Below, one piece after another: positions 1 to 64,000 of a stretch of DNA of 64,000 bases (positions within the stretch are counted from its first letter, which is position 1; the number at the start of each line of letters is the position of its first letter). Both the position numbers and the translations under genes were made by a program. Source of the DNA: Novosphingobium barchaimii LL02 (GTDB lineage: Bacteria; Pseudomonadota; Alphaproteobacteria; Sphingomonadales; Sphingomonadaceae); the NCBI RefSeq assembly GCF_001046635.1, contig NZ_KQ130460.1, forward strand, positions 88,135-152,134. Direction: 5' to 3'. The notes beneath the pieces are model-generated. The model was not told where the DNA came from. It saw only the letters and a list, made by a program, of their open reading frames with translations, and did no database searches.

Positions 1-367
1 CTATATTGTAGGGCGCGAGGCGGGCGGCGCCATTGCCGTGGGTCTGCGCTACGGTTCGGGCACGATGCACCACAAGGTCGAAGGTGAGCGTCCTGTCTAC
101 TGGACCGGCCCATCGATCGGCTTCGATGCCGGCGCCAATGCCGGCAGCGCATTCGTGCTGGTCTATAACCTTTACGACACGCAAGACCTCTACCACCGCT
201 TTGGCGCGGGTGAGGGGCAGGCCTATCTGATCGGCGGATTTACCGTCAGCTACCTGCGGCGCGGGAACACCGTGCTGATCCCGGTACGCGCCGGTGCAGG
301 CCTGCGACTGGGCGCGAACATAGGTTATATGAAGTTCTCCGAAAAGCAGCGCTGGCTGCCGTTCTGA
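1..367 (+). CDS. DUF1134 family envelope protein (EipA-like), 5'-truncated by window edge
   Basis: The reading frame is open from base 2 and ends at TGA 365-367, so only the C-terminal ~121 residues are visible. The segment containing AGGAIAVGLRYGSG, YLIGGFTVSYLRRGNT and LGANIGYMKFS matches the conserved C-terminal core of DUF1134 proteins. The family consists of alphaproteobacterial secreted envelope proteins, and EipA of Brucella contributes to cell-envelope integrity. The signal peptide would lie upstream of the window. The in-frame GTG at 38 is an internal codon, not a start. A strong stem-loop follows the stop. Family assignment is fairly certain; the exact cellular role here is inferred. 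Confidence 0.8.
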   Translation, partial: YIVGREAGGAIAVGLRYGSGTMHHKVEGERPVYWTGPSIGFDAGANAGSAFVLVYNLYDTQDLYHRFGAGEGQAYLIGGFTVSYLRRGNTVLIPVRAGAGLRLGANIGYMKFSEKQRWLPF

Positions 368-374
368 CGAGGTT

Positions 375-404
375 TTACGCTCGGCCAGTCATGGCCGGGC
401 GTAA
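375..404 (+). terminator. Stem-loop terminator after the DUF1134 gene
   Basis: The 13-base arm TTACGCTCGGCCA (375-387) pairs with TGGCCGGGCGTAA (392-404) with one mismatch around a GTCA loop. It lies 7 bases after the DUF1134 stop and is followed by TCTTGTTG, a weak U tract. It probably separates that gene from the aminotransferase. Confidence 0.6.
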
Positions 405-479
405 TCTTGTTGCGCTCCACAAGACTTTACGCACTCGGGTGTTGCGCTGCCCGGCCAGCGGGGTTAATGGCCGCCCGCC

Positions 480-1658
480 ATGCTCAATGACCTCAAGCAA
501 CAGCCCGCCGACGCGCTCCTCGCGCTGATCAAGCTCCACAACTCGGACCCGCGTGCCGACAAGATCGACCTCGGTGTCGGCGTGTACCGCACGGGGCAGG
601 GCGATACGCCCGTGTTCGGCGCGATCAAGGCCGCCGAAGCGAAGCTCGTCGCCGAGCAGGACTCCAAGGCCTACCTTGGCCCTGAGGGTGACATGGGCTT
701 TGTAGAGGCGCTTATGCCCTACATCTTCGGCAAGCAGGACCCCGCAATGGGCGGCCGCATCGAAGGTATGCAGACGCCCGGCGGCACCGGCTCGCTGCGC
801 CTCGCGCTCGCGATGGTGAAGCGTGCGGGTTACAACCGCGTGATCGTCGGCAAGCCCAGCTGGCCCAACCACAACCAGATCTGCGCCGACCTCGGCCTTG
901 AAGTATTCGAATTCAACCACGCCGCCGCTGACGGCTCGACTGATATGGATGCCCTGCGCGGCGCGCTTGGCCAGGCGCAGGCCGGCGACGCCATCCTGCT
1001 GCACGGGTGCTGTCACAACCCGACCGGCATCGACTATACCAATGCCGAATGGGACGAGATCGCCGGTCTGATCCTGGACAGCAAGGTGCTGCCGATCCTC
1101 GACCTGGCCTATCAGGGCTTGGGCCAGGGCATGGAGGAGGACGCCTACGGTGTTCGCCGTGTGCTCGCCGCCGTGCCGGAAGCACTGGTGTGCTATTCGT
1201 GCGACAAGAATTTCGGTCTCTACCGTGACCGCGTCGGCGCGCTCTATGCGATGGTTGCCGATCCAGCGGACCTGACTCGCGTGATGTCCAACGGCCACGC
1301 ACTGGCTCGTGCCAACTGGTCGCAGCCGCCAGATCACGGCGCTGCCGCAGTGCGCCTCGTCCTGGCGGACGAAGCCCTGACCGCGCAGTGGCTCGATGAG
1401 GTTGCCGAGATGTGCGAGCGCATGCGTCAGGTCCGCGCGACCCTGGCTGCGGCCGGCAAGACGGGCGGTGTCGACCTGACGCCGATCGGCAGCCAGAACG
1501 GTATGTTCTCGATCATCCCGTTCACGCCCGAGCAGGTGCAGGAAATGCGTTCTAAGCACGGCGTCTATTTCGCCGCTTCGGGCCGCATCGCCGTGGCTGG
1601 CCTCACCGCCGCCAACATCGACAAGTTCATTGCCGCCGTCGCGGACGTGACAGCCTGA
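480..1658 (+). CDS. Aromatic-amino-acid / aspartate aminotransferase (class I)
   Basis: A 392-residue fold-type I PLP enzyme of the TyrB/AspC subgroup, which transfers amino groups between aromatic amino acids or aspartate and 2-oxoglutarate in the cytosol. Subgroup hallmarks are visible: DLGVGVYR near the N-terminus, TPGGTGSLRLA, HGCCHNPTGID (cofactor-binding Asn), and SCDKNFGLYRDRVGAL with the PLP-binding Lys at residue 243. Homologues commonly have Ser before that Lys where this protein has Asp, but the Lys is intact. Full family length (about 395). The ATG at 480 has no clear Shine-Dalgarno sequence. The next gene begins one base after the stop, so the two are probably co-transcribed. Specificity between aspartate and tyrosine/phenylalanine cannot be fixed from sequence. 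Confidence 0.88.
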   Translation: MLNDLKQQPADALLALIKLHNSDPRADKIDLGVGVYRTGQGDTPVFGAIKAAEAKLVAEQDSKAYLGPEGDMGFVEALMPYIFGKQDPAMGGRIEGMQTPGGTGSLRLALAMVKRAGYNRVIVGKPSWPNHNQICADLGLEVFEFNHAAADGSTDMDALRGALGQAQAGDAILLHGCCHNPTGIDYTNAEWDEIAGLILDSKVLPILDLAYQGLGQGMEEDAYGVRRVLAAVPEALVCYSCDKNFGLYRDRVGALYAMVADPADLTRVMSNGHALARANWSQPPDHGAAAVRLVLADEALTAQWLDEVAEMCERMRQVRATLAAAGKTGGVDLTPIGSQNGMFSIIPFTPEQVQEMRSKHGVYFAASGRIAVAGLTAANIDKFIAAVADVTA

Positions 1659-1659
1659 C

Positions 1660-2205
1660 ATGAACCGTCAGCCGGTTCTCGAAGGGAGCCGGCTGACGCT
1701 CCGGCCCCTCCTCCCAGAGGATTGGGAGGCCTTGTTCGCGCTCGCTTCCGATCCCGCGATCTGGGTCGTACACCCCGCGCATGACCGCTGGCAGGAGCCG
1801 GTGTTCCGCGTGTTCTTCGACGAAGCCATAGCCTCCGGCGGGGCTTTTGCGATCATCGACAACGCCAGCGGCGAGATCGCCGGCTCGACCCGTTACGGCG
1901 CGGCCGAGGCAGAAGCGCCCGGTGAGATTGAGATCGGTTGGTCTTTCCTGGCCCGCAAGTATTGGGGCAGGGGCCATAACGCCGAATTCAAGCGCCTGAT
2001 GCTCGCCCATGCGCTGGAGCATTTCGACCGGGTGATCTTCCAGGTCGGCGCCGATAACGTAGTCTCACGAAGGGCCATGGCCAATATCGGCGGCATTCTA
2101 ACCGACCGCACCCGCAGCTACGAACGCGGCGGGGCCATGGTCGAGCACGTGATCTTCGAGATCACCCGCGAGAGTTTCGCGAAGGGCCCGCTGGCGTTAT
2201 CCTGA
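1660..2205 (+). CDS. GNAT N-acetyltransferase, RimJ/RimL-like
   Basis: A 181-residue single-domain acetyltransferase. The N-terminal pattern LEGSRLTLRPLLPEDWEAL and the later IEIGWSFLARKYWGRGHNAEFKRLML (acetyl-CoA loop, here R-x-G-H-N) followed by VIFQVGADNVVSRRAMANIG are typical of the RimJ/RimL branch, which acetylates protein N-termini or small amines with acetyl-CoA. It starts one base after the aminotransferase stop, suggesting translational coupling. It converges on the acyl-CoA dehydrogenase gene with 58 bases between stops. The substrate is unknown. Confidence 0.8.
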   Translation: MNRQPVLEGSRLTLRPLLPEDWEALFALASDPAIWVVHPAHDRWQEPVFRVFFDEAIASGGAFAIIDNASGEIAGSTRYGAAEAEAPGEIEIGWSFLARKYWGRGHNAEFKRLMLAHALEHFDRVIFQVGADNVVSRRAMANIGGILTDRTRSYERGGAMVEHVIFEITRESFAKGPLALS

Positions 2206-2263
2206 ACCCGGGCCCGGTTCTTCTCTGTCGCTGCGCGGCAGGGAGGAAAGGCCTGTATTCCCT

Positions 2264-4024
2264 TCAGAACAGTTCCTCGTCCAGCGCCATGACCGGCTCC
2301 GGGCCGGCTGCGATGCGGGCCGCGTGCAGGGCGGTGCGAGGGAGCATGTAGGTGGCATAGTAGCGGGCCATCGCGGCATAGGCCTGCGGCGTGCGGGTTG
2401 CGCCCAGCGCCGGGGAGGCAGCCAGAATTCGCAGCCACATCCAGCCCAGCGAAACCAGCGCGAAAAGGTTGAGGTATTCTGTCGCGGCCGCGCCCAGCCG
2501 GTCTGTGTCGCCTGCCGCTGCGGCGATGGTCTCGCTCGCGGTTTCGAGCAGGGCCAGCGCGTCGCGCATCTGCGCGGCAAGAGGATCGGTGAGCGCCGGG
2601 TCGGCCTTGGCAAGGTCTGCGGCGATCATGTCCAGATAAGAGCGCAAGGGCGCGCCGCCCTCCATCGTCACCTTGCGCGAGACGAGGTCCATGGCCTGAA
2701 CGCCGTTGGTCCCTTCGTAGATCTGGGTGATGCGCGCGTCGCGCACGAACTGCTCCATCCCGGCCTCGTGGATGTAGCCGTGACCGCCGAAGACCTGCTG
2801 GGCCAGCACCGTTGTCTCGAAGCCGAAGTCGGTGAAGGCGGCCTTGATGACCGGAGTGAGCAGCGCGACGTCGGCATGGGCGGCCGCGCTGACCACCGGA
2901 TCGGGGTGGCGCTCGGCCACGTCCATGCGGATCGCGGTCCAGGCCGCCAGCGCGCGGGCCGGTTCGACAAAGGCGCGGCCTGCGAGCAGCATCTTGCGCA
3001 CGTCGGCATGAGCTATGATCGGCACCGGACCGCTGCCGTCGGCGCCGCGTCCCTGCAGGCGCTCGCGGGCGTAAGTGACGGCAGCCTGGGTTGCGGCATC
3101 AGCAAGGCCAAGGCCCTGGATGCCGACGAACAGGCGCTCGGCGTTCATCATCGTGAACATCGCGTTGAGCCCGCGTCCAGCCTCGCCGACCAGCCAGCCG
3201 GTGGCGCCGTCGTAGTTCATCACGCACGTCGGCTGGGCGTGGATGCCCATCTTATGCTCCAGTGCGCCCACCGACATCGCGTTACGTTCGGTCCAGTCTC
3301 TGGCGTCTCCCGGCAGGAGCTTGGGAACGAGGAACAGGCTGATCCCCTTCACGCCTGCAGGCGCATCGGGCAGGCGGGCAAGAACGAGGTGGACGACGTT
3401 GTTGCCGAAGTCCTGATCGCCCGAGGAGATGAATATCTTGGTTCCGATGATGGAGTAGCTGCCGTCGTCGCGCGGGTCGGCGCGGGTGCGCAGCAGGCCC
3501 AGGTCAGTGCCTGCCGAAGCCTCGGTCAGGGCCATGGCGCCGCACCATTCGCCGGTGACCAGCTTTTCGAGATAGGTCGCCTTGAGTTCGTCGGAACCGT
3601 GCGCGGCCAATGCCTCGGCTGCGCCGCGCGTCAGGCCGGGGAACAGCCCGAACGACAGGTTCGCTGCCGAGACCATCTCGTCGAGCATGATTTGAACCGT
3701 GCGGGGCAAGCCCTGGCCGCCGAATGCGGGATCGCCGGCAAGACCGGACCAACCTGCTGCGACGAATTCGGCGTAAGCCTCGGCAAAACCGGGGGGCGTG
3801 ATGACCTTGCCGTCGACCAGCTTCGATCCGGCCGCATCGCCGGGCAGGTTGAGCGGGGCAAGACGATCGGCGCACATGCGCCCGGCCACCGTCAGTACTT
3901 CGGCGGCGAGGTCGGCGCTGGCGTCTTCGAATCCGGGGAGCTGCGCCATCTGGGCATCGAAGTCGAGGACGTCCTCAAGCAGGAACCGCATTGTCGCGAC
4001 GGGGGGCTGGTACGTTGCGGGCAT
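2264..4024 (-). CDS. Acyl-CoA dehydrogenase, DmdC/long form
   Basis: A 586-residue flavoprotein catalysing alpha,beta-dehydrogenation of acyl-CoA. It belongs to the ~590-residue group that includes DmdC (3-methylmercaptopropionyl-CoA dehydrogenase) rather than the ~380-residue short form. Visible features: N-terminal helical domain, the flavin-binding stretch ALTEASAGTDLGLLRT, the beta-domain segment GTKIFISSGDQD, QVFGGHGYIHEAGMEQ, and ITQIYEGTNGVQAMDL containing the catalytic Glu437. A C-terminal extension of about 130 residues is typical of this group. It is divergent from a TetR gene; the shared 86-bp region holds a palindrome, suggesting control by acyl-CoA levels. A second member lies at 13275-15065. 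Chain length and true substrate are not determinable. Confidence 0.88.
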   Translation of the reverse strand: MPATYQPPVATMRFLLEDVLDFDAQMAQLPGFEDASADLAAEVLTVAGRMCADRLAPLNLPGDAAGSKLVDGKVITPPGFAEAYAEFVAAGWSGLAGDPAFGGQGLPRTVQIMLDEMVSAANLSFGLFPGLTRGAAEALAAHGSDELKATYLEKLVTGEWCGAMALTEASAGTDLGLLRTRADPRDDGSYSIIGTKIFISSGDQDFGNNVVHLVLARLPDAPAGVKGISLFLVPKLLPGDARDWTERNAMSVGALEHKMGIHAQPTCVMNYDGATGWLVGEAGRGLNAMFTMMNAERLFVGIQGLGLADAATQAAVTYARERLQGRGADGSGPVPIIAHADVRKMLLAGRAFVEPARALAAWTAIRMDVAERHPDPVVSAAAHADVALLTPVIKAAFTDFGFETTVLAQQVFGGHGYIHEAGMEQFVRDARITQIYEGTNGVQAMDLVSRKVTMEGGAPLRSYLDMIAADLAKADPALTDPLAAQMRDALALLETASETIAAAAGDTDRLGAAATEYLNLFALVSLGWMWLRILAASPALGATRTPQAYAAMARYYATYMLPRTALHAARIAAGPEPVMALDEELF

Positions 4025-4069
4025 GGTTCTCTTCCGGTCTTCGGCTGCTTGCGCTGGATGGCAGTTTCA

Positions 4070-4091
4070 TTGTACCAAACGATCGTTACAA
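4070..4091. promoter_or_regulatory. Candidate TetR operator between acyl-CoA dehydrogenase and tetR
   Basis: The bases TTGTA (4070-4074) and TACAA (4087-4091) form inverted ends around AACGATCGTT (4078-4087), itself a perfect 10-bp palindrome. The site is 46 bases upstream of the dehydrogenase start and 20 bases before the proposed tetR start. This is the usual position of an autoregulatory TetR site controlling both genes. No in-window test of binding is possible. Confidence 0.55.
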
Positions 4092-4110
4092 TCAAGAGCG
4101 AGAGCAAAGT

Positions 4111-4674
4111 TTGGCTGCCAAAGTCCTGACCCTGCGCGAAGAGGAAGTGCTGAACGCCGCCGCTGCGCTGTTTGGCGCACGGGGATTCGCCGCGACAAGC
4201 ATTCGTGACATCGGCGAGCGTGTGGGGCTGCTGGGCGGTTCGCTCTATCACTACATCAAGAGCAAGGACGCACTGTTCATCCGCATCCATGACCGTGCCT
4301 TGCAAGCGGCAGAGGATCGGATCTGCGCGGCGATCGCGGGGGTGCAGGATCCTTCGCAGGCTCTGGCGACAGCGTGCCGGGTGCTCCTGGAAATCCAGCT
4401 CGACCCGGCCTCATTGACGATGCCTTTGATGAATGATTTTCGCGCTGTACCCGAAAGTGTGCGGGTGCAGCTCGTGGAACGGCGCGATGCCTTCGAGCAA
4501 GTGTTTGCCGATCTGGTGGAGGCTGCGCCCATGCCGGCAGGCGTCGACCGCGTGGTCTATCGCATCCTGCTGCTGACCACGCTCAATACCGCGAGCACAT
4601 GGTACAGGCCGGGGCGCCTCAGCCTGGAAGAGGTCGCAAAGCAGATCCTGCGGGTCTATTCGATTGAGGGGTAG
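4111..4674 (+). CDS. TetR/AcrR family regulator, probably of fatty-acid degradation
   Basis: About 187 residues from TTG 4111 (LAAKVLTLREEEVLNAAAALF). The frame stays open further upstream, but that would cross the operator and the start of the divergent gene, so the short start is preferred; GTG 4147 is an alternative. The N-terminal helix-turn-helix is clear: GARGFAATSIRDIGERVGLLGGSLYHYIKSKDALF. The C-terminal half should bind the inducer and dimerise. By position and its palindromic operator it probably represses itself and the divergent acyl-CoA dehydrogenase, as PsrA- and FadR-type TetR proteins do. It ends 15 bases from the convergent tesB. Ligand unknown. Confidence 0.8.
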   Translation: MAAKVLTLREEEVLNAAAALFGARGFAATSIRDIGERVGLLGGSLYHYIKSKDALFIRIHDRALQAAEDRICAAIAGVQDPSQALATACRVLLEIQLDPASLTMPLMNDFRAVPESVRVQLVERRDAFEQVFADLVEAAPMPAGVDRVVYRILLLTTLNTASTWYRPGRLSLEEVAKQILRVYSIEG

Positions 4675-4689
4675 CGGGGCGTTATCGCG

Positions 4690-5544
4690 TTATTTGCTCT
4701 TGCGCTCAACCACCCGGCACAGGCCTTCTTGCGCTACGCTGGCGACCAGCTTGCCTGCGCGGTCGTAGATCGAACCGCGCGCAAAGCCTCTCGCGTGACC
4801 GGCCCAGGGGCTATCCATTGCGTAGAGTAGCCAGTCGTCCACCTGCGGGGTCGAATGGAACCACATCGCATGGTCGAGGCTAGCCACCTGCAAGCTGGAC
4901 GCGAAGAAATGGGGTTTGTGAGGCAGCACCGCCGTGCCGACGAGCGCGAAGTCACTGGCATACGCCAGGACAGTGCGGTTCAAGGCATCACCCGCCTGTA
5001 TGGGCGCTGCGAGGCGGAACCACAGGAACTGGCGCGGTGTACCGGAACTTTCGCTTGCAGGTGGGCCGGGCCGGATCTCGAAGGCGGCAAGGCGGTCGAG
5101 CATGACCTGCGGAAATTTCTGGCCGGTGGCAGAAAGGGCGGAGGCGAAATCGGGGCACTGCTCTGGCCCGGGCACCTTTGGCATCTCGGCGGCATGGGCG
5201 AAGCCTTCCTCCCGGCGGTGGAAGGAGGCGGCCAGGTTGAGGATCGGCTTGCCGCCCTGCATGGCGACGACGCGTCGGTTGGCGAAGCTGCCGCCGTCCA
5301 GATCGCGCAAGGTCCGGTAGACGATGGGGCGTGTGGTATCGCCTGGGCGCAGGAAATAGGCGTGCAGCGAGTGGGCCTGCCGTTCCTCGCCCACGCTGCC
5401 CACGGCAGCTGCGAGCGCCTGCGCGACCACCTGCCCGCCGAACACGCGGCCCGGCCCTTCCGCGGCGGGGGCGCCCCGGTAGAGGTCGGTGTCGATCTCC
5501 TCGACCTCGAGCAGATTGCGCAGTTCGGCGACGGCTTCACTCAT
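4690..5544 (-). CDS. tesB: Acyl-CoA thioesterase II
   Basis: A 284-residue double hot-dog thioesterase hydrolysing acyl-CoA to free acid and CoA in the cytosol. The first hot-dog contains RVFGGQVVAQAL and HSLHAYFLRPGD; the second contains SLDHAMWFH with Asp224, MDSPWAG with Ser245 and VAQEGL with Gln272, the positions of the Asp-Ser/Thr-Gln catalytic set of TesB/ACOT8 enzymes. Length equals E. coli TesB (286). It starts one base after the merR stop and is the last gene of the fadL-fadD-merR-tesB operon, where it could relieve acyl-CoA build-up. Confidence 0.92.
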   Translation of the reverse strand: MSEAVAELRNLLEVEEIDTDLYRGAPAAEGPGRVFGGQVVAQALAAAVGSVGEERQAHSLHAYFLRPGDTTRPIVYRTLRDLDGGSFANRRVVAMQGGKPILNLAASFHRREEGFAHAAEMPKVPGPEQCPDFASALSATGQKFPQVMLDRLAAFEIRPGPPASESSGTPRQFLWFRLAAPIQAGDALNRTVLAYASDFALVGTAVLPHKPHFFASSLQVASLDHAMWFHSTPQVDDWLLYAMDSPWAGHARGFARGSIYDRAGKLVASVAQEGLCRVVERKSK

Positions 5545-5545
5545 G

Positions 5546-5974
5546 CTAGGCTTCCTCCACCGGCTTGACTGGCGTGCCCGCCAACCAGGCCTGCGCCTGC
5601 CGGTCGATCGAGATCAATTCTTCCAGCGTCTGCTCGATCGCTAGCGTCTGTTTGCGCAAGTCGGCAATGCGGTCGCCCACCCGGGTGCGCAGGGCGCGGA
5701 CCTGTTCGTGGTGCTCCGGGTCGACATCGTAGAGGTCGAGGAATTCCTTGATCTCGCGGATCGAGAAGCCCAACCGCTTGCCGCGCAGTATCAGCTGCAT
5801 TCGCCCGATCTCACGCCGCGAATAGATGCGCGTGGTGCCCACCCGTTGCGGCGAAATCAGGCCCTTGTCCTCATAGAACCGCAAGGTCCGCATGGTGACG
5901 CCAAGCTGCGTGGCCGCATCCTGGATGCCGATCATCTCGGCAGGATCGGCGGCCGGGGCAGGAGACAGGCTCAA
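5546..5974 (-). CDS. MerR family transcriptional regulator
   Basis: A 142-residue regulator. The MerR DNA-binding domain is plain (IGIQDAATQLGVTMRTLRFYEDKGLISPQR, then TRIYSRREIGRMQLILRGKRLGFSIREIKEFLDLYD), followed by a coiled-coil dimerisation helix at about residues 90-125 (VRALRTRVGDRIADLRKQTLAIEQTL). No metal-binding cysteines are present at the C-terminus, so it is not a MerR-type metal sensor. It resembles LiuR-type MerR regulators of acyl-CoA and branched-chain catabolism. Its start overlaps the fadD stop by 4 bases and tesB follows after one base, implying control of this operon or a linked one. Confidence 0.82.
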   Translation of the reverse strand: MSLSPAPAADPAEMIGIQDAATQLGVTMRTLRFYEDKGLISPQRVGTTRIYSRREIGRMQLILRGKRLGFSIREIKEFLDLYDVDPEHHEQVRALRTRVGDRIADLRKQTLAIEQTLEELISIDRQAQAWLAGTPVKPVEEA

Positions 5975-7665
5975 GCAGACTGCCCGCCGCTGCGCCGGGC
6001 GGTTTCCTCGGCAGCGAGGTCCTTCTTCGACAGCTTGCCGATCATCGTTTTCGGCAGCGATTCGCGAAACTCGACTGATGATGGAATCTCGATCTTGTTC
6101 AGCCGCTCGCGCAGGAAGGCGAGCAATGTTTCTTCGTCCAAGATATCCCCCGGATGCAATGCCACGAACGCCTTGGGGGACTGTCCCCTGTAGGCATCCG
6201 GCACGCCGATCACCGCCGCCTCCCAGACCATCGGATGCTCATAGAGCGCCTCTTCGATGATCCGGGGATAGACGTTGTAGCCCCCGCACAGGATCACGTC
6301 CTTGATCCTGTCGACAAGGAACAGATAGCCGTCCTTATCGAGATAGCCAATGTCTCCCGTGCGCAGGGCGCCGTAGATGAAGGTCTTTTCGCTTTCCTCG
6401 GGGCGGTTCCAGTAGCCTTTCATGACTTGTGGGCCGCGGGCGCAGACCTCGCCCTTCTCGCCGGGGAGGCAAGTGCGGGTGGGATCGTTCGGGTCGCGGA
6501 TTTCCAGCTGGGTGCCGGGGAAGGCGGGGCCGCAGGAGTTGTCCTTGACCAATCCTTCCAGCGGGTTGCAGGCGATGATCGGGCTTGCCTCGGACAGGCC
6601 GTAGCCTTCCACCACGTTGACGCCGGTCTTCGCTTCGAACTCGCGGCGCACTTCGAGAGGCAGGGGGGCGCCGCCCGAAATGCATACGCGCACGTTGTCG
6701 AACTCGCCGTGGAGTTGCTGGCCATTGAGCGCGGTGTAGAGCGTGGGCACCCCAAAGAACTGCGTAGGCCTGGTGCGCTTGGCGGTGGCGAGGAAGGATT
6801 TCATCTCGAAACGCGGAAGCAGGACCATCTCGGCGGCAGTGTCGACCGAATAGTTCAGCACCGTGGTCAGCGCGAAGACGTGGAACAGCGGCAGGACGCC
6901 GAGCGTGCGCTCCTGCTTGTCGGGCATATGGCCGACATGCGCGATCATCTGGGCGGAGTTGGCGGCAAGGTTGGCATGGCTGAGCATCGCCCCCTTCGGC
7001 ACGCCGGTGGTGCCGCCGGTATATTGCAGCACGGCAAGATCGTTCGGGGAGCGCTCCACCGGATCGGGCGCAGCATCGCGGGCGATGAGGTTTTCGAACC
7101 GGGCGTAGCGCAGGTCGTGCGGCTCGTGGGCTATGTCGGCGCGCTTGAACAGCAGGAAGGCGCGGCGCTTGAAGGCGGGCAGCACGTTGGCGAAGGGGCA
7201 GACGACGACGCGCTTGAGGCAGGTCTTGCCGACCAGAGGCTCCAGCTTGGGCAGGCATAGCGCAAGGTCGGTGGCGATCATCACCTCGCAGCCGGAATCC
7301 TCGACCTGATGGGCCATCTCGCGCTCGGTGTAGAGCGGGTTGAAGTTCACCACTACCGCGCCGATCCGCAGGACCGCGAAGTAGCAGATCACATAGTAAG
7401 GCGTATTGGGCAGGCACAGCCCGACCCGCGTGCCCTTGACCACGCCAAGGTCCTGCAGTCCGCGAGCGGCGCGCCGGGAAAGCGCGCCGATCTCGGCATA
7501 AGTCCACTTTCGGCCCATGAAGTCGATCGCCGGCCAGGTGCCGTGGGCGTCTACGGCATGGTCGAGCAGGTCGGTCAGCAGACGCGGCGCGATCGGCGGC
7601 ATCTCGTCCGCATGTTGGGTGGGGACGGCGGGAGCGACCCCGCCGATCGTCGCCGCGTCATTCAT
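5971..7665 (-). CDS. fadD: Long-chain fatty acid-CoA ligase
   Basis: A 564-residue ANL-superfamily adenylating enzyme that activates fatty acids with ATP and CoA at the inner membrane. Motifs: YTGGTTGVPKGAML at about 215-227 (AMP-binding P-loop), EGYGLSEASP (adenine-binding), RTGDIGYLDKDGYLFLVDRIKD (hinge) and the C-terminal KTMIGKLSKKDL with the adenylation Lys at about 544. Length matches E. coli FadD (561). Its start overlaps the fadL stop by one base (TGATG) and its stop overlaps merR, so uptake and activation are translated from the same message. Confidence 0.92.
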   Translation of the reverse strand: MNDAATIGGVAPAVPTQHADEMPPIAPRLLTDLLDHAVDAHGTWPAIDFMGRKWTYAEIGALSRRAARGLQDLGVVKGTRVGLCLPNTPYYVICYFAVLRIGAVVVNFNPLYTEREMAHQVEDSGCEVMIATDLALCLPKLEPLVGKTCLKRVVVCPFANVLPAFKRRAFLLFKRADIAHEPHDLRYARFENLIARDAAPDPVERSPNDLAVLQYTGGTTGVPKGAMLSHANLAANSAQMIAHVGHMPDKQERTLGVLPLFHVFALTTVLNYSVDTAAEMVLLPRFEMKSFLATAKRTRPTQFFGVPTLYTALNGQQLHGEFDNVRVCISGGAPLPLEVRREFEAKTGVNVVEGYGLSEASPIIACNPLEGLVKDNSCGPAFPGTQLEIRDPNDPTRTCLPGEKGEVCARGPQVMKGYWNRPEESEKTFIYGALRTGDIGYLDKDGYLFLVDRIKDVILCGGYNVYPRIIEEALYEHPMVWEAAVIGVPDAYRGQSPKAFVALHPGDILDEETLLAFLRERLNKIEIPSSVEFRESLPKTMIGKLSKKDLAAEETARRSGGQSA

Positions 7666-8963
7666 CAGAAGGCCATCCTTGCACCGAGGGAGAATACGAG
7701 CGCCGAAGCATTCTCGAGCGTGCCGTTGGTGATCACCGGGGTCTGCACCGGGGTGCCGGCATAGGCGGCCGTTATGCGGTCGATGCTGGCATCCTTGAAG
7801 GTGATGTAGGAAGCCGCCGCGTCGATGGTGAACGCCTTGCTCATGGCGTAGCTGGTGCCTGCGGAGAAGTTCCAGCGGTTGCTGTCAGGCACGCGCGCAT
7901 CGCGGTTGCCGTTCTGGGTGGGAGTCTGGCCGCGCTGGAAGCCGGTGCGCACGGTCCACTGCGGCGTCACATCGTAATCCAGGCCCATCGCCCAGGTCCA
8001 GGTGTTGCGATAGTTCTCTGGGATCGCGGTGTTGAGCGGGGCGCCCACGTCGATCGTATCAAATTCGCTCCAGCCCATGCGCACGATCTGGCCGTTGAAG
8101 GTCAGCTTGGGGCTGAGCTGCGCACGCACGCCGGCAATCGCCTGCCAGGGCGTGCTGAACTGGGCCTTGGCATCAATGACGGCATTCTGTCCGGCAAGCG
8201 GTCCCTGCAGGCCCTCAATGGTCACGGTGCCGTCCAGCTTGTGCTTGATCGCGGATTTGTAGGCGAAGCCCAGGGTTACCGGGCCTTCGTGAATCTGCAC
8301 ACCGGCGGACCAGCCCACATCCCAGCCCTTGCCCTTCAGATTCTGGTGCCCGTCCGGCAGCAGCGGTGAGAGGTTGGGCAGGTAGTTGCCAAGAGAGGCA
8401 TCGACATGTTCGATATTGGCAGCGGCGCCCACGCGCAGCCAGTCGGTCACCGCTACGGCGACGCTGGGCTGGATGTCGAACGTGCGCAGCTTGGTCTTGT
8501 CGGCGGAATAACGCGCCCAGCTGTCCGCATCGTAGTTGGTGGTGAACGAATACGGTGCGGTTACCGCGAGGCCAACCGCCACCTTGCCGAAGCCGTAAGC
8601 CACAGCGCCCGAAGGCAGGATGCCGTTGTCGATCGGGTTCTTCGCACGCGGATCGCCGCCTACCGAGGCCGCGGGCTGGCCCGGGCGCACGATCACGGTG
8701 CCGTTGTCGACCACGTCGCCGCGCGGGCGGATAAAGCTGGCACGCACGGAGGCTTCGCCGCCCTGTAGGTCGGCGATCGAGGCGGGGTTCCACCACAGCG
8801 AGTCAACGCCGGTATCGGCGGCCTCGCCCGAGAACGCACGGCCCTGTCCGCGCACGGACTGCTCCTGAAGGTAGAACGCCTGCGCATGGGCAGCCCCGGC
8901 ATAGGCAAAGGCGATCAGACTGGTCGCGCTGGCCAGCAGGATGCGGCCGGACTTGGTATTCAT
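7665..8963 (-). CDS. fadL: FadL/OmpP1 family outer-membrane fatty acid transporter
   Basis: A 432-residue outer-membrane beta-barrel. ATG 8963 is chosen because GGGAGAG sits just upstream and a classic signal peptide follows (TSLIAFAYAGAAHAQA, cleavage after AHA). The mature N-terminus AFYLQEQSVRGQGRAFSGEAADTGVDSLWWNPAS is the FadL hatch region with its family NPA signature, and the C-terminus ends in Phe (LGARMAF) as barrel proteins do. It should bring long-chain fatty acids or other hydrophobic compounds across the outer membrane to FadD, encoded immediately downstream. In-frame codons upstream of 8963 are not needed. Confidence 0.9.
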   Translation of the reverse strand: MNTKSGRILLASATSLIAFAYAGAAHAQAFYLQEQSVRGQGRAFSGEAADTGVDSLWWNPASIADLQGGEASVRASFIRPRGDVVDNGTVIVRPGQPAASVGGDPRAKNPIDNGILPSGAVAYGFGKVAVGLAVTAPYSFTTNYDADSWARYSADKTKLRTFDIQPSVAVAVTDWLRVGAAANIEHVDASLGNYLPNLSPLLPDGHQNLKGKGWDVGWSAGVQIHEGPVTLGFAYKSAIKHKLDGTVTIEGLQGPLAGQNAVIDAKAQFSTPWQAIAGVRAQLSPKLTFNGQIVRMGWSEFDTIDVGAPLNTAIPENYRNTWTWAMGLDYDVTPQWTVRTGFQRGQTPTQNGNRDARVPDSNRWNFSAGTSYAMSKAFTIDAAASYITFKDASIDRITAAYAGTPVQTPVITNGTLENASALVFSLGARMAF

Positions 8964-9031
8964 GAGGTACTCTCCCAGTGGTGCCGGCCTTGCTCTGGCA
9001 ATGACCGCGCTATCGGTAACGAAGCGGACCT

Positions 9032-9481
9032 TTACTTGATCCGGTTCCATGTCTGCGTCTTGCAAAGCGGCCAGACGATGCAGCCCTTCAGTTTGAGACT
9101 GTCGGGGCCGGCGGGGGTAATCGTCGCTTTGTAGGTGCCGCCGTCCTCGGGGTTGTAGATCGAGCCGCCGGTCCACGCGCCGCCGTCCAGCTTGAAGCCG
9201 CCGACGATCTGCAAGCCCTTGAGCTTGCGGTCCCGCTTGGCGGTGTCCTTGTTGTTGACGTCCTTCAGCTCGGAGTTGGTCTTGATGTGATCCGACGAAA
9301 TCAGCTTACCGCAGATCGAGCCGCCGCAGCGGGCGATCTCGACGACGCCGTTCTTCGAAGGGGTGCGCCAGGTTCCCAGCACCGAACTCGCATCTGCGGC
9401 CAGGGCGGGAACCGAAACGCAGGTTATGGCAATAGGGGCGGCGGCAACCAATGCCAGTGCCAAGGGTTTCATCACGTGCAT
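9032..9481 (-). CDS. Secreted DUF2147 protein
   Basis: A 149-residue protein with an N-terminal signal peptide (KPLALALVAAAPIAITCVSVPALAAD, cleavage after ALA). The mature part begins VLGTWRTPSKNGVVEIARCGGSICGKLI, and GGSIYNPEDGGTYKATI with LKLKGCIVWPLCKTQTW near the end are the DUF2147 consensus, a small periplasmic beta-rich domain with conserved cysteines. Its function is unknown. It is transcribed toward fadL with 68 bases between them, so it could be a first gene of that operon or stand alone. The 224-bp region upstream is shared with the divergent thiolase operon and should hold both promoters. Confidence 0.8.
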   Translation of the reverse strand: MHVMKPLALALVAAAPIAITCVSVPALAADASSVLGTWRTPSKNGVVEIARCGGSICGKLISSDHIKTNSELKDVNNKDTAKRDRKLKGLQIVGGFKLDGGAWTGGSIYNPEDGGTYKATITPAGPDSLKLKGCIVWPLCKTQTWNRIK

Positions 9482-9705
9482 TTGAGCGACCTCTCCATCT
9501 CTCTACCCGTGTTCGCTTATGTGCCTGGATCCGCCCCTTTTCATGAAGGTGGCTGTTCGATCCCGACCGGAACAAGAATCGGTCTAACCCAAAATTTGCT
9601 TGACGTATAGGGAAAGAATTGCACCTTTAGGGAAGACGTTCACGAGGAACGAGGATCGTAACGGATTCGGTATCAACCGAGCCGGTCCGCCCATGGAGAG
9701 AATGC

Positions 9706-10842
9706 ATGCAAAGCGTCGTGATCGCGGGATACGCCCGCTCGCCGTTTCACCTTGCCGGCAAGGGCGCACTTGCCCGCGTCCGTCCTGATGACCTCGCCGC
9801 ACAGGTGATTCGCGGGCTGATCGGCAAGACCGGCGTTGAGCCTGCCGATATCGAGGACATCATCGTCGGCTGCGCTTTTCCGGAAGGCGAGCAGGGCCTC
9901 AACGTGGCGCGCCTGATCGGCCTGCTGGCGGACCTGCCGATCTCGGTGGGCGGAATGACGGTGAACCGGTTCTGCGGCTCGTCGATGAGCGCGATCCATA
10001 TCGCTATGGGCCAGATCGCCATTGGCGCGGGCGAAGTGTTCGTCTGCGCCGGTGTCGAATCGATGAGCCGGGTGCCGATGATGGGCTTCAACCCGCTGCC
10101 CAATCCCGCGCTGGCAAAGAAAAGCGCTGCGTACATGGGCATGGGCGAGACGGCTGAGAATGTCGCCGCCAAGTACCAGATTTCGCGCGGCGATCAGGAA
10201 GCGCTCGCGGTGGAGAGCCAGAACAAGGCCACCGCCGCCCGTACCGAGGGCCGTCTGAGCGACGAGATCGTGCCGATCGAAACCAAGGCCGGAACGGTAA
10301 GCGAGGACGGCACCATCCGCCCCGAAACCACCGCAGAAGGCCTTGCCGGGCTGAAGCCTGCGTTCGATGCGCAGGGCTCGGTCACGGCGGGCACGTCCTC
10401 GCCGCTTACCGACGGCGCCAGCGCCGTCCTAGTCACGACCGAGGATTATGCCCGGGCCCATGGGCTGCCGATCCTTGCCCGTATCAAGTCGGTCGCGATC
10501 TCCGGCTGCGCGCCCGAGACGATGGGGCTTGGCCCGATCCTTTCCAGCCAGAAGGCGCTGGAGCGGGCCGGGATTTCCGCCGCCGATCTCGATGTGGTGG
10601 AACTGAACGAGGCTTTCGCCAGCCAGGCATTAGCCTGCATCAAGGACCTTGGGCTGGACCGCGCCAAGGTGAACATCGACGGGGGCGCCATCGCCATCGG
10701 TCACCCGCTGGGCGCGACCGGCGCGCGGATCGTCGGCAAGGCGGCCTCGCTGCTCAAGCGTGAGGGCGGCAAGTACGCGCTCGCCAGCCAGTGCATCGGC
10801 GGCGGGCAGGGCATCGCCACCGTTCTGGAGGCCGTGGAATGA
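9706..10842 (+). CDS. fadA: Acetyl-CoA C-acyltransferase (thiolase) of beta-oxidation
   Basis: A 378-residue thiolase that cleaves 3-ketoacyl-CoA with CoA. The nucleophilic Cys90 lies in VNRFCGSSMSA, His333 in GGAIAIGHPLGATGAR, and the second catalytic Cys363 in SQCIGGGQGIA; NEAFASQA is also present. Its stop overlaps the start of the FadN-like multifunctional enzyme by ATGA, and an acyl-CoA dehydrogenase follows, giving a fadA-fadN-fadE type operon. This indicates a degradative thiolase rather than the biosynthetic PhaA. First gene of the operon, with ATG 9706 following a short purine-rich stretch. Confidence 0.9.
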   Translation: MQSVVIAGYARSPFHLAGKGALARVRPDDLAAQVIRGLIGKTGVEPADIEDIIVGCAFPEGEQGLNVARLIGLLADLPISVGGMTVNRFCGSSMSAIHIAMGQIAIGAGEVFVCAGVESMSRVPMMGFNPLPNPALAKKSAAYMGMGETAENVAAKYQISRGDQEALAVESQNKATAARTEGRLSDEIVPIETKAGTVSEDGTIRPETTAEGLAGLKPAFDAQGSVTAGTSSPLTDGASAVLVTTEDYARAHGLPILARIKSVAISGCAPETMGLGPILSSQKALERAGISAADLDVVELNEAFASQALACIKDLGLDRAKVNIDGGAIAIGHPLGATGARIVGKAASLLKREGGKYALASQCIGGGQGIATVLEAVE

Positions 10843-13163
10843 GCGACACGATCAGGAAAGTCTGCGTCATCGGGGCCGGCACCATGGGCGCCGGGATCGC
10901 CGCGCAGGTAGCCAATGCGGGCGTGCCGGTGCTGCTGCTGGATATCGTCCCCAAGGATGCCGGGAACCGTAATGCCATTGCCGAGGGTGCGGTGGCCAAG
11001 ATGCTCAAGACCGAACCCGCCCCGTTCATGAGCAAGTCGGCAGCGAAGCTGGTCGAAACCGGCAATATCGAGGACCACCTTGAAAAGATTGCCGAATGCG
11101 ATTGGGTGATCGAAGCCGTCATCGAACGGCTCGACATCAAGCAGGGTCTTTACGCGCGGATCGAGGCCGTGAAGCGGGACGGGACGGCGGTGTCGTCCAA
11201 CACCTCGACGATCCCGCTTGCCCAGTTGGTAGAGGGCCGTTCGGCGGCGTTTCAGCGCGATTTCCTCATCACCCATTTCTTCAATCCGCCGCGTTACATG
11301 CGCCTGCTGGAGATCGTCACCGGGCCTGCGACCGACACCGCCATCGCCGCGAAAGTCGAGCGTTTCTCGGATGCGGCGCTGGGCAAGACAGTGGTTCGCG
11401 CCAATGATACGCCGGGCTTCATCGCCAACCGTATCGGCACTTACTGGATTCAGCTGGGCCTCAACGCAGCGTTCGACATGGGGCTTACCGTAGAGTTGGC
11501 TGATGCCATCGCCGGCAAGCCGATGGGCGTGCCCAAGACCGGGATCTTCGGCCTCGTCGACCTCGTCGGCATTGATCTGATGCCGCATCTGCAGGCCAGC
11601 CTGACCTCGACTTTGCCCAAGGACGACCCGTACCACGCCATCGCCCGAACCATGCCGCTGATCGAAAAGATGATCGGCGAGGGCTACACCGGCCGCAAGG
11701 GTAAGGGCGGTTTCTACCGTCTCAACAAGGAGATGGGCCGCCGCAAGGAGACCATCGACCTGGCGAGCGGCGAGTACCGTGAAACGATCCGCGCCTTCGG
11801 TCCCTCAGGCGCGGCGGGCAAGGGCGACCTTCGCGCGCTGGTCGAAACCAAGGGCAAGATCGGCGACTATGCCTGGGCTGTGCTGGGCGGGACGCTGGCC
11901 TATGCGGCTGCCCTCGTGCCTTCGGCCGCGGGCGACGTGGTGGCCATCGATGATGCGATGAAGCTGGGCTACAACTGGAAGGCCGGCCCCTTTGAGATGA
12001 TCGACAAGCTGGGCGCCGCCTGGCTGGCTCAGCGACTTGAATCCGAAGGAAAACCCGTTCCCGAAATCCTGAAGATCGCAGGGGACCGGACATTCTACAG
12101 GGTGGAAGACGGCAAGCGGCAGTACCTCGACCTTGACGGCACCTACCGCGACATCAAGCGCCCCGAAGGCGTCCTGAAGCTGTCCGACATCAAGCTGGCG
12201 TCCAAGCCGCTGCTCAGGAACGGTTCCGCCGCACTTTGGGACGTGGGTGACGGTGTTGTCGCTCTCGAATTCACCGGCAAGATGAACGCGCTCGACGGCG
12301 ATGTCATGAAGCTGATTGTCGAGGCGATCCCGCTGGTGAAAGCAAAGTACAAGGCGCTTGTCGTATATAACGATGCCGACAGTTTCTCGGCCGGAGCCAA
12401 TCTAGGCCTCGCCCTTTTCGCGGTGAACATCGCCGCATGGGGCGAGATCGAGAAGCTGATCGCGGGCGGCCAGATGGCCTACAAGGGCCTCAAATACGCG
12501 CCGTTTCCGGTGGTCGGCGCGCCGGCGGGCCTCGCCGTGGGCGGCGGGTGTGAAATCCTGCTCCACTGCGATGCGGTGCAGGCCCATGCGGAGCTGTACA
12601 TGGGCCTCGTCGAATGCGGCGTCGGCCTGATCCCCGGCTGGGGCGGCAATGGCGAGATGCTGGACCGCTGGCAGAAGAACAAGGGTATGCCCAAGGGCCC
12701 TATGCCGGCCGTCGCCAAGGTGTTCGAGACGGTCTCCACCGCCTCGGTCTCGCGCTCGGCGGCGCAGGCGAAGGAACTGCTGTTCCTGCGTGCCGACGAC
12801 GGGGTTACGATGAACCGTGACCGCCTGCTCTACGACGCCAAGCAGAAGGCGCTTTCGCTGGTCGAAGGGTATGCCGCGCCCGAGGCTCCGACTTTCCGCC
12901 TGCCGGGGGAAAGCGGCCGGACCGCGCTGGGCATGGCGGCCGAAGGCTTCCACAAGCAGGGCAAGGCGACCGACTATGACATGGTTGTCTCGGCTGCGCT
13001 GGCCGGGGTGCTTTCGGGCGGCGAGGCGGACCTTGTCGACACCGTCAGCGAAGCCGAACTGCTCAAGCTGGAGCGCGAGACCTTCATGCGGCTGGTGCGT
13101 GAACCGCGCTCGATCGTCCGGGTCGAGCATATGCTCGAAACCGGCAAGCCGCTGCGTAATTGA
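10839..13163 (+). CDS. 3-hydroxyacyl-CoA dehydrogenase / enoyl-CoA hydratase, FadN-type fusion
   Basis: A 774-residue bifunctional beta-oxidation enzyme. The domain order is NAD-binding dehydrogenase first (GAGTMGAGIA at 12-21), then HFFNPPRYMRLLEIV and the C-terminal dehydrogenase domain (DTPGFIANRIG), with the crotonase domain last (PVVGAPAGLAVGGGCEILLHCDAV from about residue 557, then VECGVGLIPGWGG). This is the reverse of E. coli FadB and matches Bacillus FadN and alphaproteobacterial relatives. The start is ATG 10839, overlapping the thiolase stop; an upstream in-frame extension lies inside the thiolase gene and was discarded. Confidence 0.9.
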   Translation: MSDTIRKVCVIGAGTMGAGIAAQVANAGVPVLLLDIVPKDAGNRNAIAEGAVAKMLKTEPAPFMSKSAAKLVETGNIEDHLEKIAECDWVIEAVIERLDIKQGLYARIEAVKRDGTAVSSNTSTIPLAQLVEGRSAAFQRDFLITHFFNPPRYMRLLEIVTGPATDTAIAAKVERFSDAALGKTVVRANDTPGFIANRIGTYWIQLGLNAAFDMGLTVELADAIAGKPMGVPKTGIFGLVDLVGIDLMPHLQASLTSTLPKDDPYHAIARTMPLIEKMIGEGYTGRKGKGGFYRLNKEMGRRKETIDLASGEYRETIRAFGPSGAAGKGDLRALVETKGKIGDYAWAVLGGTLAYAAALVPSAAGDVVAIDDAMKLGYNWKAGPFEMIDKLGAAWLAQRLESEGKPVPEILKIAGDRTFYRVEDGKRQYLDLDGTYRDIKRPEGVLKLSDIKLASKPLLRNGSAALWDVGDGVVALEFTGKMNALDGDVMKLIVEAIPLVKAKYKALVVYNDADSFSAGANLGLALFAVNIAAWGEIEKLIAGGQMAYKGLKYAPFPVVGAPAGLAVGGGCEILLHCDAVQAHAELYMGLVECGVGLIPGWGGNGEMLDRWQKNKGMPKGPMPAVAKVFETVSTASVSRSAAQAKELLFLRADDGVTMNRDRLLYDAKQKALSLVEGYAAPEAPTFRLPGESGRTALGMAAEGFHKQGKATDYDMVVSAALAGVLSGGEADLVDTVSEAELLKLERETFMRLVREPRSIVRVEHMLETGKPLRN

Positions 13164-13193
13164 TGTTTGGCGGCGCGTGATCCGGCCACCTTA

Positions 13194-13225
13194 TCCGTCA
13201 TTCCCGCTGCCTCGGGGGTGACGGA
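13194..13225. repeat. Short palindromic (REP-like) element with TCATTCCCG core
   Basis: TCCGTCATTCCCG (13194-13206) pairs with CGGGGGTGACGGA (13213-13225), 11 of 13 positions complementary. It shares its GTCATTCCCGC core with the palindrome at 26322-26372. It lies in the 111-bp gap between the FadN-like gene and the acyl-CoA dehydrogenase gene and may attenuate the transcript or stabilise its 3' end. Confidence 0.5.
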
Positions 13226-13274
13226 GATCAAGCTGGTTTGAGATTGCCGCACCGACCCCGAGGAGAGTGACAAA

Positions 13275-15065
13275 ATGCAGGTCTACGAAGCGCCCTTGCG
13301 CGACATGCGGTTCGTGATCCACGAACTCCACCAGAACGACGGCTTCGGTAACATCGAGGCCTTGTCCGAGTTCACCCCCGACCTTGTCGACGCGGTGCTG
13401 GAAGAAGCGGCCAAGGTGGCGACCGAGGTCCTGCTGCCCCTCAACCGCTCCGGCGACATCGAGGGTTGTACCCTTGAAAACGGCGTCGTGCGCACCCCCA
13501 AGGGCTTCAAGGAAGCCTACGAGATGTTCCGCGAAGGCGGCTGGTGCGCGCTCGCATCGGACCCCGAATGGGGCGGACAGGGCCTGCCCGAAACGGTCAA
13601 CAAGATGACCGAGGAGATGATCTGTTCGGCCAACCTTTCGTTCAGCCTCTATCCGGGGCTGACTCACGGCGCGACCACCGCGATCGAGGGCTATGCCAGC
13701 GACGAACTGAAAGCGTTCTATCTGCCCAAGATGGTCTCGGGCGACTGGTCCGGCACGATGTGCCTGACCGAGCCGCATTGCGGCACCGATCTTGGCATGC
13801 TGCGCACCAAGGCCGTCCCGCAGGATGACGACAGCTACAAGCTCAGCGGGTCCAAGATATTCATCTCGGCGGGTGAGCATGACCTGACCGAAAACATCGT
13901 CCACCTCGTCCTCGCGCGGCTTCCCGATGCACCTGAGGGCGTGAAGGGCATCAGCCTGTTCATCGTGCCCAAGTACCTGCCGAAAGACGATGGCACCCCC
14001 GGTCCGTCCAACGGCGTGTCGGTGGCGGCGATCGAGCACAAGATGGGCCTCAAGGCCTCGGCCACCTGCCAGCTCAACTTCGACGATTCCACCGGGTGGC
14101 TGGTCGGCAAGCCCCATAAGGGCATGGAGGCCATGTTCACGATGATGAACACCGAGCGCGTCTCGGTGGGTGTGCAGGGGCTGGGCGTGGGCGAGGCGGC
14201 CTATCAGTCGGCCGTGTGGTATGCGAAGGACCGTCTTCAGGGCCGGTCGCTTTCAGGCGTGAAGAATCCCAAGGGACCGGCCGATCCGATCATCGTCCAC
14301 CCGGACGTGCGCCGGATGCTGATGACGATGCGGGCTTATAACGAAGGCTGCCGCGCGCTGGGTGGCTGGGTCAGCCGCGCGCTCGATGCCGAGCGGTACT
14401 CCACTGACCCCGAAGTGAAACAGCGCGCCGCCGACTTCATCGCGTTGATGACGCCGGTGGTGAAGGCGCTGTTCACCGACCTGGGCTATGAGAACGCCAA
14501 TCTGGCGGTTCAGGTCTACGGCGGCCATGGCTACATCGCCGAGACCGGCGTGGAGCAGTACGTGCGCGATGGCCGCATCGCCATGATCTATGAAGGCACC
14601 AACGGCATCCAGGCGCTCGACCTTGTCGGCCGCAAGCTGCCCGCGCACATGGGCCGCAACTTGCGCAGCTTCTTCCACCCGGTCTCGCAGTTCATAGAGG
14701 CGAACAAGGGCGACGAGCAGTTCAAGCCGATGATCGAGGCGCTGGAAAAGGCCTTCGGGGCGCTCCAGCTCTCCACCGCGACGATTGCACAGAAGGGTAT
14801 GAAAGACCCCGAGGAAGCCGGCGCGGCGGCGACCGATTACCTGCGCCTGACGGGGCTGGTGGCGATGGCGTTCTGCTTTGCGCAAAGCGCGCTGATCGCG
14901 CGCGACCGACTGGCGGGCGGAACCGACGAGGCCGGGTTCTACAAGGCCAAGCTGACGACCGCACAGTTCTACTTCGATCGCATCCTGCCGCAGGCGACGA
15001 CTGCGTTCCTGGCGATCAAATCGGGCAAGGCGTCGATGATGGCGCTGGACGCGGAAGCGTTTTGA
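13275..15065 (+). CDS. Acyl-CoA dehydrogenase, DmdC/FadE long form
   Basis: A 596-residue paralogue of the enzyme at 2264-4024 and the third gene of the thiolase/FadN operon. Visible features: SANLSFSLYPGLTHGA, CLTEPHCGTDLGMLRT (flavin contacts), GSKIFISAGEHDLTENIV, VQVYGGHGYIAETGVEQ, and IAMIYEGTNGIQALDL containing catalytic Glu440, then the ~130-residue C-terminal extension of the long group. It should catalyse the first beta-oxidation step, passing electrons to ETF. A GAGGAGAGTGAC stretch just before ATG 13275 is a good ribosome-binding site. A strong terminator follows the stop. Confidence 0.9.
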   Translation: MQVYEAPLRDMRFVIHELHQNDGFGNIEALSEFTPDLVDAVLEEAAKVATEVLLPLNRSGDIEGCTLENGVVRTPKGFKEAYEMFREGGWCALASDPEWGGQGLPETVNKMTEEMICSANLSFSLYPGLTHGATTAIEGYASDELKAFYLPKMVSGDWSGTMCLTEPHCGTDLGMLRTKAVPQDDDSYKLSGSKIFISAGEHDLTENIVHLVLARLPDAPEGVKGISLFIVPKYLPKDDGTPGPSNGVSVAAIEHKMGLKASATCQLNFDDSTGWLVGKPHKGMEAMFTMMNTERVSVGVQGLGVGEAAYQSAVWYAKDRLQGRSLSGVKNPKGPADPIIVHPDVRRMLMTMRAYNEGCRALGGWVSRALDAERYSTDPEVKQRAADFIALMTPVVKALFTDLGYENANLAVQVYGGHGYIAETGVEQYVRDGRIAMIYEGTNGIQALDLVGRKLPAHMGRNLRSFFHPVSQFIEANKGDEQFKPMIEALEKAFGALQLSTATIAQKGMKDPEEAGAAATDYLRLTGLVAMAFCFAQSALIARDRLAGGTDEAGFYKAKLTTAQFYFDRILPQATTAFLAIKSGKASMMALDAEAF

Positions 15066-15070
15066 TCGGG

Positions 15071-15150
15071 CGGGGTGGATAACCACCCCGCTGCGACCGG
15101 GCAGCCAACTGCCAAGGCCCACCCCTCCCCCAACGGGAGGGGTGGGCCTT
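15071..15150. terminator. Two stem-loops forming a bidirectional terminator between convergent genes
   Basis: The first hairpin is CGGGGTGG-ATAA-CCACCCCG (15071-15090). The second is a perfect 16-bp stem, AAGGCCCACCCCTCCC (15114-15129) with GGGAGGGGTGGGCCTT (15135-15150), and a CCAAC loop. It sits between the convergent acyl-CoA dehydrogenase and Leu dehydrogenase genes and can work on both strands. The U tract is short on each side. Confidence 0.75.
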
Positions 15151-15155
15151 CAGCA

Positions 15156-16208
15156 TTAGGCCAGTTCCTTCTCCGAGCACTTCATCAGCCCTTCGGCCAT
15201 GCGGTCAGCAACCACAGGGGGAGGCAAGGCATCGCTGGCCGCCGCTTCGAGGATTTCGCGGGTGCGCGGGCCGATCTCCAGCACGCGGGCGCGCACCTGG
15301 TCGGCGCTTTCGCTCAGATATTCGGCGGCGACGTTTATGATGCCGCCCGCGTTGACCACGTAATCCGGCGCGTAGGAGATACCGCGCGCCATCAGCGCCT
15401 GCGCCACCTGCGGTGAGGCAAGCTGATTGTTGGCCGCGCCGCACACCACCCCTGTGCGCAGGGCAGCCACGGTCGCGTCGTCCAGGGCGCCGCCCAGCGC
15501 ACAAGGCGCGAAGACCTGCGCCTCGACGTCGGCAACTGCGTCGATCGGGACGATGTGCGCGCCGGTTTCCTCGGCAAGGCGGGCGCAGCGCAAGGGATCG
15601 ATATCGGCGATGACAAGCCGGGCGCCTTCCGCCGCGAGCAGGCGGGCGAGGCCGGCGCCGACATTACCCACGCCCAGCACTGACACGGTCACGCCCGAGA
15701 GCGAACTGCCGAAGCGGAAGGCCACGGCCTCTTTCATTGCTTCGAACACGCCCAGCGCCGTCCAAGGCGAAGGGTCGCCGCCTGCAAGGCCCGGCAGTGC
15801 GGTGCGCCCGGCGACGTGGGTGGTCTGTCGTGCGACGCATTCCATGTCGGAGACGCCGGTGCCGACGTCCTCGGCAGTGACATAGCGGCCGTTCAGCTTT
15901 TCGACCGCGCGGCCGAAGGCTTCGAACAGGGCGCGGCGGTCGAACTCGCCTGCGGGGCGGCGCAGTACCGCCTTGCCGCCGCCGAAGGGAAGGCGGGCCA
16001 TGGCGTTCTTGTAGCTCATACCCTCGGCAAGGCGGAAGGCATCCGCCATGGCTTCTTCCGAATCGGGGTAGGACCAGAGGCGGCAGCCGCCCGCAGCGGG
16101 GCCGCGCGCCGTCGAGTGGATCGCGATCACACCGTCGAGGCCAGCCTTCTCGTCGAACAGGCGAACATATTCCATCGGTGGCATCATGCGGTGGGTCTGG
16201 GCAACCAT
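15156..16208 (-). CDS. Leu/Val/Phe dehydrogenase (Glu/Leu/Phe/Val dehydrogenase family)
   Basis: A 350-residue NAD-dependent amino acid dehydrogenase catalysing reversible oxidative deamination. The N-terminal substrate domain has ARGPAAGGCRLW and GMSYKNAMARLPFGGGKAVL with Lys67 and Lys79, equivalent to the paired lysines of leucine dehydrogenase; TAEDVGTGVSDM follows. The Rossmann domain has VSVLGVGNVGAGLA at about 170-183, and VVCGAANNQLA and YVVNAGGIINVAAEY close the active site. It is divergent from an Lrp-family regulator, the common arrangement for amino-acid-responsive genes. The preferred substrate among leucine, valine and phenylalanine is not resolvable. Confidence 0.88.
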   Translation of the reverse strand: MVAQTHRMMPPMEYVRLFDEKAGLDGVIAIHSTARGPAAGGCRLWSYPDSEEAMADAFRLAEGMSYKNAMARLPFGGGKAVLRRPAGEFDRRALFEAFGRAVEKLNGRYVTAEDVGTGVSDMECVARQTTHVAGRTALPGLAGGDPSPWTALGVFEAMKEAVAFRFGSSLSGVTVSVLGVGNVGAGLARLLAAEGARLVIADIDPLRCARLAEETGAHIVPIDAVADVEAQVFAPCALGGALDDATVAALRTGVVCGAANNQLASPQVAQALMARGISYAPDYVVNAGGIINVAAEYLSESADQVRARVLEIGPRTREILEAAASDALPPPVVADRMAEGLMKCSEKELA

Positions 16209-16284
16209 GCGTAGGTTCCTGAATGAGCTTGGATAAGACCCCTGTTATGCCAAGTTTACGTTGCGAATTCTGACCTCATTTCGG

Positions 16285-16295
16285 GTCCCTGGGAC
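16285..16295. promoter_or_regulatory. Candidate Lrp-type operator in divergent region
   Basis: GTCCC-T-GGGAC is a perfect 11-bp palindrome in the 133-bp region between the divergent dehydrogenase and lrp genes, 46 bases before the lrp start. Location is suggestive, but a single short palindrome in GC-rich DNA is weak evidence. Confidence 0.25.
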
Positions 16296-16341
16296 AAAAT
16301 CTAACAAGACCTGTTCGGCATTGGCATGCTATGGGGTTAAA

Positions 16342-16803
16342 ATGACCGTTCTTGATGCCTACGAGAGAAAAATTCTCCGAGAGTTACAGCGCGACGCGAG
16401 TCAGACCACGGCGCAGATCGCGGAGCGCGTGGGCCTGTCCTCCTCGCCCTGCTGGCGACGGATCGACCGGCTGGAGCGCGAGGGTTTCATCCAGCGCCGC
16501 GTCGCCATTGTCGATCGGCACAAGGTTGGCCTGAATGCCCACGTCTTTGTGCAAGTGAAGCTCAACGCTCATGGCCGCGCCAACCTCGACGAGTTCGCCG
16601 CCAAAATTCGCGAATTTCCGGAGGTGCTGGACTGTTATGTGCTGCTCGGTTCGGTGGATTTCATGATCCGCGTGGTGGCCGAAGATATCAGCGCGTACGA
16701 GCGCTTCTTCTTCGAGAAGCTGTCGCAGCTTCCCGGGGTGCAGGAAATCACCTCGACGGTGGCATTGTCCGAGATCAAGGCGACCACAGCATTGCCGATT
16801 TGA
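16342..16803 (+). CDS. Lrp/AsnC family transcriptional regulator
   Basis: A 153-residue feast/famine regulator: the N-terminal helix-turn-helix (ILRELQRDASQTTAQIAERVGLSSSPCWRRIDRLEREGFI) joins a RAM ligand-binding domain (VFVQVKLNAHG, VLDCYVLLGSVDFMIRVVAEDISAYERFF, GVQEITSTVALSEIK). ATG 16342 was chosen over in-frame codons further upstream because MTVLDAYERKIL is the canonical start of the family and GGGGTTAAA precedes it. It probably senses a branched-chain or aromatic amino acid and controls the divergent dehydrogenase and itself. Confidence 0.9.
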   Translation: MTVLDAYERKILRELQRDASQTTAQIAERVGLSSSPCWRRIDRLEREGFIQRRVAIVDRHKVGLNAHVFVQVKLNAHGRANLDEFAAKIREFPEVLDCYVLLGSVDFMIRVVAEDISAYERFFFEKLSQLPGVQEITSTVALSEIKATTALPI

Positions 16804-16880
16804 GAAGGCCCCCCTGACGCAACAGTTGTGATTGGCCGATGGCTCCCCCATAACGCCCGGTAACAGCTAGCCGGGGGAAC

Positions 16881-18194
16881 ATGATGGCTGAAAGTCCGAC
16901 GATCGATGTCGTCCCCGTCGAGGCCATGCTCACTGATGCGATGCGCCTGCGCGCCATCTTTGCAGGGTCGGCGGGCAATCTGATCGAATGGTATGACTTC
17001 TACGTCTATGCCTTCACCGCACTTTATTTTTCGTCCGAGTTCTTCCCCGAAAGCGACAGGCTGGTGCAGCTCATGGCCACCAGCGGCATCTTCGCGATAG
17101 GCTTTTTGATGCGGCCGTTCGGCGGATGGTTCTTTGGCCGCTACGCCGACCGCAAGGGGCGGCAGGCGGCCATGGTGGTCTCGGTTCTGATGATGGGCGC
17201 GGGCGCACTGCTGATCGCCATGCTGCCCACTTATGCCCAGATCGGCGCCGCCGCGCCCGCGCTGTTGTTGGTTGGCCGAATGTTGCAGGGCTTTTCCACC
17301 GGCGGGCAATATGGCACCGCCGCCACCTATCTGAGCGAGATCGCCGGACCCAGGCGGCGCGGTTTCTGGTCGTCGTTCCAGTACGTAACGCTGATCGGCG
17401 GACAGCTTTGTGCAACGCTGGTGATCCTGCTGCTCCAGCAATTGCTGGGCGACGACGGCATGAAGGCGTGGGGCTGGCGAATCGCCTTCGTGATCGGCGC
17501 CGGGGCTGCGGGGTGCATTATCCTGCTGCGTGACCACATGCATGAAACTGCCAGCAGCGCCGACCGCGAGGGCGAGCAGGCCGGCAGCATCGTGGAATTG
17601 TTCCGCCATTCCACCCGCGCGTTCCTGATCGTGGCGGCGCTGACGGCGGGCGGCAGCCTTATGTTCTACACCTTCACCACGTATATGCAGAAGTTCCTGG
17701 TGCTGACCGTGGGCATGTCGAAAGAGACTGCCACGCTGCTGATGACGGCGGTATTGATCGTGTTCATGGTGCAACAGCCGCTGATGGGGCTTCTTTCCGA
17801 CCGGATCGGACGGCGCACCAACATCATCATCTTCGCCGGCCTTGGCGCGGTTTGCATCGTGCCGCTATTCAGCGCGCTGGCTACCACTGAAAGTCCGGTC
17901 ATCGCCTTCCTGTTGATTACGGCAGGGCTGACGATCTGCAGTTTCTACACCTCGGTCAGTGGGCTGTTCAAGGCGGAGCTCTTCCCCGTCCATGTTCGCG
18001 CGCTGGGCGTAGGGCTGGCTTACGGCGTTGCCAATGCGCTGTTTGGCGGCACGGCGGAGAATGTTGCCTTTGGTTTCAAGCAGGCAGGGATCGAGCACGG
18101 GTTCTATTGGTACGTCTCGGCGTTCTGCGTGGTGTCGCTGGTGGCCGCGCTGATGTTGCCCGATACGCGTCGGGACAATCCGCTCGATCGATGA
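16881..18194 (+). CDS. MFS transporter, metabolite:H+ symporter (KgtP/ProP-like)
   Basis: A 437-residue, 12-helix inner-membrane carrier. IEWYDFYVYAFTALYF in helix 1 and RPFGGWFFGRYADRKGRQAAM in the 2-3 loop are the metabolite:H+ symporter signatures, and GFSTGGQYGTAATYLSE in helix 4 also fits. Members carry 2-oxoglutarate, citrate, proline/betaine or shikimate. The second loop motif DRIGRRTNI is in the expected place after helix 8. It follows the lrp gene by 77 bases on the same strand, hinting at an amino- or keto-acid substrate. The specific substrate is not known. Confidence 0.85.
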   Translation: MMAESPTIDVVPVEAMLTDAMRLRAIFAGSAGNLIEWYDFYVYAFTALYFSSEFFPESDRLVQLMATSGIFAIGFLMRPFGGWFFGRYADRKGRQAAMVVSVLMMGAGALLIAMLPTYAQIGAAAPALLLVGRMLQGFSTGGQYGTAATYLSEIAGPRRRGFWSSFQYVTLIGGQLCATLVILLLQQLLGDDGMKAWGWRIAFVIGAGAAGCIILLRDHMHETASSADREGEQAGSIVELFRHSTRAFLIVAALTAGGSLMFYTFTTYMQKFLVLTVGMSKETATLLMTAVLIVFMVQQPLMGLLSDRIGRRTNIIIFAGLGAVCIVPLFSALATTESPVIAFLLITAGLTICSFYTSVSGLFKAELFPVHVRALGVGLAYGVANALFGGTAENVAFGFKQAGIEHGFYWYVSAFCVVSLVAALMLPDTRRDNPLDR

Positions 18195-18392
18195 ACTATA
18201 TTCGTTGATGCATAGAACTGTGCGTGGTGATGAGCATTGTTCAACGCGGCGTGCAATTCTCCTGCCATGGCAAGCCGCAACCAAAGGGCGCACAATGGGT
18301 TGAAGGGCACATAGGAGGCCGCGCTCTGGGCAAGCAGGGCGCAGTCGGTAGCGGCGCGCCGCGACCGCGTGTCTCGATAAAGGAACATCACC

Positions 18393-19031
18393 ATGACGCA
18401 AGGATGCGGAGCCATTTCCAGGCGCGACGTTCTCAAGACAAGCGCGGCCGGTGCCGCCATCGCAGGATCCCTTGGGACCGGCAGCGTCGCCATGGCGCAG
18501 GCGGAGCCTAACGCGCCGCCTACCGCCGCCGTGCGTATGAAGGTCAACGGCAAGCAGACTTCGCTGACGCTGGACACGCGCACCACGTTGCTGGATGCCC
18601 TGCGCGAGCATCTGAAGCTGACCGGCACCAAGAAGGGTTGCGATCATGGCCAGTGCGGGGCCTGCACCGTCATCGTCAACGGCCGACGCATCAATTCGTG
18701 CCTGACGCTGGCAGTGATGCACGAAGGCGACGAGGTGACCACGATCGAGGGCCTCGGCACCGTCGGCGACCTGCACCCGATGCAAGCCGCTTTCGTCGAG
18801 CATGACGGTTTCCAGTGCGGCTACTGCACGCCGGGCCAGATCTGCTCGGCCGTCGCGGTGCTGGAGGAAATCCGTGCGGGCATCCCTAGCCACGTCACCG
18901 AAGATATCGGCGCGGCGCCCGGCATGACCACGCTTGAAATGCGCGAACGGATGAGCGGCAATATCTGTCGCTGCGGTGCCTATTCGAACATCGCCGAAGC
19001 CATGGCCCAGGTCGCAGGGGTGAAAGCATGA
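18393..19031 (+). CDS. paoA: Periplasmic aldehyde dehydrogenase, [2Fe-2S] subunit (PaoA/YagT type)
   Basis: A 212-residue iron-sulfur subunit of a molybdenum hydroxylase. An N-terminal Tat signal is present: [18 protein letters not shown], then AMAQA cleavage. Two [2Fe-2S] clusters are predicted, the plant-type one at [12 protein letters not shown] with its distal Cys at NSCLTLA, and the second at [12 protein letters not shown] and NICRCGAY. Tat export distinguishes PaoABC from cytosolic xanthine dehydrogenase. The three genes at 18393-22186 are ordered small, FAD, molybdopterin subunit. No PaoD-type chaperone lies alongside; the XdhC at 40235 is the only relative in the window. Confidence 0.88.
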
Positions 19032-19978
19032 GGCCCTTTACTTACGAGCGCGCCACCAGCGCGCAGGACGCCGCCGCCAAGGCCGCAGCCATGCCCGGCG
19101 CCCGTTTCATCGCCGGCGGCACCAATCTGCTCGACCTGATGAAACTGGAGATTGAAACTCCGGGCCATCTGATCGACGTCAACGGTCTGGGCATGGACCA
19201 GATCGTGGAGACGCCGGAGGGCGGCCTGCGCATAGGCGCGCTGGTGCGAAACACCGATCTTGCCGCCGACAAGCGTGTCCGCAAGGATTACGGTGTGCTC
19301 ACCCGGGCATTGGTCGCGGGTGCCTCCGGTCAGCTGCGCAACAAGGCGACGACGGCGGGCAACCTGCTGCAACGCACGCGCTGCCCTTATTTCTATGACG
19401 TCAACATGCCTTGTAACAAGCGCAAGCCCGGTTCGGGCTGCGGGGCGATCGGCGGCTTTTCCCGCCAGCTTGGCGTCATCGGCACCAGCGAGGCCTGCAT
19501 CGCCACGCATCCCAGCGACATGGCGGTGGCGATGCGCGTGCTGGATGCCAGCGTCGAGACGATGCGGCCCGACGGCACCACCCGCGCCATCCCCATCGCC
19601 GAGTTTCACAAGCTGCCCGGCCAGACCCCGCAGACAGAGACCGCGCTGGAGCAGGGCGAACTGATCATCTCGGTCGCCTTGCCAAAACCGACCGGCGGCA
19701 CCCACATCTACCGCAAGGTGCGCGACCGTGCGTCCTATGCCTTCGCGCTGGTATCGGTGGCGGCGGTGATCGGCCGGGACGGGAAGGGCGCCGTCGCGCT
19801 GGGCGGTGTCGCGCCGAAACCGTGGCGGGTCCAAGAAGCCGACGCGCTGCTGCCAAAGGGCGCGCAGGCCGTCTCCGACCGCCTCTTTGCCGAGGCGACC
19901 CCGCGGGAAGACAACGCCTTCAAGATCATGCTGGCGAAGCGTACCATCGCTTCCGTCATCGCTGAGGCCAAGGGCTAA
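19028..19978 (+). CDS. paoB: Aldehyde dehydrogenase FAD subunit (PaoB/YagS type)
   Basis: A 316-residue FAD-binding subunit of the CO-dehydrogenase flavoprotein family. [16 protein letters not shown] is the FAD pyrophosphate loop, and [23 protein letters not shown] carries the second FAD contact. [20 protein letters not shown] resembles the Cys-rich insertion that holds an extra [4Fe-4S] cluster in E. coli PaoB. It has no signal peptide of its own and would be exported with Tat-tagged PaoA. It overlaps paoA by ATGA and is followed after 12 bases by paoC. Confidence 0.87.
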
Positions 19979-19990
19979 GGAACCGGACGC

Positions 19991-22186
19991 ATGAAGTTCG
20001 ATACACCCGCAGGGACCAACCCGATCGACCGCATGACCGTGGTCGGCAAGCCCACGCCGCGCATCGACGGCCCGCTCAAAGTCAGCGGCGCCGCGCCTTA
20101 CGCTTATGAGCACCACGACGTTCCAGGGAAACCCGCCTACGGTTATGTGCTGGGAGCGGCGGTGGCCAAGGGCACGATCCGCTCCATCGACACTGCCCGC
20201 GCGCAGCGTGCGCCGGGCGTGTTGGCGGTGGTCACCTATCGTAACGCCGGCAAGCTGGGCAAAGGGCAGATGAACACCGCGAAGCTGCTCGCGGGGCCGG
20301 ACGTCCAGCATTATCACCAGGCGGTGGCCGTAGTCGTCGCCGAGACATTCGAGCAGGCGCGCTCCGCCGCCGCCATGATCGACGTCGATTATGCGCGCAC
20401 CGATGGGGCCTTCGACCTCCTCGCTGCCAAGGACGGCGCCAAGGAGCAGGGCGGCAATGATGCGCCGACTGCGGTGGGCGATTTCCAGGGCGCTTTCGCA
20501 TCCTCCCCGGTGCAGCTCGACCAGAACTATACTACCCCGGACCAGAGCCACGCGATGATGGAGCCGATGGCCACCATCGCCGCATGGGAGGGGGAGAAGC
20601 TGACTGTCTGGACATCGAACCAGATGGTGAACTGGAGCCTGAAGGATCTGGCCGCCACGCTGCAGATGCCGGTGGAAAACGTGCGCCTGATCTCGCCCTA
20701 TATCGGCGGCGGTTTCGGGGGGAAGCTGTTCCTGCGCTCGGACGCTTTGATGGCCTCGCTTGGCGCACGGGCGGCGAAGCGCCCCGTCAAGGTGGCGTTG
20801 CAGCGCCCGCTCATGGCCAACAATGCAACCCATCGACCCTCCACGATCCAGCGCATTCGCCTTGGCTGCGGCAGGGATGGCAAGATCGCCGCGATCGGCC
20901 ATGAAAGCTGGTCGGGCGATCTGGAAGGCGGCGGCCTTGAAGTGGCGGTCCAGCAGACCAAGTTGCTCTACGCCGGCGCCAACCGCATGACGGCAATGCG
21001 CCTTGCCGTACTTGACCTGCCCGAAGGCAACGCCATGCGCGCGCCGGGCGAGGCACCTGGCCTGATGGCGCTGGAAATCGCCATGGACGAAATGGCCGAG
21101 AAGCTGGGCATGGACCCGGTCGCCTTCCGCGTGCTCAACGATACGCAGGTCGATCCCGAAAAGCCTGATCGTGCGTTCTCCCAGCGCAACCTCGTGCGCT
21201 GCCTTCAGGACGGTGCGACGCGTTTCGGCTGGAGCCGCCGCAAGGGGCCAGGCCAGGTGCGCGACGGGCGCTGGCTGGTAGGCATGGGCGTGGCGGCGGC
21301 ATTCCGCAACAACCTCAACATGAAGTCGGGCGCGCGGGTGCGGCTGGACGGGCAGGGCACCGTCACCGTCGAGACCGACATGACCGATATCGGCACCGGT
21401 ACTTACACCATCATGGCGCAGACCGCGGCAGAGATGCTGGGCGTGCCGCTGGCCAAGGTGGTGGTGAAGCTGGGCGACAGTTCGTTCCCGGTTTCGGCAG
21501 GATCGGGCGGACAGTGGGGCGCGAACAGTTCCACCGCCGGGCTTTATGCCGCCTGTGTCAAACTGCGCGAAGCTATCGTTGAGAAACTGGGCTTCGGTCC
21601 CGGCGAGGCTGTGTTCGAAGGCGGGCAGGTCCATGTCGGCAACCGCTCGGCGGACATCGCCCGGGCCGCAAAGTCGGGTGAAATCGTCGCCGAGGATTCG
21701 ATCGAGTTCGGCGATCTTGACAAGAAGTTCCAGCAGTCCACCTTCGGCGCGCACTTCGTCGAAGCGGCGGTCGATCGCTACACCGGCGAGGCACGGGTGC
21801 GCCGGATGCTGGCGGTCTGCGCGGCGGGCCGCATCCTCAATCCCACGGCGGCGCGCAGCCAGGTGATCGGCGCGATGACCATGGGTGTAGGCGGCGCGCT
21901 GATGGAGGAACTGGCGGTAGACAAGCGTTTCGGCTTCTTCGTCAACCATGACCTGGCGGGCTACGAAGTGCCTGTCCACGCCGATATCCCGCACCAGGAA
22001 GTGATCTTCATCGACGAGGCGGACGACAAGGTCTCGCCGATGAAGGCTAAGGGCGTGGGCGAACTGGGCCTTTGCGGTGTCGGTGCGGCGGTCGCGAACG
22101 CGGTCTACAATGCCACCGGCGTGCGGGTGCGCGATTATCCGATCACGCTCGACAAATACCTCGACCGGCTCGGCGAAGTGGCCTGA
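19991..22186 (+). CDS. paoC: Aldehyde dehydrogenase molybdopterin subunit (PaoC/YagR type)
   Basis: A 731-residue molybdenum-cofactor subunit carrying out water-dependent oxidation of aldehydes, probably aromatic ones. Cofactor contacts include YIGGGFGGKLFLR, MRAPGEAPGLMALE and the glycine-rich MTDIGTGTYTIMAQ. The catalytic base Glu is in KGVGELGLCGVGAAVANAVY near the C-terminus. Length is equal to E. coli PaoC (732). The start follows AAGGAACCGG, a reasonable ribosome-binding site. A rho-independent terminator follows, separating the operon from the LysR gene. Confidence 0.88.
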   Translation: MKFDTPAGTNPIDRMTVVGKPTPRIDGPLKVSGAAPYAYEHHDVPGKPAYGYVLGAAVAKGTIRSIDTARAQRAPGVLAVVTYRNAGKLGKGQMNTAKLLAGPDVQHYHQAVAVVVAETFEQARSAAAMIDVDYARTDGAFDLLAAKDGAKEQGGNDAPTAVGDFQGAFASSPVQLDQNYTTPDQSHAMMEPMATIAAWEGEKLTVWTSNQMVNWSLKDLAATLQMPVENVRLISPYIGGGFGGKLFLRSDALMASLGARAAKRPVKVALQRPLMANNATHRPSTIQRIRLGCGRDGKIAAIGHESWSGDLEGGGLEVAVQQTKLLYAGANRMTAMRLAVLDLPEGNAMRAPGEAPGLMALEIAMDEMAEKLGMDPVAFRVLNDTQVDPEKPDRAFSQRNLVRCLQDGATRFGWSRRKGPGQVRDGRWLVGMGVAAAFRNNLNMKSGARVRLDGQGTVTVETDMTDIGTGTYTIMAQTAAEMLGVPLAKVVVKLGDSSFPVSAGSGGQWGANSSTAGLYAACVKLREAIVEKLGFGPGEAVFEGGQVHVGNRSADIARAAKSGEIVAEDSIEFGDLDKKFQQSTFGAHFVEAAVDRYTGEARVRRMLAVCAAGRILNPTAARSQVIGAMTMGVGGALMEELAVDKRFGFFVNHDLAGYEVPVHADIPHQEVIFIDEADDKVSPMKAKGVGELGLCGVGAAVANAVYNATGVRVRDYPITLDKYLDRLGEVA

Positions 22187-22210
22187 TCGTATCTGACGCG
22201 CTAAAGAGCC

Positions 22211-22234
22211 AAGGGCCGCCATCCGGCGGCCCTT
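22211..22234 (+). terminator. Rho-independent terminator after paoABC
   Basis: A perfect 10-bp stem AAGGGCCGCC / GGCGGCCCTT around an ATCC loop, followed by TTCATA. It starts 25 bases after the paoC stop and ends 26 bases before the lysR start. Confidence 0.85.
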
Positions 22235-22259
22235 TTCATAGTACCGGGACAATCCGCAG

Positions 22260-23168
22260 ATGCCGTTCAGGCGCGCCGACCTTGCCGACCTCAGTTACTT
22301 CCTCGCCATTGCCCGGCACCGCAATTTTCGCAAGGCAGCCACCGAACTGGGGGTAAGCGCTTCGGCGCTCAGCCATTCGCTGCGCGGGTTGGAAGAGCGG
22401 CTGAAGGTGCGGCTGGTGAACCGCACCAACCGCTCGGTCACGCTGACGGCGGCGGGTGAGGATCTGGAGCAGTCGATCCGCGATCCCTTCGCCGCGATCC
22501 ACGACGCCGAGGACCGGCTCAACTTCCACCGCAATGCGCCGACCGGCCGCGTGCGTATCAACGTGCCGGACGATGCGGCGACTCAGCTTCTGGCGCCGAT
22601 CCTGCCCGAATTCGTCGCGCGCTATCCCGACGTCGAACTCGACATCTGCGTCGACAACGCGATGATCGACGTGACGCAGGAGGGCTTCGATGCCGGTATC
22701 CGTTTCGGCGGCACCGTGCCTGAGGACATGATTGCCCAGCGCCTCTCGGCCGATTTCAACTGGGTCATCGCCGGCTCGCCCGCCTACTTCGAAAGCAGGG
22801 ACGAGCCGCAGCACCCCGAGGACCTGATGCACCATCAATGCATTCGCATCCGCCTGGGCAATGCCCGCATGTACAAGTGGGAGTTCGAACGCGGCGACGA
22901 GGCCTTCGAACTCGATGTGCCTGGCGGCGTGACCGTCAACAACGGCGGCGCCAGCCGCGCGATGGCCCTGCGCGGGCTGGGCCTGATCTACATTGCGGAG
23001 GAGGGCATAGCCGACCTCGTAGCGTTGGGGCGCCTGCGCGTGGTGCTGGCGGATTGGGCCTCGCCGGGGCCGGGGTATTTCATCTACTATTCGAGTCGCA
23101 GACAGGTGCCTCGCGGCTTGCGGCTGCTGGTCGATCTCATCCGCGAATTGAGGCCACTGGGACTGTAG
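22260..23168 (+). CDS. LysR family transcriptional regulator
   Basis: A 302-residue LysR protein. The N-terminal winged helix-turn-helix is clear (LSYFLAIARHRNFRKAATELGVSASALSHSLRGLEERLKVRLVNRTNRSVTLTAAGEDL), followed by a periplasmic-binding-protein-like effector domain from about residue 90 (GRVRINVPDDAATQLLAPILPEF). It belongs to the AaeR/DmlR-like group common beside oxidoreductases. It lies downstream of paoABC behind a terminator and on the same strand, so its target is uncertain; regulation of paoABC by aldehydes is plausible but not shown. Confidence 0.87.
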   Translation: MPFRRADLADLSYFLAIARHRNFRKAATELGVSASALSHSLRGLEERLKVRLVNRTNRSVTLTAAGEDLEQSIRDPFAAIHDAEDRLNFHRNAPTGRVRINVPDDAATQLLAPILPEFVARYPDVELDICVDNAMIDVTQEGFDAGIRFGGTVPEDMIAQRLSADFNWVIAGSPAYFESRDEPQHPEDLMHHQCIRIRLGNARMYKWEFERGDEAFELDVPGGVTVNNGGASRAMALRGLGLIYIAEEGIADLVALGRLRVVLADWASPGPGYFIYYSSRRQVPRGLRLLVDLIRELRPLGL

Positions 23169-23288
23169 CGCGCGGAAAGAACCGCTTGCCGGATCATTCC
23201 GACATTCATGCGATTAAGTCGCATTAGCCATGGAAATGTCCGAGCCTACAGCTATCTAGAAGGTCAGACCCTTCAGGAGGCCAGAGCC

Positions 23289-24671
23289 ATGGATACCCGC
23301 CGCGAGTCCGACAGCATCGGTGAAATTGACGTCCCCGCATCGGCGTACTGGGGCGCGCAGACGCAGCGCAGCATCGAGAATTTCCCTTTCGGCCCCTCCG
23401 AGCGGATGCCCATTGCGATCGTCCACGCCATGGCGCTGGTGAAGCAGGCGGCGGCTCGGGTGAATCGCAAGCATGGGCTGGACGCAAAGCTGGCCGATGC
23501 GATCGAGGCGGCTGCGGCCGAAGTGGTGACAGGCAAGCTTGACGACCAGTTTCCGCTGGTGATCTGGCAGACGGGCAGCGGCACGCAGACCAACATGAAC
23601 CTCAACGAGGTGATCGCCGGCCGCGCCAACGAGATGCTGGCGGGGACGCGCGGCGGCAAGTCGCCTGTCCATCCCAACGATCACGTAAATATGGGACAGT
23701 CCTCCAACGACAGCTTCCCCACCGCGCTGCACGTCGCCGCGGCGCGGGCTGTCACGGACACCTTGTACCCCGCGCTCGATACGCTGTTCGGGGTGCTCGA
23801 TGCCAAGGCGAAGGCCTGGGCGGACATCGTCAAGATCGGCCGCACCCACCTGCAGGATGCAACCCCGGTAACGCTGGGTCAGGAATTTTCCGGTTACGCG
23901 CATCAGGTTTACCGCAGCCGCAAGCGTATCGAGCCTGCCGTCTCTCACGGCATGACCGCGCTGGCGCAGGGCGGCACGGCGGTAGGCACGGGCCTCAATT
24001 CCTCGCCAGGTTTCGACGAGGATTTTGCTGCTGAAATGTCGCTGCTCACCGGCCTTGCGTTTCGCCCGGCGGAGAACAAGTTCGAGGCGCTGGCCTCCAA
24101 CGATCCGCTGGTGCACCTTTCCTCCACCCTGGCGACGCTGGCGGTTGCGCTGACCAAGATCGCCAACGACATCCGCTGGCTGGGGTCCGGCCCGCGCTCA
24201 GGCCTTGGCGAACTTGATCTGCCGGCGAACGAGCCCGGTAGTTCGATCATGCCGGGCAAGGTCAACCCGACCCAGTGCGAGATGCTGACGATGGTGTCCG
24301 CGCAGGTCATCGGCAACCATCAGGCGGCCACTATCGGCGGCCTGCAGGGCGCGTTTGAGCTGAACGTGTTCAAGCCGTTGATCGGGGCGGCGGTGATGCG
24401 TTCCATCGACCTGCTCTCGGTTGGCATGGTCAGCTTCGCGCAGCGCTGCGTCGAGGGTATCGAACCCAACCGCCCGCGTATCGCCGAACTGCTCGACCGT
24501 TCGCTGATGCTGGTGACGGCGCTCGCGCCCGAGATCGGCTATGACAACGCCGCCAAGATCGCCAAGCACGCCCATGCCAAGGGGCAGACCCTCAAGGAGG
24601 CGGCGCTGGAGTTGGGCCTTGTGGACGAGGCGACCTTCGACCGGGTGGTGCGCCCCGAAACGATGATCTGA
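23289..24671 (+). CDS. fumC: Fumarate hydratase class II
   Basis: A 460-residue iron-independent fumarase (fumarate to L-malate, TCA cycle). The family signature [16 protein letters not shown] lies at 317-332, the substrate-binding [10 protein letters not shown] and [19 protein letters not shown] are intact, and [16 protein letters not shown] gives the catalytic His loop. ATG 23289 is preceded by AGGAGG (23275-23280), so it is preferred to earlier in-frame codons. Transcribed alone, 120 bases after lysR. Confidence 0.95.
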
Positions 24672-24728
24672 CGCCTTGTCCATTCTTTTGTGCGCAAGAG
24701 GTGCTCTAATTTTTGCAACGATCCGTTC

Positions 24729-24747
24729 CGATCATTGCGTTTGATCG
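24729..24747. promoter_or_regulatory. Candidate operator before the purine catabolic operon
   Basis: CGATCA and TGATCG are inverted around a 7-base spacer, 71 bases upstream of the first gene of the cluster (start 24818). The 146-bp gap after fumC is less GC-rich than its surroundings. No regulator gene is adjacent and no convincing -35/-10 pair was found, so this is only a candidate. Confidence 0.35.
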
Positions 24748-24817
24748 ATAGGGGGTGAGCAGGCAGGAAAGAAGCGTTACACCGCTTTTTCCTGCCGCGC
24801 CTACCGATCGTGAGACC

Positions 24818-24994
24818 ATGGCCGAAACCCCCGCTGCGCCCACACGTGCCGCAGTCGCCCTGAGCGCTGCGGATATTGCCGCTGCCGCCGCCGCGCGCGG
24901 CCTGCCGATCCTGCCTGAGTGCGAGGCAGGCGTAGCTGCAAATCTTGCGTTGTTGGCGCGCCATGCCCGCACGATGAGGGGCCAGGCGGCATGA
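24818..24994 (+). CDS. hpxX: HpxX/AtzG-like small protein (DUF4089)
   Basis: A 58-residue protein ending in LPILPECEAGVAANLALLARHA, the DUF4089 pattern. In AtzG/AtzE and in Klebsiella HpxX/HpxY such a short GatC-like protein partners the amidase encoded next. Here it overlaps the amidase start by ATGA, so stoichiometric production is likely. The N-terminal third is alanine-rich and of low complexity. ATG 24818 is the best start; an earlier in-frame codon lies in the untranslated leader. It is the first gene of the purine cluster. Confidence 0.75.
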   Translation: MAETPAAPTRAAVALSAADIAAAAAARGLPILPECEAGVAANLALLARHARTMRGQAA

Positions 24995-26370
24995 TGCCCA
25001 TCCGAGAAATCGCCGCTGCCGTGCGCGAAGGGCGGTTAAGTGCCCGCGTTATCGTCGAGCAGGCCCTTGCCGCGCTGGTGGAGGCGGACCGCACGCTGAT
25101 CGCCGTGACCCGCATTCTTCACGACCGCGCCCGCGCCGAGGCGGATGCGGTAGACGCGATGGTCGCCGCCGGGGGAGATCTTGGACCGCTCGCGGGGGTG
25201 CCTTACGGCGTGAAGGATCTGTTCGACCTGGCCGGACTGCCCACCACTGCCGGGTCCACGCTCTACGCAGACGCCGCGCCTGCCGCCGCCGATGCCGAGG
25301 CCGTCGTGCGCCTCAAGGCCGCTGGCGCGATCGTGGTGGCGACGCTGAACATGGACGAATTTGCCTACGGCTTCGCGACTATCAATGCCGCTTACGGCAC
25401 CACCCGCAATCCCCACGATCCCGCCCGCCTTGCCGGTGGTTCCTCAGGCGGATCGGCGGCGGTGGTCGCCGCGGGGCTACTGCCTTTCTCGCTCGGGTCC
25501 GATACCAACGGTTCGGTGCGCGTGCCCGCCAGCCTGACCGGCATCTACGGCCTCAAGCCCACCAACGGCGACCTGCCGCTGGGCGGCGTATTCCCGTTTG
25601 CCAAGAGTTTCGACGATGTCGGCCCCTTCGCCCGTTCGGTGGAGGACATGGCGCTGGTCTGGAACGTGCTGACCGGCCGAAGTGCCGGAACGCCGGACCG
25701 CGCGATGCGGGTCGCCCGCCTCGGCGGCCGCTTCCGGGACAACGCCGACCCCGATCAGCTTGCCGTCATCGATGCCATCGCGCCCGATGCTCCGCTGATC
25801 GAACTCCCTGAAATCGCCCGTGCGCGCTCGGCCGCGTTCCTCATCACCGCTTACGAGGGCGGAGCGCTCCACCGCGAGGCGCTGGCCGAAGACGCCATGG
25901 CCTTCGACCCGCAGGTGCGCGACCGGCTTCTTGCGGGCGCATTGCTGCCCGATGCTCTCTATGCAGAGGCCCAGGCCTTCCGCACCGCCTACCGAGCCCG
26001 GATCGAAGCACTGGTTGCGGATTATGACGTGCTGCTGGCTCCCGCGACGCCCACCACCGCGCCGCTGGTGGAAGACCCGCGCATCCTGATCGACGGCGCG
26101 CTCAGCCCGGCGCGCGCGGATCTTGGCATTCATACCCAGCCGATCAGCTTCACCGGATTGCCGTCGCTGGCGGTTCCGCTCTACCGTCCGGGCAAGTTGC
26201 CCATCGGCCTCCAGCTGATCGGCGGGCCGGGGCGCGAGGTGGACCTTTTTGCCTTCGCCGCCGGACTGGAGGAGCGGGGCGTTACAGGTTTCAGCGCCCC
26301 GCCGATGGACATACAAGGCGTCGTCATTCCCGCGCAGGCATCAGCAGGGTCCGCGTGTTCGCGGGGATGA
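24991..26370 (+). CDS. hpxY: AtzE-family amidohydrolase (HpxY type)
   Basis: A 459-residue amidase-signature enzyme. Its Ser-cisSer-Lys triad is at Lys75 (GVKDLF), Ser151 (LAGGSSGGSAA) and Ser175 (SDTNGSVRVPAS). With the overlapping HpxX it matches the AtzE-AtzG heterodimer, which hydrolyses 1-carboxybiuret in triazine degraders, and HpxY of the Klebsiella oxalurate operon. Here the probable substrate is a carbamoylated intermediate downstream of ureidoglycine, such as oxalurate. The last ~16 residues (VVIPAQASAGSACSRG) are encoded by a REP-like palindrome, so the native stop was probably displaced. ATG 24991 was chosen for the overlap and homology. Confidence 0.82.
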   Translation: MMPIREIAAAVREGRLSARVIVEQALAALVEADRTLIAVTRILHDRARAEADAVDAMVAAGGDLGPLAGVPYGVKDLFDLAGLPTTAGSTLYADAAPAAADAEAVVRLKAAGAIVVATLNMDEFAYGFATINAAYGTTRNPHDPARLAGGSSGGSAAVVAAGLLPFSLGSDTNGSVRVPASLTGIYGLKPTNGDLPLGGVFPFAKSFDDVGPFARSVEDMALVWNVLTGRSAGTPDRAMRVARLGGRFRDNADPDQLAVIDAIAPDAPLIELPEIARARSAAFLITAYEGGALHREALAEDAMAFDPQVRDRLLAGALLPDALYAEAQAFRTAYRARIEALVADYDVLLAPATPTTAPLVEDPRILIDGALSPARADLGIHTQPISFTGLPSLAVPLYRPGKLPIGLQLIGGPGREVDLFAFAAGLEERGVTGFSAPPMDIQGVVIPAQASAGSACSRG

Positions 26371-26372
26371 CG
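26322..26372. repeat. REP-like palindrome overlapping the 3' end of the AtzE-type gene
   Basis: CGTCATTCCCGCG (26322-26334) is inverted as CGCGGGGATGACG (26360-26372) with one mismatch. It shares its core with the element at 13194-13225. The right arm supplies the TGA stop (26368-26370) of the amidase gene. Confidence 0.6.
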
Positions 26373-26490
26373 AAGGAAAGACGGCAATCGCGCTTCGGCC
26401 CGGACAAGGCGAACGTGAACAAATATCGAAGCTGCGGGGGCGGCAGGTTTCAGGCATTTTCACCGCTCAGCGCGGTGTTGGGGGCATAGC

Positions 26491-27858
26491 GTGACGCAGA
26501 CACAGACCATGATGGATACCCCCAAGGCCGCGCCTTCGGGCAAGCTGGACCGCTATTTTTCGCTCACTGCGCGCGGCACCAATGCGCGTACCGAGGTACT
26601 GGCGGGGATGACCACCTTCCTGACCATGGCCTACATCGTGCTGGTCAACCCGGCGATCCTGGGCAGCGCCGGGATGCCGGTCGCTTCAGTGGCGGCGGCG
26701 ACCTGTTTCGCGGCGGCCTTCGCCTCGATCCTGATGGGCTTCGTCGCCAATGTGCCGCTGGCGCTGGCGCCGGGCATGGGCCTGAATGCCTACTTCAGCT
26801 TCACCGTCGTCCAGCAGATGGGCGTGCCCTGGCCGGTGGCGCTGGGCTGCGTGTTTCTTTCGGGCATCGCCTTCCTGGTGCTGACCCTGACCGGCGTGCG
26901 CCAACTCATCGTCTCGGCCATTCCGCAGTACCTCTTCGCAGCGGTGGCGGGTGGTATCGGCCTGTTCATCGGCTTTATCGGCCTCAAAGGCGCGGGCATC
27001 GTGGTCGCCAATCCGGCGACGTTCGTGGCGCTGGGGGACCTGAAAAGTCCCGGCGCGGCTCTGGCGCTGTTCGGCCTCGTCGTGATCGGCGCGCTGAGCG
27101 TGTGGAACGTGCGCGGGGCGATGCTGGTCGGCATCGTCGCCACGACGCTGGTCGGCTGGCTGGCGGGCATGGTCACCGTCAGCCCGGAACCCTATTCGCT
27201 AGCCGCGCTGACGGGAACGGCCTTCCAGCTGGATCTGGGCGGCGTGTTCGGCCTTTCCGGTAAGCAGGGGCTGGGCCTTCTTGAAATCCTCTTCGTGTTC
27301 CTTTTCGTCGACCTGTTCGACAATATCGGAACCCTCGTCGCAGTGACCAAGCGGGCCGGGTTGATGGACGCCCAGGGCCGCATCCCGCGCCTCAACCGCA
27401 TCCTCATCACCGATGCCGCCGCCACCATCGTCGGTTCGATGGCGGGCACTAGCACCGTGACCTCCTATGTGGAGAGCGCGGCGGGCGTGCAGGCGGGCGG
27501 GCGCACCGGCCTTACCGCTATCGTCACCGGGCTGCTGTTTCTGGCGACGATGTTCGTCGCGCCTTATGCGCAGGTGATCCCGCTGGCGGCGACCGCGCCC
27601 GCGCTCATCATCGTCGGCGGACTGATGCTGCTGCCGCTGACCGAAGTGGAATGGGAGGACCCGCTTTCGGCGATCCCGGCGTTCCTGACCGTGGCGATGA
27701 TCCCGCTGACGTTCTCGATCGCCAATGGCCTGGCCTTCGGCATCACCGCCCATGCCATCCTCAAGATCGTGCGCGGCACGATCCGCAAGAGCGACGGTTT
27801 CCTGCTGGTTCTGGCTTTGCTGTTCGTCGCCCGCTTCGTCTGGATGGGAGCCGCCTGA
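26491..27858 (+). CDS. NCS2/AzgA-type purine permease (hypoxanthine/guanine/adenine)
   Basis: A 455-residue inner-membrane transporter with 12-14 helices. The start of the conserved core (LDRYFSLTARGTNARTEVLAGMTTFLTMAYIV), PGMGLNAYFSFTVV, EILFVFLFVDLFDNIGTLVAV (substrate-site Asp/Glu) and AGTSTVTSYVESAAGVQAGGRTGL are all AzgA hallmarks. It imports purine bases with protons. GTG 26491 is a possible start, and ATG 26509 or 26512 would remove 6-7 residues. Its stop shares a base with the start of the nucleosidase gene, tying base release to base uptake. Confidence 0.88.
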   Translation: MTQTQTMMDTPKAAPSGKLDRYFSLTARGTNARTEVLAGMTTFLTMAYIVLVNPAILGSAGMPVASVAAATCFAAAFASILMGFVANVPLALAPGMGLNAYFSFTVVQQMGVPWPVALGCVFLSGIAFLVLTLTGVRQLIVSAIPQYLFAAVAGGIGLFIGFIGLKGAGIVVANPATFVALGDLKSPGAALALFGLVVIGALSVWNVRGAMLVGIVATTLVGWLAGMVTVSPEPYSLAALTGTAFQLDLGGVFGLSGKQGLGLLEILFVFLFVDLFDNIGTLVAVTKRAGLMDAQGRIPRLNRILITDAAATIVGSMAGTSTVTSYVESAAGVQAGGRTGLTAIVTGLLFLATMFVAPYAQVIPLAATAPALIIVGGLMLLPLTEVEWEDPLSAIPAFLTVAMIPLTFSIANGLAFGITAHAILKIVRGTIRKSDGFLLVLALLFVARFVWMGAA

Positions 27859-28808
27859 TGCTGAAATACGCCCTGACCGCTTCTTGCACCCTGGCCGCAG
27901 CCTGCACCCTGGCTGCCGCTCCGGCGCTGGCCGACGAAAGGCTGGACATCACGCCGCGCACCTTGGTGATGACCGCTTATCAGCCCGAATGGAACGCGCT
28001 GGTGCATGCCGTGACGGCGCCTAAGGAATACCGGATCAACGGCATGACTTACCTGACCGGGACGCTGGAGGGTAAGCCGATCCTGCTGATGCAGAGCGGC
28101 GTGTCGATGGTGAACGCGGCGATGAACACGCAGCTTGTGATCGACAGGTTCACCGTCAAGCGCATCGTCTTTTCCGGCATCGCCGGCGGGGTCGACCCCG
28201 GCCTTTCCATCGGCGACGTGATCGTGCTGGAGGACTGGGGCCAGTACCTGGAAGTCAACTTTGCGCGAAAGGCGGGCAAGAAGGGTTGGAAATCGCCCGA
28301 GGCGGTGGCTCCCGAGGCGCCGGGCAACTGGAACTTCATCTTCCCGCGCGGAGTGACCGTCGCCAATGCCGCCGCGCCGCCGCAGCGCATCTTCAAGTTC
28401 CCGATGGACGCAGGCCTGCTGGACCTTGCCCGCAAGGTCGCGCCCACTGTGGACATGGAACGCTGCGTGCCGCCATCGCCCACGCAGCTTCCCGACACCG
28501 AACTGTGCCTGAAGAAGGCGCCCAAGGTCGTCGTCGGCGGCACCGGCGTCAGCGCGGGCGTCTATGCGGACAACGCCGAATTCCGCGAATACCTCTTCAA
28601 GGCCTGGCACGCCCGCGTGCTCGACATGGAGAGCGGCGCGGTGGCGCAGGTCGCCTATGCCAACCAGGTGCCGACGATTGTGTTCCGCTCGCTTTCCGAC
28701 CTTGCCGGCGGTGACAGGCACAAGAACATGGAAGACACCTACGAGCATCTTGCCGCTGTGAATTCCGCCCATGTGGTGCGCGCATTCGTCGCCGCGCTTC
28801 CCGATTAA
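27858..28808 (+). CDS. Secreted purine nucleosidase, MTA/SAH-nucleosidase (PNP/UDP) fold
   Basis: A 316-residue protein with a signal peptide (TLAAACTLAAAPALADE; an 11-residue stretch is internally duplicated in the DNA). The mature domain belongs to the PNP/UDP phosphorylase superfamily: VMTAYQPEWNALVHAV, FSGIAGGVDPGLSIGDVIV, GTGVSAGVYAD, LDMESGAVAQVA (catalytic Met-Glu ribose-binding motif) and RSLSDLAGGD with the purine-contacting Asp. It should split purine nucleosides to base and sugar in the periplasm. ATG 27858 follows TGATG coupling with the permease. Hydrolase versus phosphorylase is not settled, though a periplasmic site favours hydrolysis. Confidence 0.8.
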   Translation: MLKYALTASCTLAAACTLAAAPALADERLDITPRTLVMTAYQPEWNALVHAVTAPKEYRINGMTYLTGTLEGKPILLMQSGVSMVNAAMNTQLVIDRFTVKRIVFSGIAGGVDPGLSIGDVIVLEDWGQYLEVNFARKAGKKGWKSPEAVAPEAPGNWNFIFPRGVTVANAAAPPQRIFKFPMDAGLLDLARKVAPTVDMERCVPPSPTQLPDTELCLKKAPKVVVGGTGVSAGVYADNAEFREYLFKAWHARVLDMESGAVAQVAYANQVPTIVFRSLSDLAGGDRHKNMEDTYEHLAAVNSAHVVRAFVAALPD

Positions 28809-28818
28809 GGCCGCCGGA

Positions 28819-30396
28819 ATGAAAACCGTAACCGCCGAACACGGTATCGTCACCGCGCCGCACTACCTTGCGGCGCAGGCCGGGCGCGATGTGCTGGCCG
28901 ATGGCGGCAATGCCGTCGAAGCCTGCGTAGCGGTGGCGGCGACGCTGGCTGTCGTCTATCCGCATATGACCGGGATCGGCGGCGACGGATTCTGGCTGAT
29001 CCGCGAGCCGGACAGGCGCGTCCATTCGGTCCATGGCTGCGGCGGGTCGGCCGCCAAGGCGGACCTTTCGCTCTACGCGGGGCTTGCCGCAGTGCCGACG
29101 CGGGGGCCCTTGGCGGCGAATACGGTTGCGGGCACCATCTCGGGCTGGGCAGCTGCGCTTGCGGGGGACGGCTGCACTTTGCCGCTGGACCGTCTGCTGC
29201 GCGATGCGATCCATCATGCCGAACTGGGCGTGTCGGTGACGGCGGGCGGTGCGGGCATAGCGGCGGCCAAGGGCGGCGAACTGCGCGGCCAGCCTGGCGC
29301 CTATGCGCAGGTGTTCGAGCCTGAGGGCAAGCCGCTTACCGAAGGCGACGTGCTGCTCCAGCCGCTGCTGGCGCAAACCTTTCGCAAGCTGGCGGCGAAC
29401 GGCCTTGACGATTATTACCGCGGCGAACTGGCGCAGCTGATCGCGCATGACCTTGCCGCGCTGGGCAGTCCGGTGTCGCTGGCGGACCTCAATGCCCATG
29501 CCGCCAGCCGCCCTGATCCGCTGCATACCGCCATCACCGGCGCGGCGCTCTACAATGCAACCCCGCCGACGCAGGGCTTTGCCGCGCTGATGATCCTGGC
29601 GCTGTTCGACCGTCTCAAAGCCGATGCGCCGGACAGTTTCGATCATGTCCACGGCCTGATCGAGGCGACCAAGCAGGCGTTCCTGCTGCGCGACGTCCAT
29701 GTCGGTGATCCGGCCTATACCGACTTCGATTTTCAGGCCTTGCTGTCCGACTTGGCCGCGCTGGACGAGCTGGCTTCTCGCATCGATCCGGCAAAAGCGC
29801 TTCCCTGGCCGCAGCCTCCGCAGTGGGGTGATACCTGCTGGTTCGGCGCGGCGGACAGCGAGGGCAGGGTGGTGTCCTGCATCCAGTCCACCTACTTCGA
29901 GTTCGGCTCCGGGCTGGTCCTGCCGCAGACCGGTATCACCTGGCAGAACCGGGGCAGTTCGTTCCGCCTTTCGGAAGGTGGTTGGAATGCGCTGAAGCCG
30001 GGCCGCAAGCCTTTCCACACGCTCAATCCGGCGCTGGCCGTGTTCGAGGATGGCCGCATCATGGCCTATGGCACCATGGGCGGAGAGGGGCAGCCGCAGA
30101 CGCAGGCCGCCCTGTTCAGCCGCTACGCCCGCTTCGGGGTGGACCTGCAGGAGGCCATCAGCGCCCCGCGCTGGCTGCTGGGCCGCACCTGGGGGGAACA
30201 ATCGACCACGCTCAAGCTGGAGGACGGCTTCGACGAGGGGCTTTATGCGGCCCTTGCCGAGGCTGGCCACGACGTCGAGCGCGTGGGTCCGCTGACGGCG
30301 ACGATGGGCCATGCGGGCGCCTTGGTGCGCCTTGCGGGCGGCGGATTCGAAGGCGCTACCGATCCGCGCAGCGACGGGGGCGTGCTGGGATGGTGA
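28819..30396 (+). CDS. hpxW: Gamma-glutamyltransferase-family protein, probable oxamate amidohydrolase HpxW
   Basis: A 525-residue Ntn-hydrolase of the gamma-glutamyltransferase family. The N-terminal part has GGNAVEACVAVAATLAVVYPHMTGIGGDGFWL. The expected self-cleavage site is GDTCWFGAADSEG, where the Thr would become the N-terminal nucleophile of the small subunit. GTMGGEGQPQTQ occupies the usual oxyanion/substrate region. There is no signal peptide, unlike glutathione-degrading GGT, which fits a cytosolic catabolic enzyme. In Klebsiella the family member HpxW converts oxamate to oxalate in urate degradation. With HpxX, HpxY and HpxZ homologues in the same operon that role is the best assignment here. 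Confidence 0.78.
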   Translation: MKTVTAEHGIVTAPHYLAAQAGRDVLADGGNAVEACVAVAATLAVVYPHMTGIGGDGFWLIREPDRRVHSVHGCGGSAAKADLSLYAGLAAVPTRGPLAANTVAGTISGWAAALAGDGCTLPLDRLLRDAIHHAELGVSVTAGGAGIAAAKGGELRGQPGAYAQVFEPEGKPLTEGDVLLQPLLAQTFRKLAANGLDDYYRGELAQLIAHDLAALGSPVSLADLNAHAASRPDPLHTAITGAALYNATPPTQGFAALMILALFDRLKADAPDSFDHVHGLIEATKQAFLLRDVHVGDPAYTDFDFQALLSDLAALDELASRIDPAKALPWPQPPQWGDTCWFGAADSEGRVVSCIQSTYFEFGSGLVLPQTGITWQNRGSSFRLSEGGWNALKPGRKPFHTLNPALAVFEDGRIMAYGTMGGEGQPQTQAALFSRYARFGVDLQEAISAPRWLLGRTWGEQSTTLKLEDGFDEGLYAALAEAGHDVERVGPLTATMGHAGALVRLAGGGFEGATDPRSDGGVLGW

Positions 30397-30430
30397 CATT
30401 CAGGCTGATGGCGGTGCTGTGCGGTCGTGC

Positions 30431-30532
30431 CTTCAACAGGCTCAGCCTGATCCGGGTTGGGAGGACACCTTTCTCGACTTTGTTCAAGCGGAACACCGCC
30501 CCACCAACCCCGCTCAGGCTGAGCTTGTCGAT
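30431..30532. repeat. Degenerate copy of the CTTCGACAGGCTCAGCCTGA palindrome
   Basis: CTTCAACAGGCTCAGCCTGA (30431-30450) and CGCTCAGGCTGAGCTTGTCG (30511-30530) are inverted arms separated by about 60 bases. The same arms occur almost intact at 45596-45675. The element fills the gap between hpxW and the allantoate amidohydrolase gene inside the operon. Confidence 0.65.
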
Positions 30533-30556
30533 GCCCCCGCACGCAGGCGCCCGGCC

Positions 30557-31804
30557 ATGATCGCAGCAAACCTCCCCCCCGGCGGCGCACGCGCCGTTTC
30601 ACGCTGCGATGCGCTTGGCGCCGCGCCTTATTCCGACATGGAAGGCGGGCTGTTTCGTGGCTATCTGACGCCCGCCTACGCCGCCTCTCAGGTGGCATTG
30701 GCCGCGTGGATGGAAGCAGCCGGTATGACCGTGCGCCGGGATGCCGCCGCCAACCTCATCGGCCGCTATGACGGCCGCCTTGCCGATGCGCCGGCGCTCG
30801 TGATCGGCAGTCATCTCGATTCGGTCCGCGATGCCGGTTTCTATGACGGTCCGCTTGGCGTGATGCTGGGGATCGAGGCGGTCGCTGCGCTGCATGAGCA
30901 GGGCAGAAGAATGCCGTTCCCGATCGAGGTCTATGCTTTCGGGGATGAGGAAGGTTCGCGCTTTCCCGCCGCAATGCTGACCACGCGCGCGGTTGCCGGA
31001 ACGCTGGACGCTGCCGCGCTGGACGTAGCCGACGCCGAGGGCATAACCCTCGCGCAGGCGCTGCCCGGTTCGGCGGAGTATCTCGACGCCCGCCGCGAAC
31101 CTGCCGCCACGCTGGCCTACCTCGAAGCACATATCGAGCAAGGGCCGGTGCTGGAGGCGGACGGCCTCGCAGTCGGCACCGTCACCGGCATCGCCGCGCA
31201 GCTGCGTTACGCCGTCACCGTCAAGGGTATGGCGGGCCACGCCGGCACGACCGCGATGCGCCTGCGCCGCGATCCTCTGGCCGGGGCCGCCGCCATGATC
31301 CTCGCCGTCGAGCAGCTTGCGCGGGGGGACAATTCAGATGTCGTGGCCACGGTCGGCACGATCGAGGCGCTGCCCGGCGCGGCCAATGTCATTCCGGGGG
31401 AAGTCCGCTTCACCATCGACGTGCGCTCAGGCTCGGAAACCCGGCGCAACGGCATGGCTGAGGCGATCCTTGCCCGCCTGCGCGAGATTGCCGAAGCGCG
31501 CGCGCTGGACCTTGGCACGGTGCTGGTCCACGATCTTGCCGCCAGCCCCTGTGCACCCGCGCTGATGGACCTGATGGACGAGGCGCTCGTCGCTGCCGGG
31601 CAGCCGGTGCGCCGGCTCGTCTCGGGCGCCGGGCATGATGCAATGGTCATGGCTTCGCTGTGCCCTACCGCCATGCTGTTCATCCGTTGCACCGGCGGCG
31701 TGAGCCACAACCCTGCCGAACATGTCGAGCCTGCCGATGTCGAAATCGCGCTTCAGGTCATGCTCGGTTTCATAGATCGCCTTGGAGATTCATTTGCCGC
31801 CTGA
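30557..31804 (+). CDS. Allantoate amidohydrolase (M20 family; AllC/HpxK type)
   Basis: A 415-residue binuclear metalloenzyme. Metal ligands are visible in GSHLDSVRDAGFYDGPLGVM (His, Asp), FGDEEGSRFPA (Glu pair), AHIEQGPVLE (His) and GVSHNPAEHV (terminal His); GMAGHAGTTAMRLRRDPL lies at the dimerisation domain. It belongs to the allantoate/N-carbamoyl-amino-acid amidohydrolase group and should convert allantoate to (S)-ureidoglycine, CO2 and ammonia. ATG 30557 excludes an upstream open frame that runs through the palindromic repeat. The aminotransferase that uses ureidoglycine begins inside its 3' end. Confidence 0.87.
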   Translation: MIAANLPPGGARAVSRCDALGAAPYSDMEGGLFRGYLTPAYAASQVALAAWMEAAGMTVRRDAAANLIGRYDGRLADAPALVIGSHLDSVRDAGFYDGPLGVMLGIEAVAALHEQGRRMPFPIEVYAFGDEEGSRFPAAMLTTRAVAGTLDAAALDVADAEGITLAQALPGSAEYLDARREPAATLAYLEAHIEQGPVLEADGLAVGTVTGIAAQLRYAVTVKGMAGHAGTTAMRLRRDPLAGAAAMILAVEQLARGDNSDVVATVGTIEALPGAANVIPGEVRFTIDVRSGSETRRNGMAEAILARLREIAEARALDLGTVLVHDLAASPCAPALMDLMDEALVAAGQPVRRLVSGAGHDAMVMASLCPTAMLFIRCTGGVSHNPAEHVEPADVEIALQVMLGFIDRLGDSFAA

Positions 31805-33050
31805 ACTGGACCCCCTCGCACTCGGCCAGATGCTGTTTGGCGAGATCGACCCGCCGCAGCGCCTGCTGATGGGCCCTGGCCCGATCAACGCCCACCCGCG
31901 CGTGCTGCGCGCGATGAGCGCGGACCTGCTGGGTCAGTTCGATCCCGAGATGACCGGGTTCATGAACCAGGTCATGGCGCTTTACCGCCCGATCTTCGGC
32001 ACTCAGAACAAGTGGACGATGCTGGTCGACGGCACTGCCCGCGCCGGGATCGAGGCGGCGCTGGTCAGCCTCGTTTCGCCCGGCGACGTTGTGCTGGTGG
32101 TGAACTTCGGCCGCTTCGGCCTGCTCCTGACCGAAATTCTCCAGCGCATCGGCGCGGTGATCGAGACGGTCGAGGCGCCGTGGGGCGAGGTGGTCCCGCT
32201 GGAACGGATCGAGGCGGCCATCGCCCGCGCCCACCCCAAGGTCGTCGCCACCATTCACGGCGATACCTCGACCACCATGGCACAGCCGCTGGAAGGCTTC
32301 GGCGCATTGTGCCGGGCGGCGGGCGCGCTTTCCTACGTCGATGCGACCGCGACCATCGGCGGCATGGAACTGGCCGCAGACCGCTGGGACGTGGACGTGG
32401 TGACGGGCGGCTTGCAAAAGTGCCTCGGCGGGCCTTCCGGCTCGGCGCCGATCACCATTTCGGACCGGGCGGCCGAGCATATCGGCAAGCGCCGTCACGT
32501 CGAGCAAGGCATCCGGGGCGCCGATACCATCGACGGGCAGGGGCCGCGCATCCGCTCCAACTATTTCGACCTCGCCATGATCATGGATTACTGGTCGGAC
32601 AAGCGCCTCAACCACCACACCGAGGCGACCTCGATGCTCTACGCCGCGCGCGAATGCGCCCGCATCGTGCTGGGCGAGGGGCTTGAGGCCCGGTATGCCC
32701 GCCATGCCTCGGCGGGCCGCGCGATGACGGCGGGCCTGCGGGCGATGGGCCTCACCGTGTTTGGCGACGACCGTTACCGCATGACCAATGTGACCGGCGT
32801 CTACACCCCCGACGGCGTCGATGGCGAGGCGGTGCGGATGGCCATGCGCGAACTGTTCGAGATCGAGATCGGCACCGCTTTCGGCCCGCTTCAGGGCAAG
32901 GTCTGGCGGCTTGGCGCGATGGGTTACAACGCGATGAAGCACAAAGTGCTGCTGACGCTGGCGGCGCTGGAATCGTGCCTGCGCATGGAAGGCTTCGCGC
33001 TTCCCCTGGGCGAGGCGGTTCCGGCGGCGATGCAGGCCTGGGACGCATGA
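31794..33050 (+). CDS. pucG: (S)-ureidoglycine:glyoxylate aminotransferase (PucG/HpxJ type)
   Basis: A ~418-residue class V PLP aminotransferase. RLLMGPGPINAHPRVLRAM and GTARAGIEAALVSLVSPGD lie at the N-terminus, VDATATIGGMELAADRWDVD contains the cofactor Asp, and VTGGLQKCLGGPSGSAPI has the PLP-binding Lys. SNYFDLAMIMDYW is typical of PucG, which makes oxalurate and glycine from ureidoglycine and glyoxylate. No ATG fits: TTG 31794, six bases after GGAG (31784-31787), is preferred, with TTG 31782 as alternative. The gene overlaps its upstream neighbour by 11 bases. Serine/alanine-glyoxylate transaminase is the main alternative, made unlikely by context. Confidence 0.85.
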   Translation: MPPELDPLALGQMLFGEIDPPQRLLMGPGPINAHPRVLRAMSADLLGQFDPEMTGFMNQVMALYRPIFGTQNKWTMLVDGTARAGIEAALVSLVSPGDVVLVVNFGRFGLLLTEILQRIGAVIETVEAPWGEVVPLERIEAAIARAHPKVVATIHGDTSTTMAQPLEGFGALCRAAGALSYVDATATIGGMELAADRWDVDVVTGGLQKCLGGPSGSAPITISDRAAEHIGKRRHVEQGIRGADTIDGQGPRIRSNYFDLAMIMDYWSDKRLNHHTEATSMLYAARECARIVLGEGLEARYARHASAGRAMTAGLRAMGLTVFGDDRYRMTNVTGVYTPDGVDGEAVRMAMRELFEIEIGTAFGPLQGKVWRLGAMGYNAMKHKVLLTLAALESCLRMEGFALPLGEAVPAAMQAWDA

Positions 33051-33940
33051 GCGTGACCCGCGACCTTATTGGCTATGGCCAGAACCCGCCTGACGCGCAG
33101 TGGCCGGGCGGTGCACGCGTGGCCGTGCAGTTCGTCATCAACTATGAGGAAGGCGCGGAAAACTCCGTCCTCAATGGCGACAAGGGTTCGGAGGCTTTCC
33201 TGTCCGAGATGGTCGGCGCGGGCAGCCACCCGGACCGGGCGATGGCAATGGAGAGCCTCTACGAATACGGCAGCCGCGCCGGCTTCTGGCGCCTCCACCG
33301 CCTGTTCACCGAGCGCGGCCTTCCCGTGACCGTCTTCGGCGTGGCAAAGGCCATGGAGATGAACCCTGAAGCCGTCGCAGAGATGCTGGCCGCCGATTGG
33401 GAAATCGCCAGCCACGGCCTGCGCTGGATCGACTATCAGTACGTGGCCGAGCATGTGGAACGCGCTCATATCGCCGAAGCCATCACCCTGCACAAAAAGC
33501 TCACCGGCCAGCGCCCGCTCGGCTGGTATCAGGGCCGGACCTCGCCCAACACCGCGCGGCTGGTGGCCGAGGAGGGCGGTTTCGCCTATGACGCCGACAG
33601 CTACGCCGACGACTTGCCTTATTGGGACACGCGATTTGGGAAACCGCAGTTGATCGTGCCCTACACGCTCGACGTGAACGACATGAAGATGGTCGCGCTC
33701 AACGGCTTCACCGAGGGCGAGCAGTTCTTTCGCCACATGCGCGATACGTTCGATCAATTGCGCGAGGAGGGCGGGCGGATGATGTCCATCGGCCTGCACG
33801 CCCGGATTGCCGGAAAGCCCGGACGTGCCCGCTGGCTGGCGCGTTTCCTCGACCATGTGATCGCCAGCGGCGATGCGTGGACGGCGCGCCGCATCGACAT
33901 TGCCCGTCACTGGCAGGAAGTGCACCCTTATGCAGATTAA
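33047..33940 (+). CDS. puuE: Metal-independent allantoinase (PuuE type)
   Basis: A 297-residue member of the polysaccharide-deacetylase-like carbohydrate esterase 4 family. VAVQFVINYEEGAENSVLNGD, EYGSRAGFWRLHRLFTERGLPVTVF, EIASHGLRWIDYQYV and GWYQGRTSPNTARLV are the PuuE signature blocks; DADSYADDLPYW and SIGLHARIAGKPGRA follow. PuuE opens the hydantoin ring of allantoin to allantoate. The length equals characterised PuuE (about 300). ATG 33047 overlaps the aminotransferase stop by ATGA; the next gene starts 11 bases before its stop. Confidence 0.93.
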   Translation: MSVTRDLIGYGQNPPDAQWPGGARVAVQFVINYEEGAENSVLNGDKGSEAFLSEMVGAGSHPDRAMAMESLYEYGSRAGFWRLHRLFTERGLPVTVFGVAKAMEMNPEAVAEMLAADWEIASHGLRWIDYQYVAEHVERAHIAEAITLHKKLTGQRPLGWYQGRTSPNTARLVAEEGGFAYDADSYADDLPYWDTRFGKPQLIVPYTLDVNDMKMVALNGFTEGEQFFRHMRDTFDQLREEGGRMMSIGLHARIAGKPGRARWLARFLDHVIASGDAWTARRIDIARHWQEVHPYAD

Positions 33941-34310
33941 TGATCCGGTACTGCTCGCCGAAGTGACCCACGCTTTCCATTCCTACGAACTGGCGCTGAT
34001 GGCGGATGACGTGGCCGCGATGGACGCACTGTTCCACAATGCACCCACCACCAACCGCTACGGCGTGGGCGAAGTGCTCTATGGCATCGAGGAAATCCGC
34101 GAATTTCGCAAAGGGCGCGGCGGCTCTCCCCAGCGTAGGATCGGGCGCCTGGCGATCACCGTTTACGGCGACAGCTTCGCCACCGCCGATGCCGAATTCT
34201 TCCGCGAAGGTTCTGACCGGCGTGGCCGTCAGACGCAATCCTGGGTGAAGTTCGCGAGCGGCTGGAAGGTCGTCTCCGCCCATGTCAGCCTTGAGGGGAC
34301 AACCTCATGA
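33930..34310 (+). CDS. hpxZ: HpxZ-like protein (DUF3225, SnoaL-like fold)
   Basis: A 126-residue protein beginning MQINDPVLLAEVTHAFHSYELALMADDVAAMDALF, with NRYGVGEVLYGIEEIREFRKGR and a C-terminal QTQSWVKFASGWKVVSAHVSL. This is the DUF3225/HpxZ pattern of a small NTF2-like cone fold. HpxZ is encoded with HpxWXY in the Klebsiella oxalurate operon; its biochemical function is not established. It is coupled to puuE and uraD by overlaps on both sides. ATG 33930 was chosen for homology. Confidence 0.8.
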   Translation: MQINDPVLLAEVTHAFHSYELALMADDVAAMDALFHNAPTTNRYGVGEVLYGIEEIREFRKGRGGSPQRRIGRLAITVYGDSFATADAEFFREGSDRRGRQTQSWVKFASGWKVVSAHVSLEGTTS

Positions 34311-34747
34311 CCGCCCTGTTCGAGCACAGCCCCTGGGTTGAGGAACGCGCCGATGCGCGGCCCTCAAGCGGGGACCGTCATGCAGACCTGATGACCGTGA
34401 TGTATGCGGCCAGCGCAGAGGAGCAGCTCGCACTGATCCGCGCTCACCCCGAACTCGCTGGCAAGGCTGCGATCGACAAGACCCTGACCGATGCAAGCAG
34501 TGCCGAACAGGCCAGCGCCGGGCTGGACCGGCTGACGCCGCAGGAATTCGACCAGTTCCATGTCCTGAACGGAGCTTACCGCGACAAGTTCGGCTTTCCC
34601 TTCATCATCTGCGTGCGCCTGACCGACAAGGCGGGTATTCTCAGCGCCATGGAACGCCGCCTCGGGAACGCGCGCGAGGCGGAAATCGAGACTGCGCTCG
34701 GACAGATCGGCGAGATAGTGCGCTTGCGGCTGGAAGATGCGAAATGA
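34307..34747 (+). CDS. uraD: OHCU decarboxylase UraD
   Basis: A 146-residue 2-oxo-4-hydroxy-4-carboxy-5-ureidoimidazoline decarboxylase, giving (S)-allantoin. FEHSPWVEERA, IRAHPELAGKAA (catalytic His47) and FDQFHVLNGAYRDKFGFPFIICV (conserved Asn, Arg and Phe) are intact. The protein starts only six residues before FEHSPW, whereas most UraD proteins have about 15-20 residues more, ending in an F-x-x-L-G-G motif. The frame is closed by TGA at 34292, so the short N-terminus is real or reflects loss of an upstream start. Confidence 0.87.
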   Translation: MTALFEHSPWVEERADARPSSGDRHADLMTVMYAASAEEQLALIRAHPELAGKAAIDKTLTDASSAEQASAGLDRLTPQEFDQFHVLNGAYRDKFGFPFIICVRLTDKAGILSAMERRLGNAREAEIETALGQIGEIVRLRLEDAK

Positions 34748-36168
34748 ACGAAAGTATTGGCCTCCCCACTCTCGAGGCGCAGCTTGCCCGCGATCTTGAT
34801 CTCATCGGTTTCTATCGCCCTGAATGGGTGCGCCCGCGCGCACTGGACGGCGAGGATGTCCTTGATGTCGCAGTGATCGGCGGCGGCCAGTGCGGTCTTT
34901 CCGCCGCGCTGGGCCTTCGCCGCGAAGGCGTGACCAGCGTCATGGTCTTCGACGAGAACGTGCCCGGCTACGAAGGTCCGTGGGACACCTATGCGCGGAT
35001 GGTCACACTGCGCACGCCCAAGCACCTCAATCCCATCGACTTCGGCGTGCCTTCGCTGACCTACCGGGCCTGGTGGGAAGCGCAGCACGGCGCTGCGGGC
35101 TGGGAGGCGGTAGACAAGATCGCGCGCGGCGACTGGATGGCATATCTGCGCTGGTATCGCCGCGTGCTGCACCTTCCGGTCGAGAACGGCGCGAAGCTGA
35201 CTCGCATCGAACCGCTACCGGACAAGAACCTGCATCGCCTGCATTTCGATGGCGGCGCGGCGCGGCTGGCCCGCAAGGTCGTGCTGGCGACAGGCATCCA
35301 GGGCGGCGGCGAATGGCACACCCCGGCGATGGTGCGCGATAATCTGCCCAAGTCGCTGTGGGCGCATACCAGCGAACCGATCGACTTCGCACGGCTGCAT
35401 GGCAAGCGCATCGGCATCCTTGGCGGCGGGGCCTCGGCATTCGACAACGCCAATTACGCGCTGACCCAGGGCGTGGGGGCGGCGGAAGTATTCATGCGCC
35501 GCAAGGAACTGCCGCGCATAAACCCGATCCGCTTCATGGAACGCGTCGGCTTCACCGCCCGCTACCCGGCGCTGGACGATGCCACAAAGTATGCGGCGAT
35601 GGACTGCTTCCTTGGCCACAACCAGCCGCCCACGAACGACACGTTCGCCCGCGCCGCCGCATGGCCGGGCTTCGCGCTGCATCTGGGCGCCCCGTGGCTG
35701 GATGTGGCCGAGCATGAGGGCGGCGTGCGCGTGACCAGTCCGCATGGCTTCCACGATTACGACTTCGTCGTCGTCTCCACCGGTCTGCTGAGCGATCCCG
35801 GCCTGCGCCCCGAACTGTCCCATGTCGCCGATCTCATCGTCCGGTGGGGCGACCGGGTGACGCCTGACGGCAAGCGCAACGCCCTGATCGACGCGCATCC
35901 CTATCTTGGCGCGGCGTTCGAATTCCTGCCTCGCGATGGCGTGGACGGCGCGGCCCTGTACGGTCTGTTCGCCTTCAACTATTCCGCGCTGGTTAGCCTT
36001 GGCCTTTCCGCCTCGGCGCTATCGGGCCTGCACAATGCGCTGCCGCGCCTCGTCAAGGGCGTGGCCGACCAGCTTTTCCTCGATGACCGCGATGAACTGG
36101 TGGCCGATTTCCTCGATTACGACGAGCATGAGTTTCTGGAACAATGGCCGAAGGAGACAGCGGTATGA
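34744..36168 (+). CDS. Two-Rossmann flavin monooxygenase; candidate urate hydroxylase
   Basis: A 474-residue FAD/NAD(P)-binding oxidoreductase. The first dinucleotide fold, VAVIGGGQCGLSAALGLRREG (about 42-62), binds FAD. PGYEGPWDTYARMVTLRTPKHL resembles the substrate/FAD loop of class B monooxygenases. A second fold, IGILGGGASAFDNANYAL, about 180 residues later, should bind NADPH; the flavin-linked VVVSTGLLSDPGLRPEL follows. It is not the PHBH-type HpxO (one Rossmann fold, ~385 residues), nor uricase or PuuD. The gene overlaps uraD by 4 bases and hiuH by 4 bases, exactly where a urate-to-5-hydroxyisourate enzyme is needed. This role is inferred from position. Confidence 0.7.
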   Translation: MNESIGLPTLEAQLARDLDLIGFYRPEWVRPRALDGEDVLDVAVIGGGQCGLSAALGLRREGVTSVMVFDENVPGYEGPWDTYARMVTLRTPKHLNPIDFGVPSLTYRAWWEAQHGAAGWEAVDKIARGDWMAYLRWYRRVLHLPVENGAKLTRIEPLPDKNLHRLHFDGGAARLARKVVLATGIQGGGEWHTPAMVRDNLPKSLWAHTSEPIDFARLHGKRIGILGGGASAFDNANYALTQGVGAAEVFMRRKELPRINPIRFMERVGFTARYPALDDATKYAAMDCFLGHNQPPTNDTFARAAAWPGFALHLGAPWLDVAEHEGGVRVTSPHGFHDYDFVVVSTGLLSDPGLRPELSHVADLIVRWGDRVTPDGKRNALIDAHPYLGAAFEFLPRDGVDGAALYGLFAFNYSALVSLGLSASALSGLHNALPRLVKGVADQLFLDDRDELVADFLDYDEHEFLEQWPKETAV

Positions 36169-36497
36169 GCACCTTGTCCACCCACGTCCTCGATACCGCC
36201 CATGGCAGCCCTGCCGCAGGCATTGCGCTGGTCCTCGAAACTGAAAGCGGCACCGTGCTGTTCGAAGGGACGACCAATGATGACGGCCGCTGTCCGGGCG
36301 TGCCGGAGCTTCCTACCGGCACCTATCGCCTGAAGTTCTCGGTCGCTGCCTATTTCCGGCGGCGCGGCGTGCATCTGCCCGAGCCGCCGTTCCTTGACCG
36401 CGTGGCGATAGACTTCGGCATTGCCGACCCCGCCGGGCATTATCATGTACCGTTGCTGGTCTCGCCCTTCGGCTATTCGACCTACCGGGGCAGCTGA
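36165..36497 (+). CDS. hiuH: 5-hydroxyisourate hydrolase (transthyretin-like)
   Basis: A 110-residue HIUase. The N-terminal signature LSTHVLDTAHGSPA carries the catalytic His7, RLKFSVAAYF has the Arg region, and the terminal YHVPLLVSPFGYSTYRGS is the diagnostic YRGS tail of HIU hydrolases, which vertebrate transthyretin lacks. It converts 5-hydroxyisourate to OHCU, the substrate of UraD. It is cytosolic, with no signal peptide. It overlaps the monooxygenase by ATGA and shares its last base with the xdhA start. Confidence 0.95.
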   Translation: MSTLSTHVLDTAHGSPAAGIALVLETESGTVLFEGTTNDDGRCPGVPELPTGTYRLKFSVAAYFRRRGVHLPEPPFLDRVAIDFGIADPAGHYHVPLLVSPFGYSTYRGS

Positions 36498-37933
36498 TGG
36501 GGGCAGTACGTTTCCTTCTCGATGGCGAAGTGGTGGACCTGCCCGAGGTTGACCCTACTGCGACGCTGCTTGATCATCTGCGGTACAAGATGCGCCGCAC
36601 CGGCACCAAGGAAGGCTGCGCGGAAGGTGACTGCGGTGCCTGCACCGTGCTGGTAGGCTCTCTTGGCCCGGCCGGCGATACGGTGGACTGGCGCGCGGTC
36701 AATTCGTGCATCCAGTTCCTGCCCATGGTGAACGGCAAGGCGCTGATGACGGTTGAAAGCCTCAAGGCCGAAGACGGCGCGATCTGCCCGTTGCAGCAAA
36801 CGATGGCGGCGAACGGAAGCTCGCAGTGCGGGTTCTGCACTCCGGGTTTCGTGATGTCGCTGCATGGCCGCAGCATCGGCGCGAAGGGCTGCGAGCTGCC
36901 GGTGGCGGACGTGATCGCGGGCAACCTCTGCCGCTGCACCGGCTACGGCCCGATCCTCGAAGCGGGCGAGAATGCGCTGCCGCAGGATCGCAGCGATGCC
37001 GATCTGGCCAAGAGCCTCATGGCGCTGACGGGCGAGGGGACCTCGGGAGAATGGCAGGGACGCCGCTGGTTCGTCCCGCGCTCATCCGATGAACTGGCCG
37101 CGCTGCTGGCCGAGCATCCGGATGCCCGTCTGATCGCTGGCGCAACCGATGTCGGCTTGTGGGTGACCAAGGGGCTGCGCGAACTGGGCACTGTGATCTT
37201 CCTCGGCGACATGGCCGACCTTGCGCAGATCGAGGAAACTGACGAGGCGCTGATCCTCGGCGCGGGCGTGCGCTACGGCGATGCCCACGCAGCCATGGCA
37301 CGCCTCCACCCGGACCTTGGCGAACTGGTACGCCGTATCGGCGGCCTTCAGGTCCGCAATGCCGGAACCGTGGGCGGCAACATCGCCAATGGTTCGCCGA
37401 TCGGTGACGGTCCGCCCGCTTTGATCGCGCTGGGAGCACGGCTGACGCTGCGCAGCGTGGACGGTCGTCGCACGATGCCGCTGGAGGACTACTTCCTAGC
37501 TTACGGCAAGCAAGACCGCCGTGCGGGAGAGTTCGTGGAATCCGTGCATATCCCGCGCCCCGGCGCCGATGCGGTGATCCATATCGCCAAGCTCTCGCGC
37601 CGCTTCGACAGTGATATCTCGGCGGTTTGCGGCGCCTTCATGCTAAGCGTGACCGATGGCGCGATCACCTCGGCCCGCGTCGCCTTCGGCGGGATGGCGG
37701 CAACCCCCAAGCGCGCGGCCGCGTGCGAGGCGGCTCTCACCGGCAAACCCTTCGACGATGCCACTGTCACTGCCGCCATCGCTGCGCTCAAGACTGACTT
37801 CGAACCTTTGAGCGACGTGCGCGGTTCATCGACTTACCGTGTGGAAACTGCCGCGAACCTGCTGCGCCGCCTGTGGCTGCGGCATCAGGGAATGGCTATT
37901 TCGGTGCTGGAAGTGGAGGCCCTCGATGGCTGA
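36497..37933 (+). CDS. xdhA: Xanthine dehydrogenase small subunit (2Fe-2S + FAD)
   Basis: A 478-residue subunit fusing the iron-sulfur and FAD modules. Cluster ligands are Cys41, Cys46 and Cys49 (GCAEGDCGAC), NSCIQFL, CGFCTPG and NLCRCTGYGPIL. The FAD domain begins near residue 175, with LIAGATDVGLWVTKG and QVRNAGTVGGNIANGSPIGDGPP. It accepts electrons from XdhB and reduces NAD+. The fused layout separates it from the three-subunit Pao enzyme at 18393-22186. It overlaps xdhB by 8 bases. Confidence 0.94.
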   Translation: MGAVRFLLDGEVVDLPEVDPTATLLDHLRYKMRRTGTKEGCAEGDCGACTVLVGSLGPAGDTVDWRAVNSCIQFLPMVNGKALMTVESLKAEDGAICPLQQTMAANGSSQCGFCTPGFVMSLHGRSIGAKGCELPVADVIAGNLCRCTGYGPILEAGENALPQDRSDADLAKSLMALTGEGTSGEWQGRRWFVPRSSDELAALLAEHPDARLIAGATDVGLWVTKGLRELGTVIFLGDMADLAQIEETDEALILGAGVRYGDAHAAMARLHPDLGELVRRIGGLQVRNAGTVGGNIANGSPIGDGPPALIALGARLTLRSVDGRRTMPLEDYFLAYGKQDRRAGEFVESVHIPRPGADAVIHIAKLSRRFDSDISAVCGAFMLSVTDGAITSARVAFGGMAATPKRAAACEAALTGKPFDDATVTAAIAALKTDFEPLSDVRGSSTYRVETAANLLRRLWLRHQGMAISVLEVEALDG

Positions 37934-40238
37934 ACGCGACCCCGCATGGAAAGTGCTTCAAAAGCCGTCGCAGCCGCACGACAGCGCCCGCCTGCACGTC
38001 AGCGGTGAGGCGCGCTATGCCGATGATCTGGGCGAGCCGGCGGACATGCTCCACCTCGCTTTCGGCCAGTCTAGCGAGGCGCGTGCCCGCATCCTCTCGA
38101 TGGACCTCGACGCCGTGCGCGCGGCTCCCGGCGTGGTCGCGGTATTCACCGCCGCTGACATTCCCGGCGCCAACGACGTCAGCCCCGTGGCCGGTGATGA
38201 CCGCCTGCTGGCGGACGGCGAGGTGATCTGTCAGGGACAGTCGGTGTTCCTTGTCGCCGCGACCAGTCAGCGGGCGGCGCGATTTGCGGCACGCCTCGGC
38301 AAGATCGAATACGAGGTGCTTCCCGCCGCCATCACGATCGCCGATGCGCAGGCCGCGCAGGCGCTGATCGAACCGGCCCAGCGCATGGTGCGCGGCGATG
38401 CCGGCGCTGCGATGAACACCGCGCCGCGCCGCCTTGCCGGGCGCTTCGAGATGGGCGGGCAGGATCACTTCTACCTCGAAGGGCACGTCGCCGTCGCCAC
38501 GCCGGGCGAGGACGGGCAGATCCACGTCCTCAGCTCCACCCAGCATCCCAGCGAAGTGCAGCATCTAATCGCGCACATGCTGCACCTTTCGTCCGCCGAT
38601 GTGACGGTGGAGGTGCGGCGCATGGGCGGCGCATTCGGCGGCAAGGAGACGCAGGCCGCGCTTTTCGCCGGAGCCGCGGCACTGGTTGCCCACCGCACGG
38701 GACGGCCCGCCAAGTTCCGCTGCGACCGCGACGATGACATGGTCATGACCGGCAAGCGCCACGAATTCGAGGTCGCCTACGAAGTCGGTTTCGATGACGA
38801 AGGGCATCTGCTGGGGCTTTTGCTGCACCTCGCCTCACGCTGCGGCGCGACGGTGGACCTATCGCCCGCGATCAACGACCGCGCGATGTTCCATTCCGAC
38901 AATTGCTACTTCCTGCCCAATGTCGAGGTCGTGTCCGAAAGGCTCAAGACCAACACCGTCTCGGCCACCGCGTTCCGGGGCTTTGGCGGACCCCAGGGAA
39001 TGCTGGCGATCGAGCGCGTGATCGAAGACGTGGCCGCCCATCTGGGCGTCGATCCGCTGGAAGTGCGCGTGGCCAACCTCTACGGACCGGGGCGCGACAC
39101 CACGCCTTACGAGATGGTGGTGGCCGACAACGTCGCCCCGCAGATCATCGCGCGCCTTCGCGAAACCGCCCGCTACGACGAGCGGGTCCGCGCCGTGGCG
39201 GCCTTCAATGCCGCCAATCCGATTCTAAAAAAGGGCATTGCGCTCACCCCGGTTAAGTTCGGCATCAGTTTCACCACCACCCATCTCAACCAGGCAGGTG
39301 CGCTGGTGCATGTCTATGCCGACGGCTCGATCCAGGTGAACCACGGCGGCACCGAAATGGGGCAGGGCCTTTATGTGAAGGTCGCTCAGATCGTGGCTGA
39401 CGTCTTCGCCGTGCCGCTGAGCGCCGTGCGGATCACCGCAACGCGCACCGACAAGGTGCCCAACACATCGGCGACGGCGGCGAGTTCCGGCGCCGACCTC
39501 AACGGCATGGCGGCTTACAACGCAGCCGCAGCGATCCGTGAGCGGCTGACCGAATTTCTCGCCCGTACTTACGCTTGCAGTGGGGGCGACGTGCATTTCA
39601 CCCCCGGCGGTGTGCTGGTCGGGGCCGAGACGCTGACCTTCGGGCAAGTCGCGCGCAAGGCGCACATAGGGCGCATATCGCTATCCTCGACCGGCTACTA
39701 CGCCACGCCGGGCATCGACTACGACCGCTCGGTCTTCAAGGGGCGGCCGTTCTACTACTTCGCCTATGGCGCCTCCGTCAGCGAAGTGGTGATCGACACC
39801 CTGACCGGCGAGCACAAGGTGCTGGCGGTGGACATCCTCCACGATGTCGGCCGGTCGCTGAACCCGGTGGTCGACATGGGCCAGATCGAAGGCGGTTTCA
39901 TCCAGGGGCAGGGTTGGCTGACCACCGAGGAACTGGTTTACGACGCCAGAGGCCGTCTGCTCACCCACAGCCCGGCGACTTATAAGATCCCGACCGCATC
40001 GGACCGCCCGAAACACTTCACCGTAACCTTGTGGGACGGTGAGAACGTGGAGCCGACTATCAACCGCTCCAAGGCGGTGGGGGAGCCGCCGTTCATGCTG
40101 GCGAATTCGGTCTTCTGTGCGCTGAGCCGCGCGGTGGCGGCGACTGCGCCTGACAAGCGCGCGATCCCGCCGCTGGATGCCCCCGCAACGCCGGAACGCA
40201 TCCTCAAGGCCATCGCCGGACACAGGGCCGACCCATGA
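37926..40238 (+). CDS. xdhB: Xanthine dehydrogenase large (molybdopterin) subunit
   Basis: A 770-residue molybdenum subunit that hydroxylates hypoxanthine and xanthine to urate. RMGGAFGGKETQAALFA, SATAFRGFGGPQGMLAIE (purine-positioning Arg), NHGGTEMGQGLYVKVAQI (cofactor loop) and KAVGEPPFMLANSVFCAL with the catalytic Glu are all present. Length matches Rhodobacter capsulatus XdhB (777). ATG 37926 lies in the end of xdhA and gives MAERDPAWKVL; an earlier in-frame start within xdhA was rejected. Confidence 0.94.
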   Translation: MAERDPAWKVLQKPSQPHDSARLHVSGEARYADDLGEPADMLHLAFGQSSEARARILSMDLDAVRAAPGVVAVFTAADIPGANDVSPVAGDDRLLADGEVICQGQSVFLVAATSQRAARFAARLGKIEYEVLPAAITIADAQAAQALIEPAQRMVRGDAGAAMNTAPRRLAGRFEMGGQDHFYLEGHVAVATPGEDGQIHVLSSTQHPSEVQHLIAHMLHLSSADVTVEVRRMGGAFGGKETQAALFAGAAALVAHRTGRPAKFRCDRDDDMVMTGKRHEFEVAYEVGFDDEGHLLGLLLHLASRCGATVDLSPAINDRAMFHSDNCYFLPNVEVVSERLKTNTVSATAFRGFGGPQGMLAIERVIEDVAAHLGVDPLEVRVANLYGPGRDTTPYEMVVADNVAPQIIARLRETARYDERVRAVAAFNAANPILKKGIALTPVKFGISFTTTHLNQAGALVHVYADGSIQVNHGGTEMGQGLYVKVAQIVADVFAVPLSAVRITATRTDKVPNTSATAASSGADLNGMAAYNAAAAIRERLTEFLARTYACSGGDVHFTPGGVLVGAETLTFGQVARKAHIGRISLSSTGYYATPGIDYDRSVFKGRPFYYFAYGASVSEVVIDTLTGEHKVLAVDILHDVGRSLNPVVDMGQIEGGFIQGQGWLTTEELVYDARGRLLTHSPATYKIPTASDRPKHFTVTLWDGENVEPTINRSKAVGEPPFMLANSVFCALSRAVAATAPDKRAIPPLDAPATPERILKAIAGHRADP

Positions 40239-41155
40239 CACAATGGATCGGCTGGCTGCGGCGGCTGGACAAGGATGTGCCGACCGCGATGGTCTCCATT
40301 CTCGCGAGCGAGGGTTCGGCCCCGCGCGGCGCCGGCACGCGGATGCTGGTGACGGCGCAGGGCCAGGAAGGCACCATCGGCGGCGGCCAGCTGGAATACC
40401 GGGCCGTCGATCAGGCGCGCGCGGTGCTGGACCATGCACCGGGGTCGTGGCGGGTGCAGGACTATCCGCTAGGGCCGCTGCTGGGCCAGTGCTGCGGGGG
40501 GCGGGTGCGGCTGCTGGTGGAACACCTTGATCCCGCCGCGCTCGGCTGGTTGCATGATGCCGAGCCGGGCCGGATGCTGGCGACTAGGCTGGAGAAAGCC
40601 GGGCCGCTGCGCACCATCTTCGACCGTGAAACCGCCACACGCCAGTCCGCACGAGGGCCCAGGCCCGAGGCAGGCGCGCGTATGGTAGAGCCGGTGGGTG
40701 AGCGTCCGCGCCCTGTCTACTTGTTCGGTGCCGGCCATGTCGGGCAAGCCATCGCGCGGCATATGACTGGCCTGCCGCTGCATCTTGCGTGGTTCGATAC
40801 CCGGCCTGAGCAGGGCGGCATCGACGGCGTCACCGTCGTGCCTGAGGAAGAGATCGCGGCATGCGTGGAGGAAGCCCCGGCGGATGCCGCGATCCTGATC
40901 CTCACCCACGACCATCCGCTGGACTATCATCTCACGCTCACCGCGCTGGCGCGCGCGCGCGCGGCCTTTGTGGGACTGATCGGTTCATCGACGAAGATCG
41001 CCCGCTTCCGCTCGCGACTCGCGGCGGACGGAATTTCGTCCGAGGCGCTGAAACGCCTCACCGCGCCGATCGGAGTGCCGGGCGTCATGGGCAAGGAGCC
41101 CGATGTGATCGCCATCTCCGTCTGCGCGCAGCTTCTGCAATTGAGAGGGAAATGA
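40235..41155 (+). CDS. xdhC: Xanthine dehydrogenase accessory protein XdhC
   Basis: A 306-residue molybdenum-cofactor chaperone that binds sulfurated cofactor and inserts it into XdhB. SILASEGSAPRGAGTRMLV, GTIGGGQLEYRAVDQA and GQCCGGRVRLLVEHL form the N-terminal XdhC/CoxI block; the C-terminal Rossmann part has VYLFGAGHVGQAIARHM and AFVGLIGSSTKIARFRSRL. It overlaps xdhB by ATGA. It may also mature the Pao enzyme, for which no PaoD was found nearby. Confidence 0.93.
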   Translation: MTQWIGWLRRLDKDVPTAMVSILASEGSAPRGAGTRMLVTAQGQEGTIGGGQLEYRAVDQARAVLDHAPGSWRVQDYPLGPLLGQCCGGRVRLLVEHLDPAALGWLHDAEPGRMLATRLEKAGPLRTIFDRETATRQSARGPRPEAGARMVEPVGERPRPVYLFGAGHVGQAIARHMTGLPLHLAWFDTRPEQGGIDGVTVVPEEEIAACVEEAPADAAILILTHDHPLDYHLTLTALARARAAFVGLIGSSTKIARFRSRLAADGISSEALKRLTAPIGVPGVMGKEPDVIAISVCAQLLQLRGK

Positions 41156-41198
41156 GTACACAAATCCAGTTCCCGCCACGCTGGCGGAGGATCGGCGA

Positions 41199-42488
41199 AT
41201 GACGGGCCGCGCCTACCGCGCCGAACTCCTGTCGGTAGCCCATGACCCTCGCGATGCCGGCCCCGAAGCTGTGCGCCACGAACCCGATGGCCTGCTGGTC
41301 ATCGAAGACGGCATCGTCATCGCCAGAGGCGCCTATGCCGACCTCGCCCCCCGATACCCCGGCGTGCCGATCGAAACGCTGCCTGGCCTTGTTGTTCCGG
41401 GCTTCATCGACGCGCACGTCCACTACCCCCAGACCGACCGCATTGCCTCCCACGGCGAACAACTGCTCGACTGGCTGGAAAAGCATATCTTCCCTGCCGA
41501 GAAAGCATTCGTCGACAAGGCCCACGCCGACGCGGTCGCCGCTTTCTTCCTTGATGAACTGCTGCGCAATGGCACCACGAGCGCGCTGGTTTTTCCAACG
41601 GTCCACGAACAGTCGGTCGACGCCCTGTTCGAGGCCGCGCTGAGCCGCCGGATGCGGATCGTCTCAGGCAAAGTCCTGATGGACCTCGGCCCCGAGGGCC
41701 TGAACGATACTCTCCCCTCCGGCCGCGCCGAAAGCGAAGCGCTGATCCGCCGCTGGAAGGGCAGAGGCCGCCTTGGCTATGCGGTGACGCCGCGTTTCGC
41801 CTTGGCCTCCAGCGACGAGCAACTCGCCGATGCAGGTGCCTTGCTGGCCGAGCATCCCGAAGTGCTGATGCATACCCACCTGTCGGAAAACCTGCACGAG
41901 ATCGCCGCAGTGGCAGGGCGCTTCCCCGATAGCGCCGACTACCTCGACGTCTACGACCGCTTCGGCCTGGTCACGCCGCGATCGGTCTTCGCCCACGGCG
42001 TCCACCTGTCGGAGCGGGCTTGCATGCGCCTCCACGACAGCGGGGCAGGCGTCGCGGTCTGCCCGTCGTCGAACCTGTTTCTCGGCTCGAGCCATTTCAA
42101 TTTCGGACAGGCCGATCGCTGTAGCCTGCGCCTTGGCCTGGGCACAGATATTGGCGCAGGAACTTCATTCTCGATGCTGCGGACTTCGGGCCTTGCCTAT
42201 CAGGCCGCGCTGGCCCGCGAGGACAGGCTAGACCCCTTTCGCGCCCTCTACCTCGCGACAGCAGGCTCTGCCGCGCTGCTTCACATCGAAGATCGCGTGG
42301 GCGGGCTGGAGCTCGGGCAGGAGGCCGATTTCGCCGTGCTCGACTGCGCCGCTACGCCGCTTCTCGCCCGCCGCACGCACGAGGCAGACCTTGCGACTCG
42401 CCTTTTCGCGCTCCAGATACTGGGCGACGATCGCGCCATCGCCCGCACTTATGTCATGGGCGAATGTGCGTGGAAAAGGACACCATGA
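41199..42488 (+). CDS. guaD: Guanine deaminase
   Basis: A 429-residue amidohydrolase converting guanine to xanthine and ammonia. Zinc ligands: PGFIDAHVHYPQTD (His-x-His), HTHLSENLHEI (His) and LGTDIGAGTSFSMLRT (Asp). VCPSSNLFLGSSHF and ASHGEQLLDWLEKHIFPAE are GuaD-specific blocks. Its product feeds xanthine dehydrogenase encoded just upstream. Its stop overlaps the next deaminase by ATGA. Confidence 0.93.
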   Translation: MTGRAYRAELLSVAHDPRDAGPEAVRHEPDGLLVIEDGIVIARGAYADLAPRYPGVPIETLPGLVVPGFIDAHVHYPQTDRIASHGEQLLDWLEKHIFPAEKAFVDKAHADAVAAFFLDELLRNGTTSALVFPTVHEQSVDALFEAALSRRMRIVSGKVLMDLGPEGLNDTLPSGRAESEALIRRWKGRGRLGYAVTPRFALASSDEQLADAGALLAEHPEVLMHTHLSENLHEIAAVAGRFPDSADYLDVYDRFGLVTPRSVFAHGVHLSERACMRLHDSGAGVAVCPSSNLFLGSSHFNFGQADRCSLRLGLGTDIGAGTSFSMLRTSGLAYQAALAREDRLDPFRALYLATAGSAALLHIEDRVGGLELGQEADFAVLDCAATPLLARRTHEADLATRLFALQILGDDRAIARTYVMGECAWKRTP

Positions 42489-43498
42489 CCGAGACAGATT
42501 TCATCGCCGGCCTTCCCAAGGCCGAACTCCACCTCCACATCGAGGGTAGCCTTGAGCCGGAACTGATGTTCCAGCTTGCCCAGCGTAATTCAGTGGCCAT
42601 CCCTTACGCCTCGGTGGAGGACGTGCGCGCCGCTTACGATTTCTCCAACTTGCAGGACTTCCTCGACATCTACTACGCAGGCGCCGCCGTGCTGCGTGTC
42701 CGGCAGGATTTCCACGACCTTGCGATGGCCTATTTCACGCGCGCGGCGGCAGATGGGGTGCTCCACGCTGAACTCATGTTCGACCCCCAGACCCACACTG
42801 ACCGGGGCATTGCCTTCGAGGAAGTGATCGAGGGGCTGCTGTCCGCCATGGCCGCCGCCGAGGCGCAGTTCGGCATGACCTCGCAGCTCATCCTCTCGTT
42901 CCTGCGCCATTTGTCCGAGGAAGCGGCCTTTGCGACGCTGGAAGCGGCGGAGCCGTGGCTGGACCGCATCACGGCGGTAGGCCTCGACAGCTCCGAAGTG
43001 GGCCACCCGCCTGAGAAATTCGCCCGCGTTTTTGCGGCTGCCCGCGGCAGGGGCCTGAAGATCACCGCCCATGCGGGTGAGGAAGGTCCGCCGGCCTACG
43101 TGCATGAGGCGCTGGACCTGCTCAAAGTCGACCGCATCGACCACGGCAATCGTGCTTTGGAGGACGATGCGCTGGTCGCCCGCCTGGCGGCCGAGGGCAT
43201 GACGCTTACCGTCTGCCCGCTGTCGAACCTCAAGCTGTGCGTGGTGGACGACCTGGCCGACCATCCGCTTGACCGGATGCTCGCACTAGGCCTCAAGGCG
43301 ACGGTGAATTCCGACGATCCGGCCTATTTCGGTGGCTATGTGGCGGACAACTACCGCGCCGTGGCGGAGGCGCGGGGTCTGTCGCGCGGCGATCTCGTCA
43401 CGCTGGCGCGCAACAGTTTCACCGGCTCGTTCCTTACGCCTGAAGCGATCGCGGCGAATCTGGAGAAACTGGACGCTTACGCGGCCTCGCAGGGCTAA
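42485..43498 (+). CDS. Adenosine-deaminase-family protein, probably adenine deaminase
   Basis: A 337-residue TIM-barrel deaminase. KAELHLHIEGSLEPELM (zinc His pair), ITAHAGEEGPP (third His), RIDHGNRALED and TVNSDDPAYFGGY (catalytic Asp pair) are conserved. The stretch YDFSNLQDFLDIYYAGAAVL and the AYFGGY ending are characteristic of the adenine deaminase (Aah1-like) branch rather than adenosine deaminase. That fits a cluster working on free bases after nucleosidase action; the product would be hypoxanthine. It is the last gene of the purine cluster. ATG 42485 overlaps the guaD stop. Confidence 0.85.
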   Translation: MTETDFIAGLPKAELHLHIEGSLEPELMFQLAQRNSVAIPYASVEDVRAAYDFSNLQDFLDIYYAGAAVLRVRQDFHDLAMAYFTRAAADGVLHAELMFDPQTHTDRGIAFEEVIEGLLSAMAAAEAQFGMTSQLILSFLRHLSEEAAFATLEAAEPWLDRITAVGLDSSEVGHPPEKFARVFAAARGRGLKITAHAGEEGPPAYVHEALDLLKVDRIDHGNRALEDDALVARLAAEGMTLTVCPLSNLKLCVVDDLADHPLDRMLALGLKATVNSDDPAYFGGYVADNYRAVAEARGLSRGDLVTLARNSFTGSFLTPEAIAANLEKLDAYAASQG

Positions 43499-43660
43499 TG
43501 CCCGGTCGCGTAGCGGTTTGCCGGGAACCGGAAGGCGTTGACGTTGTTAAATATGGTGAAGGCCGGCGCACCGCTTCCCCCCGGCGAGTTGCGTCGGCCT
43601 CGTCTCTGCCCAATGATCAGTATTCTGTTCGAGGGCTTTGAGGCCCTGCGCGCATCCAGA

Positions 43661-44158
43661 TCAGTTGGAAAGAACAGCCAATTCAACGACGCCGCTACCC
43701 TTTCGCAGGATGCCGATTTCCTCAGCGGCAGCGTCGGACAGGTCGATTACGCGGTTGCCGTGGAACGGGCCGCGGTCATTGACGGTGACTACTACCGTTT
43801 CGCCGTTGGCAGGATTGGTCACCTGAAGCTGGGTGCCGAAGGGGAGAGTACGATGCGCACAGGTCAGCGCGTCGGGATCGAAGCGTGCACCGCTGGCAGT
43901 ACGCGCGCCTGCAAGGTGGCGACCATAGTAGCTGGCCATGCCTCCTTTGATGGGCGAAAATTCGAGTTCGAGCGAGGGTGCCTCTGCGGCGGTCACCGGA
44001 TTGGCAAGGATCGAGGTGGGAGCACTGCTGATCGCGGCTTCTGCGGCGACCGGGATCATCCGGGAATCGGCGTGGACAGGCCCTGCGAGGGTCAGGGTCA
44101 TGACTGCGGCAATAGCAGTCAGTCGGCCGGTTCGGCGGATTTTCAAGCAATACCCCAC
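43661..44158 (-). CDS. rlpA: RlpA-like septal ring lytic transglycosylase
   Basis: A 165-residue secreted protein starting at GTG 44158, with a signal peptide (LTAIAAVMTLTLAGPVHADS). The second half is a double-psi beta-barrel: GMASYYGRHLAGARTASGARFDPDALTCAHRTLPFGTQLQVTN, VTVNDRGPFHGNRVIDLSDAAAEEIG. This includes the catalytic His and Asp of RlpA glycan-strand cleavage. No SPOR domain and no lipobox Cys is present, so this is the short form seen in many alphaproteobacteria. The 162 bp between it and the convergent purine operon shows no further gene or clear hairpin. Confidence 0.85.
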   Translation of the reverse strand: MGYCLKIRRTGRLTAIAAVMTLTLAGPVHADSRMIPVAAEAAISSAPTSILANPVTAAEAPSLELEFSPIKGGMASYYGRHLAGARTASGARFDPDALTCAHRTLPFGTQLQVTNPANGETVVVTVNDRGPFHGNRVIDLSDAAAEEIGILRKGSGVVELAVLSN

Positions 44159-44216
44159 TACGTCGTTGACGACGAGCGGAGTCCTACCTGTCGGGTTCCC
44201 GGCTTACCACCCATAC

Positions 44217-44250
44217 AAAAGCGGCCCGTCGCGCATTGGCAACGGGCCGC
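44217..44250 (-). terminator. Rho-independent terminator of argG
   Basis: Read on the minus strand, the stem GCGGCCCGT / ACGGGCCGC with a 12-base loop is followed by TTTTGTATGG. It lies 29 bases past the argG stop and upstream of rlpA. Confidence 0.85.
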
Positions 44251-44278
44251 CTGATGCGGTTAAGCTGTTGGAAAGACT

Positions 44279-45496
44279 CTACCGACCCTGCTGGGCGAGC
44301 AGGCGCAGGCGCAGGGCATTGAGCTTGATGAAGCCCGCCGCGTCCTTCTGGTCGTAGGCGCCGGCGTCGTCTTCGAAAGTGACGTGGCGTTCGGAGTACA
44401 GCGAATCGGGGCTCTTGCGGCCAACCACCGAAACCGAACCCTTGTACAGCTTGAGGCGCACGGTGCCGTTCACGCGCGCCTGCGAATGGTCGATCGCCGC
44501 CTGCAGCATCTCGCGCTCGGGGGCAAACCAGAAGCCGTTGTAGATCAGCTCCGCGTACTTCGGCATCAGCTCGTCCTTGAGGTGCGCTGCGCCGCGGTCG
44601 AGGGTGATCTGTTCGATGCCGCGGTGGGCACGGGCGTAGATCTCGCCGCCCGGCGTTTCGTACATGCCGCGTGACTTCATGCCCACGAAGCGGTTTTCCA
44701 CCAGGTCGAGGCGGCCGATGCCATGCTTGCGGCCCAGTTCGTTGAGCGCGGTGAGCAGGGTGGCCGGGCTCATCGCCTCGCCGTTGAGGGCAACGCCGTC
44801 ACCCTTCTCGAAGTCGACGGTGATGTATTCCGGTGCGTCGGGCGCGTCTTCCGGGTTGACCGTGCGCGAATACACGTAGTCCGGGGTCTCGTTCCACGGG
44901 TCTTCCAGCACCTTACCCTCGGACGAGGTGTGCAGGAGGTTGGCGTCGGTCGAGAACGGGCTTTCGCCGCGCTTGTCCTTGGGGACGGGGATCTGGTGCT
45001 GTTCGGCCCAGGCGATCAGCGCGGTGCGGCTGGTCAGGTCCCATTCGCGCCAGGGGGCGATGACCTTGATGTTCGGGTCTAGCGCATAGGCCGACAGCTC
45101 GAAGCGGACCTGATCGTTGCCCTTGCCGGTGGCGCCGTGAGCGACGGCGTCGGCGCCGGTCTCATGCGCGATTTCGATCAGCCGCTTGGATATCAGCGGG
45201 CGGGCGATCGAGGTGCCCAGCAGGTAGTCGCCTTCGTAGCGGGCATTGGCGCGCATCATCGGGAAGACGAAGTCGCGCACGAATTCCTCGCGCAGGTCGT
45301 CGATGTAAATGTTTTCGTCGGCGAGGCCCATCAGCTTGGCCTTGGCGCGCGCCGGTTCCAGCTCCTCGCCCTGGCCGAGGTCGGCGGTGAAGGTCACCAC
45401 CTCGCAGTTGTACGTGACCTGAAGCCACTTCAGGATGACGCTGGTGTCGAGGCCGCCGGAGTAGGCGAGGACGACCTTCTTGATGCTGTCGGACAT
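44279..45496 (-). CDS. argG: Argininosuccinate synthase
   Basis: A 405-residue ATP pyrophosphatase joining citrulline and aspartate in arginine synthesis. [16 protein letters not shown] is the P-loop, followed by [45 protein letters not shown] and [15 protein letters not shown], all family signatures. ATG 45496 ([12 protein letters not shown]) is preferred; the frame continues upstream without homology. Transcribed alone with its own terminator. The palindromic repeat at 45596-45675 lies just upstream. Confidence 0.96.
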
Positions 45497-45595
45497 GGGC
45501 AACGGCTCCGCGAGAATGGGCGGTGGATATACCGGCGCGCGCCTATCAGGTGCGCGGGGGGTGCGCAATGGTGTCCGGGCGTGTGCTGCGGCCCG

Positions 45596-45675
45596 GGGGG
45601 CTTCGACAGGCTCAGCCTGAGCGGTGTTGAGAGCAGGTCTTGATTACCGCTCAGGCTGAGCTTGTCGAAGCCCCC
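45596..45675. repeat. Long near-perfect inverted repeat (CTTCGACAGGCTCAGCCTGA family)
   Basis: Two 30-base arms, 45596-45625 and 45646-45675, are inverted with a single mismatch around a 20-base spacer. They start with five G and end with five C, flanking CTTCGACAGGCTCAGCCTGA. A degenerate copy lies at 30431-30532. The element separates argG and cfa and resembles the dispersed intergenic palindromes of sphingomonad genomes. Confidence 0.85.
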
Positions 45676-45736
45676 GGCATCACACGCCGAAGTGGACGTT
45701 TACCGCCAGCGGTCCCGGATCAGGTAAGGGACGACG

Positions 45737-46984
45737 TCACTCCGCCAGAAGCCGCTTTTCGGTTTCGCCCAAATAGTCGCGGGTGATCGGCAGGGCGTGG
45801 CGGCTGCGGGTGTACTGGATCTGGTAGTTGCACATGCCGCCGCTTTCGAAGGCGGCGGTGGCGCCGGCGAGGTAGAAAATCCACATGCGATAAAAGCGCT
45901 CGTCGAGCAGGGCGACGATGGCGTCCTTGTTGTCGACGCAGCGCTTGTACCATTCGCGCAGGGTCTTGGCGTAGTGCAGGCGTAGGTTCTCAACGTCTGA
46001 GGCGATCAGGCGGACCTTTTCGCTGGCTGCCACGGTTTCGCTGAGCGCCGGGATGTAGCCACCGGGGAAGATGTACTTGCGGGTGAAGGCATCGGTCGCG
46101 CCGGGGCCGCCCATGCGGCCGATGGTGTGCATCAGCATCACGCCCTCGTCAGTGAGCATGGTCGCGCAGTCACGGAAATAGCGGGCGAACTGGGCCTGGC
46201 CGACATGCTCGAACATGCCGACCGAGACGATGCGCTCGAACTTGTCTCCGCGCGCGGCAAGGTCGCGGTAATCGACCAGTTCGAAGTCGATGCGCCCGGC
46301 GACGCCAGCCTCGACCGCGCGTGTCCGGGCGAGCGCGAGTTGTTCCTCGCTCAGCGTGATGCCCTTGACCGAGACGTCGAAGTTTTTCGCAAGGTAGATC
46401 GCCATGCCGCCCCAGCCGCAGCCGATGTCGAGCACGGTCTGCCCCGGTTCGATCGCCAGCTTGGCGGCGATGTGGGCGAGCTTGGCGGTCTGCGCTTCCT
46501 CGAGGCTCATATCTGCGCGCGGCCAGTAAGCGCAGGAATACTGCATGTGCTCGGTGTCGAGGAACAGGTTGTAGAGGTCGTTGCCCACGTCATAGTGATG
46601 GGCGATGTTGGCCTTGGCGCTGGCGGCCTTGTTGATGCCGTCGATCAGGGTGAGGACTTTGCCGGCGACTTTCTTCAGCGGCTTGGTTTCATGCAGTTCG
46701 CCGCCCTTGTCCCAGCGGGCGTTGGCGCGCAGCAGTTCCACCAGTTCCATGATGCCGCCCTGTTCGACCACCAGTTGGCCGTCCATGAACGCCTCCGCCG
46801 CGCCCAGACGCGGATCGCGCAGGATGCGGCGTTCGGCGGCCGGGGTGGTCAGGCGGATGCGGACTTCGGGGAAGCCTTCGTGGGGGGTTCCGAAACGGCG
46901 CAAGGTGCCATTGGGACGGAGGACCTCGAGCACGCCCTTACGGACGCCGCGCTCAAGGAAGCGGTCTAGAATACCGAGTGCCAT
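45737..46984 (-). CDS. cfa: Cyclopropane-fatty-acyl-phospholipid synthase
   Basis: A 415-residue SAM-dependent enzyme that adds a methylene across cis double bonds of membrane lipids. After an N-terminal lipid-interaction domain (GAAEAFMDGQLVVEQGGIMELVELL) come NIAHHYDVGNDLYNLFLD, MQYSCAYW, VLDIGCGWGGMAIYLA (SAM loop), GITLSEEQLALA and FERIVSVGMFEHVG, then YIFPGGYIPALSE. All are diagnostic. Monocistronic by appearance, between the palindromic repeat and the FolM-like gene. Confidence 0.94.
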   Translation of the reverse strand: MALGILDRFLERGVRKGVLEVLRPNGTLRRFGTPHEGFPEVRIRLTTPAAERRILRDPRLGAAEAFMDGQLVVEQGGIMELVELLRANARWDKGGELHETKPLKKVAGKVLTLIDGINKAASAKANIAHHYDVGNDLYNLFLDTEHMQYSCAYWPRADMSLEEAQTAKLAHIAAKLAIEPGQTVLDIGCGWGGMAIYLAKNFDVSVKGITLSEEQLALARTRAVEAGVAGRIDFELVDYRDLAARGDKFERIVSVGMFEHVGQAQFARYFRDCATMLTDEGVMLMHTIGRMGGPGATDAFTRKYIFPGGYIPALSETVAASEKVRLIASDVENLRLHYAKTLREWYKRCVDNKDAIVALLDERFYRMWIFYLAGATAAFESGGMCNYQIQYTRSRHALPITRDYLGETEKRLLAE

Positions 46985-47069
46985 TCGCGGCTTTTGCGGG
47001 GCGCGCGCGCTCTGTGCAAGGGGCTAGGTGTTGCAAAGTGTACATAGTTTCGTTTGGCCTGCGCATGTC

Positions 47070-47849
47070 TCAAGCCGCATCGCCGTGCCGGGCGAGGAAC
47101 AGCACGTCGCGCGGCTGGGCGGTGAGGTGCTGGCCCGAATCCACGTAGAGCGTTTCGCCGCTGGCCAGCCAGCCGCCCGCAAGGAACAGCGCCGCGCCGG
47201 CTACGTCCTGCGCGGTGGCGCGGCGGTGCAGCAGGTTCATCCGGTGGGAGACTTCGGCCTCCGCCTCGCTCTGGTCATGGCTGGCGAGGATGGCGCCGGG
47301 GGCAATGCCATAGACGCGGTCGCGGGCATCGGTGCGGGCCATCGAAAGCATCGGCACGGTCGCTGCCAGTGCATGCTTGCTCATCGTATAAGAGAAGAAA
47401 TCTGGATTGGGATTGAGCAGCTTCTGGTCGGTGATATGGATCAGTCGCCTGCCGCCGTTTGCCCGTGCATGGGCGAGGAACGCCTGGCCGAGCCGCGCGG
47501 GCGTGGCGGCGTTGACACGCATGGCGGGCATGAACGTGGCAGGGTCGAGATCCTGTGCGGTATCGATGTCGAATACTCCCGCGCAGTTGATGAGGACCCG
47601 CCAGTCAGGTAGGCGCCGCGCCAGTTCTTCCACCATGGCGGGGCCCTGATCCCAATCGTCGAGGTCGCAGGCGACGATCTCGGCGGAAGGTAGCTGTGCG
47701 ACCAGCGCTTCGGCCTGTTTGCGCGATCGACCGTAGTGGATCACGACGTGCCAACCCGCCGCACCGAAGGCGCGGGCAATGGCCGCACCGATCCGCTTGG
47801 CACCGCCGGTCACCAGCATGGCGGGGCGGTCGTTGGGAGATACGGTCAT
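47070..47849 (-). CDS. SDR family reductase, FolM/pteridine-reductase-like
   Basis: About 259 residues from ATG 47849; ATG 47870 (MSQCLAPMTV) is an alternative, and neither has a clear Shine-Dalgarno. MLVTGGAKRIGAAIARAFG carries the TG-x3-R-I-G variant used by FolM and PTR1, which reduce dihydropteridines with NADPH, rather than the usual TG-x3-G-IG of SDRs. NCAGVFD and YTMSKHAL (catalytic Tyr and Lys) follow. The C-terminus is GETLYVDSGQHL. The likely role is dihydromonapterin/dihydrofolate reduction; other SDR functions cannot be excluded. Confidence 0.75.
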   Translation of the reverse strand: MTVSPNDRPAMLVTGGAKRIGAAIARAFGAAGWHVVIHYGRSRKQAEALVAQLPSAEIVACDLDDWDQGPAMVEELARRLPDWRVLINCAGVFDIDTAQDLDPATFMPAMRVNAATPARLGQAFLAHARANGGRRLIHITDQKLLNPNPDFFSYTMSKHALAATVPMLSMARTDARDRVYGIAPGAILASHDQSEAEAEVSHRMNLLHRRATAQDVAGAALFLAGGWLASGETLYVDSGQHLTAQPRDVLFLARHGDAA

Positions 47850-47965
47850 GGGCGCAAGACACTGGGACATGGCGCTATTGGAGCATAGCCGGCCAGCAGA
47901 GGAAAGGCCCGCCAGCCTGCCCGCGATGACAATCGTACCGGCGGGGCGCACCGGCACGGGCAAAG

Positions 47966-48001
47966 AAAAAGGCGCGCCGTCCGGGGACGACGCGCCTTTT
48001 T
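47966..48001 (-). terminator. Terminator downstream of the first glycine-zipper gene
   Basis: AAAAAGGCGCG (47966-47976) pairs perfectly with CGCGCCTTTTT (47991-48001). The A and T runs make it functional on either strand, and it lies 34 bases past the minus-strand stop at 48036. Confidence 0.85.
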
Positions 48002-48035
48002 CAAGGGACTGCTATCGGCTTTGCGCCGACCCGCA

Positions 48036-48365
48036 TCAACGGCAGCGCGACTTCGAGCCGCCGCGGTCGATTTCGCGGCCCAGCACTGCGCCGCCGGCTG
48101 CACCGAGCAGGGTGCCCACGGTGCGGTCGCCGCGGGTGTCGATCGCGCGGCCGGCCAGAGCGCCGGCAACGCCGCCGACCAGCAGGCCGGTGGTGCCGTT
48201 CTTCTTCTGGCAGCGATAGCGGCCATCGTTGCCGCGCCAGTAGCGCGAGCCGTCATCGGCGCGGTGGTAGCGGCGCTTGTCGCGCGCTTCGGCGGGGGTG
48301 GTGACAGTCATGTAGGCGGGAACGCTGAGCGCCATCATGGTGGCGGCGAGAATGATTTTACGCAT
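48036..48365 (-). CDS. Glycine-zipper 2TM-domain envelope protein (copy A)
   Basis: A 109-residue secreted protein. A signal peptide (KIILAATMMALSVPAYMTVTTPAEA) precedes a basic segment with YWRGNDGRYRCQKKNGTTG and two glycine-zipper helices, LLVGGVAGALAGRAI and TVGTLLGAAGGAVLGREI, ending KSRCR. The domain (glycine zipper 2TM, SlyB/Rick_17kDa-like) inserts in or against the outer membrane; no lipobox is present. It is a paralogue of the gene at 48631-49065, sharing the RGNDGRY-C-K-NGTTGL block, and probably arose by tandem duplication. Confidence 0.8.
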   Translation of the reverse strand: MRKIILAATMMALSVPAYMTVTTPAEARDKRRYHRADDGSRYWRGNDGRYRCQKKNGTTGLLVGGVAGALAGRAIDTRGDRTVGTLLGAAGGAVLGREIDRGGSKSRCR

Positions 48366-48567
48366 GGAAATGTGCCCTCGTCGGTTGCGTGGAATGATCT
48401 GATAACGCCGCTAGTCGTTCATTGATCCACAACGTCAGATGAACGCCTCGTTGTGTTTGAAAATAGATGACGAGATGCACCTAAGCAGCGACGAACGGTG
48501 GATAAATATTGCGCTCAGAAATAATGCGATGTCACAGGCGGACAGCCAACTGCAGCTCTGCTCCGGC

Positions 48568-48603
48568 AAAAGGCGTGCCGCCGGTAAGGACCGCGCGCCT
48601 TTT
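48568..48603 (-). terminator. Terminator downstream of the second glycine-zipper gene
   Basis: AAAAGGCGTG (48568-48577) pairs with CGCGCCTTTT (48594-48603) with one mismatch. It lies 27 bases past the minus-strand stop at 48631. Its stem sequence closely resembles the terminator at 47966-48001, so gene and terminator may have been duplicated together. Confidence 0.7.
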
Positions 48604-48630
48604 GCATTTTTTGAAGCCTTTAGGGTCAGG

Positions 48631-49065
48631 TCAGCGGCACTGGATATCGCCCTTGTCAATCTCGCGGCCAAGTGCGCCGCCAAGAACGCCGCCCAGGATC
48701 GTGCCGATCGTGCGATCGCCATTGCCGGCGATCTGGTTACCGGCGAGAGCGCCGACCCCGGCGCCAATGATCAGGCCGGTCGTGCCATTGTCGCGCTTGC
48801 AGTAATAACGGCCGTCATTGCCGCGCCAGACGTGCGAATTGCGGTCAATGCGGCGCGGCTCCGAATAGCGCCCGCGCGAATCGTAGATATTGCGGCGGCG
48901 ATCATCGCGGCGATAATCCTTACGGTTGTCACGGCGATCCCATCGGTCGTTGCGGCCATCTCGGTCGCGGTCGTTCCAACGCGGCGGATCGGCCATCGCT
49001 GGGGTGAGGGGAAGGGCGGTGGCGGTGAAGGCCAGGGCGGCCAGCGCCAGCAGGGACTTGTTCAT
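48631..49065 (-). CDS. Glycine-zipper 2TM-domain envelope protein (copy B), with Arg/Asp-rich insert
   Basis: A 144-residue secreted protein. ATG 49065 is preceded by AGGAG and followed by a signal peptide (LALAALAFTATALPLTPAMAD). Residues about 27-75 are highly charged (NDRDRDGRNDRWDRRDNRKD and repeats of DRR), likely unstructured and periplasm- or surface-exposed. VWRGNDGRYYCKRDNGTTG then precedes two glycine-zipper helices (LIIGAGVGALAGNQI, TIGTILGGVLGGALGREI) ending IQCR. The open frame continues far upstream, opposite the PhzF gene, but the ribosome-binding site and signal peptide fix the start. Paralogue of 48036-48365. Confidence 0.8.
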   Translation of the reverse strand: MNKSLLALAALAFTATALPLTPAMADPPRWNDRDRDGRNDRWDRRDNRKDYRRDDRRRNIYDSRGRYSEPRRIDRNSHVWRGNDGRYYCKRDNGTTGLIIGAGVGALAGNQIAGNGDRTIGTILGGVLGGALGREIDKGDIQCR

Positions 49066-49236
49066 TTTCCTGTTTCTCCTGCAAGTTGTAGGTATTAGAT
49101 TGCTACCGCCGATCATGGGCGGCGCATGACGAACCTGTGATGAACTGCGCGCACAAATGCACATTGCGCAGGACATACCGTCCTTTAACTGCGATGAAAC
49201 GCGCAAAGTGATTATCGGCTCCGGGAAGATATTTGA

Positions 49237-50082
49237 ATGTTGCTCGATCTGGTGGACGTATTCGGTGCTGGCCAACTGAGCGGTAATCCCCTGGCGGTCG
49301 TGCGCGGGGGAGAGGCGCTGGACGATGCTGCCATGCTGCGCCTGACACAGTGGCTGGGCTATTCGGAAACCACATTCCTGCTGCCGCCTGAGCATCCCGA
49401 TGCCGATTACCGCGTGCGAATCTTCTTTCCAGCGGGCGAACTGCCTTTTGCCGGTCACCCGACACTGGGCAGTGCCCATGCCTGGCTGGCGGCAGGCGGC
49501 GTTCCCAGGCAGACGGGCCGCGTGGTACAGGAATGCGGCATCGGCCTCGTCGAAGTGCGCGAGGAGGAGGGGCGGCTGGCCTTCCGCGCGCCGCCGCTGA
49601 TTCGTTCTGGTCCGCTGGACGATGCCGATCGCACCGAAGCCGCGCGGCTGGCCGGGGTGGACAAGGCGCGGGTCGTCGCTGCGGTCCACGCTGCCAATGG
49701 TCCGGGCTGGAAGCTCCTTCATCTTTCTTCGGCAGAGGCAGTGCTGGCGGCCGAGCCTGTTTCCCATGCGCCTGTAGGTACGGATGTGGCGCTGCTGGGC
49801 GCCATTGCACCAAGCGGCATAGCGCAGTTCGAGGTGCGCGCCTTCTTCGCCGATCCTGCCGGCAAGCTGGTTGAGGACCCGGTGACCGGCAGCCTTAACG
49901 CAGCCGTGGCGCAGTACCTCTTCGCCACCGGACAGGCGCAGGGCAGCTATGTCGCCGCGCAGGGTCGCAAGGTAGGCGCGGACGGCCTCGTCCACTGTTC
50001 GCAAGGGGCGGACGGCGAGGTGTGGATCGCCGGCCGGGTAGAGACTGTCTCCACCGGCGGCGTCCTGTTCCCGCAAGGTTAG
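49237..50082 (+). CDS. PhzF-family isomerase/epimerase
   Basis: A 281-residue protein with the diaminopimelate-epimerase-like double hot-dog-like fold. VDVFGAGQLSGNPLAVV at the N-terminus, GYSETTFLLP with the acid-base Glu44, RIFFPAGELPFAGHPTLGSAHAWL, and EDPVTGSLNAAVAQYL near the C-terminus are all PhzF consensus. PhzF isomerises dihydro-3-hydroxyanthranilate in phenazine synthesis, but no phenazine genes accompany it, so the substrate here is unknown. It is divergent from glycine-zipper copy B, sharing a 171-bp region. Confidence 0.88.
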   Translation: MLLDLVDVFGAGQLSGNPLAVVRGGEALDDAAMLRLTQWLGYSETTFLLPPEHPDADYRVRIFFPAGELPFAGHPTLGSAHAWLAAGGVPRQTGRVVQECGIGLVEVREEEGRLAFRAPPLIRSGPLDDADRTEAARLAGVDKARVVAAVHAANGPGWKLLHLSSAEAVLAAEPVSHAPVGTDVALLGAIAPSGIAQFEVRAFFADPAGKLVEDPVTGSLNAAVAQYLFATGQAQGSYVAAQGRKVGADGLVHCSQGADGEVWIAGRVETVSTGGVLFPQG

Positions 50083-50368
50083 CCGGGCTTCTTCGTGCCC
50101 TTGTGATCCTTCATCTGGTGCTCGACGAGGCGCCCGCCGGGGACACGTCCACCATGTCGCCCTCTGCGCCGCTGGATTCGCGTTAAACATTGCGCTGTTC
50201 GGTGATCCTGTCCTTACGGGCGGCGCGGATCGCGGCTGACATGTCGTGGGTCATGACCTTTTCCTCTCCTGCCGAAGCGAAGAGGACGATGGCCGATCGC
50301 CAATCGCGGGAGCGGCCGTCTGATCCCGAATGGGGACGCAGGCCAGTGATCGCCACATCGGCCGGGCG
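50083..50368. other. 286-bp gap without a supported gene
   Basis: Between the PhzF gene and the end of the convergent tetR gene. A minus-strand 23-codon frame (MTHDMSAAIRAARKDRITEQ...) begins at 50253 after AGGAAAAGGTC, a plausible ribosome-binding site, but nothing else supports it. No hairpin with a U tract was found. Confidence 0.4.
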
Positions 50369-50986
50369 TCAGTCTGTCGTGACGTCCTTTTCCGGGGGAA
50401 AAGTGATGTGCGCCATAAAATTGTCCACGAAGGCTTCGTGCTGGGCCTTCGTCGCCTTCGTAGGTCGCAGGAGAATGTCGGTGCGGTAGCCTGTGACGGC
50501 GGAAACCGTGAACTGGGTAAGCCGCGCCGCCTCTTCGGCGTCGAAGCGCGTGGAAAAGAAGCTGGCGATGGCGCGGCGCATCTTCACCGGGCCGCTCTCG
50601 TAGAACATTTCCTTGATCTCCGGGAAGCGCTCGCCCTCGCTCACCACGAGACGGTAGAGCAACACCGAATTCACATTCAGCAGGCAGTCCAGAAACCGCA
50701 CGCAGGCGCGCCGCAAAGCGGGCCGCGAGAAGGACTGGCCGGTTAATACTTCGTCGATATCGCGGGAGAACGTGCCGACGTGCATGTCTATGACGGCGGA
50801 AAACAGTTCTTCCTTGGAGGAGAAGTGCGCCCACAAGGTGGCTTTGGAACCGCCGAGCGCGTCTGCGATTGCGGACATCGTAGTGGCCGCGTAGCCATGT
50901 TCCAGAAACAAAAGCGTGGCAATGCGCACGATCTCCGCGCGTTTGCGTGCTTTGTTAAGCTCTCTTTTTCCGATCATTTCCGTCAT
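50369..50986 (-). CDS. TetR/AcrR family repressor of the adjacent efflux operon
   Basis: A 205-residue regulator. The N-terminal helix-turn-helix is RAEIVRIATLLFLEHGYAATTMSAIADALGGSKATLWAHFSSKEELFSAVI. The C-terminal ligand domain (FLDCLLNVNSVLLYRLVVSEGERFPEIKEMFYESG) is of the AefR-like type common beside RND and EmrAB pumps. It is divergent from the outer-membrane factor, emrA- and emrB-like genes, and the 77-bp gap holds two matching palindromes that bracket a promoter. Repression relieved by a pump substrate is the natural model. Confidence 0.87.
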   Translation of the reverse strand: MTEMIGKRELNKARKRAEIVRIATLLFLEHGYAATTMSAIADALGGSKATLWAHFSSKEELFSAVIDMHVGTFSRDIDEVLTGQSFSRPALRRACVRFLDCLLNVNSVLLYRLVVSEGERFPEIKEMFYESGPVKMRRAIASFFSTRFDAEEAARLTQFTVSAVTGYRTDILLRPTKATKAQHEAFVDNFMAHITFPPEKDVTTD

Positions 50987-50990
50987 AGGC

Positions 50991-51004
50991 GTACCATGCG
51001 GTAC
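50991..51004. promoter_or_regulatory. Candidate TetR operator O1 (GTACC-N4-GGTAC)
   Basis: A perfect 5-bp inverted repeat with a 4-base spacer, 4 bases upstream of the tetR start and 9 bases before the -35 box of the efflux promoter. It has the same architecture as O2, 55 bp away centre to centre, about five helical turns. Confidence 0.6.
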
Positions 51005-51013
51005 ACTTTTTGT

Positions 51014-51042
51014 TTGACAGTTTCAACCCGCATCTCGATAAA
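51014..51042 (+). promoter_or_regulatory. Candidate sigma-70 promoter of the efflux operon
   Basis: TTGACA (51014-51019) is a consensus -35; a 17-base spacer leads to GATAAA (51037-51042), matching four of six -10 positions. Operators O1 and O2 flank it. Transcription would start near 51049, leaving a leader of only about 15 bases before ATG 51064, so initiation may be nearly leaderless. Confidence 0.6.
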
Positions 51043-51045
51043 TGT

Positions 51046-51059
51046 GTACTGATGAGTAC
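51046..51059. promoter_or_regulatory. Candidate TetR operator O2 (GTACT-N4-AGTAC)
   Basis: A perfect 5-bp inverted repeat with a 4-base spacer, covering the predicted transcription start. It shares GTAC half-sites and spacing with O1, consistent with one repressor binding both. Confidence 0.6.
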
Positions 51060-51063
51060 GCAT

Positions 51064-52515
51064 ATGAACCCGCGATTCGCGGCAGCATCGCTGCTAGCGA
51101 TTACACTTTCCCTTGGAGCCTGCACGGCGCCTGACCTGGGTCCGCGCCCTCAATTGACGCCGCCGGGCGGGCTGGAAGCCGGACAGTCACTGACCAGCAA
51201 CAGTTCCGCCTTGCGCGACTGGCCGCGAGAGCGTTGGTGGACCGCCTATGGCGACCCCCAGCTTGACGCCCTCGTGGAGGAAGCGCTGGCTGGATCGCCC
51301 AGTGTTGCCGCCGCTCAAGCCCGCATTCGCCAGGCGCGCGGTGCCGCCGGGATAGCGGGTGCCGCGCTGCTGCCAACGCTGGGCGGGCAAGGCTCTGCCG
51401 GGTTCGCCAAGCAGTCCTACAACAACGGCGTGCCCGCCGGATTCGTTCCCAAGGGTTGGAACAGCACCGGCACACTGGCGCTCTCGGGCGATTTCGACCT
51501 CGACCTTTGGGGCGCCAACCGCAAGGCTTTGGCCGCAGCGACGTCCGAAGCCGAAGCCGCCGAAGCCGACGCTCGGCAGGCCGAGCTGATGATTTCCAGC
51601 AATGTGGTCTCCTCCTATTTCGACCTTGCCCGTCTGGTCGAACGCGGCAAGGCGTTGGCCGATGCCAACAAGGCGCGCGGCTCTTTCGTCGATCTGACCG
51701 GTCAACGCGAACGGGAGGGTATCGACAATCAGGCACCGATGCGCCGGGCGGAAGCTGCGGCTGCCACCGCGCGCGCCGCTTTCTCCGCCAATGAAGAACA
51801 GACCCTGCTTCGCCGGCACGCGCTTGCCGCGTTGCTCGGCAAAGGTCCCGACCGTGGACTGGCGATCACCCCCCCAGCCATCGCCACGGTTCCCGAGGTG
51901 GGCATTCCCACCGATGCGGGCATCGCGCTCGCAGGCCGCCGTCCCGACATCGTCGCGGCGCGCTTGCGAGCCGAGGCAGCCGGCGCCCGGATTGATCAGG
52001 CAAGGGCGGCCTACATGCCCAACATCAGCTTGCGTGGACTGTTCGGCCTGACCTCGCTGGGCTTGTCCAACCTGATCGACAGCGGTTCGACCTACGGAAA
52101 CGGCACTGGCGCGCTCAGCTTGCCGATCTTCCAGGGTGGACGCCTGAAGGGCCAGTTCACCCAGGCGCGCGGTAGCTATGATGCTGCCGTCGCCAATTAC
52201 AACGAGACTGTGGTGGGCGCGCTGCAGGAAGTGGCCGATGCGCTCGCCAGCCGCGATGCCGCTGCCGGGCAGGAACGCGATGCGGCAGAAGCGGCGCGGA
52301 CGTCGCAGGTCGGTTACGACCTTTCGATGCAGCGCTTCCGCGGCGGCCTGTCCAACTACCTCGACGCACTGACCGCCCAGACCGATGCGCTGCAGGCGCG
52401 CGAAGCCGCGATCGATGCCCATTTCCGTACTCTGGCCCTTGAAGTCGCGCTGCAACGCGCACTGGGCGGCGGGTTCGCAGACAATTCCAGTGAGAAGGCT
52501 CCCGAAAATGACTGA
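51064..52515 (+). CDS. Outer-membrane efflux lipoprotein (NodT/OprM family)
   Basis: A 483-residue TolC-like channel. ATG 51064 gives a lipoprotein signal (SLLAITLSLGACTAP) with lipidated Cys20; ATG 51052 would overlap operator O2. RWWTAYGDPQLDALVEEAL, AQARIRQARGAAGIAGAALLPTLGG and the repeat-related second half (GIALAGRRPDIVAARLRAEAAGARIDQARAAYMPNISL) form the two OEP repeats. It should carry drugs through the outer membrane in a trimer docked to the periplasmic adaptor. First gene of the efflux operon; overlaps the adaptor gene by 8 bases. Confidence 0.9.
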   Translation: MNPRFAAASLLAITLSLGACTAPDLGPRPQLTPPGGLEAGQSLTSNSSALRDWPRERWWTAYGDPQLDALVEEALAGSPSVAAAQARIRQARGAAGIAGAALLPTLGGQGSAGFAKQSYNNGVPAGFVPKGWNSTGTLALSGDFDLDLWGANRKALAAATSEAEAAEADARQAELMISSNVVSSYFDLARLVERGKALADANKARGSFVDLTGQREREGIDNQAPMRRAEAAAATARAAFSANEEQTLLRRHALAALLGKGPDRGLAITPPAIATVPEVGIPTDAGIALAGRRPDIVAARLRAEAAGARIDQARAAYMPNISLRGLFGLTSLGLSNLIDSGSTYGNGTGALSLPIFQGGRLKGQFTQARGSYDAAVANYNETVVGALQEVADALASRDAAAGQERDAAEAARTSQVGYDLSMQRFRGGLSNYLDALTAQTDALQAREAAIDAHFRTLALEVALQRALGGGFADNSSEKAPEND

Positions 52516-53665
52516 TGGCGTGCAGGACCAGAAGAACGGTTCCGGCCCCGATGCTAGTGAAAGCGTGATCGAGAAGAAGAACCGCAAGCCGCTTTTGATC
52601 GGCGTTGCGGTGGTGGTTGTGGCGGTTGCCGCGATCTACTTCCTCTATGACGAGTTCATCGGCAGCCGCTCGGTCTCGACCGACAACGCTTACGTCGGGG
52701 GCGAGAGCGCGGAAGTGACCCCGCTCACCGCCGGCCAGATTGCCGAAGTGCTGGTCACCGATACCCAGCCGGTGCGCAAGGGACAGATCCTGATGCGCCT
52801 CGACGACAGGGACCAGCGCATAACGCTCGCCCAGGCAGAGGCGCAGGTGGAATACGCGACCCGCCGCTACGGCCAGTCTTTGGCGAACGAAAACGCGCTG
52901 GGCGCGGCGGCAGATGCGAGCGCCACCCAGATCGCTTCGGCGATCGCCAAGCAGGCATCGGCGCAGGCCACGCTCGCCAAGGCGCAGGAAGATTTCCGCC
53001 GCCGCAACGCACTTGCCGGCGGCGGCGCCGTTTCGGCCGAGGAGCTGACCTCCGCCCGTCAGGCCCTTGCTTCGGCCCAGGCTGCGGGACAGGAAGCCCG
53101 CGCAGCGGTCGCTCAGGCGCGTGCTAGCACCAACAGCTCGCGCCGCCAGGAAGAAGCGGCACGCGCACTGACCAAGGGGACCAGCACTGAAACCGCGCCG
53201 GAAATCCTGCTTGCCAAGGCGCAGCTCGCCACCGCAAAGCTGGCGATGGAGCGTACCGTGATCCGCGCCCCGATCGACGGCATTATCGCCAAGCGTTCGG
53301 TACAGGTCGGCCAGAAGATCGAGACGGGCACTGTCGCCATGATGATCGTGCCGGTGAACGCGCTCTACGTTGACGCCAATTTCAAGGAAGACCAGCTCGG
53401 CAAGGTCCGTTCGGGCCAGACGGCCACGGTGACCTCCGACTTCTACGGCGACGATGTGGAGTTCCACGGCAAGGTCGTCGGGTTCGCAGGCGGTACCGGG
53501 GCAGCGTTCTCGCTGATCCCGGCGCAGAACGCGACCGGCAACTGGATCAAGGTGGTGCAGCGCCTGCCGGTGCGCATCGAACTCGATCCCAAGGAGCTGA
53601 AGGAGCATCCGCTGCGCATCGGCCTGTCGATGGAAGCCAAGATCGACCTGACGAGTAAGGACTGA
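52508..53665 (+). CDS. emrA: EmrA/HlyD-family periplasmic adaptor
   Basis: A 385-residue membrane fusion protein. One transmembrane helix at about 29-46 (LLIGVAVVVVAVAAIYFL) is followed by the split biotinyl-lipoyl motif (ADVTPLTAGQIAEVLV-type stretch and VIRAPIDGIIAKRSVQVGQKI), a long alpha-helical hairpin (about 105-215, alanine-rich coiled coil) and a beta-barrel (LYVDANFKEDQLGKVRSGQ). It links the inner-membrane pump to the outer-membrane channel. ATG 52508 lies within the end of the preceding gene; the stop overlaps emrB by TGATG. Confidence 0.9.
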   Translation: MTDGVQDQKNGSGPDASESVIEKKNRKPLLIGVAVVVVAVAAIYFLYDEFIGSRSVSTDNAYVGGESAEVTPLTAGQIAEVLVTDTQPVRKGQILMRLDDRDQRITLAQAEAQVEYATRRYGQSLANENALGAAADASATQIASAIAKQASAQATLAKAQEDFRRRNALAGGGAVSAEELTSARQALASAQAAGQEARAAVAQARASTNSSRRQEEAARALTKGTSTETAPEILLAKAQLATAKLAMERTVIRAPIDGIIAKRSVQVGQKIETGTVAMMIVPVNALYVDANFKEDQLGKVRSGQTATVTSDFYGDDVEFHGKVVGFAGGTGAAFSLIPAQNATGNWIKVVQRLPVRIELDPKELKEHPLRIGLSMEAKIDLTSKD

Positions 53666-55233
53666 TGGCAGGCGCTGCATCAGCAGCGGGGGCTGCCCCA
53701 AAGGCCGGCGGAGGCGCTCCGGCGCAGCCCCTGACCGGGGCCAAGCTGGTCCTTGCGGGCCTCGTGCTGGCCATGGCGAACTTCATCGTCGTTCTCGACA
53801 CGACGATCGCCAACGTTTCGGTTCCGCATATCGCGGGCGGCCTGGCGGTTTCCGTATCGAGCGGGACCTGGGTCATCACTTCCTATGCCGTCGCCGAGGC
53901 GATCTGCGTGCCGCTCACCGGCTGGCTTTCCAACCGCTTCGGCACCTTGCGCGTCTTCATGCTGTCACTGATCGGGTTCGGCCTGTTCTCGACGCTGTGC
54001 GGACTTTCGAACTCGCTTTCTATGCTCGTCGTGTTCCGTCTGGGACAGGGCTTCTGCGGCGGTCCGCTGATGCCGCTGACGCAGACCCTGCTGCTGCGCA
54101 TCTTCCCCAAGGAAATGCACCCCAAGGCAATGGCGATGTGGGCGATGACCGTTGTGACCGCGCCGATCGCGGGGCCGATCCTGGGCGGCTACATCTCCGA
54201 CAACTGGTCGTGGGAATGGATTTTCTTCATCAACGTGCCCATTGTCGCACTGATCTTCTTCGGGGTGCTCACCCTGCTGCGCGGTGCGGAAACGCCGGTA
54301 CAGAAGCTGCCGATCGACAAGATCGGCCTGCTACTGCTGGTGATATGGGTCGGCGCGTTCCAGATGATGCTGGATCTGGGCCGGGACGAGGACTGGTTCT
54401 CGTCGGGCAGGATCGTGATGCTGGCCTGTATCGCGGTGGTAGCCTTCGCCGCCTTCGTGATCTGGGAGCTGACCGAAGACCACCCGATTGTGGACATCAG
54501 CGTGTTTAGGCATCGAGGGTTCTCGGCCGCCACGCTTTCGTTGACGATCGCCTTCGGAACTTATTTCGCCTCGATCGTCATCATTCCGCAGTGGCTTCAG
54601 ACCTCGATGGGTTACACCGCGACGGAGGCGGGCAGGGCCATGGCCTTCGGCGGCGTGCTGGCGGTCGTCGCCTCGCCTTTCGTGCCCAAGCTCATGCAGC
54701 GTTTCGACCCCCGGCTTATCGTCTTCGCAGGCGTGACGTGGATTGGCATCTGTGCGCTGATCCGCATAACATGGTCGACCGAGATCACCTTCTGGACGAT
54801 CGCCACGCCGCAGCTTCTGCAAGGTATGGGTGTCTCGCTCATGATCGTGCCGCTGACCACCATCAGCTTGAGCTCGGTTCTGCCGAGGGAAACCGCTTCG
54901 GCGGCGGGTATCGCCAACTTCGGGCGAACGCTGGCAGGCGCGGTGGCCACCGCGATCGTGTCGACAATCTGGAGCGACATGTCGCGCGAAAGGTCGGCCG
55001 AGATCGCGGGGACCCTCAACGGCGCCGGCGCGGTTTCGCAAAGCCTCCAGGACAGGGGCTTTTCTGCGGAGCAGGCGCGCGGGACGATCGCGCAACTGGT
55101 GGAGAACCAGGGCACCGCCGTCGCCACCGGGCATCTGTTCGGCATCTGTGCCGTCTGCCTGTTCCTTGCCGCGCTGACGATCTGGCTGGCCCCTCGGCCG
55201 CCCAAGAACATCAAACCCGCCTCGGGGCACTGA
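53665..55233 (+). CDS. emrB: DHA2-family MFS multidrug transporter (EmrB-like)
   Basis: A 522-residue, 14-helix proton antiporter. NFIVVLDTTIANVSVPHIAGGLAVS in helix 1, the motif A region WLSNRFGTLRVF, RLGQGFCGGPLMPLTQTLLLR in helix 4, and motif C AGPILGGYISDNWSWEWIFFINVP are diagnostic. Together with the adaptor and outer-membrane factor it would export hydrophobic or acidic toxicants directly out of the cell. The N-terminal 25 residues are Ala/Gly-rich and low in complexity. Confidence 0.92.
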   Translation: MAGAASAAGAAPKAGGGAPAQPLTGAKLVLAGLVLAMANFIVVLDTTIANVSVPHIAGGLAVSVSSGTWVITSYAVAEAICVPLTGWLSNRFGTLRVFMLSLIGFGLFSTLCGLSNSLSMLVVFRLGQGFCGGPLMPLTQTLLLRIFPKEMHPKAMAMWAMTVVTAPIAGPILGGYISDNWSWEWIFFINVPIVALIFFGVLTLLRGAETPVQKLPIDKIGLLLLVIWVGAFQMMLDLGRDEDWFSSGRIVMLACIAVVAFAAFVIWELTEDHPIVDISVFRHRGFSAATLSLTIAFGTYFASIVIIPQWLQTSMGYTATEAGRAMAFGGVLAVVASPFVPKLMQRFDPRLIVFAGVTWIGICALIRITWSTEITFWTIATPQLLQGMGVSLMIVPLTTISLSSVLPRETASAAGIANFGRTLAGAVATAIVSTIWSDMSRERSAEIAGTLNGAGAVSQSLQDRGFSAEQARGTIAQLVENQGTAVATGHLFGICAVCLFLAALTIWLAPRPPKNIKPASGH

Positions 55234-55287
55234 CACGGTGTACTTTCGGGGCGCGCCTTCGGGTCGCACCAGAGGCAAAGCAGCGTT

Positions 55288-55343
55288 CCGGCCGGACGGA
55301 AGGACAGGCAGCCCCCCAGCCTCTCGCCTTTCCGTCCGGCCGG
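55288..55343. repeat. Inverted repeat with a third partial copy
   Basis: CCGGCCGGACGGAA (55288-55301) and TTCCGTCCGGCCGG (55330-55343) are perfect 14-bp inverted arms; CCGGCCGGAC recurs at 55348-55357. It lies between emrB and the DUF938 gene and could terminate or attenuate the efflux transcript, though no U tract follows. Confidence 0.5.
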
Positions 55344-55403
55344 CACACCGGCCGGACGCTCGCGCCTCTTGCGCTGGCGGCCGGCCGCACCCATCCTCGG
55401 CTG

Positions 55404-56018
55404 ATGATAAAGGATGGTTCTCCAGACGCACGCCGCCAAGCCCCGGCCACTGAGCGCAACCGCGACCCGATTCTCTCGGCCCTTCGCGAGGTACTGCCGC
55501 TTTCGGGCCGGGTTCTCGAAGTTGCTGGTGGGACCGGCGAACATGCCGTCCATTTCGCGGCTGCGCTGCCCGACCTGGTCTGGCAGCCGAGCGATTCTGA
55601 CGCGGAAGCCCGCGCCTCGATTGCGGCGTGGCGGGTTGATGCTGGCCTGTCCAACCTCCTTGAACCCATTGCGCTCGACGCCGCTGCCGGCTGGCCCGAC
55701 ATGGCCGTGGAGGCGGTGGTATGCATCAACATGATCCACATCAGCCCATGGGCGGCGACCGAGGGCTTGATGGCGGGCGCGGCGAAGGTTCTCGGCTCCG
55801 GCCATCCGCTGGTGCTCTACGGTCCGTATCGCCGCGGTGGGCGTGCGCTGGAGCCAGGCAATGCCGCGTTCGACGAGGACCTGAAGCGCCGTGACGACCA
55901 GTGGGGCCTGCGCAGCGTGGAGGATGTGCGCGCTTGCGCGCTCGACCATGGACTGGCGTTCGACCAACTGGTCGAGATGCCGGCCAACAACCTGATGCTG
56001 GTCTTCAGGAAGCGCTGA
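55404..56018 (+). CDS. DUF938 SAM-dependent methyltransferase
   Basis: A 204-residue class I methyltransferase of the DUF938 family. PATERNRDPILSALREVLP precedes the SAM-binding loop VLEVAGGTGEHAVHFA; WQPSDSDAEARASIAAW, VVCINMIHISPW and VLYGPYRRGGRALEPGNAAFDEDL are DUF938 consensus blocks. The substrate is unknown. ATG 55404 is the first codon consistent with the family; the frame continues upstream through emrB and the inverted repeat without homology. Its last 14 bases overlap the convergent MATE gene. Confidence 0.85.
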   Translation: MIKDGSPDARRQAPATERNRDPILSALREVLPLSGRVLEVAGGTGEHAVHFAAALPDLVWQPSDSDAEARASIAAWRVDAGLSNLLEPIALDAAAGWPDMAVEAVVCINMIHISPWAATEGLMAGAAKVLGSGHPLVLYGPYRRGGRALEPGNAAFDEDLKRRDDQWGLRSVEDVRACALDHGLAFDQLVEMPANNLMLVFRKR

Positions 56019-57327
56019 AGCTGCGGCGCGAAAGGCGGGGCAGGACCAGTCCCTGGCCCACGGCGCGGGCGGCGAAAAGCACCGCGAAGGCAGCCCACAA
56101 ACCATGGTTGCCCAAGGGCCGCAATCCCACCAGCAGCGCAAGATAAAGCGCCATCGCCGCCGCCATCGTCCCCAGCATTGCGCGGGTCCAACCCGCCCCC
56201 ACGAACACACCGTCGAGGACGAACGAGACGACACCCAGAAGCGGCAGCAGAGCCAGCCACACGGCATAGTCGCGAGTCGCCGCGATGACCTGCGGATCAG
56301 TGCTGAACGCGGCCGCAAGCCAAGCGCCGCCAAGCGCGTAGAGACAAGAGACCGCCAACCCGGTCAGCCCGCCCCAGAACAGCGCGGCGCGCACGGCGGC
56401 GGTGAAGCGGCTGCGGGCCCCGGCGCCCAATGCCTCGCCGCAGAGCACTTGGGCCGCGCTCTCGAAGCCGTCGAGGAGCAGGGTGGCTAGCATGAAAAGC
56501 TGGAACAGGATGCCGTTCGCGGCCAGCGTAACCGGCCCTGCCTGCGCTCCGCTACGCGCGAAGATCAGCAGTGCGGCGGTCAACAGCAGGGTGCGGGCGA
56601 AGAGGTCTCGGTTGAGGGCGAACAACTGCATCAGGTCGGCGCGGGCCCATGTCGACCGGCGGCCAATTGCCGTCAGCGCCTCGCGCGCGGCGCCTTCGCG
56701 CACCACGACCGCGGCGAGCAGCGCGAACTTGAGAGCCTCGGAACTGACCGTCGCGGCGGCTACGCCGGCCACACCCCAATGAGCCACCAGCACAAGCAGC
56801 AGGTCCAGCGCGATGTGAACAAGGTTGGCGGCGATTTCGATATAAAGGACATAGCGGACCTTGCGCTGTCCTATCAGCCAGCCCACCAGCACGCAGTTTG
56901 CCAGCCAGAGTGGCCCGGCCCAATAGCGGAACGCGACATAGGCTTGGGCATCGTCGCGCAGAGGCCCGGTGGCACCGAGCAGATCGAGCCCGATGGAGAT
57001 GGCCCAGGGCATGGCGAGTAGCAGCAGCGCAGCGATCCCCATTGCCACGGTCATGGCGCGGGCAAGGGTCTGTGGCTGTACCCACCCGTCGCTGCGCCCG
57101 CTGCCTTGGGCGGTCAGGGCGACGGTGCTGGTGCGCAGGAAGTTGAACACGTTGAGCAGGCCCAGCATGAACTTGGCCCCCAGTTCCACTGCCCCTTGCG
57201 CCGGGGCATCGCCAAGGCGGCCGATCGCCCACATGTCGGCCAGTCCGAACAGTGCCGTCGCCACGTTGGTCAGCATTGCCGGCAGGGCTATGGACCAGAG
57301 CTGGCGGGCGGTATCGCTTCGGGTCAC
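56005..57327 (-). CDS. MATE family efflux transporter (DinF-like)
   Basis: A 440-residue, 12-helix cation-coupled exporter. LWSIALPAMLTNVATALFGLADMWAIGRLGD in helix 1, FNFLRTSTVALTAQGSG, and the second half FMLATLLLDGFESAAQVLCGEALGAG followed by LDGVFVGAGWTRAML are characteristic of the DinF subgroup. Substrates may include drugs or oxidised metabolites. The 3' end overlaps the methyltransferase gene tail to tail. The 476 bp upstream holds its promoter. Confidence 0.88.
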   Translation of the reverse strand: MTRSDTARQLWSIALPAMLTNVATALFGLADMWAIGRLGDAPAQGAVELGAKFMLGLLNVFNFLRTSTVALTAQGSGRSDGWVQPQTLARAMTVAMGIAALLLLAMPWAISIGLDLLGATGPLRDDAQAYVAFRYWAGPLWLANCVLVGWLIGQRKVRYVLYIEIAANLVHIALDLLLVLVAHWGVAGVAAATVSSEALKFALLAAVVVREGAAREALTAIGRRSTWARADLMQLFALNRDLFARTLLLTAALLIFARSGAQAGPVTLAANGILFQLFMLATLLLDGFESAAQVLCGEALGAGARSRFTAAVRAALFWGGLTGLAVSCLYALGGAWLAAAFSTDPQVIAATRDYAVWLALLPLLGVVSFVLDGVFVGAGWTRAMLGTMAAAMALYLALLVGLRPLGNHGLWAAFAVLFAARAVGQGLVLPRLSRRSFSAS

Positions 57328-57803
57328 TGCAACGTCCAGGGTCGGGCGGGAAGGGCAGAGTCCTATCGGAGGGGCGGGATCATCGCAATCGGAAGCAGCG
57401 GCCCGAATCGGCCTGGCAGGCTTCGCACTTGCGGAAGAATTTCGAACGAATGGGGTGCAGTGCGCAAATTTACGAGGGTAAAACTTCGCTGACGATGCGA
57501 ACAGGGCTTGCGCAATGGCCTTATTTAGGGGACGTTGGTTATGTTGAAAGCAAATTCAAATTTTGCTGCAACTGCGAGAAATCGGCGCGCCGGAGTGATT
57601 ACTCATCCCCGGCGCGCTCTCTCCCAACACCGGTAAGGTTACAAGAACCTTTCACGGGGCACCCTGCATCAGAAAAACGGCTTGGCCAAGCAAGAATTGC
57701 AATTCTCGCTGCGCAGCATGTAAATTTTTTCGTTCCACTTTTGCGCGAGTCCTCCGTGCTTTGCGTCACTGCTCGTCCACAGCGGGAACCCGCCAGACGT
57801 TCG
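57328..57803. other. 476-bp AT-richer gap with palindromes, no gene
   Basis: Between the MATE gene start and the 3' end of the P450 fragment. Base composition from about 57480 to 57760 is clearly less GC-rich than the neighbourhood. It contains a 9-bp stem GCGCGCCGG / CCGGCGCGC with a 15-base loop (57585-57617), a 10-bp perfect palindrome CTTGGCCAAG (57681-57690) and, two bases later, a 14-bp perfect palindrome AGAATTGCAATTCT (57693-57706). The hairpin could terminate the P450 transcript and the palindromes could be operators. No coding frame is convincing. Confidence 0.5.
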
Positions 57804-58367
57804 TCACCAAACCAGCGGCAGTTGCTCTGGGCCTATCACGCCGCCGGGACGGTACTCGATCTCGGTGCCGGGCTTCACCGCGAATTTCGGGATGCGCTTC
57901 AGCCATTCCTGTAGCCCGATCTTCACTTCGAGCCGCGCGAGGTGCGCGCCCATGCAACTGTGGACGCCGACAGTGAAGGCGAGAATCGTTTTGCGCGGGC
58001 GGTCGAAATCGACCTCCTTTGGGTTCGGGAATACGTCCGGGTCGAAGTTGCAGGCCGGTAAGATGAAGGTGACACGGTCGCCCTTCTTCATCTGCACGCC
58101 GCGCATCTCGTAATCCTTGTCGAGCACGCGGCCCGAGAAGGTTACCGACCATCGGCGCAGCAGTTCCTCGACGATCTTGTCGATGTCATCCGGGCGAGCG
58201 TGGATTTCCTCCAGTTTGGCTGGGTTCTGCGCGAGGTAGAGCCAGATGTTGTTCATCGTCGCGAACACGGTGTCGAGCCCGCCGATGAACAGGAAGCAGA
58301 CGAAGCCGAAAATCTCCTTGTCCGACAAGGGCACGCCGTCAGGCGCGGCGTGGGCGATGCGGCTAAC
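57804..58367 (-). pseudogene. Cytochrome P450, C-terminal half, gene split by transposon
   Basis: About 187 codons of a bacterial class I P450 remain. SRIAHAAPDGVPLSDKEIFGF leads to the I-helix FIGGLDTVFATM (oxygen-activating Gly-x-Asp-Thr), IVEELLRRW (K-helix Glu-x-x-Arg), FDRPRKTILAFTVGVHSCMGAHLARLE (heme-ligand Cys in F-x-x-G-x-H-x-C-x-G) and a normal C-terminus. The usual ~200 N-terminal residues are missing. At 58368 the homology stops at the transposon end; the residues MQSPT before VSRIAHA come from transposon sequence. The N-terminal half should lie beyond 64000. The heme machinery is intact, so disruption is probably recent. Confidence 0.85.
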
Positions 58368-58505
58368 TGTAGGCGATTGCAAAGATACTGGCCTCTGCTC
58401 GCAAACAGCGCGGATTTCTGCTCAGATTTGCTGACAGCAGGTGGGCCATGCTGCTCACGCTATGCGACAATGTGCTCGCCATCATCCGCGCCTGCTCGCA
58501 AACGG
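58368..58505 (+). repeat. Left terminal inverted arm of the transposon
   Basis: It begins TGTAGGCGATTGCAA. Two copies of CTGCTCGCAAAC lie at 58395-58406 and 58492-58503, and the inner 55 bases (58451-58505) match the right arm inverted at 53 positions. The repeated 12-mers are probably transposase-binding sites. Confidence 0.9.
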
Positions 58506-58593
58506 AGAAGGCCTGTTCTCGCTTTCTGCCAATAGCGAGGAGTGCCGGTGAGCGGTCTGGCAGCGATCGTTCCCGCCGGGTTTGCCGTAAGCA

Positions 58594-59163
58594 TCAGCGC
58601 TCCCACTTCCTCAGGCTAGCAACGGATTGATCGTATAATGCCTGGAGCGAGCCGACCTGATTGTCTCGGAAGTGAATCGTCAGCACGAGATTGTCATACG
58701 GCAGATTGGCCGTGCAGAGCCCCGGCCGCGAGCCTCCGCCCATGGCGGAGCAACTCGCCAGCGATGGAGGACGCTTCTGACCTGCTTCGGCTGGCAACTG
58801 GTATGTCCAGAAAACACCATCACTTACCTTGCGCAGTGTTCGGCCGCGCCATGAAAGCGGGCGACTTGCGCAGACAGTCGAGTTGACAAGCGCCTCTGTT
58901 CCCGCTGCGCGGGCACACATCCGCTTCTTGCTTGCCACGCCCACCAAGTTTCGCTCCGGCAAGCTTGCGCTCGGATTTAGGTAGAACGAGAACCCGTCGC
59001 TGGGATCGAGCGCTGGTAGAAAGAACGGCTTATCATTGTCGGATATGTCGTTGGCTCTCGGGATGTCGAAGACTCGTCCCTCCAACCTCCTCTCGGCCGA
59101 GGCCGAGCACGCGCTGAGCAAGCTGACGATCGATAAAGAAGCTGCGGTAAGATGCCTGTTCAT
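58594..59163 (-). CDS. Unknown putative lipoprotein carried by the transposon
   Basis: A 189-residue protein I do not recognise. MNRHLTAASLSIVSLLSACSAS looks like a lipoprotein signal with a lipobox (LLSAC). The rest is soluble, with several Cys (MCARAAG, TVCASRP, LASCSAMGG, GLCTANL) and the pattern WRGRTLRKVSDGVFWTYQLP; the C-terminus LVLTIHFRDNQVGSLQALYDQSVASL suggests an alpha/beta domain. It lies between tniB and the left end, on the same strand as the tni operon and 100 bases past the tniB stop. This is the slot where tniQ sits in Tn5053, but it has no resemblance to TniQ. Confidence 0.55.
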   Translation of the reverse strand: MNRHLTAASLSIVSLLSACSASAERRLEGRVFDIPRANDISDNDKPFFLPALDPSDGFSFYLNPSASLPERNLVGVASKKRMCARAAGTEALVNSTVCASRPLSWRGRTLRKVSDGVFWTYQLPAEAGQKRPPSLASCSAMGGGSRPGLCTANLPYDNLVLTIHFRDNQVGSLQALYDQSVASLRKWER

Positions 59164-59263
59164 GCCGGCAGGCTATGAGAGAAGCGCAACGTCCACAATC
59201 GGTGGCACAGACGACATGCGTTGCGTCCGCGTGCGGGAGATACCAAGGCGAGGACAGCCAGTA

Positions 59264-60241
59264 TCATATCGGCACACCGGCTTCGCGGAGCCGCTCGGTC
59301 AGGTCGCGGGTGTGTTCGGCGTCCAGCGTTCCGGCGAGGAACGCGCGTATGTCGGACGGCCGGGTGTTGAGCTGGCTGGCGAGCGCGCCCGCATCGTAAC
59401 CGTTGCGCGTCAGCGTGGGTTCGAGGTCGTCAATCGCCCGCGACAGCACCTGCTCGACGATCTCGGCCGTGACGGGCTTGGCAGCGAAGCGGAAGCCCTG
59501 CTCGAAGGCGAGTGTCAGGTGCATCTCGATCTGGAGCGGGGTGCGCAGGCGCTCGGCGATGAGGTCGATCGCGTCCTCGTTCATCAAGTCGGCAACCTTG
59601 ACCCCCTCGGCCGCACAGGCGCCGAGCAGCCAGGCAACATAGTCGCGGCGTTCGGCGCCGATGCCCTCATAGTCGAAGGTGGTCGTGCGGTAGCCGATCT
59701 CTTCCATTTGCGGGCGGCGCAGGTCGTTGCGTAGCCGAGGATGGCCGACCAGAAGGACCGACAGCAGCACGCCGGCATCAGCCACCACCTCCATCAACCG
59801 CTTGAGGCCGGTCAGCGTCTTGTGGTGCAGGTCATGCGCCTCGTCGACCACCAGTACGACCGGGCGCTTGCCCTTGCGCATGATGTCGCGCAGGTCGCGC
59901 TCGCGGCGCTCGGCCTGCTTGGGAATCTTCACCTGGGCACGGTCACCGGGCGAGAGATCGTAGAACAGCGCCTCGATCAGCGAGGGCAACGAGGTGCGGC
60001 GCTTGTCGACCGCAAGCGACTTGGCGACGGCGACCTTGCCCGCCCGGGCCAGCTCGTCCTCGATGCGGCGCAGCAGGTGCGTCTTGCCCGATCCGACCAG
60101 GCCGGAGACGACGATCAACCTGCCGGTCTGCACGGCCGCACAGACCTCGCGCACGAGGTTGCGCTGATGCTCTGTCTCGAAGTTGCCGACGCCTTGGAAC
60201 GGGCGGGCGAGCCCGTAGCTGGATTGAACGTCGGCGAGCAT
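59264..60241 (-). CDS. tniB: TniB-like AAA ATPase, transposition helper
   Basis: A 325-residue ATPase. Walker A is GLVGSGKT at 47-54, Walker B VVLVVDEAHDL has Asp133-Glu134, and LLVGHPRLRNDL holds the sensor region; a helical C-terminal domain follows (SRAIDDLEPTLTRNGYDAGAL). It belongs to the TniB/ExeA/IstB/MuB-like group that picks target DNA and activates the DDE transposase. It overlaps the end of tniA by one base (TGATG). Confidence 0.88.
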   Translation of the reverse strand: MLADVQSSYGLARPFQGVGNFETEHQRNLVREVCAAVQTGRLIVVSGLVGSGKTHLLRRIEDELARAGKVAVAKSLAVDKRRTSLPSLIEALFYDLSPGDRAQVKIPKQAERRERDLRDIMRKGKRPVVLVVDEAHDLHHKTLTGLKRLMEVVADAGVLLSVLLVGHPRLRNDLRRPQMEEIGYRTTTFDYEGIGAERRDYVAWLLGACAAEGVKVADLMNEDAIDLIAERLRTPLQIEMHLTLAFEQGFRFAAKPVTAEIVEQVLSRAIDDLEPTLTRNGYDAGALASQLNTRPSDIRAFLAGTLDAEHTRDLTERLREAGVPI

Positions 60242-61893
60242 CAGCTTGTCCCCCGTCTTGACTGGAACCGCTCTCGGATGCGGTCAGCGATGATGGTCTT
60301 GTCGAGCGTTTCGCCCAGCAGCGCGTCGATGAAGGCGCGGTCTGCCTCAGGCAGCGAGCCGAGCGGTCGCCGGAGCTGGTCGACGATGGCGTGGCGCGCC
60401 GCGAGCCCGGTCGGGTATGCCGTCTCGACCGCCGGCTCCGGAAAAGGTGTTTGCCGCACCGCGAGCCCTGCGGTGGAGGGCGGCAGCGACGGCAGCGGCC
60501 GGTCGCCGCCCGTCACGGTCGCGCGGGGCAGCCCCAGCTGGTCAGCGAGCCGGACCACCTTGTCGAGCCGCTCCTCGGCGCGGCTCTTCTGATACTTGCG
60601 ATAGCGGTAGAGCGGCACGGCGCCGCGCGACGGCTCGTAAGGGCCATGCCGCTTGCCGTCATGCTCCACGAAGAGCTGCTGGTCGAACAGCCCCCAGAGC
60701 AGCGTCACCGTCTCGCCGGCGAGCTCGGGCTCGACCTCGTAGGAAGCGCCCTCAACCGAGACGGTCGCGTCGCCCGCAACGGTGCGCCGCTCGGGCTCAC
60801 GAGCGAAGGCGCAGAACCGCTCCCATGAACACATGGCCCGCACGCCATCGCCGGGCAGGTGCCGCAGCCAGTGCTCGATCCGCGCGTGTGGCTCGGAACG
60901 ATGGTCGCCGTTGTTGTAGGTGACCAGCGCACGCCGCATCCACAGATTGGCTTCCGCCTCGTCCTTGGGTTTGTGGAAGTGGTACAACGTCTCGTGCACC
61001 TCCTTCACCGTGCGGAACGGCCGCTCGACCTTGCCCTTGGCGCGGGCCGCGGTGTGCCGGTCGTCGGCCTTCGGCGGCAGATGGGTGAGGACGCGCACGC
61101 CGAGGCTGCCCATCACCGACTGGAACACGCGCGACCGGCTGACCGGGCCGTTGTCCATGTAGATCGTGACCGGCAGGCCCTGGAACGGCAGTTCGGGCTC
61201 AGGCTTGGCGGCGAAGGCGTTGAATAGAAAGCGCAGCGCGGACTCGGCATCCTCGCCATAGACGCTGCGATATTCCTGGTAGACCACGCCCGAGCAGTCA
61301 TCGACGGCCGAGAACAGCATCAGCGTGGGTTTGCCGCGACCCTGCTCGATCCAGAGCGGCGCCTCGACCTGCTTGAGGTCGGACGGGCTCATGTCGAAGT
61401 GCCACAGCTCGTTGGATCGCCGCGCCTGAAAACGAACGGCTGCGTGGGGGCGGGTCACGCGGGCATAGTCCAGCCCTGATGAGCGGAGCAGCCGGTCGAT
61501 GGTCGCCCGCTTCAGCAGGCCGGGTGCTACCTTGACCAGGCCCTCCGGCGTCTCGACGCCATCGGTTTCCAGGAACTCGATGGCGCGGGCGGTCGAAACG
61601 TGCCGGCCCTTCTTGTTGGTGGTCCTGATCTTCAGTGCGGCGACGATCTCGGCGTAGCGCTCCATCTCGGCCTGCGGGGCAACCCGCGTCGCACCATGGT
61701 CGGACCGGCGCACCGACTTGGGGCGGTTCAGCTCGCGCAACGCCCGGTAAAGGGTCCAGATGGAGATGCCATAGGCCTCGGCCGCACGGGCGATGATCTC
61801 GGTGCGACCGGGGTCGCGTGGGGGCAACAGCGACAACCGTCGGCGAAGATCGATCAGCGCCTCTCCAGGCGGTCGCTTCGCCCGGTCAGCCAT
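60241..61893 (-). CDS. tniA: TniA-like DDE transposase
   Basis: A 550-residue transposase of the Mu/Tn5053 class. After an N-terminal DNA-binding part (about 1-150, with EIIARAAEAYGISIWTLYRALREL as a helix-turn-helix) comes an RVE catalytic core: Asp167 in ELWHFDMSPSDL, Asp247 in TIYMDNGPVSRS and Glu290 in KGKVERPFRTVKE, then a Mu-transposase C-terminal beta domain (VSVEGASYEVEPELAGETV). The start ATG 61893 overlaps the resolvase stop by 8 bases. Length equals Tn5053 TniA (about 559). Confidence 0.9.
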   Translation of the reverse strand: MADRAKRPPGEALIDLRRRLSLLPPRDPGRTEIIARAAEAYGISIWTLYRALRELNRPKSVRRSDHGATRVAPQAEMERYAEIVAALKIRTTNKKGRHVSTARAIEFLETDGVETPEGLVKVAPGLLKRATIDRLLRSSGLDYARVTRPHAAVRFQARRSNELWHFDMSPSDLKQVEAPLWIEQGRGKPTLMLFSAVDDCSGVVYQEYRSVYGEDAESALRFLFNAFAAKPEPELPFQGLPVTIYMDNGPVSRSRVFQSVMGSLGVRVLTHLPPKADDRHTAARAKGKVERPFRTVKEVHETLYHFHKPKDEAEANLWMRRALVTYNNGDHRSEPHARIEHWLRHLPGDGVRAMCSWERFCAFAREPERRTVAGDATVSVEGASYEVEPELAGETVTLLWGLFDQQLFVEHDGKRHGPYEPSRGAVPLYRYRKYQKSRAEERLDKVVRLADQLGLPRATVTGGDRPLPSLPPSTAGLAVRQTPFPEPAVETAYPTGLAARHAIVDQLRRPLGSLPEADRAFIDALLGETLDKTIIADRIRERFQSRRGTS

Positions 61894-62482
61894 GGGCTGT
61901 TGCAGCCTCCTTGATCGATGCACCGCTGCCGCGCTTGCCTGCATAGCGATAGAGGGTCGCGACCGACACGCCCATGCGCTTGGCGATGTCGCGCACCGGC
62001 AACGTGCCCTCCTTCATCATCGCCCGTGCCGCGGCGACGTCGCTCGGGCGCATTGCCGATGGGCGGCCACCCTTGCGACCCTGCCGGCGCGCCTCCACTA
62101 GCCCCGCGGTAGTTCGCTCGCGGATCAGGGCACGCTCGAACTGCGCGATGGCGCCGAACACGTGAAAGGTGAGCATGCCACCCGGCGTTGTCGTGTCGAT
62201 GCTCTCGGTCAGCGACACCAGCCCGATCTTCTCGCGCTCCAGATCCTCGGCCGTGGCGATCAACTTCTTGAGCGAGCGGGCGAGGCGGTCGAGCTTCCAA
62301 ACAACCAGCGTGTCGCCTGCGCGCAGCACGTCTTCCAGAATGCGCGCCAGTTCGGGCCGGTCATCGCGCGCGCCCGACGCCTTTTCGGTGAACACCCGCT
62401 CGCAGCCGGCCCGCCGCAGCGCATCGAGCTGGAGCTCGGGGTTCTGGTCGCTGGTGCTGACCCTGGCATAGCCGACCCGCAT
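61886..62482 (-). CDS. tniR: Serine resolvase (TniR-like)
   Basis: A 198-residue resolvase/invertase. MRVGYARVSTSDQN has the nucleophile Ser9; DTLVVWKLDRLARSLKKLI (catalytic Arg region), TTPGGMLTFHVFGAIAQFERALIRERTTAGL and a C-terminal helix-turn-helix (VRDIAKRMGVSVATLYRYAG) follow. It resolves cointegrates at a res site, expected in the 165-bp region upstream. It is the first gene of the tni operon; in Tn5053/Tn402 the resolvase gene lies elsewhere, so the order is unusual. Confidence 0.9.
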   Translation of the reverse strand: MRVGYARVSTSDQNPELQLDALRRAGCERVFTEKASGARDDRPELARILEDVLRAGDTLVVWKLDRLARSLKKLIATAEDLEREKIGLVSLTESIDTTTPGGMLTFHVFGAIAQFERALIRERTTAGLVEARRQGRKGGRPSAMRPSDVAAARAMMKEGTLPVRDIAKRMGVSVATLYRYAGKRGSGASIKEAATAHG

Positions 62483-62647
62483 GAGCGTCTGATCTTCTCC
62501 AAACTCGTGCGGGGCATACCGTTTTGCGACGCGGGTTTCCAGAACAGTTTTGACAAAGTGCGGCCCGCAGATTTACGTTGCCGGCCCAGCAAGGCGATCG
62601 GCTCGTCAGAAACGGTCGTTTTGCAGAACCGCTGAGGAGCCGGGTTC
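62483..62647. promoter_or_regulatory. Intergenic region with candidate res site and divergent promoters
   Basis: Three related stretches, CCGTTTTGCGAC (62519-62530), ACAGTTTTGACA (62544-62555) and GTCGTTTTGCAG (62615-62626), lie in the 165 bp between the divergent resolvase gene and the first plus-strand cargo gene. AAACGGTCGTTT is almost palindromic. Resolvase sites usually consist of such imperfect repeats immediately upstream of the resolvase gene. Exact subsites cannot be fixed by eye. Confidence 0.45.
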
Positions 62648-63340
62648 ATGCAGGTGCTCGATACGGTTGGCTGGGTCGGTGATGGCGACGACACCGACTT
62701 CTTCCTCGCAATCGAGCGCACCTTCGATCTGCGCCTGCGCTCGAACCTGCCTTGGACAACGTTCGGCGAGGTGCGTGACCATGTCGTCGCGCATGTCGCA
62801 GCCTACAGCGGGGGCGGCACGACATGCGCCACGCAGATGACGTTCTACAGGCTTCGACGCGCGCTCGGGCTTGGCCGGCACGTCGGGCCGGATGCGCCGT
62901 TGGCGCCGCTGATCGGTGGGAAGCTGCGCCAAGCGTTCAGCGACCTGGAAGCCGATACCGACCTCAAGATGCCGGCGACGCGAGCCGGATGGCTTGGGAT
63001 TGTCAGTGGTCTCTGCTTCGCTGTCGCGGTCGCGATCCTCGCCTTCACGACGCTGGCACCTCCCCTTCGCATCTTCGCTGCTGGAGCGAGCGCCTACGCG
63101 GGGCTATGGTTACGGCACCTCGACCGCCGGCGATTACCTCGGAGGTGCGACACTATCGGCGATCTCGCCCGACTGGTCACGGAGCAGAACCGTGGCAGGC
63201 TTGCCCGCGACGGCGCGCGCCTCACCGCCCCCGAGATTTGGCGGATCATCCAGCAACTGGCCGCCGAGGAGAGCGGGATCGACCCCGATCTGATTGGGTC
63301 GGAAACGACCTTCTTCCGAGCCAAAGTGCGAGCAGCCTGA
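62648..63340 (+). CDS. Unknown membrane-anchored protein carried by the transposon
   Basis: A 230-residue protein I cannot name. Residues 1-50 (DTDFFLAIERTFDLRLRSNLPWTTFGEVRDHVVAHV) and the C-terminal 60 (TIGDLARLVTEQN, EIWRIIQQLAAEESGIDPDLIGSETTFF) both have the helix spacing and acidic wording of acyl-carrier-protein-like domains, without the phosphopantetheine Ser. Two hydrophobic segments at about 115-155 (WLGIVSGLCFAVAVAILAF, LRIFAAGASAYAGLWL) should span the membrane and hold the two domains on the same side. ATG 62648 follows GAGGAGCCGGGTTC. Confidence 0.6.
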   Translation: MQVLDTVGWVGDGDDTDFFLAIERTFDLRLRSNLPWTTFGEVRDHVVAHVAAYSGGGTTCATQMTFYRLRRALGLGRHVGPDAPLAPLIGGKLRQAFSDLEADTDLKMPATRAGWLGIVSGLCFAVAVAILAFTTLAPPLRIFAAGASAYAGLWLRHLDRRRLPRRCDTIGDLARLVTEQNRGRLARDGARLTAPEIWRIIQQLAAEESGIDPDLIGSETTFFRAKVRAA

Positions 63341-63368
63341 TCAATGGCTTACTGGATTGCATAGATTG

Positions 63369-63821
63369 ATGCCGAGACACGGGACATTGCGTGGCGTCGG
63401 ACTGACGGCTTTGGGTGCCGTTGTCGTCGCAGGCTCTTTCGTCGCTCTCGGATTGCGACCGGATGGGATCGCCAGCTACTATCGCGATACGCTGACTCCG
63501 GCAGGGTTTGCCATTTGGTTCTGCGGCTTCGTAGCCGCCACACTCGCTCCACCCGCCATAGCTGTACTCTGCTGGTTTGGCGCCATGCGGTTCCGCTACG
63601 GGTGGCTTCTCCACATCCTGCTTGTTCCTGCCACCTACGCCGCTGTGCGAGGATCAATCGCGCTCATGCTCGCGGTAGCAAGTGAGCCGGACAGCGATGG
63701 CCCAACGAGATGGGCTACCGATCCAGCAGTGATGCTGATGGTGGTTTGCCCCATCGTGTACTTTCTGATCTTGGGTTCCACAAAGCTGCGTGAGCATCGC
63801 GCATCAGCAAATGACTGCTAA
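63369..63821 (+). CDS. Unknown small membrane protein carried by the transposon
   Basis: A 150-residue, mostly hydrophobic protein with about four predicted helices: LRGVGLTALGAVVVAGSFVAL, FAIWFCGFVAATLAPPAIAVLCWF, WLLHILLVPATYAAVRGSIALML and PAVMLMVVCPIVYFLIL. No family is recognised. It starts 28 bases after the preceding cargo gene and probably forms a pair with it. ATG 63369 is preferred; an in-frame start at 63294 would overlap the neighbour. The right transposon arm begins 41 bases after its stop. Confidence 0.55.
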   Translation: MPRHGTLRGVGLTALGAVVVAGSFVALGLRPDGIASYYRDTLTPAGFAIWFCGFVAATLAPPAIAVLCWFGAMRFRYGWLLHILLVPATYAAVRGSIALMLAVASEPDSDGPTRWATDPAVMLMVVCPIVYFLILGSTKLREHRASANDC

Positions 63822-63862
63822 TCTCGACTTTGTAGTTGGCAGATACCATGAGCGGCCCTTTG

Positions 63863-64000
63863 CCGTTTGCGAGCAGACGCGGATGATGGCGAGCACATTG
63901 TCGGATAGCGTGAGCAGCATAGTCGGCTCGTTGTCAGGTAATCTGGGCAGGAAAAGGCGCTGTTTGCGAGCAGAAGCTGCTACGGTTGCAAGCGCCTACA
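63863..64000 (-). repeat. Right terminal inverted arm of the transposon
   Basis: It ends TTGCAAGCGCCTACA at the last base of the window. GTTTGCGAGCAG occurs at 63865-63876 and 63962-63973, spaced as in the left arm. The 25-base stretch 63878-63902 is the exact inverse of 58466-58490. Confidence 0.9.

Follow-up and report, generated by a model that had tools for sequence, protein, structure and literature searches.

A predicted HpyO-type urate hydroxylase encoded between uraD and hiuH in a purine-degradation operon of Novosphingobium

The window (the whole stretch of DNA that was analysed, 64,000 nucleotides from Novosphingobium barchaimii LL02) carries a purine-degradation operon read from the forward strand. 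Its upstream part encodes an AtzE-type amidohydrolase, possibly the oxalurate amidohydrolase (24919..26370; TIGR02715), a transporter of the xanthine/uracil permease family (26491..27858; PF00860, 141 bits), allantoate amidohydrolase (30311..31804; NF006775, 575 bits, cut-off 479), a class V aminotransferase (31782..33050; PF00266, over its cut-off), the allantoinase PuuE (32975..33940; TIGR03212), an HpxZ-type, AtzH-like oxalurate catabolism protein (33873..34310; NF033625) and the OHCU decarboxylase UraD (34307..34747; TIGR03164, 174 bits, cut-off 96). The downstream part comprises hiuH for 5-hydroxyisourate (HIU) hydrolase (36165..36497 from its likely start, the listed ORF beginning at 36144; TIGR02962, 116 bits, cut-off 87), the xanthine dehydrogenase (XDH) genes xdhA for the small subunit (36497..37933; TIGR02963), xdhB for the Mo subunit (37839..40238; TIGR02965, with a true start that probably lies inside the listed ORF, to judge from the overlap with xdhA) and xdhC for the XDH accessory protein (40235..41155; TIGR02964), and the genes for guanine deaminase (41199..42488; TIGR02967) and adenosine deaminase (42464..43498; TIGR01430).

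UraD, HIU hydrolase, HpxZ, PuuE, allantoate amidohydrolase, XdhA, XdhB, XdhC, both deaminases and the AtzE-type amidohydrolase all score above their NCBIfam cut-offs. The aminotransferase at 31782 is matched by Pfam only and reaches the cut-off of no NCBIfam equivalog, so that its presumed ureidoglycine-glyoxylate role derives from its position. The cluster also encodes a gamma-glutamyltransferase-like protein, which scores below the NCBIfam cut-off, and a protein of the nucleoside phosphorylase superfamily. Of the 20 window proteins that were scanned, none matches uricase (Uox), PuuD or HpxO at the thresholds applied, in line with the earlier note, which had found all three missing from the cluster. 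The operon DNA finds partial matches in plasmids, the best being a Sphingobium plasmid.

Between uraD and hiuH lies an ORF with an ATG start (34744..36168, forward strand), which is annotated here as hpyO, encoding a predicted FAD/NAD(P)H-dependent urate hydroxylase that resembles class B flavin monooxygenases. It overlaps the UraD ORF by 4 bases (ATGA) and hiuH by another 4 (again ATGA, taking the hiuH ATG at 36165 as the start). The 474-residue product contains two dinucleotide-binding motifs: VIGGGQCGL at residues 44-52 (34873..34899, forward strand), presumed from the Pfam matches to be the FAD site, and ILGGGASAF at residues 225-233 (35416..35442, forward strand), presumably the NAD(P)H site by analogy with the class B fold. 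The ORF, its length, both overlaps and the two dinucleotide folds are thus all present as the earlier note had described them. Three Pfam families are matched over their cut-offs (NAD_binding_9, Pyr_redox_3 and Lys_Orn_oxgnase), and neither Uox (PF01014) nor PuuD (PF06181) is among the Pfam matches. In NCBIfam the protein exceeds the cut-off of no family, and the HpxO model (NF033623, cut-off 500 bits) is not among its NCBIfam matches at E 0.001.

AlphaFold2 was used to predict the fold; its input alignment joined the window protein to 36 of 80 scanned loci, the other 44 being omitted to keep the set small and varied. The model has a mean pLDDT of 86.1 and a pTM of 0.86, and confidence is low at residues 81-84 and 186-190. 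Of the solved structures, 819 match it at E 0.001 or better, and the best 50 of these belong to class B N-hydroxylating monooxygenases (SsDesB, PvdA, SidA, KtzI and similar) and flavin-containing monooxygenases, with E values from 2e-18 to 8e-16 and identities of 14-21%. A sequence search of the PDB gives weak matches only, again with flavin monooxygenases as the best. The window protein is therefore predicted to share the two-dinucleotide-domain class B fold with the ornithine/lysine N-hydroxylases (PvdA, SidA) and the Stenotrophomonas flavin-containing monooxygenase, but these differ from it in substrate and, among the best 50 of the 819 matches, are only 14-21% identical to it. The motif F-x-G-x-x-x-H between the two folds is the fingerprint of flavin-containing and Baeyer-Villiger class B monooxygenases; a pattern search finds no exact match to it in the window protein. 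Motifs, Pfam matches and predicted fold together point to an architecture for binding both FAD and NAD(P)H, and the prediction agrees with the earlier assignment to class B rather than to the HpxO type.

An enzyme of this kind is already known. HpyO of Xanthomonas, published in 2012, is described in the accessible text of PMC4562309 as an FAD- and NAD(P)H-dependent urate hydroxylase that is not homologous to HpxO; the same text places HpxO of Klebsiella, PuuD and Uox at the same pathway step, the oxidation of urate (PMC4562309). HpxO performs the same reaction but belongs to a different hydroxylase family from the window protein, and PuuD and Uox, although they serve the same step, are unrelated to it as proteins. 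HpyO and the window protein both have the two dinucleotide motifs expected for FAD and NAD(P)H, and neither is HpxO-like. The identifiers EC 1.14.13.113 and KEGG K22879 presumably belong to HpyO. Both are printed in PMC13210998, where one row of a table assigns K22879, under the name 'FAD-dependent urate hydroxylase', to a fragment of a Caballeronia COG2072 gene, which lends weak support. In the accessible part of a study on an Acinetobacter plasmid the authors' own enzyme is called HpxO, and HpyO occurs once, in the title of a reference (PMC10117892).

Relatives were collected by a genome scan with a five-member alignment as the query, and the results given here are those for the best 80 of 546 confirmed relatives, 40 of them Bacillota loci and 40 others. 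Four named Xanthomonas loci are among these best 80, and their proteins are 59% identical to the window protein over residues 4-472. All four have the gene order uraD-hpyO-hiuH, with PuuE, HpxZ, the aminotransferase and AllC encoded upstream, and the four genomes contain no match to Uox or PuuD and no HpxO over its cut-off. The slot and the full-length likeness are thus common to both systems; they differ in that xdhABC and the guanine and adenosine deaminase genes directly follow in the window, whereas the queries used detect none of these in the four Xanthomonas loci. Across the genus, 30 of 35 genomes have one full-length homologue (58-60% identity). In another (G218) the gene falls into three pieces, bringing the number with a homologue to 31/35, and in G209 there are two additional matches, both weak, with 33-34% identity. 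The split copy (G218:C1:87057-88461) is either a decayed gene or a sequencing error. Since the Xanthomonas genomes carry a single full-length homologue, no other gene is a likely candidate for the published HpyO, provided that this is a homologue at all. By this identity and by its grouping in the tree the window protein is an orthologue of the Xanthomonas protein, presumably the published urate hydroxylase, and it may be regarded as a member of HpyO by way of Xanthomonas genomics.

Gene order extends this picture beyond Xanthomonas. At 39/40 of the non-Bacillota loci uraD, hpyO and hiuH follow in that order within 3 kb; at one (L037) no uraD was detected nearby. A sphingomonad-type cluster whose copy of the gene is 71% identical also turns up on a contig labelled Actinobacteria (L025), probably through a binning error. 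The Bacillota loci are looser: uraD and hiuH are both found within 3 kb in 9/40, in three different orders, and neither is detected within 3 kb by the queries used in 31/40. In two of them (L066 and L077) the gene and a uraD-hiuH pair are apparently some 17-30 kb apart on one contig, as judged from positions and presuming that the contig numbers match. A Priestia plasmid has the order transporter-uraD-uraH-gene. The neighbours at one Paenibacillus locus (L049) are an APH-type kinase, a UbiD-like decarboxylase and pyruvate kinase.

The more distant homologues bear on another reading, in which the operon happens to include some other flavin monooxygenase, one that serves purine or amine metabolism, and the urate-oxidising enzyme is encoded at another place in the genome. 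In favour of it, the family has many members, and three of them on plasmids (L005-L007; about 42% identity) lie outside purine clusters, with neither uraD nor hiuH within 8 kb, which argues that the wider family has other roles. In the tree, however, the 84 rows with at least 55% identity, the window protein included, form one group (100/99) apart from the four homologues at 42-45%, in a topology that is rooted at the midpoint, has many unresolved inner forks and carries a long-branch warning at the join of the main group and these four. The fourth, a Niveispirillum plasmid protein (L004:10001-11407; 45% identity to the window protein), is also encoded between uraD and hiuH; this divergent member pairs in the tree with a relative that is not associated with urate. 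Synteny and tree suggest that the association with urate follows the subfamily and not the whole superfamily.

Co-occurrence was examined in 149 genomes from the family of the nearest relative found, a Novosphingobium (G005) with 94-95% identity to the window protein, which is present in the sample by construction. The samples for the gene and for UraD, 149 genomes each, were drawn by the same rule, and the genome identifiers shown agree. Any match to the protein at E 0.001 occurs in 24 genomes: at least 60% identity in 7, 35% in one, and short and weak in the remaining 16. UraD is found in 7/149, which are exactly the 7 with at least 60% identity. Leaving out G005, gene and UraD coincide in 6/148, for which the chance under a random draw is 7.6e-11 if kinship is ignored. 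The same coincidence is seen in Xanthomonas, where UraD occurs in the same 31/35 genomes as the homologue and the same 4 are without both. Uox is found in 0/149 family genomes.

A second set of 48 genomes that bear the gene (27 Bacillota and 21 Pseudomonadota by organism name) was taken from 50 of the 80 scanned loci, without L044 and L074. UraD is present in 48/48 (in two pieces in G030), as is HiuH, so that all 27 of the Bacillota genomes searched have both somewhere. HpxO over its cut-off is found in 0/48; the model gives matches below it in 44/48 and in 12/14 control genomes, and the best match in the gene-bearing genomes scores 205 bits where 500 are required. Uox occurs in 5/48, all of them Bacillota by locus name, which leaves 22/27 Bacillota genomes with none. 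Apart from these five, the gene is encoded with uraD and hiuH in the place of the other uricases. Three Bacillota genomes (G017, G024 and G047) have two kinds of uricase, an HpyO-type gene and a Uox that shares one frame of 518-525 residues with UraD as a fused enzyme. The earlier note had looked to co-occurrence with uraD and hiuH where other uricases are absent, and the two exact coincidences and the lack of Uox in the family sample are in line with it. Together with the lack of HpxO over its cut-off in the 48 gene-bearing genomes, they make it very improbable that the operon contains some other monooxygenase and that the product of another locus oxidises urate.

A membrane uricase of the PuuD type could also be the real enzyme, with the flavoprotein as an accessory. 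Weak partial matches to its domain (PF06181) do occur, in 3/48 of the gene-bearing and 45/149 of the family genomes, and reach about 60 bits when the pieces within one frame are summed. The best single pieces, however, score 26-41 bits over some 63-93 of 295 positions, the frames are mostly of 190-240 residues (a few of 271-362), 43 of the 45 matching family genomes are without UraD and 2 have it (G029 and G069), and 45/48 gene-bearing genomes have no PF06181 match. The low, partial scores, the short frames and the absence of UraD from 43/45 genomes make the matching proteins look like a different, smaller membrane protein, and a PuuD-type enzyme can be granted next to no likelihood. This small protein (e.g., G183:C1:514650-514934), which in the 45 family genomes exceeds the PF06181 cut-off with part of the domain, could itself mislead the annotation of uricases.

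The window gene is thus very probably hpyO, encoding a predicted FAD/NAD(P)H urate hydroxylase that would act ahead of the HiuH and UraD steps. Synteny and phylogenetic profile strongly support the hydroxylation of urate by this class B-like flavoprotein, and the window copy presumably has this activity. FAD would be bound in the first Rossmann fold and NAD(P)H, as the donor of a hydride to it, in the second. Once reduced, the flavin would react with O2 to give a C4a-hydroperoxide, which would hydroxylate urate at C5, yielding 5-hydroxyisourate and water. The hydride, C4a-hydroperoxide and hydroxylation steps are general class B flavin chemistry. HiuH and UraD, encoded on either side with overlaps of 4 bases, would take the unstable product on to S-allantoin. 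The role in urate oxidation proposed by the earlier note therefore gains support from synteny and co-occurrence, but its suggestion that such a non-homologous enzyme is unrecognised and new does not stand, HpyO having been published in 2012 and Xanthomonas having a single homologue.

That the protein seems to have gone unrecognised is explained by NCBIfam, where neither it nor a Xanthomonas homologue scores above the cut-off of any family; the same is true of a Paenibacillus homologue and of the plasmid protein L005. One annotated close relative bears the name 'NAD(P)/FAD-dependent oxidoreductase'. Genomes with uraD and hiuH can for this reason seem to be without a uricase. The literature search returned no work joining HpyO with urate oxidase, Bacillus and Paenibacillus. 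HpyO is probably a much commoner bacterial uricase than annotation suggests. Besides the sphingomonads and xanthomonads there is a large clade of Bacillota, to which 40 of the best 80 loci belong, and the enzyme has probably spread between phyla and become the uricase on which many Paenibacillus and Bacillus-like species rely by default. Urate hydroxylases that depend on NAD(P)H and make water instead of peroxide are of some applied interest. For the sphingomonads, the missing step in the purine pathway would be filled by an enzyme known since 2012.
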